Below, one piece after another: positions 1-64,000 of a stretch of DNA of 64,000 bases. This DNA is from Schistocephalus solidus. Its lineage: Eukaryota > Platyhelminthes > Cestoda > Diphyllobothriidea > Diphyllobothriidae. Made by a program: the position numbers and the translations under genes. The notes beneath the pieces are model-generated. The model saw only the letters and a program-made list of their open reading frames with translations, had not been told where the DNA came from and did no database searches. Numbering within the stretch: the stretch's first letter is position 1; each line of letters begins with the position of its first letter. The DNA is taken from contig WEDG01008947.1 in assembly GCA_017591395.1 (NCBI GenBank), positions 1 through 64,000 on the forward strand, given 5' to 3'.

Positions 1-769
1 TTAAAGTGATGGATGATGCTTGTCCAACTCTTTAGACCATTCCCACCTCCGTTCCTCTAGTTAGACAGCAGCATAAAACGCATGGGGTGGATTTGTACCT
101 AACAGGACTGTGAGCATGGCTGATCTAACTGGTCTTGATGTCGTGAATTTTACCTCCTCACGCGTCATAGTTGGTGGCAGCGGGTCTATACGACTCGATC
201 CACCCTCTCTTCTGGTGATAAAGACCGAATACGAAAGGTCCAAAAGTCCCTTCCATGTTTTAGAGAATTGTGTCGAGCCAATTTTTAATTTATTACTCCT
301 TTGATGTCTACAGATAGACAATGGCTGTGGACCGACTGCAGGTGGCAGGCGACGAAAAACGTACAGAAATCGCCTAATTAGAGATGGCAGGAGACATCAT
401 TGCGATGTCTTCGCGAATGTGGCCCGTCACATTCGAAAACAAGTCTGCGTGCTACACTAGAAAGATAGATTCGAGCCAGTGGTGGTAAAAAATATTTAGC
501 TTTCGATTGTTTGCCACGCCCATAGCCCAATATTCAGGTTCTAGATAATATCGAACGATCTTAGGTCACTTCAGCCGTCTTTGCCCGCTGGCCTAGCCTC
601 ACCCACGATTTTGCCGCGTCGTGTGCTGACTGTCTCCAACGGGTCACGCGGTTGATAATTTGGTCCAGCGTGGTGGCCAGATCAGGACACTGCAGCTGTT
701 ATTAAGAATGCATCTTCACAAAAATGCCACATATAAAGGTAGTGGTGACACGCCTATGCACAAGTTCAC

Positions 770-1030
770 GCCGAGACAGCCATCTACGCCCGATCTCTCC
801 AGTTTTTTTCTCTCCTTCATGTCACCGGATTCATGTTTGTGATGAAAGAGTGAGCCCGGCAGACGCAGCGCAAGTCTACCATCATTATAAACTGCATAAC
901 CCGCAAGTAACCGTCTCACCACTCTATGGGGCATATGGTGGATATCGCCCGCAAGTCATCGTCCACAAGTCACCGTCTCACCACTCTATGAGGCACATGT
1001 GGATATCGTCCGAACCGACGGTCGAACTGT
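770..1030 (+). repeat. Dispersed repeat family A copy with internal tandem duplication
   Basis: This matches the 3' part of the family seen best at 57760-57960: a run of gcgcaagtctaccatcat, then an ACTGCATAACCCGCAAGT-like segment, then a clause ending in gacggtcgaactg. A 46-50-bp piece around ccgtctcaccactctatg occurs twice, at 911 and 973, a period of 62 bp. The other copies have it once, so the duplication is local. The nature of the family is unknown; I see no coding capacity. Confidence 0.6.
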
Positions 1031-1384
1031 TGAAAATAGTATGTATACCACTTGAAGGATCGTCCTCAGCCAACCCTAGTCGAAATCGCCTATTTTTCAC
1101 TCAGCCAGGCATTTTCAATCGCAGAGAAGGAATCCCTTGACGGACGTCAGGCGCATGTCGATGGAACCATAAAAACGCTAAGGTTTCCAAAATATACCGG
1201 CAAATCGTCGATCAAGGGAAATTTTTCATCTCTATTCTCAGCTTTGCCATCAAATTCGTTCATAGGTTTTAAAGACTGCCGTCTTTGCTCGCACAAGGAA
1301 TGAGTTCTTCTGAAAAGAGACAGTCTAAAAATTTAGTTTTTCCCTGCATTGATGGATAAAACAACTGGTTTTGCGACCTTTTTA

Positions 1385-1675
1385 AACCACGTTCACCTTA
1401 TGTTGGCCATAACACCTTAGCGCGAACAGATTGATGTCGTCAAAATACTTGTGCAAATTCGACATCGTTGCAGATGCGTGCACGGCTTTTGCGAATCCAT
1501 CCAATATCGTACTTAAACAAGATTGATGACAGGATGCAATCTTTTCGTACACCATGCTGAATATCCAACGGATGAAAGAGTTGTAGACCAGAACTCGTGC
1601 AGTGATGTACCAGTAGTGGTTCTTGATCCCAGTGCGACTTTCTGACACACAATGTAGTCCTGCTAGTTTTCACAT
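1385..1675 (-). mobile_element. LINE (RTE-like) reverse-transcriptase remnant
   Basis: On the minus strand one frame reads HGVRKDCILSSILFKYDIGW followed by a VEFA motif. This matches the RT block that in flatworm RTE-type LINEs runs GVRQGCILSPILFNY...IDWI...VEFA. The adjoining DDINLFA (for the usual YADDIALLA active site) is in another frame, so at least one frameshift separates the two catalytic blocks. This is a short, dead fragment of a non-LTR retrotransposon; no 3' end or target-site duplication is visible. Confidence 0.65.
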
Positions 1676-4600
1676 GTACATCCGGTAAATAGAACCTGCC
1701 GCAGGGTCAAATTGGAGTAAAAGTTTAATTTTAAACGCACAATACTTTCTTTCAAGAGTAAGCGACGAAAATATTTGTCTACTGAAGGTATTTTATTATT
1801 ATTATTTGGCTGTCAGGAGTACTGAACTCCTATCCGCTCTGAGAAGACGACTCGCCTAATCAAAGCAAGTCTTGTAATCATATAATAGACTTTCCAAAGA
1901 TCCGTACCCTCCTGCGTTTTCGTTTGCATCCATGCCCATGTTACTAGTTGCCATAATCTTGCATTCCTTTACTGGCTACCGAGGGTTTTAGTTGTATTAG
2001 CTTTGGAAGTTTGCCCTTCGTGCTCTTCGGTGACCCTTCAAGCTTTCCTTTCTCGCCTTTTGTCAAGCCATATGATTAGCAGCGTTTCTGCGATGTTTCA
2101 TCTATCGCAAGCGATCGGTGATTCCATTGCACAAACAATGCATGTTGATGGCTTTCCCGTGACCTTGCGTATAGTGAAATTCACTTGCGTTGCGTCTACC
2201 CTACTTCTTTCTTCTCACACCCAGCGTGTTTCGCTGTCAAATAGTGCTAAAACGACCGTCTTTGCGTGTCATGCATGACGTGATCTCTACTTTCAGCTCG
2301 GGTATTTCAGAGCTCACAACAGTGATTTGTGCTGTAAAGACCATATTGAGAAGGAGCCATTGCAGCCCAACTGTCAGTCCTGAACAAGAGCAGCGTGCGC
2401 TTTCGAGTGACGATTTTCCAGGCCAACACCCCTGGTGTGATATTTTCGAAATTTATTTTAGCACGCGGGGGGTCACCCTAGTATCCGTCTCTCTCTCTCT
2501 TCTTTCTTCTCTCTCAAATTTTTGTAAATTTTACTTTAGAGATTACAGATAGTGACTTAACTCCTAAAATGCACAAAATTTTGAGGGAAAATTCGTGTAA
2601 CCCGGAATCTGTCATCCTTGCATCCCAGCGGTTCACTGATACTTAATAGTGTTCCCGAGCCCAAACAACCTTCCGAACCACTCACTCTGGTTTATTATGT
2701 CAACTAAGATACTGACTTTTGGTACAGGTTCGAGGAAAATATATCGAAAAAGTCTTTGCTGATCAGCCATCTGCATCGGTTAGCGGGAATTTTTTGTGCC
2801 GATAGTTTTAGCTTCCCAGTGCATAATAGCCCATAAAGACGGAAATTTCAGCGTAATGAATGTCCTTTCCAAGATGTAGGCACTTACGGGTCTCATAGTG
2901 GTGCTGGTGCGTAATCATGCCCCTAAAAGTTTATCTTTTCCAAAGGCATTTTGCAGGTCGATGTAACGGGATATACTGCGTGTTTCCCATGTAATGAATT
3001 GTACAGGTCTGCCCCGCGAGAACGGATATGAGCTCGAGTTTAGTTTTTATGGCGTCTTCCAACGTTTTGTTTGTCTACCCCTTATCTGTCGTGGGCCAGG
3101 ATCGGCCTCGGCATGGTGATATCGCGGACGATTTCTCTGCCAGTTTCGGTTGGGTTATTTGAAAATTAATATATTTTGAAATTACACCTTCTACTGAATA
3201 TATCAAGTAGATATTTTATTTTCACAAAGTAGAAAAGGCCCTTGAGAACGCAGATGCTCACTCTTGTGTATTCACCCTGAACACTCATTTTGCGATTACC
3301 AGACCCTCCTAGTGAGAACAAGCAAAGACAAAAGAAGTTTCCTTCTACTGTACATCTTCGGGAGAACTGTCAAGTATTTAAATCCTTACGATCTGTGAAT
3401 GAGGCATTCGGTCTTCCGTCTGCTAGACTGAATAGCAGTCTGCTTTGACACCCTTCCTTCATGTCTTTTTTAGCCTAACATGGGAAATACAAGTAAGTTT
3501 TGCGTCTCTTTTAGTTTCTATGACAGTCAGCGCTATTTGCTTCCGCTTCGCTTGTTTCGCTTTTTATGTGGATCAAAATAGTTTCTCAATTGACTCACCG
3601 CCACTGACCTCACAGGATGGATTTGTCTCAGTGGGCGCTGTCCTTGTCCAGTTAAGCAGCGCTTTCACGAGTACAACTCACTGATTGCCATGAAAACCTT
3701 TTGGTTTTTTCTCCCTTGCTTCTGTGATCCTTCATGGCTTTCAGAACCTTATAAATCGCAATTTTCCAGCCGTTGGACAGCATCAGCTTATTCGTATCTC
3801 CAGGTTCTGTTATATTCGCCAGCACTATACCTGTTGTAAGTCCGAAATTTTATCCAATTACGGTAGGTAAATGAAAGCTGGAAAGCTGACTGGGCCTGAG
3901 CGTTCGCGCAGAGTTCTCTTCATGGCACCTTTCGCCCAAATGTGGTCATCAAAGGACAGCGGTAAAATATGCGTGCAGTGGGTGATAGAGAGGAGGGTCT
4001 AGAAAGTGTACTGTCTGATCACTTTTGCTGTACAACCAAAAAGCTTGATTCGAAGAGCTGGAGACAATCTGGGACACGTCAGCTTTGGTCACCGTGTTTG
4101 CTGCAGTCATTACGGGTGGTTGCGGTCATCATCCTTGTCATAGTATTATTAATAATAATCCTCAGCAGAGGGTGGCCTGCATTGATTTCTCATAACTGTG
4201 AGACGCAACTACGTCTTTATATTTTATCTTGGGTTTGCAGTTATGCAGCCTATGCTGTCAGTTTCACGGCCACTAGCACGAATTAAAGGCAAACGTACAA
4301 CTTTCTGATGACGACTTATACAGCAGCAAGGACCATTTCTTTGTCTCTGTCTGTGTTGATATTACCTCTCGAGTACGACTAAACACTGTGTCCTCCAGCC
4401 GTTAAATTTGGCTTCTAGGAGACACCTAAAGACGCATTAAACCATTCTCGACATAGTCACACAGGTATAGTCTTCAGCCCAGCTTCGCCACTGTTTTTAC
4501 GCGCCAAACACGACGTTTAGGCCATGCGTTGTAAGCTCGTATCTGCTGTGCGCAGGGGACACCTTGTAGGCTCCAGGAATGGCTGGGGTCAGTATAAGCT

Positions 4601-6132
4601 TCACCGACCCTTTCCAGTTTTATTGATCGTCATTGACGATGATATGGGACCTCCCAAGATGACAAAACGCCCCTAGAAGACGTGTTGCCAAACGATCGTT
4701 TTCAGTAAGTTATCAGTTGATCGCATTTGGACGCTATAGCTAACACGCATCTACGCGGCAACTAAGGTTACACCTGTGTGAATCGATCATCTTGTTTTAT
4801 GCACAGCGATAAATCTCGCACAAGCTGCACTTCTGTTGCGCTCCAGCGGACACCTACCTGCCAACTGTAACATCCGTATTTCGCACCCTTCTCACATACA
4901 CTTCACACTACAGGTGTGTAGAGTCAAGGCCACTGTATCGCAAGCCTACTTTACCCACGGAGACAAATTCCAGAGCTCAAATTTCAAAACCCACAAGCGC
5001 CCCCTACCGTCCTAGGTGTCATTAAAATATTGCCGGTCCACACATGCTAATAGGCTAACCGGTGACAAGATATAACGCGTCAGTCAAGTAGCCAAGGCTG
5101 GTGTGTTCACCATCACTCATGATCTGTTTTCATGATGAAACTGTAAAATTGTAAGTAGCATTTTGAAGTCGTTTTGCGACCCGCAAACCGCAGAATACGA
5201 TCGCAGTGTTTTCAGTCAGTGCCAAATGTGTTTAATCTAACGCCGGTAGATATACTTCAATGTCTTTTTAACATCCTGATCCTAAACCCGGTCGCAAATT
5301 GACCTATCACGTTTATCTATCAGGTTATCAGCTAGTCTCGAGGTTTACCAATGGGAAGAATTTCCTTCCCCTTAAGCCCACATTCTGATGAAGCGTTTGC
5401 AGTCCTGATTGTGCCAAATACTAACTCGCAATTCCTGCTTGTCCCTTTCTGAAGTTCTTCTCTTGTGATCCCTTTGCCTGTGTTGCTGACCGGATTTCGC
5501 TCCCCTTTCTATACTTTCGCGTCTGCTCCACCTCTTAGACACCCATCTTTCAAAGTCTACTCTTTTTGGAACCCTTCGTCCCCTTTCTACGTTCTGGACT
5601 TCTTCGACTCGCTGTTTCCCCTATCTCCCCTTCAGGCTTTTGCTGAAGCCAATCCAGTGTGTGTCTATGGTCCAAAGTACCGTCCATGCCACTTACGTGA
5701 TTCTAATTCTCCACCTTTGAGCATGCGCAATTTTTTCTATCACCACCAACAACCCCAACTCGATCGTCGGCCTGCTTGGTCGCATTCTCGCCTTAGTTTC
5801 CCTGATGTGTTCTACGGCTGTGTGTTTGTTTCCGCCTCGGCCGCTGCAGTCTAATGTCCTACGCTCAGGTCGTAGCCACGGTCGTGTGGTCGTGCCTCTC
5901 GCTCGACGTGAGGCGCGAAAAGGTTTCAAAGCCCGTGGTTCTTGGCGGCGCGTCTGTATGTACGTTTGTTTTTCTCCTCGTGTGTGTGTCTGCGTATGTG
6001 TGCTAATGCGCCCCAAACCACCCCAGTATTCGCTTAACCGGTTGTGCCACCTCAATCTCTGATGGTTGCAGTGGCGAGGCTGTGTGTGCGCTGTGAGCAT
6101 ATTGCGACACGCAATGGGTGCTTGCACACGCT

Positions 6133-6139
6133 TATATAA
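6133..6139 (+). promoter_or_regulatory. TATA-like motif upstream of the RhoGEF start
   Basis: TATATAA lies about 280 bp upstream of the proposed ATG at 6421, within a TG- and CT-rich stretch that differs in composition from the flanks. It is a plausible core promoter element for the downstream gene, but one short AT motif is weak evidence and transcription may start much further upstream. Confidence 0.25.
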
Positions 6140-6420
6140 TCGATATCTTGTCATTTCGGCTCGTATGCGTCTGCAATGCCATGTGCGAACGTTCACCTCC
6201 GTCTCGCTTAGTCTCTCTCTCCCCTCCCCCTCTTTCGTGAGTGCGAACGTGCGCTCCGCACTCGTCTTGCGAATGGCGACATGCTTTTTCTCGTGATTCA
6301 CACAAAAATTGCTTCACCTCTCAGCTTGTGTGCGCCGTACTGCGGGATACAGGGACGCACGTACGATCGCAAACACAAGGAGCTGAGAAGTGCGCCATTT
6401 CAAATAGCACAACTTTTACA

Positions 6421-7092
6421 ATGTCATCATCACCGCCCCTATCCACTAATGCTGCTGCTCCCAGCGCCACTGCAATCTACCAGAGAGTCAAGTCTATGCT
6501 CCTGGAGTTTGTCTCTAGTCAGTCATCAACCTCTTCTTGTATCACTTTTCAGAAGATTGAACAGTTTCTCGACTCCGCCACAAGCATCGGAAACCAGATC
6601 CAGGGCTTTGTGGGCGAACTAATTGACGTCAGCCGGTTTGCAAGGATAACGACCAATGGCTCACCAACCACCGCGTCACCGGATTACCACTTTACCTTCT
6701 TTCCGGAGCGTGTGGAACAGTTCCAGCGCCGAAGACGCATGCTGCTGAGACAGTTATTGGTCTCGGAAAGACGCGGTCTCCGGATGCGAACGGATCTGCG
6801 AGATTCCAGCGCCCATATCTTGTCGGAAGGAAAATGCGACACTTCCACCACCACTCATACTTCAGTTCAGCTTTCCAATGGGGACTCTAAACCAGCTCTC
6901 TCCTCGGACATGGAGGCCCACTTCAGTTCTCTGGATTTACCGATCGATCGACTGACTCAGATAATCGCAGTGGAACAGGTACTTGTGCAACTGTCGGAAA
7001 CGCGGATTGGATTTGAAAAATTGTGGAGTGAATTTGTCAAACGTCTCAAGAGCTTGCAGACTGTACACCGGTTCGAGCTTCGTTTTACTCGA
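6421..7092 (+). CDS. RhoGEF exon 1 (N-terminal helical region)
   Basis: Encodes 224 residues starting MSSSPPLSTN, then an amphipathic helical region (IYQRVKSMLLEFV, QFLDSATSIGNQIQGFVGEL) and a basic RRRRMLLRQLLVSERRGLRMR stretch. It ends with FELRFTR, followed by a GTACGT donor in phase 0. The region resembles the region preceding or forming the spectrin repeats of Dbl/PLEKHG4 proteins but has no diagnostic motif by itself. Confidence 0.75.
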
Positions 7093-10000
7093 GTACGTCC
7101 TTCTCTGCCTTCAAACTTTCTTCTGATTGATTTAATATTCGAGTGACGAAATATTTAGTTTATCGGAGCTTTCACACATTATCTTTTTACCTAGGATTAC
7201 ATAGTTCCAAGCTGCAAGGATATTTAGTCAGATTGGACTTGCATCCCCTTTATGATCGCCGTTTTTAATGAACTGGAAACTCAACCCATTATAAGATTTA
7301 TGCGTCTGATCATGGTCTCAATAATAAGGATGTACTATCATCAGCAGCAGCACTGGCATAAATAAGACACAAGTGATACATATGCATATATGCACACCTA
7401 TAATATAATCGGAAGAACCTAACCTCTACTTCATGAACCAAGTATAAGCAAAGGTCGCCTTGAAAAAGCTATTTCAATCGCAATTTCCTAATCTACACAG
7501 CCTTCCCTGCACCTCGGGCGCACAGCTTTGTCTTATTCAGTTTGCCTTGTCCACTGACTTTTCGTAAAGACACGGCGAATTAGGTAGAGGAGGATGGGGG
7601 CTTAAAACTTGAAACATGGGCTATTTTGCACTACTGGCATGAGCTTGATGCGTCTTGTCACTAGGGTTTTCGTTGCTCTTACTGGCAACGATTGCCTCTT
7701 AATTATGCAGCAACTTGCTACACCTAGACCTGCCCCTGGACATCGTTACGATGATTAGCATATTCTGCCTGTGGATGAAAAACCCCCATAGGTTTTCCAT
7801 TTTTTCTTTATAAACTTTAAATCTCATACTCGGCTCATTATGGCCTCTCCCTAGTGTTAGGAACCAGCTCCCTGGCCAGTGTCTGCCTCTGTTAGTAATT
7901 TCTCAATTATATTGATTGCCACGATGGGTGATATATCGGCGCTGTGTAACACGTTTTTTTTCGGTAAACAACGAGACCCGCACGGATGATTTTGAGATGC
8001 GCAGCTCGAACATAATTTCAGTTCTAGTATTCAGAACAGGCTTCAGCACCGACCTTATGAATCGCATTTCTGCCGAACTGTAAAAATGTCATTTTAAGCT
8101 CACGTGTTTAAATCTCAACCCTCATACTCGACACCTACTGCCTAACGTTTGGATTGGGATTATGGTTGTGTTTTATTCTTTCAACTTGTTCCGTTGTTCG
8201 AATTTTGTGTTTAGTTAAATAGTACATGGGAGGTTATCAGGCAAGCATATTGAAGGAACTATCTGAAGTCGACTACTTTTGGTGGACAGGTGTAATACCA
8301 TAGGTTTCGGATAGTCTGTGTCACTGAAATTCACGTGCGTTGGCTGGGAGAGGGACGAGTCATCGACCTTCAGTTCGGATTGAACACCTAGGCCCTTCAC
8401 TGTAGACAATCAAAGACATCTTTAAACTATGGGTATGCCTTAGCTGTGGTGACTTGGAAGATTACCAACCGGCGGGCTAACCCGGTCGCTGTGGATCGAA
8501 GAATGGGTTGAAATGAATGCTTCGTACTGTATGTGGTTCGATAACCCCTCACTGAAATCGTATTCGAATTTAGTTAGGGACCTCACGAACCATTGGGTCC
8601 CTACCTTTCCAGTCTCGTTGACTTTGCCTTGATTTTTGGAAACGACGCTGTGTGGAAAGGGCATGAATTAAATTATGCGAAAGTCTGTTTTGCTTCAAAC
8701 AACTTCACGCGCAAGTCACCATTGTGCTCTCGGAATCAGTGATGGTTGTTATAGCTTGGAGTTAACTATCCTATATGTAAGTTGAGTATGTGTGTGGGTT
8801 TTGTCGCAACTTTTAGGCGTGGTATTAAGGATGGGTGACATTTTAGTCGGGGTCATTCTGTCTCAACTCGTCACCTACCGGCCTAGAGGGTCAGCCAAAC
8901 CACCTGCGAATCCATCGCACGGAGGCTGGTGAACCGGTGCCTGGGGCTCCGACATACAGTCACCGCGCCCGCCTCCACTGCCCTCACTGCTCCCGCACAT
9001 TTAAACACCGCATGGGCCTATTAGGACACATGCACCTCCACGACAACCTGCGGTAAACCACCGGAGGCTAAGCCACATCAGCGCACACCATCTACACTAA
9101 TACATAGACAACACCCGCACAATCATCATAATCTACCTGATAAAATCAAGGTCTCCTAGAAACCGTGGCTTGGAAGGCTAATAATCTGACGCTTACACCA
9201 GACCACGCCGTCGGCCCAGTGTATTTGCTGTGTGTGTCGAGTGGCTGACCAGTGGACTGGGAGTCAGATTGCGATGGCTCCTCCATATCCCCTGAGTAAG
9301 TGAATCCTGGTGTGTGCGTTATGGGGTCCAGGTCGTGCTGTGGCGCGCGAAGACGGGTACGCCGACCGTCAGCCAATGCGCCCACTCCCACGTCAGACAA
9401 CGAGCCTTTTGCGCTACCTCTGCTTAAGTAGTTCATACATAATTCGGATCCATGACTCCATGACGCCCAGTTTTTACTTTGTGAATCGCCTGTCCTTACT
9501 TGCGAAGCTTAAAGTACCAGTTCAAAGGCACCCTTCGGATACTTAATCTCATCAATTTTGTGCGCCTTCATAGAAAGTTGCACGAAACACATTTCGGTGT
9601 AAAACCCGGTCTGCGCATAGGTGACTGTTCGGCCTTCGCGAGCGCCGGCGTCCACTGAGTGCCCCACGAGGTGGACGCAACACCGGCAACTTGTGCGTGA
9701 ATTAGTTTATAGTGGGACAGACTTGCGCACCATCTACCTCCCTCGCCCATTAGATCCTGATGTGAAGACCACCGAAACTGGGTTCGGGTGCAGTGACTTG
9801 CAAAGCTAAACAACCGTCTGCTCGTGCCACACACACACGACCTGGCCGCTATAGTATGTACCAGGTTTTCACAAAGGAGTGACTCCGATCTCACCTGTCA
9901 TAAGAAGGAGAAGCCAGCGAGCCTGACTCCAAGTCCGGCAGTCAGTCATTCCACACAATAAAGACCACGAGGACTGAATTACCCTATCAGTTAGCAACTT

Positions 10001-13000
10001 TAAAAGTCAGGACTCTTAACGCGTCGTAATATATTCAATCTCATCGGACTTGTTATAGTAAGGAATGCGCTGATGCGCCATGACGATGAATTCACGCATA
10101 CATTTTTGAAGGTTCAAAAGACGATTTGGCGAGCAAACGTGCTGCTTTCGATAACTTCTCTTCAGGTCAGTGCAGTTATAGAGAAACGTTCGAACGTAGT
10201 AGAAATTTAAAACATGAAATCGATAATGTTCGTCCGTTTGTGGGTTATGTGAGAGGTGTGCATAGAGGAAGGATGATGAGAAACTGTGTTAGGCGGTAGT
10301 GAGCGTTTAGTAGAGCCGTTCTAGGGGAAAAGGAAGAGATGGCGCGAAGGAATGCATGCAGTTAAGCGACCGTTGACCATGCTAAGCGCGGAGCTTGTAC
10401 GAGGCTCTTTTGTGCGCACAAGATAGTCGATTACCTCTGTGAATTCCTGTAGACCAGTGAGCAAGAAACAGGAATACCGAAAAATGCACTCAACGAATTA
10501 AATGTGCAGCTCCTTTTTGACAACCAGCTATACAGACAAATAGGCGGCGTTACTATGGGCTTGCCACTTAGACCTCTCTTAGCCGATGTCTTTGTGAGCA
10601 AGCTGGCGAAATTTCAGCTGCGCGACCAGATCAATAAACTAAGACACCACGGCGTCTACTAGCGGCAGCAGAAGCGACTGCCATAAGGTTGAAGAAGTCG
10701 GTCTTGTGCACGCAAAGGAACCTCGTACAAACTCCGCGCTTAGCATGGTCAGCGGTCGCTTAACTGCATGCATTCCCCGCGCCATCTCATTCTTCCTTTT
10801 CCCCTAGAACGGCTTTACCAAGCACTCACTGCCGCCTAACACACTGTTTCTTATCATCCTTCCCCTATTCCTACCTCTTGCATAACACACTTACACAAAC
10901 ATTATCCATACGCTGTTATTCCCGTATCCTATAAGTAGGGCAAAATAAGTAATCTCAACCTAAATTTCCGGAAAATCGCAGGTTTTTAGTCGCGTTTATT
11001 CATGATGTGCAAGTTTTTGTTGTTGTGCTCTTGATGACTGTTAACCTACAGTAGCTCTTCCATATTTACAGGCAGTACAAAGTTGCAAACATTCAGAAAG
11101 TGTCCATGTCAAAATACCACACAAGTAAAAACTATTGTTGCCTGTTCAGTGCGGAGGGAGAATAGACCCCGAAGTGTTTTAAAGGGCTGGCTGTAAGTGA
11201 TAATGTTGGGATTTATGGTTTTTGTCAAACATTGGGCAATAAAGCTTTCTCATAAAATCAAAAAGTTGTGTCGGCTGTCACCATCTCGCTTTGTAGCGAG
11301 TTCCATGGTTGGACTACTCGTCGGATAGATAAATATTGTCTGAGGCCTTGTCGCGTGCGTTCATTTCTGACTTTGCACTGACGTTCGCGCAAATGAATTG
11401 CGCATGCAAACTCAAAGCGGTCCGCTGGTCGGTGTCAGCAACTATGGCCATGGATAATCTGGAATGTGCAGAGCAGATCACCCCTTAAGTTGGGAATAAA
11501 TCCAACTTTTTTAATTTACCCTAATACGATAAATCCTTAAGACACTCGGCCATCTTCTTGTCCTGTGCTGCACCTTTCCAAGCAGGTCAATATCTTTCCA
11601 CATTCATAGTGTTCGGGCTAACATTCCGTAATCCAAATGAGGTCTTGCGAAGACGTGAAAGATTTTTCTGACGAACTCCAGAATAAATATTTTGAACGCA
11701 CGTCTACTCCATTGCACCGTACTAATTACCTCCTGGGCTGCCTATTTCGAATGCAGTCGTCCACATACCCAGCTTCTTGTACGTTTCCACTTCTGTCTGT
11801 GAACTGCCATTAAAAAATACCGGTGTACTGAAGATACGTTTTGACCAACGCTAAGCTTTAGGAGCAGGCATTTTGATACATTAAACTTTAGAAGCCACTT
11901 GGTCGATCAGATACTCAGGTTGTCCATTTTCGAGTGCAAAGTTTTTGCATCGTCAGCGAAGTTAACTAAAGCTATTTTTTATATCGTGGGCAAATATGAC
12001 AGCTTAACCATCCAATTCCCCGATGCAGTCATTCATATCTTAGCGATCAATGTATGCATTTAATCTGACCTGCGTAGCTGCAGCAACTGCAGCTGCAGTA
12101 GCTTTGGGGCAGTGGGCAATTCCAAAACCTAGTCCCGAGCACGCCGGAGAGCGAGACCGCTGCGTACAGACGGAAAAGTTATGCCAGATCACTCACTGTG
12201 TCCAAACCCATCACGCAGTGGTTTGGACGCTGTCTTGCCGTTGGATCACAGTGGGTGTTGGAAAAAAATTTGATGCTTCATTGCTCCTCCGATGGTTTTA
12301 TTCCTGTTAGACGGATTACTTCTCTTAGTTAGCTTCATCGTGTTAGTTGGTCCACTTTTCTGGATTGTTCAGCATTTCACAGATTTTCCTGATTTAACCC
12401 TTCTCTCCTTCCCCATCTCTGACTTAACTTTTTTAAATAAGTTAGGTTCGGCAAACGTACGTTGTCGGTTATTCCTCCTTAGGTCTGTACAGCGAGATAA
12501 CTTTGGGTAAGGCAGTGGAATTAAAACAGTCGATTAGCAATAGCTATGCAGGAGAAGTTTGAGGGCGTTCAGATGTCAAGGGGGTTATATTCTAGTTCTA
12601 TCAAGGGCTGGAAGAGGAGGAATGGAGGGAAGAGGGTGTTTGGCAATGGACTATATATCCGTTTCGTCGCTGGGACGCTACGTAGCAGGACGCAAGAATG
12701 AACATGTTGGGCTCATCTTGGACCAGTGGAGCCTAGCATAGTATAAATACTATGCTAGCAGAGGGCTGGGTTGGCTTACCGTATGGCTATTACCTTAGTC
12801 GTCGCAATTATCTGCAGGCGCAGGATAAATATGAAGTTCAGACTGACTGCACAGGGGGAGGGTGTACCGTCGATCGCGATGGTAGGTTAAGGCAGTTGCT
12901 ATTTTTGGTCTTACTCCGCCATTTCTCCACCATTCACAATCTTTAACGTCATCTGCGAGGTAAAATACAAGTATGAGCACTTGGCCTGCGCTAATTGTTC

Positions 13001-16000
13001 AGGAGCAGGGCCTACCCCGTGGATTAACAGTATCATGTCACTGTAGTTCATCAGCGCATCCTCGCTAGCAGTCTCAGTCGTTGTAGATTAAGTATTTATT
13101 CTGGCGCGAATGGGCTTGCACCAATCCGTTGGCTTTTCAGCACAAAAGAAGCCTTCCTTAAGCTAATTTAACTTTTGGGATAACTGCAGCTTTAAACCTC
13201 ATGAGAAATTTGTCGCCTGGCTTTTTCTATATTTTCGACTCTTTAAGCTCGTCTCCTAATCATTTGTCGCTACTTGTCGCCTCCTTCAACAGAGTATTCA
13301 AGGCTGTTTCAGAGTTACCTCACTGCTGCCTTTCGTATTGGTACTCTTCAATATGTATATGCCCAATCCACCTAAGAAAATTGCACAGCCAGAATTGAAA
13401 GGTTCGTTAGGAGCGTTATTAAGTACGTGGTTCTAAATTGGAAGCCCGCTATTAGGCGACCATCATAAACTGCCTAATTGCAATAATTACCGTTTTTTTA
13501 CTATAAGTTGACGCCGACGCAAAGGATGAACAATAAAACGAGATGCTGTCTACTTCGGAATCTATTGCACTATTGGCACAATTAAATAAATTTTCTTGTC
13601 TCAATTACATATTTTAATTTAGGCGAAGGAAGATAGTGTGGAAGTGATCTTGCGCGCACCCATTGCGCCATATGTATTTTTCCTCGGGGTATTCGATAGA
13701 TGAGATAACTAAAGTGAGAATAAAATACAGGAACGTTAACATAATCTGAGCATTCCCTATTAAAGCTCAAGTTATTTTCAAGATCCTTTTTGATAGGGAT
13801 TACTTATAGGTCCCCCGCAGCAGGATATATGGGGACAGAAACCACCCGTAATACAGGTGGCTTCGGATTAAATTCCAAGGAAAATAGGCCTTGGATTATG
13901 GTAGGGTTAGTTTTAAGTTCAGGATTACGGTTAATGCTAGGTTTTTTAATCGCGTTCATTCAAGATGTGCAAGTTTTTGTTTGTGATCCTTTGACTGTGT
14001 GCTTCAACTTCTTTCTATCGTACGAATTTTGGAAATTTCAGTGCGCAATGAAATGTAATAGTGAAATTTCGGGATCAACTGACGCATTCAGAAGTTGTTT
14101 CTATCCGATCTGTTCAGCCACGAATTTTATCACTTTGGTATTTTTTTACAACTGCCTCTAATAACAGTGATTTAATCTCTGAAATGAATGTACGCGCTCT
14201 CTTACGATAATGCAATATTATAGTATCGCAAACGGATAAAAACGCCCTCGGTTGACTGATCTCAGTATAGTGCATCCGTACCATAAACCTTTTTACTGAT
14301 TCTAGTAGACTTTTCTACTTTTTCACTTCAGTTTTAAAACATTTTGCGCCTGGTATGTCTCCCTTGAACATCAAGATTCCCCATTGCCTTACTGGTCTTC
14401 TCCTGGTACTCGGATTAGATACTGCTGCTGGTTGACTTTCTCTTAATTTGGACGTTGTCGATTGTGCGCTATGCACACGAAAAAGGGCTTGGAAGACTGC
14501 CATAGTGAAAATGCCGCCGATGGTGGAGTGCAACTTTACAGATTTTGGTGCCATCGTAAACTGCAAAAACGGCAAGTGAATTGTGCATCTAAAAATATAT
14601 TTCGCTAGGACAGGCAAAATTATTAAAAGGCATGGTTGTGACCGAGCTCCTAATTCCTGACTATATTGCAGTAAAACACGATTTTTGTAAAAAAAAATTG
14701 GCGCACTGCCGACGGTCCGCAGGTTATTAGTTCTGAGTTTTTTCTTGCGCAGCTTGACGTGATCGTATCGAGGATTTTCTTAGGGATTCTGTCATGGTAA
14801 TTGCAAGAACAATGTTGCGCGCTGTAAGTATTTTCTTGCTAAAGGAAGAATAGTCTTTACGAAAATTAGGCTCACCTTGTGATCATTTACACAATTTTTC
14901 ATATTTTACAGCGTGAGTTTATTAATTTTTGCCTTCGAATTACTGCACCTTGGCCGAAACCGCCTAAAAAATATTTCCCCATTTGCATACTTGATTTCAA
15001 CTCCCATCAATTTTTCACTACGTCGGATCGTCATTCAGGCCCCTGTCACTTTCAGCTTGCGTTTTATCAAATGTCTGCTTGTTAAGTGGTGGCTGTTTCG
15101 ACAGGAGCCTAGTGCATATTGCAGAATATTCTTGAGTAATGTCACTGTAATAGGCACCCAGCGCCTAGTGCTACGAGGCATAGTCATATTTTCTTCCTTA
15201 AATTTTGCAAGAAAACTTTGCGATGGATATTATTCCAACTTTTTCGGTCGCTTTGGTGGTTCAAAGTCGGCTACTGCGTGAATTCATGAAGTTACTTGAT
15301 ATGTATAATGTAAATATAACGCGTATTACCATCCCCGGAATTGTTACTGATACTTATTCTGTCCTATAACCTCGGCCAGTTTCGTCTATTTGAGACTAGC
15401 TACGACACCAACCTCAAAATTGTGCGCCCAGTTACTGCATAGTTTTCTCTTTAAATCTCTATCGAAACCATAGTCTCCAATAACGTAAAATAGCTCTTCC
15501 CCCTACACCTTAAGTTTTCATTCTGGGCATATTTTTTACTACAGAGCCTAGCCAATAGTGTTCTTGAGAACACGAACAGTGGGTATGTTCGTACTTTTGG
15601 ACAAGTATTGGTTTGATTTTGGCGTATGGAACATGTGCCGGATGCGAGGTTTTCACTCGCCGGTGTACCAACAGTGCTGGCCTTGGGGGGCCGGATTCAT
15701 ACTTCGCAATGGACTGATCGTCCGATTTCCTGTGGTGCCAATCAAAAGTTTCACAGTTGTGCTTAACTGGCCTCTTTTGATGTACAATAAAAGGGATCTT
15801 AGGTGGGTTACAGGAACCAGAATCAGCTGTGGGTGGAGAGGTGGTGTTTTTCCCATTGGGGCGCCCCATCCCCGTCACGACCACAGTTTAGCTTTTTATT
15901 GGGTACTGCTGTTGTGTTGACCGAACTACCTCATCTTGCTCCCGCTCCAGAAACCGTTGTGATTTATTATCAAGGTGGCGTGTTGATTCAGTGCATGCCC

Positions 16001-19000
16001 AAAAAACTTTGACAGTAGAATTTGGGCCTGTAAACGTGCCAGTGTTTTAATAATGTTACCGGAGAGGCAAACTATCTTTAAGCATTTAGCACCCATGACT
16101 TTACAATTGTTTTCATTATGTTGATCTTATTTTTCCGTAACTTATTAAGTATCCGGAACATAACTGTTAATTGTCAATTACAAAACCCCAGCAGGCGTTT
16201 GACCGCGCAATGCCCATTTTGCAAACGTGCAGTAGCACTGGTAGTTGTTTTATACGGCAAGGGTTTAATTATAGTTCAAGAGGAATGATTATCAAAAAGC
16301 TCAGGCATGTGTGTCACCGTTATTTTCGCATAACTCCTTAGTGGCTCTGCTAGTGTTTTTAATTTGGTTTCTGACATGGAAACTTCAGATATGAATGTCA
16401 ACCTGATAGTCTCGAGAATTATTATTCTGAGCCGTTCGTTGCCATCAACTTAACCTTTCACTAAAATTTCGTGACAAAGCCCTAAGTGACGGTACTCCTT
16501 CTTGCATCACTCCTGGTCGCTTTGCAATTGCTCGCGAGGCAGCCAGTTCTAGCACAAGAGCACAACAGGACGAACATGTTCCATGCCGTAATATAGGTGT
16601 ACGTTTTTGATAGTATTGCTATCGTTTAACACTAGAACACCTTTTATGCCCACAGTTGAAGCCGTTGCTGGGTGTGTGGGAGTCTCTGATCGAATCCGTC
16701 AACGACTTTTTGCCTGGACATTCTGGAGCCCCCTTGCCACCCTATGGAGGTCACTCGGGTAGTAGTTTGCGTGGCGCTGGTGACGATGACGTTGACTCTG
16801 CCGTCATCGTGGACGAGGATGGTTTTAGTGAGTGTTCTTCTTACGCTGGCGGCGGCGGCGGCCTGAGCGAGGACGGAGTCGATCCCATGGAGGGGCTGAA
16901 AGCCACCCAGAGCAGAGTGAACGAGGCGCAAACCTCCGGCGCCCACTTGCTAGAGGACATTAGGGAGCTTATCCGACTGGGTGAAGAGATTCGCCAGCAC
17001 TTCAGCCGTGCCTGCCCCGAAAACCCGGAGGGAAGTACTAAAGGACGGTCAGATAGTACCGGCAGCAGTGACAGTTTTGAAAGTGACGGCTCTTTCGGAC
17101 TCGCAATTTCCGCTCATTTACTTGGTGAGTCAATTTCGACCTAGTAGCCACTTTAAACTGTATTTTTTAATAACCTAAACTACAATTTTATTTGATCAAT
17201 CGTTAGGTAACTGGACTACAAAAAATACGAAGTAAACGCCACCGGAGTAGATCTAATGGTTGCATAAAGCAGTCCATGAGATCATGGCACAGAGTTCGAG
17301 ATCGTGCTCTTATTGGCTCTTTTAGTGTCACCTCTCATTGATACCCACTCGGTCTCGTCTGCTAATTCGTTCAGTTAGCTACTTGCCATTTACTCTTCTT
17401 GTTGTGGGTGGATTTGACTGCCTTGGCTTGAATCCCAGTACAGACTCCAGTTCGCAGGCGGCCCACACTGATTTAGCGATTGAGCGTTAAAAAACTCCTT
17501 ATGCAGAAGTGTGCGTGCTGTCCACAGCAGCGGCACTAAAATAGTTTTAAACAGTATAAAATATGTGAATCACGTGAGAGAGGGGGCGTTAGAGGAGAAA
17601 AAGTGCCCTTCCGGGCAAGAACAATCAGGAGCGAGACTGGGCACGCACAATGTAGCCCAGGTTCCCTGCCAATTAGGAAATTAGTTTATTTGCGGAAAGG
17701 ACCAGTAATAACTCGACTCGTCTCGAGGATACCGAACAGTTCCACATTATTCAATGAATCCCCCAGCTAGGAGGAAGACAAGATAACGTTTGGCAGGTCT
17801 GGGACGGCGAGGAAAGGGCAAAGGCTGGGAAATCCATTGCTGCCGATGAAAATCCCGGGGAATTTAGCTTCAAAAAGGTCTTTAAGATGGTCTAAATCCA
17901 GAACCTTGAGTAATGACCTCTTTAACAATTTCTAATTGTGCAGAATATTCTAATTGCTTGATAGCTTCTTCCAGCTAGAGGGGCTATTCGTGGAAACGAA
18001 GAAAAAAAAATCGACCGGTTTTCGCAAACAGCAGAAAATATTGTCTGTGGCAAAACCTATCATGCTGGGGGTGGTCTGGTTAAAAGTGTGCGTATATGAC
18101 TCTGATAATGATAGTATTAGTATAAATAATGCCCGTTACTCGGAAGAGTGATAATCGATAGAGATTAACGATTCAAAAGTTTTATTTGTAGAAAAAATCC
18201 CTTTCTTAAAAGCAAAATCTTTTCTTAAACTATAACGAGCGGATTTTGTTTTCTTCCGTCAATAAATATGCACATGAAGGGATGAATAGAACAGAGAAGT
18301 GCTCAATAGTTATTTTAGTTTCTTTAAACCAATCGTGGCGCCGCTTTCGCCATGAAATACCAGTTATTAGTCTTGTAACATCGATCGCCTAACGCGTTTA
18401 TCGAAAAAATCTTTACCAGCGCTTCCGTCTACCCATTACAATCTGGACTGAATATTAGTGTATAGAGAAATTGCGATGAGGTTTACGCTGTTATAACGCT
18501 GTAGTCGTCAATAAACAGAATACTAGACGCTCCGAGAAGAATACCACGCCGCAGTTCTATCGATATTATGTCAATGATTTTTTATTTTCGCCTTACATTT
18601 TTTAAAAATTAAGCCAGCTCTTATAGTTTTTCTACCGATCTTCATACCAATGTGCATAAACGATGCTCCTGAGCACAGATGCACTGACCAAGGACTTCAC
18701 AGCTCTCGGTGTTGTAGTTCCGCTACATCAGCCTTATGAGCTCCTTTTGGTTAAATTAATGTTTTTAATAATTTGCTTAGGAATTCCAATGCACAGTTGG
18801 CTTGTTGATAGTCACTAACTGCTACTCTTTCATTTAAAAACAGAGGAAGCAAGGGAAGACTTGATTCGTCTCGCTGAACCCTCGGTCTATGAAATCAGTC
18901 CCCTTCACGAGACCGGCGAAGATGCCCTTCTCCGCCCTTCTTTATCCGTGCCCACCTTGGCAACTGAGGAGGAGGGTGCCGTTGACTCTCATCCTCCCTC

Positions 19001-22000
19001 TTGGGAAGATGCTCCAGGTTCACCTAAACGCTGAACCAACCCAGAGATGGCACCTCCATCTTTGATTCCTTACCTGATTTTATCGGTGTGCGTCTCAGTA
19101 GTCTGAATCGGCTTGAGGAACTAGCGCGAGATTTGCTAGGCAAGGCAGCTGACAAACTCAACCGACTGGTTCAACTTTATACTGAGATAAATGAGGTAGG
19201 TGGCCTTTTTTAATTTTGGATACTGCAAGTGTTCAGGTTTAACGGTGTGGTTGTTTTTATGCTATCTTATTTCCTCCCCTTGAAAAAAACTCGTTGTACA
19301 GAATCATTTGCCTGTGTGGATACATATTTTCGGTCTGAGTCACCATTCTTGCCAGCGCTTAAACCAAAACCTCCGTGGAATCTTCATACCTTGGGATGGC
19401 GTTTTCTTTATAATTAATATACATTTGCTGGCGTTCCCATCTTCTTAGTTCGATATACGCCATGGCAACGGTGTAGTGCCCTCTAGAAACGCTCGTGCTG
19501 GAAAATGCCAAAGTTATTACTAGAATTTGCGGGAAAACTTCATGTTATGAACAAGGATGGTTATATTTAAGCTGTATTTTATCTACCTTCGCATTAAAGG
19601 CATCGCTACTCCCAGTAGTGGTTATCCACATCTGAAAAAATGGACTGTGCTGTCCGGTGGGTGTGTGTGTGTGTGTGTGTGTATGCATGCCAGCAGGTTT
19701 CTTTGCATGTCTGAAAAGCACATTCAGCATCTTTTACTCACTAAAAACTATTTTGGGTCTCCTATTATTAACCCTATCGTTACCGCAGAATGCCTTTTAG
19801 TGTATTTAATTACTGCATACCCCGACTTTCACCTATTCACTGCACCATCTGCCCTCCGCCCCAGGCACGTCTTTGGATATCCGAAAGCAATGCCGCTCTT
19901 GCACCCTTCAACTCCGAGAAAGTTGCTCAATTGGATGCCGCCGAGTGTGAGGCGGCGCTCGCGCAACTTCAGCAGATTTCCGCTGGACGCGAACTGAACC
20001 TTGTCCTTAAAGGCAATCCCGGCCAATTCCGACGCCAGTTTTCTGACCTCATCAACGCAGATCTGAAGGTATGGTGATGACCAATATTTTGTTTTGTTCC
20101 CCGAAGTATTATTCTTCATCTCAACAGGATTTGCTCAGCCTGCTACTCTTCTTCAGTCATCCTCTCTGTCGCACGCATTACTTCGGATATAAGCTGTCAA
20201 AACTCGATTTCCGTTGTGTCCTAAACTGAATTACTTATGTCTGGTATGGTTGTCACCCAGTTCAGTCACATGCTTTACTTACCTAAGCGTCGTACTTGAA
20301 GAATTCAAAGCGCGTACCGACGTTTTAAGACCCTCTTTCGTGTCCCAATGGCATCTTTCACGTCAGGGTTTGAGCCAACAATTTCGGATGGAGGGCAGGG
20401 CTTTGAAGTTATCGTGTGGGATAGGGAGCACAGACCTTAACCCTATAAATCGTTTCCTTAGAGACCTTGATATATTGTAACGCGGTCGAACCGTCTCATT
20501 CAAAACGGTGTCAGTATAGCTCACTTGAAAGGAACTAAGACCTCCCAGGTCTTGGAGGGTCTTCTGCGCGCACAGCCCAGCATTCGCAACGGTATGTGAG
20601 GGCTGACCGCACGGAGGCTCGGTATGTCCGTTTTTGTGGTGATGGGGCTATCGTGGCGGGTCCGCAACCCCTTCTAAGGCCTGCGAATACCATGCTAGCA
20701 GCCTTGATTCGCGCGAACATTTTGTGCGGAATCCATCCATCTGCCAGCAACCTCGTGCTCGCGAACAAAACTCTTGTTCTATTAGTCATAACTATTTCTT
20801 CTTAACTGCTTCTTGCAACTCGCTTTCGCATATATCGACGATATTTGACATGGTCCACTTCTCAGGCAGACGACAGCCTTTAAATTCAAAAGGGCGCCTT
20901 TTGCTAGTGAGAGATACAACTGGTGACTAAACCGGTTGTTCGGACGCTTTCGTTCACTCGAAACACTGCACTTTTGGGTAGCTAGAGCTTGACGCTAGCA
21001 GAGCAACATCGTTTACATTGTCAACATCAGAAATTTGGCCTCTTGGTACAAATACTACACAGTGGAGCCGGCATAGACTCCTCTCGAGAATGCGCCACGT
21101 TACATCAGCATGGATGACAGAATGCGATTCCTTTGAAAACCAGAGCGAATATTGGATGGCTAGGAGCGATAGTTATGGGACAGAACTCGTGCAGGGATGG
21201 AGCAATAGTAGGCCTTGACATGTCCTATGCTTTTTTGACGTTCCTTGCCTGACTCGGTGGTCTGAGAGCAAGGCTGCACTGTCCCCTCAACGTGACCTCT
21301 GGCACTCACACGTGTGAGCCACTCAACCCTTGTTGCCTGAAATTCTAGTGCTTGTGTTTAGGGGAGGGGGGTTGTAGGTCCTGTACGTGGTACGCGTTGA
21401 CGAGGTCATTAGGTACATCAACTGCGCCCTAGTCAACCCAGTGTGTTTGTGTGGAGTGTCTAACTGGCGGACATAGGGGCTGCAGTGGCTCCTTCTTACT
21501 GTGACATTTATGGCACCCACTCCGTGAGATCCGAGCCAGGCGTGCTATCAGCCACCTGCGCCCGACTCCGCCTCTAGTCATCTTGACCCTGTCTTAACGT
21601 TGAACACAGACGGGTGAGGAAAGAGAGAGTGCGGTAGCTGCAGTGCAAGTCTACCCTCACCTTACCCTGCGCACAAGTCACCGTTCCTGCCCTACCATGC
21701 TGTGAAGCACATGGTGGACCCCGTCAAAATCGACGGTTGAATTCTTTTGTTTGTTTCTGACTCGGTTGTCGGAATGTGCAGCCATGCTGATGGTACTAAT
21801 GTCGCAGCGATTCTCGTGTTCTTCTTTTCTTCTCTCATGTGGATAGTTGGTGTGCCTGACTCATCAGTAAGTGTTAACTGTCCACATGACTGCTCATAAG
21901 GCCTGAACGTTGGGCACCTTGTCCTTACACCCTCTCAGCTTTGTGGTGATGATTTCTACTTGGAAAGGAGGGCCGCGCGAAGCTGAAGAGGCTGGAGATT

Positions 22001-25000
22001 TCGGCCAAAAGGAAATACTTAGACGGAGTTGTAATATTCACAATCATGCAGCATAATATGCAGATATTCCAGTCACGCAGGATGTCAGCTTTTGAATTCA
22101 CACCTTTGTGGCTGCTTGTAAAATCAATGGCTACTAAGGAAGTATGGCTTTTTCCATTTATTCTCCATCCCCTTTTATCTTTATCTGTGTTAGGCCCATT
22201 ATTTTTTGTGACTATAATCTGCGTCTTTCACCAATCCCTCACCTTCTCTGGTTTGCTTGAGTTGAAAATTTCTTAGTGACTTATATTCTTGTGTAAAGGG
22301 AAGCCTGCGTTTTATTCCCCAGACAAGACGAGCTGCTTGCCCTTATATGTTCCCAAAACCGCGTTTATGGCCCAAAAATATTCATATGAAATTTCGGATT
22401 AAGTTTAGGATGCCTAATCTCGACGGATTAACTCCAAGATAACGATTTATTTCTAGGAGACTAAAAAGCAGGAATTGCTAAACTGATGTCTACTAGAAAG
22501 CACATGAGGAACGCTGGGCGACCCACTAATGAGCCGAACCCCTCACATATTTGTCATACAGCGGCAAAATATCGGTGCAACACGTGCCTGGACTTTTCGC
22601 TAGCACCCACGCTTCTAGTAATGTCTATCGTATAACCTGCATATACCTTACTCAACTTTTGGAGCACGTCCGACCCCAGTTCATAAGGCTCTCAATTATA
22701 CTAATAAGGAACATGCTATTTGCTACTGTAGGAAACACGTACAAAGCTTTTGTTCCGTTTGAATGATGACTCTGAGAACCATGTCTTTCTTCACAATTTC
22801 ACTGACCGCTACCAACGACTGAAAGCAAGACGTTTTCGACTTGAGCACTTGTCGTTTCTACTTTTACCGAATATCAACGCACGCGATCGCTGGTTGTGAG
22901 TGAAGTTTTGTGCAGGAGTGGTACGGTCACGGGCGAACGTGGCGATCCCTGCACCACGAGGTGGATCCATCAACGGTCACTTGCACATGAATGCGTTTAT
23001 AGTTGGGGTGACTTTAGATGTTTTTACTATACTCCCTCCTCTCACATCCCTTGTGCTCCGATGGCAAGGCAACTGGTGGGCGTGGGTGCAGTAGCTGAAT
23101 AGCCCAGCCGCACTTGTCACATGCGACCTGGTTCCGACCGTATGCACCGCGCTACAATATGGGCCACTCGAATCACACCGCTGACACTACATGCAGGTCA
23201 CAGCTGACAGGGCATAATTTCACCCTGGCCTAATTCTATTTAAAACCCAGTTATTATGTCAATTTTAAACCGTCATGGTTACAACTCTTAGTGCGCATGT
23301 GGTGGTAGATTCAAGTGCGTTTATATGGCGAACAATTTGCGGAGGATGGGCGGGGGTGGCATTGTCGGCTTCACCTTCTTTTCTCGCCCATGCACTGGTG
23401 ATCAGTCCGAGTAAGGCCGGCATGAAATGAGATTGGATGCAGCCGTGGCCGACCTTACGCGAATTCGCCCTCAATCGCAGGTTACGTGTGTGCTGGGATG
23501 TGTTGTTACTAGTTGTCGTGTGACCGAGTAGGCCCGTGTGTATCCTGGCCTGTGTTACTCTGCTAGAGCTCTTCATGAATGTGCGCGTGATCTAATAGGC
23601 CAATTAAGGGGGAAATATGCGGGTAGAGTATAGGCAGATGAGTGTGAGGGGTGTAGGTGAGAGCTCCGAGCGCCCGTTCTTCTGTCGCGCTGCCGTGGAT
23701 TTGCATGTGTCCGTTCATGTCGATGTATGATTGTGATGTGCGGTCGCAATGCGAAAAAGGTTGTAACGCTGCCTATATGCTCATGGTATCTGTGGTTGTA
23801 GATAGGGTTGGACTTGTTTGTCCTTCGTGACCGGGTAGCGTTCACGTTGCTATAGGAGCGCTGATGTCCGGCTACGAGTAACCGGGCCTGAGGAGCGGCG
23901 TTACAGGAATGTGAGGTGGAAAAGGGGTTAATTTTGCTATGCTCTGAGATGACCAGCGAACGTTTGCTTCATTATAGTCAAATGTAGACGCTGTCGCGCA
24001 TTGCGCACTATTTAGGGTAGAGATAAACATCGTCACTTATAATTAACAAACTATCAGGCTGCCTAAGCGCGGTCACCCTGTCATAATTGAGCAGACTTCT
24101 CTCGAGTGCTAGGTGTGCAATAAGGTAGGATTCCAGGTCTGGCGAATAAGTAATCGTGAATCATTCAGTTGTACAATATTCTAATGGTGCATCGCGCACA
24201 TCCCTTAGGTTAAAAGTATTACAAGTCAGTGGATGTTCTTGGGCTTCACTCACCGCTGTGATCGGCGCATTTCTCGAACTCTAGCCTGTGTATCAGTGGG
24301 CTGGATGAGGTTGTATGCGCTCGGATCCAAGTGCAACAGCATGTCACGAAACGCCAATCGGTGGGCGGTTTACATGACCGTTCGGTTATATAAGTGATAT
24401 TAAAAGCTTTGCCAGGCTTTTCAAGTCCGATTACTTGCAAGTATCGAGATAGATGGATGCATACCAGGTATAAACAGCATGTTTCCTAGGCTAGCCCAGA
24501 TTTTTAACCGGAGAATGATGAAGCTGGGGAACTAACATCATAGTTTGCTTACCTACCGCATTTCTGGCTGTTTCTGCCGTTTCGCATGAAACGTGGGAAC
24601 ACTTTGGGGTATTCATGGTGGCCCGCAGTCCTGTAATTTAAGGGTGCAACTTCAATTTGCTGTTTTGCCCCGGAAGCAAGTGAAGAAGAAGTAGAAGAAG
24701 CCCGACCGCTTGTTCGCGACGTTGTTAGCCTGCTGTTTTTGAGACCCCATGGCATCTCAAGTTAATCATTTTGCTCCCCGCCACCCTCCTTCCATAACCC
24801 GCTTTACTAAGTGAACTTTAGACTTGCTTGCTCCAAGTTAACCCAGCTATTATTTGTTTTCTCAAATTCACTGCCTTATACCGCACATGTTAGCGCTGCT
24901 GCTACCTTTTAATCTGATTAACTTACGACCTTGCAATCTTCCATTCCCCTTGCAGTCGGAGTTAGCCCAAATGCTTCGTTCTGTCGAGGAAGTAGAGCTC

Positions 25001-28000
25001 AATCTCACTCTAACCACTGCAGCCTTGCGACAGCAGATTTCGCGCCATGCTTTTCCGCTCAGGCCGCTACCGGCTGCGTCCGACCTCTCCTCCCCGTCGC
25101 GCAATATCTCTGTGGACCACGATCCCCTTGAAGTAGGTTCTACCCTTCTACCACTTATTCCTCCTTCTCTTTTTCTCTTTTTATTGGATCTGCCTGCATA
25201 GCAGTCGATTAGTGTTCGCAGGCGTCCCAACTCGCCTCATTAACTTCTGTTTCGCCGTCATTGACTCTCGACGACGCTATCGGGTCCCGAAGAAAACGGT
25301 TAGGCCCTCTTGTTACTTTAATTAATTATTATTATAAAATGCTGTTATTTGTACTCTTTAAAGCAGTTAAATCTATTCATTTATACAAGAAACGTTAATC
25401 AGAGAATTAATTTCATCCCCTGGATCACATTTTACGAAATAAGGCCAAAAGGCCGGTGTTGACCGCATGCCCGCCAAAATTGTAATGCTATCTCCGCTGC
25501 TTCACAGATTTCGGTAGACCTCCCTTCAAGGCCAACATTTTGTTATTATTTAACGATACTTTGTGGCCGCTGTTATTGTTAACGCTTCTCTGTGTGGGCT
25601 TTGTTGGCATAAAGTGTAGGTACCGACACATTAGACTGTTCATTTTGTTTCTGAATTTGAAAATATTATTACTGGTTACCACTTCCGAGGCAAGTGCTCC
25701 ACCGTATTGGCTGTTGTGCAGCTACTTGCGTTGACCACATACGCAGTGGACATTCCTTGCCATTGATTTTATCTGCCAATACATCTGTAAACATATGTTA
25801 TATAGAAAGTAATTAGAAATGCGTGTATTGCATATTATACTTCACGAAAAGTTATCTCTTATTTGAGTTCTATTCTTGAAGGTGGGGAGTTTTTTTCCAA
25901 TTTTTTGCGATATCATTATATTTTGCCGTAAGAGTAGCATGCTCGTTTGTTTGTCGGTTGTTCAAAGTAGACGTTATGTATTTTCTCCATAGTTCGCATA
26001 ACCCCACACAGTTTTCAGAATCCTGCACTTGATATGCATCGCATTGTAGGCTTGGTGATGAACCTTAGTTAATCGTTAAATCGTAGGCTACGTGGATACT
26101 CTTTCGCAACCAGTTCAAAGTTCTTATAATCAAAGGCCATTCAGTGCCCGAACGTTACGATTCCTCAACCGCACATTTTGCAAAGGACGTTCTTTCTCAT
26201 AAAATGCCTCCGCGAAATACTGTGTTTTCTGGCATCCTCCCGGAGAGAGAGGGTGATATTCACACTTATCCAGTAGTTGCTTTTCCTTAGTGTAATTTAA
26301 GAAGGTGGCGGGGCAGACACTAAATAGAAAATCTGGCTGCTGTCGTGTATTTAGTAATTTAAGATTATGCTCCCTGCTTATCGAATTTGAAACCCCCTCA
26401 AGATAATTACCAATAGAAATTGCAAACTGTTTTTTTTCTTTTCGCTTTCTCTAAATTTATTGCTTACCTCCCTTGACTGTTGCGTAGATAAACTTTTTCA
26501 GCATGTCCGTGTTTTGATTTAAAGGACCTCTTAATTGATATTGGTATATCGTGCGGTATCCTCGCAAGATATCTCAGGATGCCGGCTTTTGAATGCGCCC
26601 CTTTTTGGCCACCAGCACAAACCAAACTCGTTAAAAGGGTCACTTAAACTATTCATTTTTCATATTGATTCCTGATGCCCAAACATGTTTTTTTTTCTAC
26701 TCAGTTGGTAACAAGTAACGCATTATTCACAGTTATTATTCGAAGGAAGGGTAGCTTACGCTTTAAAAAAACAGGTTTCCAATTATGAGCTTGCGTAGCA
26801 ACATGAAATATCCATTTGACTAGCCTCTTATCTGTCTCTTTTGTATTCTGCTTATGAACTTTGCCATGTACTCCGCAGCAAAATTTTAGGAGGTCTGAGC
26901 AAATGACAAGTCTGGTCGAGCACTAGAACAAACTCCTACAGGAGTCCATCGTTAGAGATAGCAGCAGCAAAAAGGCGACACGTATAGGGCGTACAGACCA
27001 ATCAGTGATCACTGACACACATCTGAACGTGACTGCGCACGGCTCTGTACGCCGGCTCCAAATCAATACCTCGATTGATTGAGTTCTCGTCCTTCAACCA
27101 GGCTTCAATAAATTTTCGGCTCGTCTTGTTTCTGGCGTGGGCGATTATCTTGACGGCTGCAAAGTTGAACTACTGGCCCGTTACGTTGGTGTGGGCAGCA
27201 ACTTGTGATAATTCGTCGCCTCGTCGCACAACCAATTTATGCTCATGTATGCGCGATCCGAGCATGTGTTCAGTCTGGCCTGTGTCATTACAAGGACAGT
27301 TTAGACATGGGATGCGATACACTACCCCAGTTTGCTCTTTGGGTTTATTCGTTCGTTGATTTTCATCGCCCTGCTTTGGGCCAGTGTGCAATTCCAACAC
27401 CTAGTCTGCCAACAATGCGTTCAGTCGCTTCTGAGACATCCTTAATATATGGCAGAGCGTGCCATATCCTTGGAGGTATTTTTGTTTGGGTCCTCTGAGA
27501 ACGAGCGCGTAGACATCAGTTCATAAACGCCTTCGGCATAAATCGGTCGCGGAGATATCAGCCTAGCGTACTTTTTCCCCCCGACCTCCCAAAATGATTC
27601 TGAATCTGTTTTAAGAGCGTCCTCACACTGCTTAGTTTTTGAGCCACCGGTTTGTTACTGTGAAAGCTGAGGGGTTGTATAGTGTCGTTACCTTCCTGTA
27701 GACCTTTGTCTGACTTTCACTGTTGGGATTTCGCTTGATGAGAATATAGGAAAAGAAGCTGCTTTTCTTGGTCCTCTTCCCTTGTGGCATTTTTGCAGCA
27801 TGCTTTTCTTGACGATAGCAAACGTGTCGTCAACGTAACGGCGTCAAAACCAGGCTCACGTTGGCTGAAGGCAATGTTTTCTAGCTCCTGTAGGATCAGT
27901 TCTGCCACAAAACCGGAGATCGGGGAGCCCACTGGAGTTCCGTTGATCGGCTCATAGGTTTCTTCAGCAAATTTGAAGTAAGTCTTTCGATAAAATTCGA

Positions 28001-31000
28001 ACAACCTCCTGAAGCGTTCAGTTTTAAATGGAATCTGAGCCTAGCCGTATACTTCTTCAGGTGGGATCGATGTAACTAACGAAGTCCCATCGAAAGAGAT
28101 CACGATGCCGTTCGATTAAATTGTCTGACTTTTAAGGTCTTCGTGGAATTAAGAGGCTGACCGAACTGGGACAGTCTAATTGCCTTAGGTTGTTACTGTG
28201 AAAACTGAGGAGTTGTAATGCGCCGTTGCCTTCCTGTAGACCGTCGTCTAAAATTCGTCGTTGGGATTAAGCTTGACGAGGATATCAAGGAAAGGCAACT
28301 GCTGCTCTTGTTCTTCTTCCCGCGTTTATTTTACATCAGGGAAGATTTCATTGAGCAAGCTAGGAAAGTTTTGCAGCATGTTTTTCCTGACGATTACAAA
28401 CCTGTCGTCAACGTAACGGCGCCAAAAGCAGATTCAATTTATATGAAGACAGTGTTTTCTAGCTCCTATAGGACCACTTCTGTCACCAAACCGGAGCTTT
28501 GGAAGCCCATTGGTGTTCTTTTGATTTGCTCGTACGTTTTTCCAGCAAAGGTGATGTACGTTTTCTGGCAAAAATTAAACAGCATCCTGAGGTGTTTATG
28601 GTCAACACGGCATCTTGTGGATGGCCGAGAGAAAAGCATGATTTTCCTTAAATCGAAAGTATACAACCCTAAACCTAAAATGCAATTGTAACGGCAGATG
28701 GTCTTCACAATAACTCCGGAATTGAACAACGGTTCTTAAAACCTTAATATACCCTTTATTTGAGTAAAAACCTTTAAACATTTAATTTGCTACCGAGTGA
28801 GACAACAAAACAAAAAAAACATTCTTCGTCATTATTTTTTTTAAAAAAATATGTTTTTAGAAAGGCACCCAAAATCCAAAAAACATTCGTGTTAGTCAAG
28901 TCGCTATATTTTTACCGAGTGTGGGTTTCGCAAGCGACTGAAAAGAGTTATATTCAAGAGCCGGCATCTTAGCGTGGCTGAAGTAACTAGAGATTATGCT
29001 GTAACATAATGAATACTAAAACCCCACTCAGTTAATCTTACCAAATCAAAAACGCAGTCTGGAATTTCGGTTATCATTTTATGAGCTTAGTCGCTGACTG
29101 TGCAAGCTGAACTTCCTCACAATGCACCTTTTGCTCAAAATTGTTCTCCTCTCAAACCATACTATCCCTCTGTTAGGACGCACTTTTTTCCTTGATTTTA
29201 CATAATTTTCTACTGCCTTTTTCTTGTAGCGCTTTACTCAGCCGTCTTAACACTTACTCTAGCGTGTGTTTTGTTACGAATGGCATTCATGAATACCTAC
29301 GACAGTTCAAAACAAATTACTTATATTTCTTGGGAATGTCCTATTCCCAAAACACAAATCCTCTTTTACTTGTAGTTGACCCTTCAAGGAAATTTCGTCA
29401 GGCGTTTTTACTCGTTTTACTTATTACTCGTTCAGTTCAAACACTTGGATATTTCGGCAAGAACCAATTCATTTTTGATTCTATTCATCTTATTTTCTTA
29501 ATGAAACGAGCAATGCGTGTGCACAGTTTTCTTCATCTTGTTACTTGCTTTGTGTGTATCTTGTGTTAGTCTAAAAGCGACACATTCAATCCTGACAAGT
29601 CTCAAGACCAGTCAGCAATACAACCATCACCGCTTCCGGCACCCGTACCACCCACCACTGAACGTCGTTACGCGATGGCTTGGGAGGAACTCCTTTCCAC
29701 CGAACGATCCTACGTCAAGTTTCTCCAGGCCGTCTGTGAGGTAAAATTCGTCTTTGAATGTTTTATGTCAAAAAATGGAATGTATCGTTGCATATGTTTT
29801 TATAGGTTCTAAGGGCCTTTGTTTTCTAACCTTAAATATTCTTCCAAGTGGCTACACGCAGGCCTACTCCCACTCAATCACCCACCGTTGGCATGGGCTG
29901 ATGGTTCAACGACACTCGAGTACTAGCCACCAAAAGAAGCCATCTCTCGAGTTTAATGTTTGACAGCTTTAAGAAGTAGACAGTTTCAACTACCTCGGGG
30001 TGAGTCTGCCGCCGAATGGACAGAGTAAAGATGACATTGTCTTCCGAAGCGATGCTGCTTGCCGGCTTTTCTCAAGCCTTAGAAGGTGCCTGTAGATTTG
30101 AATTGACCCCTCCGTTGCCACGGAAATTAGCGCGTACCTTGCATCCATCCGGTCAGTCCTTCTCTGTGGTTGCGAAAGCTCGGTTGTGCGCGTGAAAGAT
30201 TAGCGAAAGCTGGAGGTATTTGACTACCACAACTTGAGATCATCCTTTGAGTAGAGTTCACCGTCTTAGTCCTAAATGAGACTGTCTGAACTCGCTGCGA
30301 CAAAATCGCATGTATATCCCAGGACATCTAAGAAAGACGACTAAGGGGGGTTGAGCACGTTTTTCGTCATCTAACTCACGATCCCGCCCCGTTATCCAGT
30401 TTGAGGCTTCGAAGAGGGGTTCAAATCAATCTGGCTTGACACAGTTCGTCAAGACATGGAAGAGTTTCTTAGGGCCCTCAGTATTCGGTCTCCGTCGATG
30501 GCAGAGAATGGATTGAACCGTCCAGATCTGTTGCCGCAGATCCCCACGCGTGCAGAGGCATAGTCTGTGACATCATCGTGGCCGAATAGATAATTTTTGA
30601 TCGCGGTCGTGCCAGGCAAGCAACTACTAGCCCTCTTACCTTGATTTGCCGTCACTGTTTTACGTGCTTTGTTACCTCGGGTGGCTGTGGTTTCTAGCTG
30701 CAAGAATACCCACCCCATCTGTCCCACTTATATTCTCGCAATCTCTCAGAGAGTGGGTTTCTCACCAACATCAACGTGCAATGACGTGCTTTTGGTTTTC
30801 GATCTCTGTAAATTTGTTCAAATAATTACCATCGTCTTAGGGAGAGAGGGGGGGATTGAATAGAGGTGCGGGTAGATAGATGCAGCTGTGCATCGGCCTT
30901 CTGTCCTTATTCAGCCAATCATAACCGCCTCAACGCCATATCCGATCAGAAACCCAACTGCAGCCGAGATTGGGTCTAGCAGATGCGTCCTAGTCATTTC

Positions 31001-34000
31001 TTTCAGCTGCAACTCCTCATTACCTTGTCACCCTGGAGTGCCTGTCGTTGCAGATCGGACATTTATTCATACAACGAGCGTAAAGCGATCCAATGACCTC
31101 CCTAATCATACAAGCTTCCTATGCGTGACAGAGGTCACGAGCAGGCAACAGCGGGAAAATCTGTGATGTCAACTCACTTGTTCCCTTAAATGATGTATAC
31201 CTTGTCCGGCAGTGATCATGCCCGGTCTGGCTGATTGGTTAGCTCCAATTATGTCACAAGTTGTACTTCCCTACGCATGACAATCTACGGCACCCTATCT
31301 GAAAAATACCACCCTCCCCCTTCTGCTGCGACGTAGACCGGGCACAAAAGGCCCAAAAACCACCTCCATTTCCTGACGGCGCCGTTCGAGTCAGGTTTTG
31401 AGCTGATCACATCAAATAGAGTGCAGGAACAGTGAAATCATTCGGCGGACGAGGGAGCACAAATATAACTCATATGGATCGTTATGTTAAAGGATTTGGG
31501 ATATTTCAGTGGGACCGAACCGGAGTCGGTGACGTCGGTATACCCCTGTTTCAGCGGTGCTAAAATCCCGTGCTGGTCCTTCACGTGCACAGTCCCGCGC
31601 TCCCGACTGTGCAGGAGGGCTGACAGGAAGGGAGCTCAGTACACGCGAACCTTTGCCCTGATGAAGACAAGTGCGATTAGGGGTCTCCCGGCGCATGGAG
31701 CGGGGGCACTGTAATGCCCTCCTTGTTCTTACACAGTTTAACACTAGTGATTTCTTCTGGGGACCGAGGGTGGTGCGATACTGTTTATGTTGAGGATTGA
31801 TGTCGCACTTGAAGAAGCCATCGAAGTGCTCCTGTCGTCGCAGGACCTTGGCCTACTTGTCAGCCGTAGAGAATCCAACGCTAGTTTACATCTTACACAC
31901 TGCTAATGAGTTTTTTTCGCTTTATGCTAAAGTTTGCAGTGCTCAGTATTACTGTTAAGTCAAGCCAGTCGGTGACAATGACGAGTCAACTTTACTACTT
32001 TTTTCATGCCGACTACCACGCAACAGGGATCTTAGATGCCGGCGTAAGTGGAAAGTAGGTGATTTATCAACTTGTGGAAGTATCTCCACTCCTCTCGATG
32101 CTTGACCATGTGTGCGTGAATTGAGGTCATTGCTATAACAGGAGCAGATGAAGTAATTTGCATGAAAAAGTGGACAGTACATTTTTGTCTGTATATGTGA
32201 TGCTGGATGGCTATGTTCTGAGTTCGGAGGCTGTTTGCAACGAATACTCGCAAGAATTCTTACCGGAAAATTTTCCCTTCAACTGAAGACTTCAAATTTA
32301 GTCGCAAGGGTACTTTTTACTTCCGTTGGCTATTTAGCTTTCAGCAAACCTTCAATCAAACGCCTCTGCCGTTGGCGTCCATGTGTTCCAACCCATACTT
32401 TCTCGCTCTTTGCATTGATTATTTCAACCTGCACACTGTAATTGGACTCCGTTTTTTTTCCATCACTTTCAGCTCACATAAATTCTTCCCAACTCTTTCG
32501 TCTTCCTGTAGGTTTTCTCTGGTGATTCAACCAAGGTTGCTTCGAGCGGGCTACCGCCGCTCCCCCGGGGCATTCATGATAATCGGGCGCTCATTATTGT
32601 CAATATGCCGGACCAGCTGCGGTTTCATCGAGAGTGAGTTGTTGGGCTGCCTGTTTGCCCTAGCAGAACCTCACGTTCTTGCTCATAGGTGTCTGCCTAC
32701 TATTAGCTCAATGCAAGGCTGCTTCTGACATTTCCAACTCACTTTTTTCGCTGATACATCCTTTTCAAAATTTGGATGATGCTGTATCGATGTCACAAGG
32801 AGGCAGCCTCGTCAGTCCGATCGTTCCTGCTTTTTTCACACTGTCGTCAAGGATTACAACTTGCTGACCGAGTCTTTTGTGCTTGTTCACTAGCAGCTAT
32901 TCATGCATATCCGAGATTTCAGTTCTTGTTTGCACTCTAGATCACACTATTTTGAAAAGAATTTAAGTATGACTCATACTGGTCTAGTCATACAAGGTAG
33001 ATTGATGGAGTACTATTTCGGGCGTCCTCTCTCACACACACTCACTCGCTCACTTAGTAATTCAGTCTCAACCCTGACCATCAGCTATGGTCGGAAACAT
33101 AAACATGCGCCCGTACACGGCGCAGCTGGTCCACAGACGGGATCTCGCAAACGAACCATGAGCACTTCACTGAACCGAAGTTCGTCAGTGGCTCGCCACT
33201 GGTCATTTTATGTCGGTCCAAATGGAGTATTTATTCCATCGGGAATGGGCGCACGCCGATTTACTGGCTTCTTGAAGCAAGCAAGCTCCGTATGAGGGCA
33301 AAGGTTATGAACAGGTCTGGTAACTGGTTGTATGTTACTGGCCATTGCCAGTATGGTGTATCTTGCCAGCCCAAAAATATGAACTCGCCCATGTAGCCAG
33401 CTATCACTCATTGTAATTAGAACCATGAGACCACCACAAGCCTTCTATAACAATTTTTGAACGCAATTGCTTGAGTAGCGCTTAACTAGTGGATATTCCG
33501 TCTTCCCTGCATATTAAAGGTAAATAACTATAGGGTGCTATTGCCTCCAAGCATAATTAAATCCAACCCACGCTTGCACCCTCGATACAAGCTGTCCTCC
33601 GATCAATCAGTAAGAAAGTAGCATGTTTTGATAGCCGTTTCCAGCGAACTCATCCCACCCAGCCACCCGAGGGGGATTTATTCACTTGATGGCATTTCCT
33701 ACCTTTGATGGTTTCGTGTTCACCATCGATTTTCTTATTAGCCCATCCTCGGTTCGTTCACAGTTCGAGTTCCTCGCTTTTTTGCGTTGTTCGATGTGAC
33801 CTGACCGGCAGTCACTCTACTTCCTACAGTTGACCAGAATGGGACATTTTTAGTTTACTGCCTTGTGTTGTTCCTCTGCATCCTTATGATTTCTAGCCAT
33901 TTCCCTCGTTTTTCTTTTTTAGCCGTTTTCTACCGCAACTCATCGCGTGTGATGGAGACGCAGAGAAGGTTAAAAAGTTATTCCAGAGTTCGGTTAGTTT

Positions 34001-37000
34001 CTTCCATACAAAAACTGTTGCAGTTTCGTTACTATGAACTTGCCTGGTTATTAACGAGGATACTGCGGTTAATCCATGGATTCGAATTAACACGCTTCTT
34101 AAATAATCAGTTGATTTGGTGAGGGTGATAGGCAGTGCCTTTTAAAACCCTATTCAACTTCATTTACTTATTGAAAAATGTCCCTATATGTGAAGCAGTC
34201 GTGCACCGGAATCCTGTCATCGGAGTACCAATTTTAGCAAAGTACGCAGACCGCGATTAAGTCAACTCCTGTTTAAAACTTAAGTATCCTCTGTTAAAGA
34301 ACTTCTTAAGGACCGTAGTGTTCGCACGAGGCCTGACATTGGAGCTCACGCGATGCTTTAATAATCCTGCTTTGGAATATTGTTTATTGCCTATCTATCG
34401 CTGTCTTCAGTATTTAGGACTAAGCTACAACCATCCTTTATGTGAGTTATCAGATTAAGTCTGACTCGGGCGGACTGAGAGACCATCATTGGTGTCATAG
34501 GATGGATATAAATGAATCTGTCCAGTAAACCACTAACACTTACCTCCAATCCATATGACCTGTGTTCCCCCGGAATAACGATGAATAAGATGGGCGCGAT
34601 ACAAGTCCCACTTGACAGGGTATTTCACCCGTCGTACTTGACGTTGCACGCATATATTACCACTACTGCCTGGGTTGTAGTGGGCGTCATGGGGTTCATC
34701 AAATGAACTACCTTTACTTCATTGCCGTCCGTGCAATCAGGAGTTAGGATAAAGTACACATTGAGCGTGCTCCGTGATGCGTTTGCAATCGCTTCCGGGG
34801 TCTTGTTTTTATAACTGCTAAAACCCACTCGGAAATGCCAGTTCTCTTTGTGGAAAGCCTGCAACCGATCAGCGGTTTAAACTCTTCTTGTCGGGGTGAA
34901 AAGTAATGTGGCAACTTGGACTGGTATCCGGACGCGACTTCCCTTGGCTGACCCAGAAACTTGTAGAATTATTTAGCCTAATGCCATCATCTTCGACGGA
35001 ATAGCTGTGTCATATCCATGTATGAAATTTCAACAGTAGTGCAATCAGCACGCGGCAATGGTATTAACCACCCGCATACGCCTGTTGGTTTTTCGATTTC
35101 TACAGAAATTTGAAAATCCACGTTGAAAGCTTAGGCAAAAACCAGAACCTACGTATGGTACTAGTTCCGATGCTAAGAGTACTGCTTACTCCGGGCGTTT
35201 TCTTTTCGTTTCCAGCTTCAGCTTTGGCGGTTGACCCCAAATGCTTACTCGAGGTATTTTGGACACTGTTTTAGTAGGTCTGTCATCCCTTCGGTTATGC
35301 TTCTGAGTTACCACGCAGTTTAACCGAGCTCACACCCAATACCTTCTTTCAGCCTTTACATGTCAGTGTTTTTGCCTTTCCGTTCCCTTCTAACGTGCTG
35401 TTACCATTCTAGTTTTCCAATATGGTGGATCTCTACTCAACCTACTGTCGGCACTATGAACGCGCCAGCCAAATTGCTCTGACCTTGGAGTGTGATCCAC
35501 TACACAGCCAGTGGATGTCCCAGTATAACCTCTACCTGCATGCTCTTGAGAGTGCTGATGACGTAACAGTACAAGACTCTTCGACCGAACCAGTTTCTGA
35601 TGACGCTAACGACGATACTACTGAGCAGGTTATTAACGGTGGTTGTGACGTTTCTGATGCTGAGACCGGAAAGACTTCCACGCCTTCCCGACCGATTCTC
35701 TCCTTCAGCACAAGACTACTCTCACCGGCCCAACGATTCCAACGTTACCACCTCCTACTTGATAGATTGAGGGGTTATGCAACCAGTGGGGCCGAAAAGT
35801 TAGTTGTGGGCTACGCTTTTGATGGCTGCCTTTGCCCCTTTAACATGTGCCCGAATTCGGTTATCACCACTGTTTTATACTTAACTGTGCAGTAGCTGAA
35901 ACTCCAGGCAGCTGTTTTACCGAGTATCTTTTTGTTGCTGTGTATTACAGCTGTAGGGGGTTCAACAAAACATGTGTCCGGACTTTTAGCTAGTACCTGT
36001 GCCGTCAGTATGGTGAACTCCGCAACATTCATATACCACTGACTGCTTGCCGGCAGCTTAAGAATATCATGTGTTTATCCCACTGAAACTGATGTGTTTT
36101 GGCACAACTGTTCAGACTAACTTTCGGACCGAGCCTGAAAGGGTTAGTGCCGAAGGATTTACTTCCGGTCAGTACTGTATCTTCCGAGGAAATTAAAAAA
36201 CTGGAATCTTTCGTCACTTTTTCTAAGATTTCGCTCTTTGGAAGGGCGGTCAAGTTGGGCTTCAATTCCGGATCATAGAGTATGGGAACCGTCGAAAATT
36301 TTTGGTTTGCTAGTTTCATCATGCTTTGACAACGGCCTGCCACGCCGCCCAACACAATTGCTTCTTGTTGTTGGGGCTTTTCTAGTGCGCATGAAAAGAG
36401 TAATAATAGCTAAATCGCCCCAGTCAGGTGCCTCAAAAGTAGCTTCGCTGAGCTCCAGTACATTAACTACATGTGTAGGCCCTAAGCACTGCGCTAAGGC
36501 GTGCAGATAACTGGATAGGTAAGTACAAGTTGTTTGCTCCGTTTTGTATATCTGCAATGATTTGCAGTGCAGCTCTTATGCTAGCTGCCATCAACGAAGA
36601 CTGAGTCACTCATTCTGTCTGACCTTGACCTGTTGCCGTTCTCATATATCGCCAATGCTTTCTGTTTCATTCCTTTGAATTCTCCATTTTGGCTTGAAAT
36701 AATATACATTAGTCTGCCTATTGAACTGATGTGTAAGCCTCGCATCACGAATTTAGTTAAATGACGGTGCGTCAACTTGCAGCGGTAGATGGTAAGCACT
36801 GCTAACGATTGAACCCTATTCAAGCGCAGTCTGGATGAACTTCTTACATGGATGGTGCGCCTCTCCTTGGGAAATATCCTAGATTTCTTAAGTTATTCGG
36901 AAAATAATGACCGATTTCGGAAAGAAACGTTTATTCTTGAAAACTTGAGCACTGCGTGTGCTAAAGTATCCCAAGTGTGACCCCCTGAACATCCATGCAT

Positions 37001-40000
37001 CTCTGCGGTCGATGAACTGGATGAATTAAACCTCGTTGATAAGAATCTACTGGCTTTGGCGTTAAAAATATTTGAATCCAGTTTGCACCTCAGTTTTGTT
37101 CTGTAAAATTTTGTTGCTTAACAATGTGTCCAGATGCTGAAAAAATGGTACTCAGTGTGTGAAAGATCGAAGCATATAAATGATGTGATAAAGTCTCGTA
37201 TCCAAAGTCATAGATTTAATTCCATTTTCATTCTGTCAATGTGCGGCTGTGCGCTGTCGTGGAGCAGAATTGGGCCACGTTGACTCACTAGTACAGGTCT
37301 CATTTTTTTCCCAAGTACACATACATTTCTTCGAGTTGCGTGCAGTAAACCTCTGCTGTGATGCTCTTATTCTCTTCGAGAAAGCTTTAATGTACAACAG
37401 CATTAGCAGACTGTCACCATGGCCTTCCACATATAGATCTTCGGTTTCGGGAAATCCTTGCGTGTTTTTTCACGACCTAGGCATTTCCCCGATTGCTGAC
37501 GGTTGTCATAAATAATCCATCTTTCATCACATGTCACTGTTCGATCCAGAAATAGATCATTAGTTTCGGAAATAGAGCCTCGAACACACTTCAAAGCGCT
37601 GAAGTCTATGATCTTCATTGCGCTCATATGGGATGCATTGATCGAGCTTCTTTGTCTTACCAATTTGCACCAGCTAGTCGGACGCCATTGAAATACTGAC
37701 ATCAAGTACCTCAGACGTTTCTCTGACACTTTGCTTTGGGTTTTCTTCAACAATTGCTTTCAAAAGTTTATTATCAAGAGTGTATGGCCGTCCGCTACCT
37801 ACTCCATCTTCAAGTCTCTGACTGCCACTACAGAATTTGGCGGCTGCTTTGGATGCATTGTGATCGAGTTTGAAGTCATGCAATAAAAGTAAATGCATTT
37901 ACTGTTTTTACTCTTCGTTTTCATGTGCTTCTATGCTTCAGAATTGGGTGCTAAAAAAATAGAAAAAATTATTAGGGAGTATACTAAATATTTAGCATGT
38001 AAAATTTGTTATAAAATTGAAAATAGCAGTTATTTTCAGTTTTGAAAAGCGAATCGAGAAATTGGTCAGTATTTTCTGACCAACTTAATATTTCATTTGA
38101 ACAAATGACTGTCACTCACATGAGCTCACGGCTGAGCTCACCTATTCACTATTTTAATCCGCTTCGAATATTCAGCGGTTTGAAGGGCCTTTGACGAAGA
38201 CTAGCTGCGAAATTAACAGACGCTTGGCCTTGACGAATAAGCAGTTGCTGGGCGTGTGGCGACACTGCCTTCATCCCTGACTGGGTACCCATGAAAGGAC
38301 CTTAAGCCATAACAGTAGTACTGATGACTGTTATCGGCCATCATATAAGGATTCGCTCGCTGTCTGGCATAGACCTCGAGTCCTAACTTGATGTGTGGTA
38401 GGGGGTGGCTAGGGACGTGCGCACTATGATTCACATATTACAGGAACGTGTCCAATGAGCCATGACGACTTCATCGGCTTTTCGTACGACCGGAGTGTAC
38501 TTTGACTGAACTTGTAGAGAGTCCATGACGCTGAGGGGAGCGCTTCCCGTCCAGTGGCAAACGTGTTTAATTACTCCCTTTCTGCCTGTATACGTACTTG
38601 GTAGTGACTGCTCTGTGTTTATGTTCGATGTTTGTCCTTTTCTATTTTTTCTCTTACGTCTTGTTTTTCCCTCGTCTTATCGTTTGCCCTCCTTTCGCAG
38701 GGAATGCTTGTCCCAGGCGCATCAGGAAATGGTCGACTTGTGCACGACCGTCAACAACTTAATGCGTATAGCTGTTCTGCCTGTGAGTTCTTCTATATGT
38801 CTCAGTATTCTGGTAATTATTTCGAAAATCTTAACATGAACACGATAACACTCCGTCGGTCTTTTTAGGTTTTCTTTTAAATCAGATAAGCATAAATAGA
38901 GGATGATGTGTGGCGAGGCATCGATGAACTTCGGTTCGTTGAAGTGCCTATGACCCATCTGTGGATCATCTGCGCGTATGCGAATGCAGGTTTTGGTTTC
39001 TACTCACAGGTCGTGGTCAGTGTTATGATTGGCTGAGTGAAGGTAGAATACGCCTCCTGTTGTTCCGCATTCGTTGTCGTCCCTTTCCTCTGCCATTGCA
39101 GTTATTAAGCCTCTTCCTGCTGTTTCATTGGTAACTTCTTTTTTAAAATCACATGGGCTTAGAAGGCGGAAGTAATAAACATGATAAAGGGAATAGCCCT
39201 GTCGCTCATGCTACTTCTGATGATTATGCGAAATATGTGTATGTTCGTACCGACATTAGGTATCTGCATCTGAGCCGCTTATCACAACTAGACATTTGTG
39301 GAATAGTGGACTTCATGTTAAGTCATACCAACTGACGTGGTGGAGGTTACTCGATCCCTCCCTATCTTACCTGATATTGCATTCGAACGGTCGGGGCTTT
39401 GCGACGTCTGCCTAACCGGGCTCCTCTATCTGCTTAATTGTAATTTTGACATTTGATGTTCTGTTTTCAGGGAAAGCCCTCGCGTCTGGGTCGCCTTCTT
39501 CTACAAGACAAATTTACGGTGTGGCTTGACGAGACTCGATGGAGCAGCCACCAGCGTCATGTATTCCTCTTCGAGAACGCCATCCTCCTCACCAAAGTCC
39601 GCCAACCGGCCTCCCTGGTCTCCACCGTCCTCGCCAACTTCGGTAGTCCCGTAGGTGTTGTGACTTCTTCTCCCTCGGCGGCACCTCTGCCTGGCGTTGC
39701 AAACCATCCCTCCCTTTCGACCGCTGGTGATACTGCTGGGCTTGCGTCTACTACGGATGCTGCTGCTCCTTCGGCCTCGACAGCAGGACAGAACGCTACC
39801 CTTAACGCGGTCTCTCTCCTTTCAGTCGTATCCCCTGCGCGCCCCACTGGCGACCCATCTGCCCCCATCTATGATATAAAAATGGAAATTTCGGTAGGTT
39901 GTCACATTTGTGCCTCGGTGTTTGCGTGCGTACATTTACAAGTCAACTGCATATACTTTTGAACTCCCATAATTACCCCTTGATTGTTTTGCCCCTTATT

Positions 40001-41775
40001 TTACAAGTGGTTCCCTTATAACCAGGATGTCATGGGCGAATCTAAAGTATTTGTCTACTTTCCACGTCTTGTGGTTTTTCTGCACGATAATTAATTTTAT
40101 AACCCCGCTTAAGTACTCGTTCGTAATCGAAAACGCATTTTATCCTGTTTGTTAACATTTCTTGAAATCGGTCACCGACTGTAGTTATTAACTAGTTATC
40201 CAGGCACATGATTGACTGATTGTTCTGCTGCTACATATGGCAACTGAGAGGACTTCGGCTCCTAAGAGCGTTCTCTATTCGGTTTCTAGTATATTATCTC
40301 CAGAGACCTAAAGCCGATGGTTTCAGGAATTATTAATGACAGGGCTTGGTGATAAGTTCCTGTTGCATAACTTTTTTTAGAGTCAGCCCTGAAATTCCAA
40401 CGAGCATTCAAGTAGAAGGCAATTAACTTCTGCGATATAACCGCATGATTCACATTTTACGGGGAGATATCACTACTAGTAACACTGTTAGTAGTATATT
40501 CGCATTCTATATACATCTATTTATGGGAAGAAAAATTTGATCTTGGCAACCATAGTTGTATTATCCTGGAGTTTTAAAAGCAGACAAGGTTCCATCGTCG
40601 GAGGTAATTGTGGTACCGCGCCTCACTGTATTTGTAGGTGGTCATAGGCATGTTAAAACGGGTTTACCTATGCTATTAGAGTGGTAGAGCGAAATGGCCG
40701 GTGGGTGGAGGAGGAGAGGGGAGATCCTCAATCATCTTGGCGACTGATGGGTTAGCGGTATTTTGGCTTTGGTAGTCATCGTTCGCCTGCGCACTGAACC
40801 AGGGGAAACGAGGGTGACGGATTGTTCTCAGTCTATGTGCCTCTCGCCTCATCTGTGCATTTGCGATAATCTCTCCATTGCCATCCACGATGGTCGTCAT
40901 TATCAAATTGTGATTGCAGTTCGGGCGCGGCGAAGAGCTTAGCGGTCGGAGTAAAGGTGGCCGTGAAGTCTGTTTTCTTCTGTTCTGGTTTTATTTCGAA
41001 TTGGGGTTTTGGTTCTACTGTTGCTTTGCTTGGGTAGGGGACTATCGCTTCAGATGGTCAAAGCCCATCTGTGTCCCAAACTTAAAGGGAAGTTACAGGA
41101 ATGCTATTAAGATAGATGTCGAATCAGTGGAGAGTATAGTTTTGGATGAATTGTTGCCTTGAACACTATCCATTGTGTTCAATGCTCCCCTGCCGGCAGC
41201 CCAAATTTATAGCCCGCTTCGTACGTCTTGCTGATGTCCAATCGTTAGTCCCCCGAGCCTCTCGGTTTTGTCAGGTGCTGGGGGATTGGAGACACAATTA
41301 TGTTGAAAACTGTGACGTTATCATTATTTGATGAGCGGTGTTTCGCTCGCAGTGGTTACCGTTTTTCGTGGTGTATTTTGAGTCATGGTGCTATTACTTA
41401 CCGTAAAGGTAATAAAAGCTTGTAGAATCCCCCCCCCCTTATATCATAAGATGATTCCTTCGATTACTGCGTTGGTCGTAGGCCTTACCAACTAATACGC
41501 CTATTGTTATTCAGTTACTGCAAATCGGTCTGACGCCGAGCATTCGACAGGATAAACGTCGCTTTGCCGTGTGGACGGCCAACCGCGCGCAGACGTACTA
41601 TTTTCAATCAGCCACCACCCTCGTTCGTACGCGCTGGGTAAATGCCATCAATGGTTTGTTGATGCGCCAACTGAAAATCCTACGTGAGGCCAGCCGATCA
41701 AGCCGCACCAACAGCTTTGCGGCCGACCACGAGCGTCACTCGCTCATGCGCTCAGAAACCACTGCCGACTTCTAG
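6421..41775 (+). CDS. Dbl-family RhoGEF, spectrin-like + DH + PH (MCF2L/PLEKHG4-like), 12 exons
   Basis: Predicted guanine-nucleotide exchange factor that loads GTP onto Rho-family GTPases at the cell cortex. Twelve exons give roughly 1,115 residues: helical spectrin-like segments (about 1-620), a DH domain (about 650-890) and a C-terminal PH domain (about 895-1100). DH signatures are AMAWEELLSTERSYVKFL (first conserved helix), NMVDLYSTYCRHYERA, and LSPAQRFQRYHLLLDRL (third conserved block). The PH part begins GRLLLQDKFTVW and ends with a tryptophan in RTRWVNAINGLL, the usual last-helix Trp. Exon phases fit except around the missing DH exon and an apparent indel at 19030. The best match by eye is the MCF2L/PLEKHG4 group; a Sec14 domain typical of that group is not seen and may lie upstream. 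The ATG at 6421 was chosen as the start of the low-complexity MSSSPP leader; an in-frame ATG at 6241 would add 60 residues of unlikely composition. Confidence 0.85.
8889..9056 (+). mobile_element. Zinc-finger 3' end of a flatworm non-LTR retrotransposon
   Basis: An open frame of 55 codons ending in a stop reads LRIHRTEAGEPVPGAPTYSH, then CPHCSRTFKHRMGLLGHMHL and HDNLR. This is a C2H2 finger (C-x2-C-x12-H-x3-H with conserved F and L) preceded by a GEPVPGAP linker. This tail is a recurrent ending of reverse transcriptase ORFs of the RTE type in tapeworm genomes. The upstream RT is absent, so the copy is strongly 5'-truncated, as TPRT elements often are. A normal zinc-finger gene is less likely because nothing coding precedes it. 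Confidence 0.7.
9150..9420 (+). repeat. Dispersed repeat family A copy (5' module)
   Basis: Starts with accgtggcttggaaggct and runs through ggactgggagtcag and cgcgcgaagacgggtacgcc. The part from about 9245 to 9405 is nearly identical to 56590-56745 in the same orientation, so the two copies are probably recent. It begins about 100 bp after the LINE zinc-finger ORF ends. Whether it is linked to that LINE as 3' sequence or is an independent non-autonomous element is not resolved. Confidence 0.65.
9600..9760 (-). repeat. Dispersed repeat family A copy (3' module, reverse)
   Basis: The reverse complement contains actaattcacgcacaagttg and a nearby cctcgtgg block. This corresponds to the actaattcacgcgcaagtcacc module of the family. 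Orientation is opposite to the neighbouring copy at 9150-9420, so two independent copies, or one folded-back copy, sit here. Confidence 0.5.
10262..10432 (+). repeat. Left arm of a roughly 170-bp inverted repeat
   Basis: This arm, with ggatgatgagaaactgtgtt, cgttctaggggaaaaggaag and gcatgcagttaagcgacc, is matched in reverse complement by 10692-10870 with only scattered differences. Weaker similarity continues outwards to about 10220 and 10910. The arms flank a reverse-transcriptase fragment. Confidence 0.85.
10412..10668 (+). mobile_element. Penelope-like element reverse-transcriptase core fragment
   Basis: The + strand frame reads ETGIPKNALNELNVQLLFDN, then QLYRQIGGVTMGLPLRPLLA and DVFVSKLAKFQLRDQI. 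This is the RT block GVAMGSPLGPLLADVF of Penelope-like elements, with a few substitutions. Upstream KIVDYLCEFL fits the same protein but runs into a stop. The YVDD catalytic motif that should follow is missing: the frame breaks at the right inverted-repeat arm. A dead, isolated RT core. Confidence 0.75.
10692..10880 (-). repeat. Right arm of the inverted repeat
   Basis: Reverse complement of the 10262-10432 arm, including gcatggtcagcggtcgctta and tcttccttttcccctagaac. The loop between the arms is about 260 bp and holds the Penelope RT core. Single-stranded copies would fold into a long hairpin. Confidence 0.85.
10985..11040 (+). repeat. Short dispersed repeat, first of a pair
   Basis: The run ttttagtcgcgtttattcat followed by gatgtgcaagtttttgtt recurs at 13940-13995 as tttttaatcgcgttcattca plus agatgtgcaagtttttgttt. 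Same orientation, about 2.96 kb apart. Identity of the element is unknown. Confidence 0.55.
11230..11990 (-). mobile_element. CR1/jockey-like LINE, RT-to-3' end fragment
   Basis: On the minus strand the order of blocks matches a CR1-type ORF2 from the catalytic core to the C-terminus: NFADDAKTLHSKMDNLS (active site FADD), STKWLLKFNVSKC, a VRKIFHVFARPHLDYG block (family: YVRPHLEY), KDIDLLGKVQHRTRRW (family: LLERVQRRATK), RGDLLCTFQII, and RRVVQPWNSLQSEMVTADT near 11290. Stops and frameshifts interrupt it, so it is inactive. Blocks appear at the expected spacing over about 760 bp. Confidence 0.85.
12095..12160 (-). mobile_element. Small Penelope-like element scrap
   Basis: The minus strand gives RLGFGIAHCPKAT, close to the LGVGIAHWPKA found upstream of the GIY-YIG domain in the Penelope copy at 27.4 kb. 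At the DNA level ggcagtgggcaattccaaaa matches ggccagtgtgcaattccaac near 27379. Only a few dozen bases align. Confidence 0.4.
12930..13060 (-). mobile_element. Possible CR1-like LINE active-site scrap
   Basis: Minus-strand translation gives PRGRPCS, a stop, then GQVLILVFYLADDVKDCEW. This can be aligned with the PQGSVLGPLLFLIY...FADDVK block of CR1/jockey RTs. The match is short and interrupted, so it could be chance. Confidence 0.3.
13940..13995 (+). repeat. Short dispersed repeat, second of a pair
   Basis: Partner of 10985-11040. It is preceded by degenerate GGATTA/GGGTTAG-type sequence (13893-13935), a style also seen near 47785 and 55777. Confidence 0.5.
16656..17124 (+). CDS. RhoGEF exon 2 (acidic, Gly/Ser-rich, helical)
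   Basis: Follows a CCACAG acceptor and ends at GTGAGT in phase 1. It encodes LKPLLGVWESLIESVNDFLP, a flexible acidic segment with a run of five glycines, then a helix typical of spectrin repeats (RVNEAQTSGAHLLEDIRELI, RLGEEIRQHF). A serine-rich tail follows (SDSTGSSDSFESDGS). The phase 0 start matches exon 1. Confidence 0.8.
18844..19195 (+). CDS. RhoGEF exon 3, with an apparent frame break near 19030
   Basis: Starts after AAAACAG in phase 1 and reads EEAREDLIRLAEPSVYEISP through SWEDAPGSPKR, then hits TGA at 19032-19034. Coding resumes in another frame (DGTSIFDSLPDFIGVRL, LNRLEELARDLLGKAADKLN) and ends IN-E at a GTAGGT donor in phase 0, which fits exon 4. A single missing base near 19031, or removal of 29 bases 19018-19046 as a mini-intron, restores one frame. 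I favour an assembly indel because the mini-intron donor GTTCAC is poor. Confidence 0.75.
19659..19682 (+). repeat. (GT)n microsatellite
   Basis: About 12 uninterrupted GT units inside intron 3 of the RhoGEF gene. No sign of function. Confidence 0.95.
19865..20068 (+). CDS. RhoGEF exon 4 (spectrin-like helices)
   Basis: Bounded by a CCCCAG acceptor and a GTATGG donor, phase 0 at both ends, 68 codons. It reads ARLWISESNAALAPFNSEKV then ECEAALAQLQQISAGRELNL and FRRQFSDLINADLK. The tryptophan near the start of a helix and the alternating charged/hydrophobic pattern are spectrin-repeat-like. Confidence 0.85.
20535..20760 (-). mobile_element. LINE (RTE-like) C-terminal RT remnant
   Basis: Minus-strand reading gives KMFARIKAASMVFAGLRRG, then TYRASVRSALTYRCECWAVR and AED. 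Flatworm RTE-type LINEs have RID.AR..F..LR...., YRASVRSVLLYGCECWALR and VED in this order. A 5'- and 3'-truncated fragment of about 75 codons. The same region in the opposite orientation appears at 29970-30590. Confidence 0.7.
21235..21745 (+). repeat. Dispersed repeat family A, nearly full copy
   Basis: Runs in the same order as the 57 kb cluster: ggtggtctgagagcaaggct, the cacgtgtgagccactcaacc block, gtgcttgtgttta, the gtgtttgtgtggagtgtctaac block, a tgagatccgagccaggcgtg block, and the tail gtgcggtagctgcagtgcaa with gcacaagtcaccgttcctgc. No open frame spans it. It may be a SINE or other non-autonomous element; I see no convincing tRNA-type A/B boxes. Confidence 0.65.
22485..22650 (+). repeat. 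Dispersed repeat family B copy
   Basis: Shares aagcacatgaggaacgctgg, a gagccgaacccctc block, a cagcggcaaaatatcggt block and ggacttttcgctagcacc with 51555-51700 (full) and 35955-36045 (3' part), all on the + strand. Function unknown; all copies lie in introns. Confidence 0.6.
23265..23580 (-). mobile_element. Possible LINE zinc-finger-region remnant
   Basis: The minus strand has an open frame of 103 codons with SRVTQARIHTGLLGHTTTSN, reminiscent of the degenerate finger (ARIGLVGHLRT) and Thr/Asn-rich spacer before the C-terminal fingers of tapeworm RTE-type LINEs. Without the cysteine pair the case is weak. Confidence 0.35.
24956..25132 (+). CDS. RhoGEF exon 5 (helix before DH domain)
   Basis: After a CTTGCAG acceptor, 59 codons in phase 0 read SELAQMLRSVEEVELNLTLT then TAALRQQISRHAFPLRPLPA, ending DPLE at GTAGGT. 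It probably ends the spectrin-like region and starts a Pro/Ser linker to the DH domain. Confidence 0.85.
26985..27480 (-). mobile_element. Penelope-like element C-terminus with GIY-YIG endonuclease
   Basis: Minus strand from about 27470 down: DVSEATERIVGRLGVGIAHW-like sequence (frames mixed), then in one frame GVVYRIPCLNCPCNDTGQTE, RIHEHKLVVRRGDELSQVAA, and after a frameshift FNFAAVKIIAHARNKTSRKF and ENSINRGIDLEPAYRAVRSH. VVYRIP...YTGQTE is the GIY-YIG-type nuclease core of Penelope-like elements, here with DTGQTE. The frame breaks make it inactive. Confidence 0.85.
27645..28185 (-). mobile_element. Penelope-like element RT, copy 1 with upstream fingers motif
   Basis: Minus strand: ISFDGTSLVTSIPPEEVYG near 28090-28030, then FEFYRKTYFKFAEETYEPIN, GTPVGSPISGFVAELILQEL and, in a shifted frame, RRYVDDTFAIVKKSMLQ near 27825. 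These are successive RT blocks of a Penelope-like element, with the YVDD catalytic pair present. Frameshifts and stops show it is dead. It continues into the GIY-YIG part at lower coordinates. Confidence 0.85.
28186..28610 (-). mobile_element. Penelope-like element RT, tandem copy 2
   Basis: A second, diverged copy of the RT palm lies head-to-tail with copy 1, offset about 542 bp: minus strand LRMLFNFCQKTYITFAGKTY, EQIKRTPMGFQSSGLVTEVV, then RRYVDDRFVIVRKNMLQ in another frame. DNA identity to 27645-28025 is visible at ttgttactgtgaaaactgag and cttcctgtagacc. It lacks its own fingers and GIY-YIG parts. Confidence 0.8.
29570..29740 (+). CDS. RhoGEF exon 6 (start of DH domain)
   Basis: Fifty-seven codons in phase 0 between a GTGTTAG acceptor and GTAAAA donor. 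After a Pro-rich linker it reads YAMAWEELLSTERSYVKFLQ then AVCE. This is conserved region 1 of a DH domain: the glutamate of E-L-L-x-T-E-R-x-Y-V contacts the GTPase switch in known family members. Confidence 0.9.
29970..30590 (+). mobile_element. RTE-like LINE RT C-terminal region, decayed
   Basis: Reads EVDSFNYLGVSLPPNGQSKD, DIVFRSDAACRLFSSLRRCL, then after stops SVLLCGCESSVV and KLEVFDYHNLRS, and later WLDTVRQDMEEFLRALSIRS. Flatworm RTE-type elements have this order of blocks (FxYLGxxL, RSVLLYGCE, KLEVFDHHCLR, WLDTVRQDME). Multiple stops are present; no zinc-finger tail follows. Confidence 0.85.
32512..32633 (+). CDS. RhoGEF exon 7 (DH domain, second segment)
   Basis: After CCTGTAG the frame reads VFSGDSTKVASSGLPPLPRG then IHDNRALIIVNMPDQLRFHR, ending in phase 2 at GTGAGT. 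The pattern NRALIIVNMPDQLRFHR fits the DH stretch corresponding to (V)IFGNIEELYxFH. The start phase 0 matches exon 6; the end phase does not match the next exon I can find, so one small exon is probably missing. Confidence 0.8.
32634..35215 (+). other. RhoGEF intron(s) 7, possibly hiding one small DH exon
   Basis: No element signatures are recognised in this 2.6 kb. A phase 2-to-1 exon that would supply the next DH helix (family pattern F-L-x-x-L) is expected here but could not be located; it may be only 20-60 bp long. Confidence 0.5.
35216..35253 (+). CDS. RhoGEF mini-exon 8 (38 bp, DH domain)
   Basis: A 38-bp exon between TTTCCAG and GTATTT. In the frame that joins exon 9 it reads SALAVDPKCLLE, directly continued by FSNMVDLYSTYC. 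The P-x-x-L-x-x-F spacing suits the DH stretch before F-x-x-Y-x-x-Y-C. Its start is phase 1 and does not join the phase 2 end of exon 7. Confidence 0.55.
35413..35798 (+). CDS. RhoGEF exon 9 (DH domain with acidic insert)
   Basis: Reads FSNMVDLYSTYCRHYERASQ, then QWMSQYNLYLHALES, an acidic/Thr-rich insertion of roughly 50 residues, and LSPAQRFQRYHLLLDRLRGY, which is DH conserved region 3. It ends GAEK in phase 2 at GTTAGT; exon 10 supplies the completing G. Most DH domains have no such long insert between these helices. Confidence 0.9.
35955..36045 (+). repeat. Dispersed repeat family B, partial copy
   Basis: The part acatgtgtccggacttttag followed by tagtacctgtgccgtcagta and tggtgaact matches 51645-51695 and more weakly 22580-22620. 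It lies in RhoGEF intron 9. Confidence 0.5.
36888..38089 (-). mobile_element. Mariner transposon, near full length, decayed
   Basis: Terminal inverted repeats of about 35 bp: TTAAGTTATTCGGAAAATAA (from 36888) pairs with the reverse complement of the segment ending 38089, TTAAGTTGGTCAGAAAATAC. Between them the minus strand encodes a mariner transposase in broken frames: RYSGRPYTLDNKLLKAIVEE-like N-terminal part (GSGRPYTLDNK), IGKTKKLDQCIPYE, TVTCDERWIIYDNRQQSGK (first Asp), FPKPKIYMWKAMVTV, GPILLHDSAQPHI (second Asp) and LSHTEYHFF, where the third catalytic Asp is Glu. Length about 1.2 kb, close to the 1.3 kb typical of the family. It sits in intron 9 of the RhoGEF gene, opposite strand. Confidence 0.9.
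38701..38782 (+). CDS. RhoGEF exon 10 (last DH helix)
   Basis: Starts after TTTCGCAG; its first G completes the Lys codon of exon 9. It reads ECLSQAHQEMVDLCTTVNNL then MRIAVLP, ending phase 0 at GTGAGT. This is the long final alpha helix of DH domains, which packs on the PH domain. Confidence 0.9.
39471..39893 (+). CDS. RhoGEF exon 11 (PH domain with long low-complexity insert)
   Basis: After TTTTCAG, 141 codons in phase 0. It begins GKPSRLGRLLLQDKFTVWLD, HQRHVFLFENAILLTKVR (PH beta strands), continues with about 80 residues rich in Ala/Ser/Thr/Pro, then IYDIKMEIS, the next PH strand, at a GTAGGT donor. The PH fold is therefore split by a disordered loop. Confidence 0.9.
39894..41514 (+). 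other. RhoGEF intron 11
   Basis: No transposon or gene signature recognised in 1.6 kb. A purine-rich segment near 40690-40720 and a run of ten C at 41430-41439 stand out only by composition. Confidence 0.55.
41515..41775 (+). CDS. RhoGEF exon 12 (end of PH domain and stop)
   Basis: After TTATTCAG, phase 0: LLQIGLTPSIRQDKRRFAVW then AQTYYFQSATTLVRTRWVNA and INGLLMRQLKIL, ending in a short Ser/Arg tail and TAG at 41773-41775. The invariant PH-domain Trp is in RTRWVNA. The LT...FAVW...YYFQ pattern matches the second half of the PH domain in MCF2L/PLEKHG4-type GEFs. Confidence 0.92.
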   Translation, partial: LLQIGLTPSIRQDKRRFAVWTANRAQTYYFQSATTLVRTRWVNAINGLLMRQLKILREASRSSRTNSFAADHERHSLMRSETTADF

Positions 41776-44700
41776 CTCCCGTCTCAAGGCTGCCAATCTG
41801 TCACATGCTTTATGTAGTAAAGATATCACGGTACTAGAGACTATAACCACAAAAATTGTAAGTGCTCTTTGTTTTTTTTCATTGTTCATTGACATGTAAA
41901 CTTTTCGTCTCATCCATTTTGGGACCCGTCGTACCGTGGTTTTAGTTTTTGGACCAACACCTGCACTAGATACTCTGCGGTCAGAACTCCAAAACACATC
42001 TCCCTTCGTCTTGCTCTGATCCTTTTGCTGGATTGTGGCGTTAGTTGATAGGTTGATCCCCATTCTATCCGATATTTTATCCCTAAATCTTGCAAGTCAG
42101 CACCAAACCCTGTTCTTTCGTTTGAGAAGCGGATCCGAAGGTTTGACTAATATTGAATGCAAAGACTAACGACACATTCGTTGATAAACGCTCACTGATC
42201 GCTAACGGAACTCGCTCGTTCCGTTCTGCCTTGGGACTCACTCTCAAGCCCCGTCAGCGGCCACAGCGGCTAGTAGATGAATACTGCCGCTGTGCTTGCG
42301 TTAGCAGTCTGCAGCATTGTGAATTTAGAATGAGTTAAGTCTCGATTGTGCGAACTGCGAGATCAGCGCGTGTGTTGCACGCGTAAACAAGCGCTCATGT
42401 GTGGCCAGCCACCCGTCCAAAATTCATCTTTAGTCGGTTGTACCTATTTTCACTGTGACGTGAGATTTACATAAAAGACAACAAGAGCAATGCTGCGGCG
42501 ATAATTCCCCACTGTAATTCCACTGACGTGCAGATCACCACTACTTTGTCCCTGATTACTTGTCTGTACTTGCCATGAAATTTTTTATAACTGATTTAAC
42601 CAGCTACGCATCCACCGTATCACGACGGATTGGTCTTCAGTACAGTCAGTCGGATTCGGATTCTAGCAAAGAGTAGACGTCAACCCTGCCAGACGAAATG
42701 AGCGCAAGCAGCATCTGTCTGGCAGTGTTTCACATCCTTCTTGAAGGATTGTCTTGTCGAAGTCGGCCTGCAAACGGTTCGTACGCTTTCATCCTCAAAC
42801 CGTAGTGTTTGATGTTTTCAGTACAAAGGGGCTTCCCTGTGCCACTCACTAAAAGCACTGTATCCAAACACCTTCACTCGCATTTACGTAAATTTATGCA
42901 GGTTACGCAGACTGCCTGGGAATTGCACTAATTAAATGAAATTTAAATATACATTTTATACAGGTGACCCATCAATGTGATGCAGGGTGAATAATGGTAG
43001 GTTACGGGCGCAACTAAACTTGAGTAAGATAGATTTGTGGAGCACATCATATGCGGTTGCAATTGCATTATCGGATCTGTTCTTCTCACTGCCGAGTTGT
43101 TCTGTTGTTTGTTTGAAATTTTAGCCTTCTTCGTGGTCGCTGATCTCGCCATGTTCTACCCCTAAAACTGTGTCCTCTAGTGTGTCTGAGGGAAGTTTGG
43201 CCAGAATCGTTCCCCAGGCCCATCTTCGAACTGTCGTCTTTGCCGTTAACACAGACTGCCCTATTACAGCTCAACTCTCTCCGTCCCCCCCCCGCCTTCC
43301 TCCCCTTGTATAAAGCCCGGCAATCGGTATCTATGTCTGCCTGGACGTGTGCGATTTCTTTTCACCAGCTGAGTTGGCCTTGTTTATTGCATTTTATCGC
43401 CGTAAACGCTCCATCCTAGGTGGCACAATCGATCTCTCCTTATTTTCGTCTATTTATTTGTCGGTTCTTTCTCTTCATTTTTTAACCAAATGAAAACTAA
43501 GATATCATTTTTTCTCACACCAACCTCTCCCCTCACATTGATTTTGTTTGCTGTCTTTCTCTGCCACGTGATCTTGCACTCTCCTTGTCCTCCTGTTAGT
43601 GCTCCCTGCCGCCTTTAACCACAATGTTTACACCTGCACTACTGTCTTCTTGCAGTATCCACATATCCATTCCGTTTGAAGATTCTATTTTGTACCGAGT
43701 GTCGATCGCTTGCTGTGTCCCTGTTCAAAGCACCCACTGCACCACAGTTTTCGGAGAAAAATTATATGCTTCCTCAGTCCTTTGTCTTTTCTTGCGCTAT
43801 GTTTGGTCTGCTTGTCTTTATGTTTGCCTCCTAGGAATGCTTGATATTACATTTCGCTCATGTTCCAGTAAATTTACGGTCAACATGAGAAGTTGTGTCT
43901 GGTCACTAATTTAGAACCTAAAGCGTTGTTTTACCATGTTTGGCTTCCACGGCTTGGTTTGGCTGTAGGGTGTTAATTCCGTTAGTGTGCTGAATGTCGT
44001 AGCCGCTCAAAAAACTTAGTTCGTGTGTCGTTTCAAGCTCCTTCACTTCCGAAAGCTTCCTCCAATCGCAGAATACTTTCGTGTACGACTTTAAGCAACT
44101 GTTATATTTGTAGGGCAGCTCTTCGAAGACCACAGGATGGAATATCGCCAAAAGCGTCTCATGTTTATATGCTTTACTCCTGGACATATTTTTCCGACAT
44201 TCGATGGCATTTAAGTTTAAAATAACACATTTCATCTTCCCAGCAGAGTTTTAGGGATGCAGACCAGTGCAGCGTGATTGGCTATTGGGGAACAATGCTC
44301 CATGAAGTAAAATCCCTCTTCGCTGAATGGTATAAGTGGTTGGGTGTACGTATAGAAGTGGTTTTTCAAGTGCTAGCAGCGCATTCCGAACGGGCAAAGT
44401 CCGTGCATTTGTGAAAAATAAACTCACCATCAGGGACTGACCGCAGAGCGAAATTCAAAGCATACCTCAGCTTACAGTGTCGTAAATGGCAAGCTTACCT
44501 TCCAGTTAGTTCCCGACGTAAACTTTATGTCTTGCGGGGAGGTCAAACAGATCTCATGCTCTCAGGCAACTGTTCTTGCGAGCCTAACTGGCCTAAACAT
44601 AAGTCCCGTAAGATGGAGCCATTGTCTGACCCTTTTGTAAGGGAAGGTAGATTATAAAAATAAGTGTTTCTTCCTGAGCTTTGGCGGCGTCAATTGCGCT

Positions 44701-44877
44701 TGCCAAGGAAGTTCGTGGTTTCAGGGGTCGTTATCAATGAATTCACCTACACTTGCGCTGTACCCTAAACGCTCCTAACATGTGCACACGGATAATCTCT
44801 ATGTTCTCTCTTCGCCATTCTCACTACATTTTTCTTTCAGGTCGGTTTTCTCACCAACGGCGAGTATCTGTGTATAC
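41776..44877 (+). other. Intergenic region between RhoGEF and snapin
   Basis: About 3.1 kb without a recognisable exon or element. A possible poly(A) signal AGTAAA lies 40 bp after the RhoGEF stop; no canonical AATAAA is close. A pyrimidine-rich stretch at 43.2-43.6 kb could be promoter-proximal DNA for the next genes. Confidence 0.5.
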
Positions 44878-45148
44878 ATGTCCCTAGGCCCTGATGAAAC
44901 GGTCAATTCGCCCACTCTAACCGAACCGGTGGAATCAATTTTCAGTGACTCGACCGCCGCCCAGGTGCACGAAACTAGTTTGGACCTCTCTTCGGGCTCT
45001 TCAGACTCCATTGAGCGTCAACCGCATTCTTTAGCTAACTTTTTTGCCGGCCTCCTACGCCCCAGCTTTCAGGACATCGACGTTGCCGTGAAGGCCTGTG
45101 CGGCCAGTCAAGGCAGTTTGCAGTCCCTTCTGGAGCGCCTTTCTTTTG
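44878..45148 (+). CDS. SNAPIN: Snapin exon 1
   Basis: Encodes MSLGPDETVNSPTLTEPV onwards and ends ...LLERLSF plus one base (phase 1) at GTGAGG. The conserved coiled coil starts at LANFFAGLLRPSFQDIDVAV. Upstream in-frame sequence is open to 44782 but looks like pyrimidine-rich non-coding DNA. Confidence 0.78.
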
Positions 45149-48100
45149 GTGAGGTCTGCTCGCTCATTTGGTCCGGTTCTGCTCCCCTGAAGTCTCTCTA
45201 CTGCCTTGTCCTTTTTTTCTTGACATCCACCTCGGTCTTTGTTTATTGGTCTCATAGCTTGAAATCTGAGAGTGTCTTGAATTACCTCGACATGTGAGTG
45301 GAAACAAAGATCAGCTAAATTTACTAAAAGCCAATGACCTGGCTAACTCCATAGCATGTTTTTTTCCCAGCAAAGTTACGCCAGTTAAACGCGAAGCCAC
45401 TTTTTCCCACAGTCACTTGAATGGTAGTCGCAACTTCAATAGGCGAAGATACCAGCTTTGTTCGCCCTTCTATTCCATCTTCTGTCAATGCACTTGACCT
45501 CAACTTCTTAGGTGAATCCCATAGCGGAATAACAGGCCGCGCAGTAGGGGGGTTTAAGCTGGTCTATTCGCTTCTATGTTTACTTCTTTAGGCTGGCTTT
45601 CAGCTGTTACCCGACTTTCCGAGGGGATCCACCATGTGTCCCCAAGCCTGGTGGGCGCATGGACGGTGATTTACGCATAATTTAGTTTGTAGTGATAATA
45701 GCGCATCTAATGCACTGCCCCCGTTCTCTCCCAACCGCGGACCCTATGTCAAGATGGAGTCAAGGCAACCGGAAATGGGGGGAGGGCATAGGTCACTGGC
45801 ACATCGGAAGACCGCACCTAGGCTTGTCACCAGGCCGCCCCCATGTCCAACATCGGTTTTGAGTGTGCACCCTCAATAACACCTGCCAGGCCCTGATCTA
45901 GCCCCTTTATTAGTCCAGCGCATCTTTCGCCTGGCCCATTTAGGGGAGACATTGCTGACCCACCACCCATATGAGTAGGGTGATTTGCCGGCTGAAAATT
46001 TGTGCTGTGATATGATATGGGCTGCCTTAGCGCAAACTACACTTGCCCGCTAGTGTTTGTACAAGCTCTCTGTCTGGATTTGATTGCATGCCTATTTGGT
46101 ATCCTCGCCACCTCTTATGCCTCCTCTCGGCAGTTTTAAGGGCCTGTGTTCCTAACACAGTCAATACTATGTTGTTTGTCCTCCCAGAAGCTCTCCCGAT
46201 TTCCATCTAGCCTGACCAAGTAATCCTCTGTGTGCATTTATGCACAGAAGTTGCTTCATTACCGTTCCTGAGGTTTTGTACTTTCTATTTTCCCTTAAAA
46301 ATGTGAAAACCCCCACCCTCTCTGCTGCCCTGATTGGTAGCCTCTGTATTTGCCACGCTGCTAATGCATGAGTGCTCGTCTTCCTGGAACAACTAGTAGT
46401 GTCTAGTGACCTTGTGAGGCGTCACTATTTTCTGATGGAACCTCACGCATATGAGCCAGGGTCCCTTGTTACTCGAGTCCTTATCGAAACGGACCCGGTT
46501 GTTATAGTGTCTGTAGTCAGCATATTTTCCTCTGTCTCTCTCCTCGTCCCTCTCCTGCTCCCGTCGCCTGGTCGTCTCCCTCGTGTCCCTCTCGTCCTCC
46601 TCCTCCCTCCTCCTCTCCTCCTCCTCCTCGAGCCATCTATCTATCTATCTATCTCTCTCACGCATATATGTAATCTGGTGCGACATTTGCACGGCGAGTA
46701 TTTTAAACGACGTCTCTCTCTCTCTCCGACTCATTGTGGGGTCTGTGTAGACTTGTGCGTTACATTGTGGGATACTGCGATCCAGTATTCTGTATTCCGT
46801 CAAGAGGAGCAGTTAGTAATCTCTATTCTTCTCTGTTTACTGGGGAAAGTAATCCATCGCCTCTGGTGAATTCAGAAAACGCATGAGGCTGTCAAGCACA
46901 CGATGGTAGTGCTACTAACTTATTTTGTGCCCCGAAAAATAAGCAGCGTAGGGGTCGATTTCTGGCTGAGGTTCCAGATTTTTGCGATTGCCTGTTTGTG
47001 CTTCTGGAAAAACGTTTTACGCTCCAGATGTTAAAAAATTTCGCATTGAGCGTGAAACTCATATGAATCTGATGGTTATCGCCCGTGCTCGGTTTAGTAG
47101 CCATCTTCATATGTCCGTTTAGGAGGTTCTTTGAAATTGAACTTTGTCCCGTCTTAAAAGCCTGTTACATTACGCACCCAGTAAATTTAAAACGTTCGGC
47201 GAATGTTTTTTGTTCGGATATCTACCTGTGTGAAGCACCCCCTTGTGGCAGAAAACCAGCGATACTCCTTTGTTTAATTCGCAATACGGGCTTAACATCT
47301 CTGTTGAAATTAGCATACTGTTGTTTCGTATCTTGAATTCCTTAAGGTATTTTAACCCCAACCGTAAGCAAAGTTTGATTTTTCCTTTCCGGTTCTCATG
47401 GTCTTACGCGTGTTCCTCTTGTGTTTTTCCCACTTTACAGACCTTTCCAGGCTTCTGCAAGTTATTCCTCCACCCGTTGACCTGGCCGAATACGTTCAGA
47501 AGCTGAATTGCGCCAAGGCTCGCATCACCAAAGTCTATAACCAGCTACAGAGTTTGCAGGTAACTCATCTTTTTGATACTGACGTTTTTAGAGCTCTTCC
47601 ATTTGATCCCAGCACACCAGCTCTTATCTTTTGACAAATAACGAAATTGCGCTTCCTTGATGAGTTGCGTTTTCGGCAGCCAACAGTAGCGTTATTTTAT
47701 ATGGCCGTATACCGGCAGGACAGAGTATTAGCAACATCACGCAATACAGTTGGCACTGCGCCATCTTCGAGGGAAATAAGGATTAAGGTGGTAAAGCTGG
47801 TTTAAGGTAGGCCTACGGTTAATGTTTGGATTAGGACGCGGAAATGGGCACCCTTCCTAAAATCTTGCTCGCCACCACCGGTATAACCGGGGCGGCAGGA
47901 GCGTCCGTATTCTCCTCCCCTACCGGAGGCGAAGGCCACATACGTCAGTTCGGCCGTTCGATGAAGTCCACCGTGTACTCCACAGCACGGTGATACAGGA
48001 ACGGTAACTTGCGCGTGGATTAGTTTTGAGTGATAGAAGACTTGCGCTGCTGCTACCGCGCTCTCTTCCCTCACCCGTTTGTGTCCGGTGTCAACAAAGT

Positions 48101-48537
48101 CAAGAAGACCGGAGGCAGGGTCTGAGCCAGGCGTGGCACCAGACACGAATTTCTGTTAGTTTTCCCGCTCGCATTTGATACTGGACGCAAGGGCTCATGC
48201 AGAACTATCTAGCGCCGCCTCATTCATTCTTAGGGGGTTTTATAAAGGAGCCAAATGTTTTTCCTCAGCTAACCTTCTGCTTTCCTCAACATTCATTGAA
48301 GTCTAATAGTAGTACTTATATTGGTAATTGTTCTAGTATTAGTCCCGTTAGTTGTAGTTGGTGCTTTCTTTTAGGAGAAAAATATAAATTATACCATGAA
48401 TTTTCTTCATAACACGTTTTTATTTTTGCATTCATTCGTTCCTAATTTACCACTACCGGTGCATCCTCCAGGTTCGTGTGCGGGCTCTGGAGAGCCGTCT
48501 TTCGTCTAATCCGTCAATACAGACTACTTCAACTTGA
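44878..48537 (+). CDS. SNAPIN: Snapin homologue (BLOC-1/BORC subunit), 3 exons
   Basis: A small coiled-coil protein of 151 residues. Snapin is a shared subunit of BLOC-1 and BORC, acting in lysosome-related organelle biogenesis and lysosome positioning, and binds SNARE proteins. Joined exons read AGLLRPSFQDIDVAVKACAA, SQGSLQSLLERLSFDLSRLL, VDLAEYVQKLNCAKARITKV and YNQLQSLQVRVRALESRL. This aligns without gaps to the human snapin core (LRPAVQQLD..., DLDPYVKKL-NARRRVVLVNN). An acidic, Ser/Thr-rich N-terminus of about 55 residues replaces the shorter human one; the C-terminus is shorter. Splice phases agree at both junctions. The ATG at 44878 is the last in-frame Met before the conserved part and follows a CTTTCAG that could be a splice acceptor at 44840. 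The stop lies one base before the flightless-1 ATG. Confidence 0.8.
45600..45870 (-). repeat. Dispersed repeat family A, diverged reverse copy
   Basis: Reverse complement contains gactccatcttgacataggg, a ggggcagtgcattagatgcg block and tatcactacaaactaaatta followed by tgcgtaaatcaccgtccatg, corresponding to the gactctgtcttgacaccggg ... gtgcggtagctgcagcgcaa ... actaattcacgcgcaagtca order of the 57 kb copies. Confidence 0.5.
46535..46656 (+). repeat. CTCC-rich tract and (ATCT)n microsatellite
   Basis: Low-complexity CT/CTCC sequence leads into about five ATCT units at 46634-46655, followed by CT repeats. Confidence 0.9.
47441..47559 (+). CDS. SNAPIN: Snapin exon 2
   Basis: Acceptor CTTTACAG; the first two bases complete Asp with the last base of exon 1. 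Encodes DLSRLLQVIPPPVDLAEYVQ and KLNCAKARITKVYNQLQSLQ, ending phase 0 at GTAACT. The D-L-x-x-Y-V-x-K-L-x-x-A-x-x-R motif is the most diagnostic snapin stretch. Confidence 0.85.
47810..48145 (-). repeat. Dispersed repeat family A, reverse copy in snapin intron 2
   Basis: Reverse complement includes gtgccacgcctggctcagac, ccggtcttcttgactttgtt, ggtgagggaagagagcgcgg, tcaaaactaatccacgcgca and agttaccgttcctgtatcac. This is the tail module of the family with high similarity. It lies between snapin exons 2 and 3. Confidence 0.7.
48472..48537 (+). CDS. SNAPIN: Snapin exon 3 (coding end)
   Basis: After CCTCCAG, 22 codons in phase 0 read VRVRALESRLSSNPSIQTTS then T and TGA. The coiled-coil continuation (V-R-A-L-E-S-R-L) supports the junction. 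The exon does not stop here: the same uninterrupted DNA becomes flightless-1 coding sequence in another frame from 48539. Confidence 0.78.
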   Translation, partial: VRVRALESRLSSNPSIQTTST

Positions 48538-48538
48538 C

Positions 48539-48989
48539 ATGGCCGCTACCTCCGCCTCTTCCTCTAAGAGCGTGACTCAGTTCCTACGAAGCCTCGATCT
48601 CTCTGGTGTGGACTTTGGCGCAGCCTCGCAGCACGTAGCCTCCTGCGCTGAGGTCTCCGGTGGAAGCCCTCTGCGACGCAGTAAAAAGAAAAAGCTACTC
48701 GAGGCCGCTTCCCAGGTCTTTCCATCTACGATGCCCCTCGAAAGGATGTCACGCCTGGAAACTCTGAAACTACGTGATGCTGACCTCTCAGATGGGGAAC
48801 TGCCCAGCCAGCTCGCTCACCTCAGTCGTCTCGAATACCTTTCCTTGGCCAAACAAGCTGACCCATCTCACCGCTATAACCGACTGGCCAGCCGTCTTTC
48901 CGCGTCTGAGGGTGCTCAACTGTCGCAGGAACGCCCTCTCGGCTGTTGATTCCATACCCTCAGATATCTTTGAATGTCCCAATTTGCAG
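48539..48989 (+). CDS. FLII: Flightless-1 exon 1 (LRR 1-3), frame break near 48852
   Basis: Reads [31 protein letters not shown], a Ser/Lys insert with [25 protein letters not shown] and [11 protein letters not shown]. The frame then shifts by +1: [20 protein letters not shown] and [12 protein letters not shown] follow in the next frame, ending phase 0 at GTGCCT. The LRR pattern L-x-x-L-x-L-x-x-N-x-L implies two A residues are missing within ggccaaacaag at 48849-48855. Confidence 0.85.
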
Positions 48990-51900
48990 GTGCCTATTCT
49001 TTTCATGTGCTTGCTTTAGCTAGTAAAGTATCTAGCAGATATCAGAATCGTGACTAAAGTAGACGTTCGTTTCAGCAAACAAACTAGCTGATAAGGCTGC
49101 CAATTTTATCCTAGAGCTTCGCGTCCATGTGCTTCGAGGGGGGGGGGGAAGCGAAACCTTCGGACCTAGAAAACGCTCTAATTTGATTTGGCTCCTGTAA
49201 TTTGCCGCCACCTCATAGTCTGCACTAATTTTTGAGTATGCTCAAAACACTGTAACTACTTGCAACACTGTTTTCTGCCAGTAGGTACATTGCCGGAAAG
49301 TCTAATTTCCGAAAGCAGTTGAGGAGGAAATGTGATCACCGGATCAAGAGTTTTGTTTACCTGACGCTCCGGATTCTCACTCAAACTTTTCTTCAGAGAC
49401 AGTCGGAAATATGCAGTTTTAATCTCTAACTATGCGGTTTCCCTTTTTATGTCATATCCCCTTACTTTCTGATGTAAATAAACAATCGGTTTTTAGGAGT
49501 TGAATTAATAGCCTACAGACATATAAACGAGTGCACTGATATTGCTTAGGAACCTATCCAGCTTGCAGAACTGAGGCGGTGAGTAAGCTAAATTTTTGTC
49601 AGGTGAAAGGAGCGCTGTATAATGGCCAGAATTCTTATAGTTCTTCATGTCATATTAGCTCTCTCAGTCACTCAATGTGTTCCATGTTGCGCGTAAAGTG
49701 GCAGCCTACAGGCCGTCGAAACTTCTCGTCATTAGCATGCTCCCCTGCTTATCCAGTAGTCTCTTGTCTTTTCCCCGTCTGTCGGTGTTCTGTGCAAACA
49801 GTGCAGTGTTGAGGAATTTCTCTGTTTCCTTGACACTCAGATGGATTCTTCAGTCGGCCTCTATTATTTTGTCAGCCCTCTCCCCGCTCACCGGTCGTTT
49901 TCTGTTCCCGTCTATGCCCTTGTAGGTGATCGATTTCAGCTGTAACAACCTGACTCGAGTGCCTCGTGGCATCGAAAACGCCTCTGGTCTCCTTGTGCTA
50001 AACCTCAGTGAAAACAACCTGACAGCTATTCCAGAGGAGTTGTTTGTGCAGTGCACGAATTTGATGCTTTTAGACCTCTCAGATAACCATCTGCAAACCC
50101 TGCCTGCCCAGCTGCGTCGTTGCTCTTCCCTTCAGCAACTCATCCTCAGTCGTAATCCCCTTCAACACTATCCGCTGAGGGCAGTCGCTGCCATAAGCAT
50201 CTTCAGGCAAGTCGTCTTCGTTTTGGTCTTCTACGTCACCCCCCTTCTCTACCCCTTTACTGGTATGCCGTCTCCAAATCTTGTTACTCTTGAGCTGACT
50301 TGACAGTGCGCTTGGCGGAAACACCATATTCCTCGTTTTAGCTTGTCTGGTATTTTTGCCTGAGGCGTTTTGGTTATTTTCAGGTTCTACATCTATCCAA
50401 CACTCAGCGCCGCTTGGACAATATCCCCAGTGAACTGGACCGCCTTGAGAAGCTTGTTGACTTGGATCTATCCGAAAACCAACTTAACCGGATCCCTGAG
50501 CCGGTTTTTCAGGTTTGTTATTGCATTATCTCTTTCTTCTCTGATTTCAGTATGTTTTAGTTTATTTCGCGCCGCCGTTTAAGTTTTGCCCTCTTGATTT
50601 TGCTCTTTGTTTACTTTACGACGATAACCTCCCTCCTCCTCCTGCGCATTCACTGTGCGCTCGATGACCGCTAACTAGTCGCCTTCATCGTTGTCGCCCT
50701 TAACACGTGTCCATCTGTGCTAACGGCTGGTTTTTTCAAACGTAGATGCTTCGGTTGGGACGCTACGCAACTTGCCCATCTCGGTTACTCATTCCTTCAG
50801 ACTTTTGAGGACTAATAGGTCCTCTCTTGTGCAATTCGCCTGATAAGTATCAGTTGACTATCTTTTATCGAGACATCAGTGCGTTTGCGGTGTGATTTAG
50901 CAGTCATACTCTGCCCACTTACCTACTCCTTTGAGAAATTTTATTTGGCACTTGCCAATATTGCATCGTTTGGTGCGTTGCTTACTTTTGCATGCCTTCT
51001 TTTAGCTGCGTTCTCTTCGTAAACTGGACGTCAGCCGAAACTCCATCACTGACCTCTCAATGCTCACCGACAATTGGCCCAACCTCGAGTACCTAAACCT
51101 TAGTTTTAACCAACTCCTCTGTCTTCCCTCCGGTCTAACGCGACTTACGAAGTTGCGCAAACTATATATCAACAATAATCAGCTCAAATTTGACGGGATT
51201 CCATCGGGCATTGGAAAATTGAACGATCTCGAGGTGTTTGATGCAGCTCACAACCTTCTGGAAAACATTCCGGAGGGTAAGTCTTGCACCGTATCCCTTT
51301 CCTCACTCTCCGCTTCTGTCTTGATCTCTCACTCACTCACTCACTCACAAACCCTATACTGTCTCTCATTTGCTTATACGTTTTGAAAATTTTCTAATTT
51401 CCTCGGAAATTAATTGTTACTTCAATCACATCACTAGGAATTGAACTTTATCAACTTTCGGACTTAGTCTATAAAGCTTAAGTTCGACTGATTTACCTCA
51501 AGTCAGTGATAAATTCCGGAGAAAATTAAAAAACTGCAATTTTGAATCTGGTGTATCTATCAGTAAGCACGTGAGGAACGCTGGGATACCCATTGATGGG
51601 CCGAACTCCTCCCAGTCGTGACATTCAGCGGCAGGATACCGGTTAAACCCGTATCTGGCCTTTTATCTAGTATCTGCGCTGTCAGTATGGTTTACCATAT
51701 AACCAATGTTTCCCTTTATCTGCATGCCTTGTTTCACCTCCTATTCTAAACCGATGGTGAATCCAAAAAAGGCGTTTCAATACTTTTTAGCTGATGCAAG
51801 AAGGGATACCGACAGCAACTTAAACCTAGCCAACACGAGACGTAATTTCGTAAGTTCTTCCTGCTACTGCAGTTTCGAGGATGGTTTGAACTAGGGAACC

Positions 51901-54900
51901 GAATCGGTACCAGATTTTTTCCCCATCGCTCCCCTTCCCCCACCCTGACAATCGTATAATTTATTCTACTTACCTGCATATTTGACTTAGTTACACAGTG
52001 ATATAAATGTAAAGGCCTGATGAGAATTTATCGAAGGGTAACGTATGCTTGCCAAATTGTCTTTTGAATTTCCAAGTATGTCGCTGCATCCGAGGCAGCT
52101 CGTCTACCCGGAAATCTGCCAGTGCATGGGGTAGTAAGTATGCAAACTGTTCTGTAATGGAGTCAATCGAACTGATCATCGCGTATTAGGAGGTGAGCAA
52201 TATTCCTTCACAGACAGCGGTTGAAACGGTGCACTTCGGACCGTGTGACGAGCAGTTCTGTGACTTACTTCAGCGGCAGTTGGGCGTGTCCCAATGAGTT
52301 GAGAGTGACTGGAGCGCTAGAGTGTAATGCGTCGGCGAAGCCATTCACTGGCCACAACGTAGTGGCAAACCGTTAGGCAGATTTTCAGTTTTCCCCTGCT
52401 AAACCGCTTGGTCATTACTGACCCCCCCCCTCTGCTTACCTTTAGTCCAAGGGACCTTTAAGCGGCCACACTCGAGTGCATGCTTGCCCAAGTCAACTGA
52501 AACATTTTGGTGTTGGCCTGATGCCGACGCTGTCAGTAAGAATAGCTCTGACCATTTGCGTGTAAGGACGCTCGACAGTAGCTCGTGGCATGTATTTTCA
52601 TGGCATGTTAAGAACTTTAATTTCAAGGATTCAAAGTGGCCTGTCGCTGCCAAGGGTTTCCTTGTAACTACCTCCTCGGTATTTGAAACATTGATGCTGA
52701 TGACGATCTCCGTTTTCCAGTGAAGCCAACTGACTCGAACTGAAGAAAAACCTTTCCGAAAAATCTCTGAGTAATTCTTAGATCACAGCGACCTTTTTCG
52801 AAAGCAGGTAATCTCCGGCGAACCGCATCTCTGGATTGATATTACAGCGGGTGCCCCCTGTTTGCAACTCCCGTCCAGAGTAGTGCTTCGTGAAACCTTG
52901 TGCCCTATATGATATAACGGTGAAAAATTTCGACCCTAGAACTGCTCAAGACCCTTCACGGGTTTCAACCGACTGTGGCTCACCCCCGCTCTGCGCTGGA
53001 TGTCCTTATACGATATTGAATCTGGAGGACAACAAGTGCATCTCCATCTTACTAGCTGACTGCTTGCACGACATTCTGAGGGGACGTGTAAGCGAAAGGT
53101 GTGCCCGAAAGTTGGAACAACTATACTGACGCCGGTATTCAAACGGGGCTCCAGATCCATTTGCGAAAAATATCGTAGCCCAGGTCTTCTTGCCACTACT
53201 GGTAACTGCAATCATCCTCTCTGATTGTGTATGTCTGCGCTCTGCCATGTAGGCACACTTTAGTCCGATCCCGCCTCTATTCTTCTTGACCATATTGACC
53301 CCGGTCACAGATGGGTGAGGGAAGAGGGAGTGCGGTAGCTGCAGCGAAAGTCTATCACTGAAAACTAGCCCATGCGCAAGTCACCATAGTACAAGTGACA
53401 TTGATGGGCTTAGTAGTGTGGTGTGGGGTTGGTCTATTAGCTTGGTAATCCCTCACTGACGCCTGTCCTCTTTTTTCCGGTGTGAGATGATAACTCATCC
53501 CCATTCTTCGTTCTCCGAGCTTGGGATGCCGACGCCAGTTTTTGAAATAACAGTTTGGCTGTCGTGGTTGCTTTTCCGTCGTTGTTTTTTGGCCCCGAGA
53601 CAGGCATTTCCTTCTTCAGCCTCGGCTATTCCAGCATACCATATCTTCACAGGGGGTATATATGTCGTTAACCCCTTTAGAAGACACTCTTGCTCGTGGT
53701 CCAGAAGCAATCTCCCCTGTTTTCAATATTTTCAGCGCATATGGTATCTTTGTCATGAAGTAACCATGACTGCCAATAATCGGTTATTTTTCTTTGCCTC
53801 AGTATCTTAAAGTCTCGCTGCCTCTATCACCACTTGTGTATGGAAAAACTTTCTTATATTCCAGACTGTTATTTATCATCTTTGGGCCTATCAAATTTTT
53901 TCGGCTTCACCTGTGACATTTTCCAACGCACCGTGAACGGCATTCGTCTACAGTAATTATAAGGTTACCTCACTATGGGTACCCAAGCCACTCCCCCTCT
54001 TTTCGGTTTAGAAATTTGGTCGGGGGGTTTCACTTCTGTCAGTCGTTGACTTCCAACCCGCTCTCTTTCTAGCCATTGTGACTATGATATGTAGAGTTCC
54101 CTTTACTTTTCTTCTCCTGAAATCCTTGATGCTCCTTACATATCACAAAATATGGGATACTGCAAAAGCTCCCAGTTCAAGTTTAATCAGTTAGTCTAGT
54201 CAAGTATATATTTTTCACTTCTAATATCCTAGTCTATGCAACATCCTGCCATCTCATACGACAGGGATGGATGCATCGTTTTCCTTCGCGGCAGAGACAT
54301 AGCAGAACGGAAGAGGACGTTGCAGGCAATAATAGCTACCAAAATAACTGCTCTCTCTCATCTTGCCTTTATGTCTTGGATTCTCAGGCAATCGACATCA
54401 ACTTGGGTATTATACCTGAAAACAACCCTTCTTTGTTGCTTCATACATCCGTACGAGATCTTTCGGTTACCCTGGGAGTACCTGAATAATGTGAAATGCT
54501 GTGTTCTCTCAAAGTTCTTATGTGCTCATTACGAGGCAGTTTTCGAACCAGACAGATAAATATCCATTTATATTAGACGTCCACGAGGTTATAATTTTTG
54601 ATAATCAGAGTGCAATACCCGGGGGCACCCGTTTTTAAATGTCTAAAGTTATCACAGGATTTCAAGTGACCAGTAAGACCTGCTGGTGGTCCTGTGCACT
54701 TCCACCGATCCCATTACCTCGTAGCAGCCTTGCTGCTGCTACCCTAATGGATCAGATTGCTATACTCCCGCATTTAGCCATTCCTCCTGCCTTCTGAGGA
54801 TTCAAGCTTCACCTTTCTCCTCAATTAGCCCTAACCAACCCTTCTTCCCTCTTCACCTTCCAGGTCTCTGCCGGTGTGGTCGACTTAAACGACTTCTGCT

Positions 54901-57900
54901 CTCTTCTAACCGACTAGTAACTCTTCCCGACGCCATCCACTTCCTAATCGAGAATCTAGAAAAATTTGACGTTGAGGATAACCCAAATCTTCGCTTCCCG
55001 GAGAGGCCGGCTGCCCTACAGAAGGGTGCTGGCAGTGCCTTCTATAATATCGATTTTTCTTTGGAAACCCAGCTTCAGTTGCTGCGTGGTGGTCCACCCT
55101 CGGATGCGGCCTCGGAGGCCAAAAATGCAAAGGTATTCTGCTCTTCCATCTAAAAATCACCCAACAAAGAGTCTTGGGTGAAGCAACTGTATCACTTTTT
55201 TGACTTGCGCAATTTTCGTCTCATGAAGTATATGATAATCTGGTTACGGTTTTGGCTCCTATTTCTGGGCATCCGCCCCCTCCTCTGTCGCCTTTGCAAC
55301 CACCTAATTATTCCCGAGGTCTTTTGTCCGTGCAAACAAGACATCTTTCAGGTCTCCTCCCTCCCCGTGTCTCTGAACCACGAGGTCGCGCTTTGCTGTG
55401 TGCCCTGAAAACCCTTGTCAATTCAGTTACGCCCTCTGCAAACCTCGTTACCTGTGCCCTCTTATTTGCGCGCATGTTTGACCTTTCAGGACACTGCTGC
55501 ACGCATTCGCCGCCTGCGTCGTCGTCGTTTCGATGGCAATGTCAATGACAAAGACAGTAGCGCTGTGCTGGCTGGCATGCGTCATGTGGCCAACGAAAAG
55601 GAAGCCATTATGCGTAGAAGACATGAGGACGTGGCTGAAGAGGACAAACAGATCTCGGCCAAGCGCTGGAAGGACGCTCTGGCCAAACCAAACCTGGACT
55701 ACAGCGAAATTTTTGATCAGGTATTTAAGCTGTCCCTTTTCGCTTGTTACTTGGCCGAACACTGTTGCAGACTGTCAGGGTTAAGATTAGGCTTGCTGTT
55801 AACTGTAGTGTTAGGGTTAATATTAGGACTATGGTGTTAGCTAGTGTTGGGGTTAGGACACGGGATATGTACTCGTCATGGAATTATGCGCAGAGCCACT
55901 TTTATTAATTTTGCGGCGCTTTCCTTTTCCCGTGTCGGGGCCATATAAGTAGAATGAACTTACCGACAAAGCCAAGGGAGACTCGAATGGCCATTTCTGG
56001 CTTATTAGCTGTCGTCAGTCCGCCATGCTCAACATCAGGTGGTGCCATATGAGTAATTCTTACAGAATTGGGTAGTGCTGTAGCTTTCCAAAATGTATAC
56101 AACGCATCTCTAACCGTTGCTATGATCAGTAGCGTGCTTTGTCGATTTATCAAGCATCACCATCCACTTCTCGATGGCCTACCTATTCATTTCTTCCGCC
56201 TAGCTTCCAATAGCCTCTGTCAACCGCCGAATAGTGGGTCATCGTGTATTTGAACCTGGTATGGCCCAGCCTGGTACTTCGATGTCGCACGAAGCGTATG
56301 CTTGATCTACGGTTGTCCAAACCCCAACGCGGTAGAGCAAGAGAACGCGATCAGTTAAGTGGAAAAGCTGCGTCTATATAGTGTCCCGTTTTGATTGGTC
56401 ATGTTCTGTCCAATCCACGGGACGCTGTCGTGCACGCTTTCATGGCATGCAGCACGGAGACGCGCGCACTTGCTTTTCCACGAGGCCGACATTCCCAACA
56501 GAATCCCAGACACTGGGTTGGAGAAAGCTCTATAAGACGTAAAACTCCGGACAAACCGATGATTGTTTGTGACTGAAAGTGTTGTTCATATGTGGACTGG
56601 GAGTCAGACGGCGATGGCTGCTCCATATCCCCTGAGTTAGTGAATCCTGGTGTGTGCGTTATGGGGCCCAGGTCGTGCTGTGGCGCGCGAAGACGGGTAC
56701 GCCGATCCAACAGCCAATGCGCCCACTCCCACATCAGACAACTAAACGGCTCGGACAGTGGTCTGATTGTGGGGGTGGGGAAGAGAGTGAGGTCGAGAGA
56801 TCAGCGTTTTTTCCTCACTATAAACAATCTGACGCGCTTGAAACTATCACGGGGCGCTAAAAGCCGTGGCTTGGAAGGTTGCCAACTGACGGGATTACTC
56901 GGACCGCGTGGTCAGCCCAATGTGTGTTTTGTGTGGAGTGGCTGACTGGCGGACGGAGCGTGAGGCTGCAATGGCTTCTTCTTAATGTGGCCTTTATGGC
57001 ACTCCCACTCTGTGGGATCCGAGCCAGGTGTGGTGGTACGCCCAGGGGCGGCTCCGGCCGCACCAGCCACCTGCGCCCTCTCCCATCTCCGGTCTTCTTG
57101 ACTGTGTCATGAGACCGGGCTCAGGTGGGGGAGGAGAAGAGAGTGCGGTAACGTTGAGTGCCGCGGTTGGAAGGTTGCCAACTGACAATTACACTTAGAC
57201 CTCGCAGTTAGTCCAATGTGTGTTGTGTGGAGTGGCTGACTGGTGGTCTGAGAGTCAGGCTGCGATGGCTCCTTCTTAACGTGACCTCTAGCTATCTCAC
57301 ACATGTGAGATGTAAGCCGTTCAACCCCCTGTTGTGTGAAATCCTGGTGCTTGTGTTTGGGGGGCCAGGTCGTGTACGTAGTACACGTAGACGAGGTCAC
57401 CAGCAGCTGCGCCCGCTTCCGCATCAGACAACTGACCGGCTCGGACAGTGGTCTGATTGTGGGGGTGGGGGAAGAGAGTGAGGTCGAGAGCTCAGCGTAT
57501 TTTCCTCACTATAAACAATCTGACGCGCTTGAAACTATCACGGTGCGCTAATAGCCGTGGCTTGGAAGGTTGCCAACTGACGGGATAACTCGGACCGCGT
57601 GGTCAGCCTAATGTGTGTTTTGTGTGGAGTGCCTGACTGGCGGACTGAAAGTCAGGTTGCAATGGCTCCTTCTTAATGTGGCCTTTATGGCACTCCCACT
57701 CCGTGGGATCCGAGCCAGGTGTGGTGGCACGCCCAGGGGCGGCTCCGGCCGCGCCAGCCACCTGCGCCCTCTCCCATCTCCGGTCTTCTTGACTCTGTCT
57801 TGACACCGGGCTCAGGTGGGGGAGGAGGAGAGAGTGCGGTAGCTGCAGCGCAAGACTACTATCACTTAAAACTAATTCACGCGCAAGTCACCGTCTCTGC

Positions 57901-60900
57901 TCCACCCTTCCATGGAGCATACGGTGAACATCGTCGAACTACGACGGTCGAACTGTCGTGTGTTCATATGTTCCTTGTTGGCATTAGGGCAAGATTCCAG
58001 GCCGTGGGTCTGCCAGAAATGGCTTATCACCGACCTCCCATAGGTCCATTGTCATGATTTGTCAAACAGCTCTATTTTTTTTATCTAGCTGTACTGTTCT
58101 TGGTGATAGGAAGGGACATCCAACCGAAGGTTATTTTCATTCGCTGCCCGTATCTGCTCCGTTCGAACCGATTTAAGCTTATTGACTTGTAGTGTTTCAT
58201 CCTGTCTAGCTCATTTTGACAACTCAGCCAGATCTCTGCTTAATTATATTTGAGCAACGTGAGTGAAAATTAGGCTTATTCTCCTGTCTCCATGTGTACC
58301 CGCTTATTTCTCCCTTTCTATAGCGTCCCCGACCAAATAGTTTGTCCAAAATTTGGCTATTGCATCCCTGCCGTATGCTCTCCTTATTGAGCCACTTGAA
58401 TTCATTCCTCCTACCCCCGGACCACTGACTATCTTCCCCTCCACCGTTGTTTTAGAATGCTGGGCTACGACCGGGCGTTGAGGTCTGGGTAATTGATGAA
58501 TTCTGCCCCAGGCGATACGATATGGAAGAATTTCAGGGCAGCCTGTTGGACGGCGACTGTTACATCATCCTCGAGACGCGAACCCTCGAGGCAGATGACA
58601 GCTTTGGCGCTCAAGGCGGTCTGGATTGGCGCATCTTCTACTGGATCGGCAAGAACGCCAGTCTGGACAAGCGAGCCTGCTCGGCTGTGCATGCTGTCTA
58701 TCTTCGAAACTTCCTCGGCGCTGAAGGACAGACGGCACGTGAGGAGCAGGGTGATGAATCGCCCGACTTCTTAGCCCTATTTGGTGGCTCGTTGACGGTC
58801 TTGGAGGGCGCTCAGGGCTACACCGGCTTCTTCCATGTGGAAGCAAAGGAGGTTATCGTGAAGCTTTACAGGTAAGACCCAGAGCTGGTCTTTCCAACTT
58901 CCATGGTTCTTTTTTTTCCTTGTTGAAAGACAACTAAGAAAACACCAGATCCAAGAAGCACATCACCCCGCATCTACCTTCCGCTCACAGCTTGTACACC
59001 CTAAGGACAGGGTTGGCTATCTTGATAGAAAATGTGTTGTCTACAAAATCCGGTGTTCCAGTTGTGATGCCATTTATTGTGGGCAAACTGGGAAATCCTT
59101 CTCAACCTGCATGCATGAAAATCAGCTAGCGGTCAGAAGACGAGACCATCTATCCCAGGTTTTCATGCACACACTGGATACTGGACATAAATTTGCATGG
59201 GAGAGCACTCGGGTTTGTAGGCACCTGCCCAATGAGAAGAGGTCGCGAATTTATGGAAGCAATGCACTCAGACGAGGCATGCATCAATCGGCATATCGAT
59301 TTAGATGCCACACAAAATCCTCAAGGAAAAATTCAAATGCGCATGGTTAATCATGGCGGGATGACAAACTGCACTTCACGCGTATTGACGCAAACATCGC
59401 CCAACCGTAGAATCTTCTATTAAACACGGTTACTTAGTTAATTATTCTGTGTTTTGCTAAGGCTAACTGTATAGACGTGAAGAGGGAAACGACATCGAAG
59501 GAGACCATTATATCATCTGTGGAGATTGTGTTTCCTTTTAATTTCTTTAGAAACTCCGTTGAATTCTTATTTGAGGTTTCACAATTCTTCGTAAGCGGAT
59601 GAAGCTTTTGGAATTACCACTTAGTTGGGCGCACCGATTAATGAGACTATCGGTCGCAGAGAAACTTCATATTTGTGGACTTTAGGCAGTCCATAAATCT
59701 TCACGATGGTTGGTTCAGTTTGTCTCAGGGATTTAGCAACATCTTCTGACAGTTGCTTCTTCCCTGTGTTTTGTTCAAAACCGCAATCGCGCCTCCTTTG
59801 TCCGCGGGGAGTAAGATAATATCCTTGTCAGTTTTAAGACTCTTAAACGCTTTCCTCTCTTCATGTGATAGTACTGAACAATGTTTCCGGTCTTTTAAGG
59901 CTTTTATGGTACTATTTCGGATAGTAAACTGTTAGTCTTCTGTGAGTTTCTCAGTCGATATGATGGATTCCAAGCTTGCAAGAAACACCAAATAGTTTGA
60001 GTCAGAAAGATTGTATTTCAGACCTTTTGAAAGCACGCTCTCTTCCGTTTTAATGAGGATTCTCGATGCCAGATTTACGACCTTCTATGAACACTTCTAG
60101 TTTGTGTCGGTTTGTTGTGAAATGTTAAACCATTTTCTGTATAAAACACTCCTCTTCTTCTGTTGTTCGCGTTCTCGTACAACGAAAGACGGAAAGAACA
60201 CTACGCACATCGGTTTATCGAAAGGAAACTTATGACGAAATCATTCTACCTTATGAGAGCAATCAGCCCATCACTCACAAATTGAGTGCTGTCAACAGTC
60301 TACTCGGTTGAGCACAAACGCATTGCTCCGACAAAGAAGGCTATCGAATTGAACTATATTACTTGTGTGAATTATTTTCGCAGAACGGGTACCCTAAGGA
60401 TTTTGTACGCCGATGCCTGAGAGGACAGAAGTTGAAGGGAAAGGAACCAAGTAGTTCTAACCAAGCACCAAAAATAAATACATGGTGAACCCGTCCTTAC
60501 ATTAAGAATGTGTCTGAACTCGTCGAAAGACACCTAAGGAAGCACCAAATTCATGTGGTGCACAAACCGACAACTACTTTGCGTACCCAGCTTGTCCACT
60601 ATAAGGATATGGTCCAATATTTGGACAAGAATGAAGTCATCTACAAGATCCCGTATGAAGCATGTGATGCCGTGTATTGTGGTCAGACAGGAAAATTCGC
60701 CTCTTCATGCATCTATGAACATCAGTTGGCAGTAAAGAGGCGGGACCATCTGTCCCAAGTGGCTATGCATACTCTAGACACCGGGCACACCTTCGTTTGG
60801 GATAAAACTCGGATTGTAACCGCCTGTCCCTCCAAGAAAGGTCGAGAGTTCCTCGAGGCGATGCACTCAGATGAGTCATGCATAAACAGGCATATTGGAT

Positions 60901-63900
60901 GCGGCGTACAGAAATTTTAAGGAGAAGTTGAAGAAACGAGAAGCAACCAGGACAGGCTGATATACACGGCGGCCGCTCAATGGCGAAAATGTCACACCAT
61001 TATCGATTTGTTTCGCGTAATTACGATGTTAACTGTTTTTGTCGCATTTGCTACCCGCCTGCGTCTGACGACGACCCGGAGAACCGGTGTTGAAAAGTTA
61101 CGTAATAAAGCTCCTTTTTTCCCATAGAACGTATTTAACTTCAACTTTATATCTTGGGATGCCTACTTTCCATTCTGTTCCCCCGCCCGCCAGCTAGCCA
61201 CTGGCAATAAACACATGCCACATATAATGCACACGTATGTTGCTAAAGGTACAACAGAAAAGACGTAGACAGCTGTTTCACGGTTGTTACCGATTATCAG
61301 TACGTCATCTGCCTTGTGCAGTGAGGTATATGTACAAGTCAAACAAGCCTGAGATTTTAGCCTGTGATATACCGCACTTTCCGCTGCTGTCACGCGTTAC
61401 GCTCTCATGACCAGATGTAATTGCTCAGTTATAAACCAGGGGCACAATTTCATCGCATCATAAGAACGAAGTGAGGGTGAATCCAGCTCAACAACGCACG
61501 CATAGCCTCCCCATCTGCCTCCTGGTATTGCTAGACTAGAAAACCGTTCAGTGTCTTTTGCGATATCGTAGCCTCTGAAGATGAACTCCTGTACAAATCT
61601 GGAAAGTCTGGCTCATTCAACTGTCCTTCATCTCCTTTGCAATATTTCCTTTCTAAGTGCACCTTCATACAACGCACAAGGAGTCGTTGAGCATGGAGTC
61701 CTCGATGGCCATTTCAAACGCCCTGTCCGGTATCAGCTAACTGACCCGTGAGCTGGTGTAAATAGAGACTCTCAGCGAATATTCCTAATTGCAAACAACT
61801 GATGCGACTGGATCTATCACTATGCTAAAAACCGTGGCTTGAAAGGTGGCCAACTGACGATATAACTCAATCCTCCTCCAGGAAGGAGGATCAGACTGAA
61901 ATGGCTCCTTAATGTGGCCTCTGTGTCAATCCCAGTCAGTTGGGATCCGGACTGCCCACTTTCTGGTTGTGTGAAAATTTGGTCTATCACGCACGAATTA
62001 CTCATTTTGGCACGCGTGGGTGCTTTATTTATCTCGGTAAATCACTGCGCCCGATCCATTACTCTATCTGAACATCGAGCCCGGAGTGATGCGCGAGGAG
62101 ATAGTTTCTACTATTACTATCAACTAATCCATGCGCAAGTCACCTTACTTGCGCCCATCCTGCTGTCTTGCACACAGTGTGTGTCACCGGAATCGATGAC
62201 CAAACTGTCATTTCTAACGGCATCGTCTCGTTCACTAGAACTCAGCTCCTTGCATTCATCAGACGCAATGTCTCCGTGATTGTTGTTACCAATTGCTCCT
62301 GCTTCATCTTACCTGCGTATCCACTGTGTGTGTTTGTAAATATGTACTTTATTTATTAGGTGGTGACGTAAGGTGGTACAGTTGGTCAGAAAGCAAAAGG
62401 TCAGGAAAAAGAATTTTCGTTACGGTCTGATTGGTGTCTGGTTCTTTCAAGCGCCCAACTACCATTGAGTTACCTGGCATTCTGTAATTATGAACAATCA
62501 GTCTTCGTCTACAGCGAGCCCAGATCTCCTATCAGACATTATGCAGGCATTGTCAATGCGTGTCTAACTAATGTTGAACATGAAGACCAGTTGTCTAGCT
62601 AACCTGCCGTTTATACAGGGTGAAAGCGTGCTCGATTACTGGAACATGAACTCTATACGTGTGATGCCGCGCGTGATTGCGTAGATTTTCACAAAAACGA
62701 AAAAAGGATGGCTTTGATTCCGTCTGATTATGAGTGTCATATAAGCCGCATTAGGAAGGTGGAATTGCAACCCAACTCTCCGTCCTGAGAGGACCGAGTT
62801 ATCGTGTCAGTTGACAGACTTTCACGAAGAGCTGTGATACTGTGAATTCGAATTCAGCCTTTAGATGATCAGACTTTCAACTCTTGTAATAGGTCCCCTG
62901 ATTTCTCATGTTTTTCCAATATCCGCCCCCTTCTTCTGCTGCAGATTGTTCGGCCAGGAGAAGGATATGCACGTGGTTTCCATGCCACTGACGCCACTGA
63001 GTCTAGACCCCAAGTACGTGTACCTGGTGGATGGAGATTCCAAAATTTACGTATGGATGGGCTCTCAGGCACGAGTGATTATTCAGACGCGCGGTCGGCT
63101 GTTGGCTGAGAAGATTGCCCAGAAAGAGCGCTTGAACGAGGCTGAAATCCTGGTGGAGTCTGAGGGCAAGGAGAGCAACGAGTTCCTCGCCGTCCTCCTG
63201 GGCCTCTGGAAGCCTCCACCGCTGCTTAATCCAAACATCGACGAGAGCGATCTCCAGGCACCTAAAGCTGCCGGTGCCGCTGATCCCGATGCGGCCAAAC
63301 GGGCTCTGGAGGAAGAACGGCAGGCGCACAAACAGAAGATCCTCACTAATCACCCCAAACCACCGACTGTGGAGACGAAGCCAGCTCCGCCACGCGACTT
63401 CATTCCCTTGGACTGGAAGGTGCCCAGACCGATTCTTTACGATGTCAAACTGGGAAGGGGCTACTTAGAACTCCTTCAGGTACTGTTGCCACTCCGTGAT
63501 ACAGTAGAAGAGCATCTTTCTATTGGACTAAATTATATCCACTCCGTCCCCGAATTAAATCCCAAACCACACTATAGCCTCGATGCGGCATCCCTCAAAT
63601 CTACTCAAACGTTGAACGTTGTTGGTACTCCTTGCGAGTGCAGGTCCAACGGATCCAACCCCCATCTCTTGTAAACGCGCAAATTCCTACACTGTGCCTT
63701 TCCCACCTAGCCCCAAATAGCTTAAGTATATGAGCTTGTCCGTATAACCATACGTCTCTGTCATTAAATGTCCTCTTATGTCAATAGACGTAAATACGCA
63801 TTATATGCATATAGGTGCCACCTTTTCTCTCTGTGGCTTGATGATAGTACTCTAGCACCAACTGAATAAGTAGCAAAAGCATACTTTAAAATGTGTCACT

Positions 63901-64000
63901 TTCGACGGAGCTAGCCGAACGTCGGCTGAACCACTGTAGTCCAAGGAAATTATAAGGTTTGAACATTTTCGAGTGAATCATATCCGAGGTCACTAACCAA
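48539..64000 (+). CDS. FLII: Flightless-1 (LRR + gelsolin domains), 5' part, continues past window
   Basis: Flightless-1 is an actin-remodelling and nuclear-receptor co-regulator protein with about 15 leucine-rich repeats followed by six gelsolin-like domains. Eight exons here give about 860 of the usual 1,250 or so residues: LRRs (about 1-455), the basic linker and YSEIF motif (about 455-530), gelsolin domain 1 (about 535-670) and domain 2 (about 670-850). Diagnostic stretches are [82 protein letters not shown] and [17 protein letters not shown]. The last visible exon ends RGYLELLQ at a GTACTG donor (63480); the remaining domains lie beyond 64000. The start ATG has a good context (GACATGG) and a conserved FLRSLDLSG shortly after. 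Two probable indels affect the LRR exons. Confidence 0.93.
49926..50206 (+). CDS. FLII: Flightless-1 exon 2 (LRRs), unusual 3' splice boundary
   Basis: After CTTGTAG, phase 0: [80 protein letters not shown] and AVAAISIF. The best 3' boundary is CAG before GCAAGT, a GC-AG donor, but that leaves phase 2 while exon 3 begins in phase 0. One base is probably missing in TTCAG (for TTCCAG). Confidence 0.85.
50384..50512 (+). CDS. FLII: Flightless-1 exon 3 (LRR)
   Basis: Forty-three codons, phase 0 at both ends, between TTTTCAG and GTTTGT. Reads [20 protein letters not shown] then [20 protein letters not shown] and VFQ. The TQR motif is conserved in flightless-1 at this LRR. Confidence 0.9.
51006..51276 (+). 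CDS. FLII: Flightless-1 exon 4 (LRRs)
   Basis: From TTTTAG to GTAAGT, ending phase 1. Reads [60 protein letters not shown] and [20 protein letters not shown]. The [11 protein letters not shown] segment is a hallmark of flightless-1. Confidence 0.95.
51329..51349 (+). repeat. (CTCA)n microsatellite
   Basis: Five CTCA units shortly after the exon 4 donor. Confidence 0.9.
51555..51700 (+). repeat. Dispersed repeat family B copy
   Basis: Contains aagcacgtgaggaacgctgg, gggccgaactcctccc, cagcggcaggataccggtta and tatctgcgctgtcagtatgg, matching 22485-22650 and 35955-36045 in order and orientation. Confidence 0.6.
53265..53400 (+). repeat. Dispersed repeat family A, tail fragment
   Basis: Shows gatgggtgagggaagaggga, gtgcggtagctgcagcgaaa, gtctatcactgaaaactagc and ccatgcgcaagtcacc, the standard 3' module of the family. 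Confidence 0.65.
54864..55132 (+). CDS. FLII: Flightless-1 exon 5 (last LRRs)
   Basis: After CTTCCAG in phase 1: [60 protein letters not shown] and [16 protein letters not shown], ending phase 0 at GTATTC. LCRC and [14 protein letters not shown] are highly conserved in the family. Confidence 0.95.
55490..55720 (+). CDS. FLII: Flightless-1 exon 6 (basic linker)
   Basis: Seventy-seven codons, phase 0 both ends, between CTTTCAG and GTATTT. Reads [40 protein letters not shown] and [20 protein letters not shown]. The R-x-R-x-R-R-R block, the VLxGMxxVAxEK motif and W...L.KP.LDYSE.F match the linker between LRRs and gelsolin domains. Confidence 0.95.
55777..55855 (+). repeat. Degenerate TTAGGG-like tract
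   Basis: Repeated variants of GTTAGGGTTA, GGATTA and TTAGGA over about 80 bp just inside flightless-1 intron 6. Similar but weaker tracts occur at 13893-13935 and 47785-47830. Confidence 0.5.
56570..57150 (+). repeat. Family A repeat cluster, first unit
   Basis: Begins with the ggactgggagtcag module shared almost exactly with 9245-9405, followed by a unit 56731-57150 that reappears at 57421-57841 (cagacaact, ctcggacagtggtctgattg, tgacgcgcttgaaactatca, ccaggggcggctccggccgc). Confidence 0.8.
57150..57420 (+). repeat. Family A repeat, alternative middle module
   Basis: Shares ggtggtctgagagtcaggct, the catgtgagatgtaagccgtt region, gtgcttgtgtttgggggg and gtagacgaggtcaccagc with 21250-21430. It links the two 420-bp units. 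Confidence 0.7.
57421..57965 (+). repeat. Family A repeat cluster, second unit with complete tail
   Basis: Second copy of the 420-bp unit, offset 690 bp from the first, continuing into the best-preserved tail of the family: gctgcagcgcaagactacta, cacttaaaactaattcacgc, gcaagtcaccgtctctgctc, ccatggagcatacggtgaac, acgacggtcgaactg. Confidence 0.8.
58456..58871 (+). CDS. FLII: Flightless-1 exon 7 (gelsolin domain 1)
   Basis: After TTTTAG, phase 0: [97 protein letters not shown] and [16 protein letters not shown], ending phase 2 at GTAAGA. Contains the gelsolin-fold motif (F..GDCYIIL) and the W.I.YWIG strand. Confidence 0.97.
58925..59425 (+). mobile_element. Penelope-like element C-terminal half, copy 1
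   Basis: Reads [80 protein letters not shown], then after a frameshift [20 protein letters not shown]. The C-V-V-Y-K-I and I-Y-C-G-Q-T-G-K motifs are the GIY-YIG nuclease of Penelope-like elements. Confidence 0.9.
59430..60110 (-). mobile_element. Penelope-like element RT N-terminal half, inverted
   Basis: Minus strand: [20 protein letters not shown] near 59840-59770, [20 protein letters not shown] near 59706-59640, IVSLIGAPN, and [20 protein letters not shown] with VVSLFTSI near 59570-59480. These are successive early RT blocks. The later GSPLSP and YVDD blocks are missing. It lies opposite to the + strand C-terminal parts on either side. Confidence 0.9.
60195..60960 (+). mobile_element. 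Penelope-like element thumb to GIY-YIG, copy 2
   Basis: Reads [37 protein letters not shown], then [80 protein letters not shown] and [15 protein letters not shown]. The GIY-YIG part from 60510 to 60920 is an intact 136-codon frame; upstream are a few stops. Related to, but diverged from, copy 1. Confidence 0.9.
61215..61400 (-). mobile_element. Possible CR1-like LINE active-site scrap
   Basis: Minus-strand reading gives [20 protein letters not shown] followed in another frame by [13 protein letters not shown], which can be aligned with S-G-I-P-Q-G-S-x-L-G-P-L-L-F-L-x-Y and F-A-D-D-V. Too short to be certain. Confidence 0.4.
61825..62165 (+). repeat. Dispersed repeat family A copy
   Basis: Starts aaaccgtggcttgaaaggtg, gccaactgacgatataactc, includes aaatggctccttaatgtggc and gttgggatccg, and ends with tatcaactaatccatgcgca plus agtcacctt. 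Diverged, with an unrelated middle. Confidence 0.6.
62945..63479 (+). CDS. FLII: Flightless-1 exon 8 (gelsolin domain 2 and charged insert)
   Basis: After CTGCAG its first A completes Arg of exon 7. Reads [73 protein letters not shown], then a Lys/Glu/Pro/Ala-rich segment of about 70 residues, and [19 protein letters not shown], phase 0 at GTACTG. The charged segment is much longer than the corresponding loop in animal flightless-1. Confidence 0.95.
63480..64000 (+). other. Start of flightless-1 intron 8
   Basis: GTACTG donor followed by 520 bp of AT-rich intronic sequence to the window edge. The exons for gelsolin domains 3-6 are not in the window. Confidence 0.75.

Follow-up and report, generated by a model that had tools for sequence, protein, structure and literature searches.

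Operons resolved by spliced-leader (SL) trans-splicing have been surveyed in 24 species of flatworms, including Schistocephalus solidus and Spirometra erinaceieuropaei, and by the criterion of this survey they comprise two genes on one strand lying at most 300 bp apart; the prevailing view is that such operons are resolved through trans-splicing in the intergenic gap, and cis-splicing is reported to be very rare at these operon-resolving sites (PMC12582326). In S. mansoni, at least 5 bp are reported between the transcripts in all 45 of the analysed operon pairs (PMC12582326), and one example of a gene pair of this kind is that for cytochrome b-c1 subunit 7 and enolase in trematodes (PMC12582326, PMC3254664). 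The consensus reported for flatworm SL sites is UUNYAG and, with few exceptions, the flatworm SLs end in AUG, the survey on this point again including S. solidus and S. erinaceieuropaei (PMC12582326). Outside of the operon-resolving sites, the use of one acceptor for both cis- and trans-splicing is described as widespread; the proportion of SL sites showing any cis-splicing has a species mean of 66%, the lowest value (20%) being that for S. erinaceieuropaei (PMC12582326). Chimeric gene models are a known trace that flatworm operons leave in annotation (PMC12582326). The intercistronic distance can be even shorter in other animals, and in the operons of Ciona its reported median is 1 bp (PMC7986045). 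Within the portions of the operon literature covered here, no description was found of a flatworm pair having its acceptor ahead of the stop codon of the first gene.

An exon shared by snapin and flightless-1

The window examined in this work, viz. the whole 64-kb stretch of S. solidus DNA (64,000 nucleotides), contains on its + strand the genes for snapin and flightless-1 (FLII), whose coding sequences are separated by 1 nt and thus lie well within the 300-bp spacing used for flatworm SL operons. The TGA stop codon of snapin (48535-48537) is followed by a C and then by the ATG of FLII at 48539 (...ACT TGA C ATG G...), and the sequence in this regard confirms the first-pass annotation, which had placed the stop and the start one base apart in the same exon. 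As to the homology which it noted for both frames, the snapin frame matches the Pfam family PF14712 and FLII is 99% identical to the protein P0002 over the 420 residues searched. The shared exon (48472..48989, + strand), consisting of the terminal coding part of snapin and the first coding part of FLII, is based on the sequence and on a tblastn search with P0002. In describing this region as a single exon, the first-pass annotation was correct in that the end at 48989 agrees with P0002, but the part from 48539 to 48989 is not one open frame: relative to P0002, a frame discontinuity of one base is seen at about 48853-48860 in FLII exon 1, and a second one-base discontinuity is present at about 50190-50198 in the next FLII exon (exon 2). 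Intact copies exist for both of these discontinuities, which are in all likelihood errors in the assembled sequence; they restrict the description of a single exon only in so far as an uninterrupted frame is meant by it, and the stop-start junction is unaffected by them. The last exon of snapin is the first exon of FLII, and it is a real shared exon.

The snapin gene has three coding exons (44878-45148, 47441-47559 and 48472-48537), which when joined form one open frame of 151 codons with GT...AG introns. The first of these (44878..45148, +) begins with an ATG in the weak context TACatgT and has its donor GT at 45149; it is preceded by a 5' leader (44841..44877, +) lying behind an acceptor, TTTTTCTTTCAG (AG at 44839-44840), which matches UUNYAG and may possibly serve as a trans-splice or a cis acceptor for snapin. 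The second exon (47441..47559, +) has its donor GT at 47560, the same junction at which the snapin part of the S. solidus gene model P0004 ends, and it is followed by intron 2 (47560..48471, +; 912 nt; GT...CTCCAG). A dispersed repeat is present inside this intron (47938-48125), and its copies, which are 74-81% identical, are also found at 57778-57963, 53264-53385, 57087-57150 and 839-914. The third exon (48472..48537, +) encodes the C-terminal 21 codons and the TGA stop, and its assignment draws upon a gain in profile score and upon the pattern of silent sites in comparison to the Spirometra model P0003 (see below). The assembled protein scores 54.6 bits against the Pfam profile PF14712 Snapin_Pallidin (cut-off 29.6), which it covers from position 3 to 88 of 89, in comparison to 47.7 bits when exon 3 is left out and 47.8 bits when intron 2 is read through instead, so that exon 3 adds 6.9 bits. 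A SNAPIN homolog of solved structure (9tqb_F) can be aligned with residues 54-141 of this protein and, as exon 3 begins at residue 131, this alignment covers the first eleven residues encoded by it. Based on the gain in the profile score and this alignment, the tail encoded by exon 3 looks like a real part of snapin.

In comparison to P0004, 1 of 130 residues of the snapin in the window is different, and the snapin model assembled from the window is 86% identical over 87% of the query to P0001 from Dibothriocephalus latus, the end of which reads past exon 2 (SLQVSHLVDTVALF). The D. latus protein was the sole match in a search for snapin proteins that yielded 63 candidates, and it was again the sole match among 285 candidates when E values up to 10 were allowed, no orthologue from outside the Diphyllobothriidae being retrieved in either search. 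Upstream of snapin, pieces of a Rho-GEF-like gene with an SOS1/NGEF-type PH domain are found on the + strand (39450-39959 and 41482-41772), the second of which scores just under the Pfam cut-off and is separated from the ATG of snapin by about 3 kb. No matches to Rfam families at gathering scores and no tRNAs were detected in the 64-kb window.

The first coding part of FLII (48539..48989, +) starts with an ATG in the strong context GACatgG and is followed by exon 2 (49926..50206, +), encoding leucine-rich repeats, after which the intron appears to be of the GC-AG type with the donor CAG|GCAAGT (50204-50212). Further FLII exons on the + strand, placed by tblastn of P0002, by acceptors and by Pfam matches, are found at about 50384-50515, 51006-51278, 54864-55150, 55490-55720, 58456-58872 and 62945-63491. 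These exons encode leucine-rich repeats followed by gelsolin repeats (Pfam LRR and Gelsolin) and are closest to annotated flightless-1 proteins; the gene continues beyond the window, within which only the first gelsolin repeats are contained. P0002 (1460 residues) begins with the residues predicted for a start at 48539, and the successive exons within 48539-63491 account for its residues 1-866. As these residues alone span nearly 15 kb in the window and the contig encoding P0002 is only 5136 bases long, this contig is too short to contain the introns and it is most likely a cDNA. P0002, which is the only RNA-like evidence at the snapin-FLII locus, places the sequence from 48539 onward within the transcripts of FLII, and it is silent on what lies further 5'. 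In the alignment of 16 of the 17 flatworm-like proteins retrieved, the similarity of flatworm FLII starts at SVTQF/AVVQY (48568/48569 in the window); the residues ahead of this motif are variable and of low complexity, and the models from S. spindalis and Trichobilharzia start directly at MAVVQY. An FLII intron also contains open reading frames at 58862-59350 and 60489-60920 (+), which are similar to each other (...VYKI...YCGQTGK...HTLDTGH...), as well as pieces at 59434-59824 on the - strand. We take these frames to resemble a Penelope-like element, and the four pieces of them that were tested gave no Pfam match at an E value of 0.001.

The snapin frame and the gene pair in Spirometra and other flatworms

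The relatives of FLII were examined among the best 120 of 1917 matches, proteins of roughly 475-1510 residues, and among these both of the named Diphyllobothriidae models, viz. P0004 from S. solidus and P0003 from Spirometra erinaceieuropaei, are chimeras of snapin and FLII. A Snapin domain is precomputed for P0004 and none is listed for P0003. Of the other named flatworm FLII models retrieved, which include those from cyclophyllideans and flukes, 0 of 12 are fused with snapin, one of these (P0019) being partial at its N-terminus. P0003 contains snapin exon 1 (its residues 32-132 are 85% identical to 44845-45147), then exon 3 read in the FLII frame, and then FLII. However, as this model omits much of snapin exon 2 and its exon starts before the position of the acceptor corresponding to 48471, its splice structure cannot be trusted. 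P0004 contains a partly repeated segment (...AKNAK twice), suggesting a local duplication or an assembly problem in its contig.

The FLII-frame translations of the window and of Spirometra can be aligned without any gap over the 24 residues that lead from the splice-junction arginine up to the methionine of FLII (RFEYGLWRAVFHLIHQYRQHPLSM in Spirometra), with 8 residues being different. The bases for Spirometra were deduced from the P0003 protein by choosing the codons closest to those in the window, a procedure which cannot register any change that is silent in the frame of FLII. All 7 of the 7 unambiguous single-base differences found in this tail fall at third positions of snapin codons and are silent in the snapin frame, so that in the shortest codon solution, in addition to which other solutions exist, all 21 snapin residues are identical between the window and Spirometra. 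With a null silent fraction of 53/135 for visible single-base changes falling at random, the chance of seven in seven is the seventh power of this fraction, about 0.0014, this being a rough null that assumes equal rates. The eighth difference can be solved in two ways of the same length, and while the first places a TAG exactly at the position of the TGA, the other gives no stop. When random codons were used for the Spirometra peptide, the snapin frame was open over the 21 codons in 42% of the cases and in 2.3% it also stopped in place. In the FLII exon proper, which serves as a control, 6 of 95 residues differ between the window and P0003; four of these six differences are single and unambiguous, 1 of the 4 being silent in the snapin frame, and the other two are ambiguous or multiple. 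The constraint thus seems to pass from one frame to the other at the TGA-C-ATG boundary. These results strongly suggest that the snapin frame is conserved in Spirometra up to this boundary, and conservation of the shared exon between the two genera is probable. The first-pass annotation had proposed a comparison of synteny in other tapeworms, and the same adjacency is indeed seen in Spirometra over the 24 gapless codons, as judged from the predicted protein P0003.

Expression of the two proteins

The acceptor that completes snapin ends at 48471 and FLII starts 67 bases downstream from it in the same exon. As this acceptor lies upstream of the stop codon of snapin itself, one pre-mRNA cannot yield both full products separately, and each pre-mRNA must either go one way or carry both reading frames. 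All of the AGs present from 48400 to the FLII ATG are found at the last intron of snapin or within its coding sequence, and the arrangement for textbook resolution of an operon, in which the stop and the poly(A) site of the first gene precede the SL acceptor, is not seen. It follows from this geometry that such resolution is only possible with an early end of snapin in intron 2, or with the use of a site beyond the FLII ATG, that at 48568 being an example. The acceptor at 48471 (CTCCAG) matches 2 of the 3 scored positions of the flatworm SL consensus, and UUNYAG is matched by 8 of the 9 acceptors of the two genes that were examined in the window for reference. Two other candidates are present on the + strand, viz. 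ATACAG (48521..48522), a pattern match inside the snapin tail that agrees at 2 of 3 scored positions, and TCTAAG (48567..48568), a predicted site after a pyrimidine-rich tract, agreeing at 1 of 3. The site at 48568 fits the junction in P0004, and an SL AUG joined there would be in the FLII frame.

The suggestion of the first-pass annotation that both proteins are expressed from one pre-mRNA stands as regards co-transcription, which is well supported, albeit indirectly, by the shared exon, by the silent-site pattern in Spirometra and by the chimeric nature of both named Diphyllobothriidae models among the 120 matches. The two routes which it named, viz. dicistronic translation and a dual cis/trans use of the 48471 acceptor, are both possible. 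As to how this pre-mRNA is processed, we consider it plausible, although short of probable, that snapin and FLII form one Diphyllobothriidae transcription unit in which cis-splicing and SL splicing compete at the 48471 acceptor. Processing would then be an either/or choice at this acceptor. Cis-splicing from 47559 to 48472 would complete snapin, and the resulting mRNA would carry both reading frames unless it is ended early within FLII intron 1, where an AATAAA (49477..49482, +; a pattern match) could mark the 3' end of an mRNA for snapin alone. Trans-splicing of the SL to the 48471 acceptor, or to a nearby one, would instead give an mRNA for FLII. Since flatworm SLs end in AUG, an FLII mRNA formed at 48471 would open with a minicistron of 22 codons made from the snapin tail, for the SL AUG placed at 48472 would share the frame of snapin and not that of FLII, and this minicistron would end one base before the FLII AUG. 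The further proposal that a splicing switch pits snapin against FLII, with FLII being made from the minicistron mRNA by termination-reinitiation, is more tentative and we regard it as a possibility of a rather doubtful kind. The 66% mean share of SL sites with cis-splicing speaks for a dual use of the 48471 acceptor; however, its sequence CTCCAG in place of UUNYAG, the rarity of cis-splicing at operon-resolving sites and the value of 20% for S. erinaceieuropaei speak against it, and the spacing of at least 5 bp in all 45 analysed operon pairs of S. mansoni likewise argues against the reading based on competition. The remark in the first-pass annotation that a functional pairing of the two proteins would be notable finds no support; the S. 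mansoni genome paper, in its account of polycistrons, saw no functional pattern in them (PMC3254664).

Of the other explanations, the one that survives best is a dicistronic mRNA, in which snapin and FLII are both translated from one spliced mRNA, the latter by leaky scanning or reinitiation; it is possible, but we hold it to be doubtful. It has a precedent in flies, where 159 dicistronic pairs are annotated, with both products of 45 of these apparently being made only from dicistronic transcripts (PMC4528330). It is also favoured by the TGA-C-ATG spacing, by the weak context of the snapin ATG and the strong context of the FLII ATG, and by the presence on the modelled mRNA (from 44843) of a single other AUG between the two starts, located at 44894 in a weak context and opening a short reading frame. 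However, the scarcity of AUGs in the snapin coding sequence is within the range of synonymous shuffles (P 0.64 and 0.21) and is thus not significant as a sign of leaky scanning, and the RNA structure around the junction is not unusual (z +1.28). Further, reinitiation is usually poor after a reading frame of 151 codons, and the searches for snapin retrieved no such protein from the source of P0002, a slight point against this explanation, as the calling of reading frames in that source may differ.

It is also conceivable, though unlikely, that FLII has a promoter of its own within snapin (in intron 2 or earlier), with a 5' exon or an outron being spliced to 48471. Internal promoters that create outrons are described in the literature on flatworm SLs, also for other cestode genes (PMC12582326, PMC5832876), and the 912-nt length of intron 2 and the dispersed repeat which it contains are in keeping with this; however, no candidate for a 5' exon of FLII was found. 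Less likely still is an ordinary operon, in which snapin would end early through a poly(A) site in intron 2 and FLII, from the same pre-mRNA, would be trans-spliced to the SL at 48471. The D. latus protein P0001, by reading past exon 2, is in keeping with such an early end, as are the weak poly(A) variants at 48241, 48381 and 48383, but these are the only signals seen in intron 2 (47560-48471), which contains no AATAAA, ATTAAA or AGTAAA. The tail of P0001 also fits with a missed donor of the GTAAGT type, although it could represent a real early end. This explanation is made less likely mainly because exon 3 behaves as a part of snapin, raising the profile score and showing at its silent sites the pattern that would be left by conservation of the snapin frame.

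The view that snapin and FLII form a true fusion protein, with exon 2 joined in frame to about 48569 as in P0004, is very improbable. P0004 indeed runs from ...YNQLQSLQ straight into FLII residues, and use of the AG at 48568, which lies behind a pyrimidine-rich tract, would preserve the frame, but this protein is a gene model with odd segments, such as a partly repeated exon, and it omits the snapin tail, whereas P0002, from a transcript-like contig, retains the residues ahead of 48569; the in-frame fusion is probably an artefact of prediction. Lastly, an artefact of assembly or annotation can be almost entirely dismissed, for despite the likely errors to which the two one-base discontinuities in nearby FLII exons point in this sequence, an S. 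solidus model from a contig of other size and the Spirometra model keep both genes together and P0002 is unbroken over 48539-48853.

Comparison with known operons and dicistronic pairs

In terms of its significance, the snapin-FLII locus has no gap and its acceptor is needed for snapin, so that the solution usual in flatworm operons cannot give both full proteins from one pre-mRNA. The locus is a small experiment of nature, in which it can be tested whether dicistronic mRNAs are tolerated in flatworms or whether competition for an acceptor is used to fix the ratio of two proteins, and also what role the AUG of the SL has where the main reading frame lies in a different frame. It further serves as a warning that automatic annotation merges gene pairs of this kind into doubtful proteins. 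In the open-access literature that was searched no mention of a snapin/flightless-1 pair was found, and published lists of operons may well include it; the one paper there in which both snapin and flightless occur is a review on Chlamydia. What is new here is a shared-exon variant of a flatworm operon or of a dicistronic pair, with a mechanism of expression that we infer.

The locus resembles the flatworm SL operons in having two unrelated genes on the same strand with minimal spacing, in belonging to a phylum with SLs, and in a chimeric annotation, as is sometimes seen for such operons. However, it differs from them (at least 5 bp in S. mansoni) in that the acceptor is upstream of the first stop and an exon is common to both genes. 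With the zero-gap operons of Ciona and those of the SL1 type in C. elegans, it shares the feature of having practically no intercistronic sequence (PMC7986045, PMC12582326). In those operons, as described, the SL acceptor comes immediately after the poly(A) site (PMC12582326), whereas here it is the stop that nearly abuts the start, and the upstream coding sequence runs past the acceptor. Similar to the dicistronic pairs of Drosophila, some of which overlap in different frames, two full reading frames are present on one mRNA, which in the present case is putative (PMC4528330). The tapeworm lineage possesses SL trans-splicing, which flies are not known to have, so that a second route exists in it. 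The locus is also similar to that of Su(var)3-9 and eIF-2gamma, where distinct proteins are made from one locus by alternative use of common exons (PMC4528330). However, as this case is described, Su(var)3-9 and eIF-2gamma have the N-terminal coding sequence in common and read it in one frame, whereas the exon shared by snapin and FLII is the end of one reading frame and the start of the other, and the two are read in different frames.
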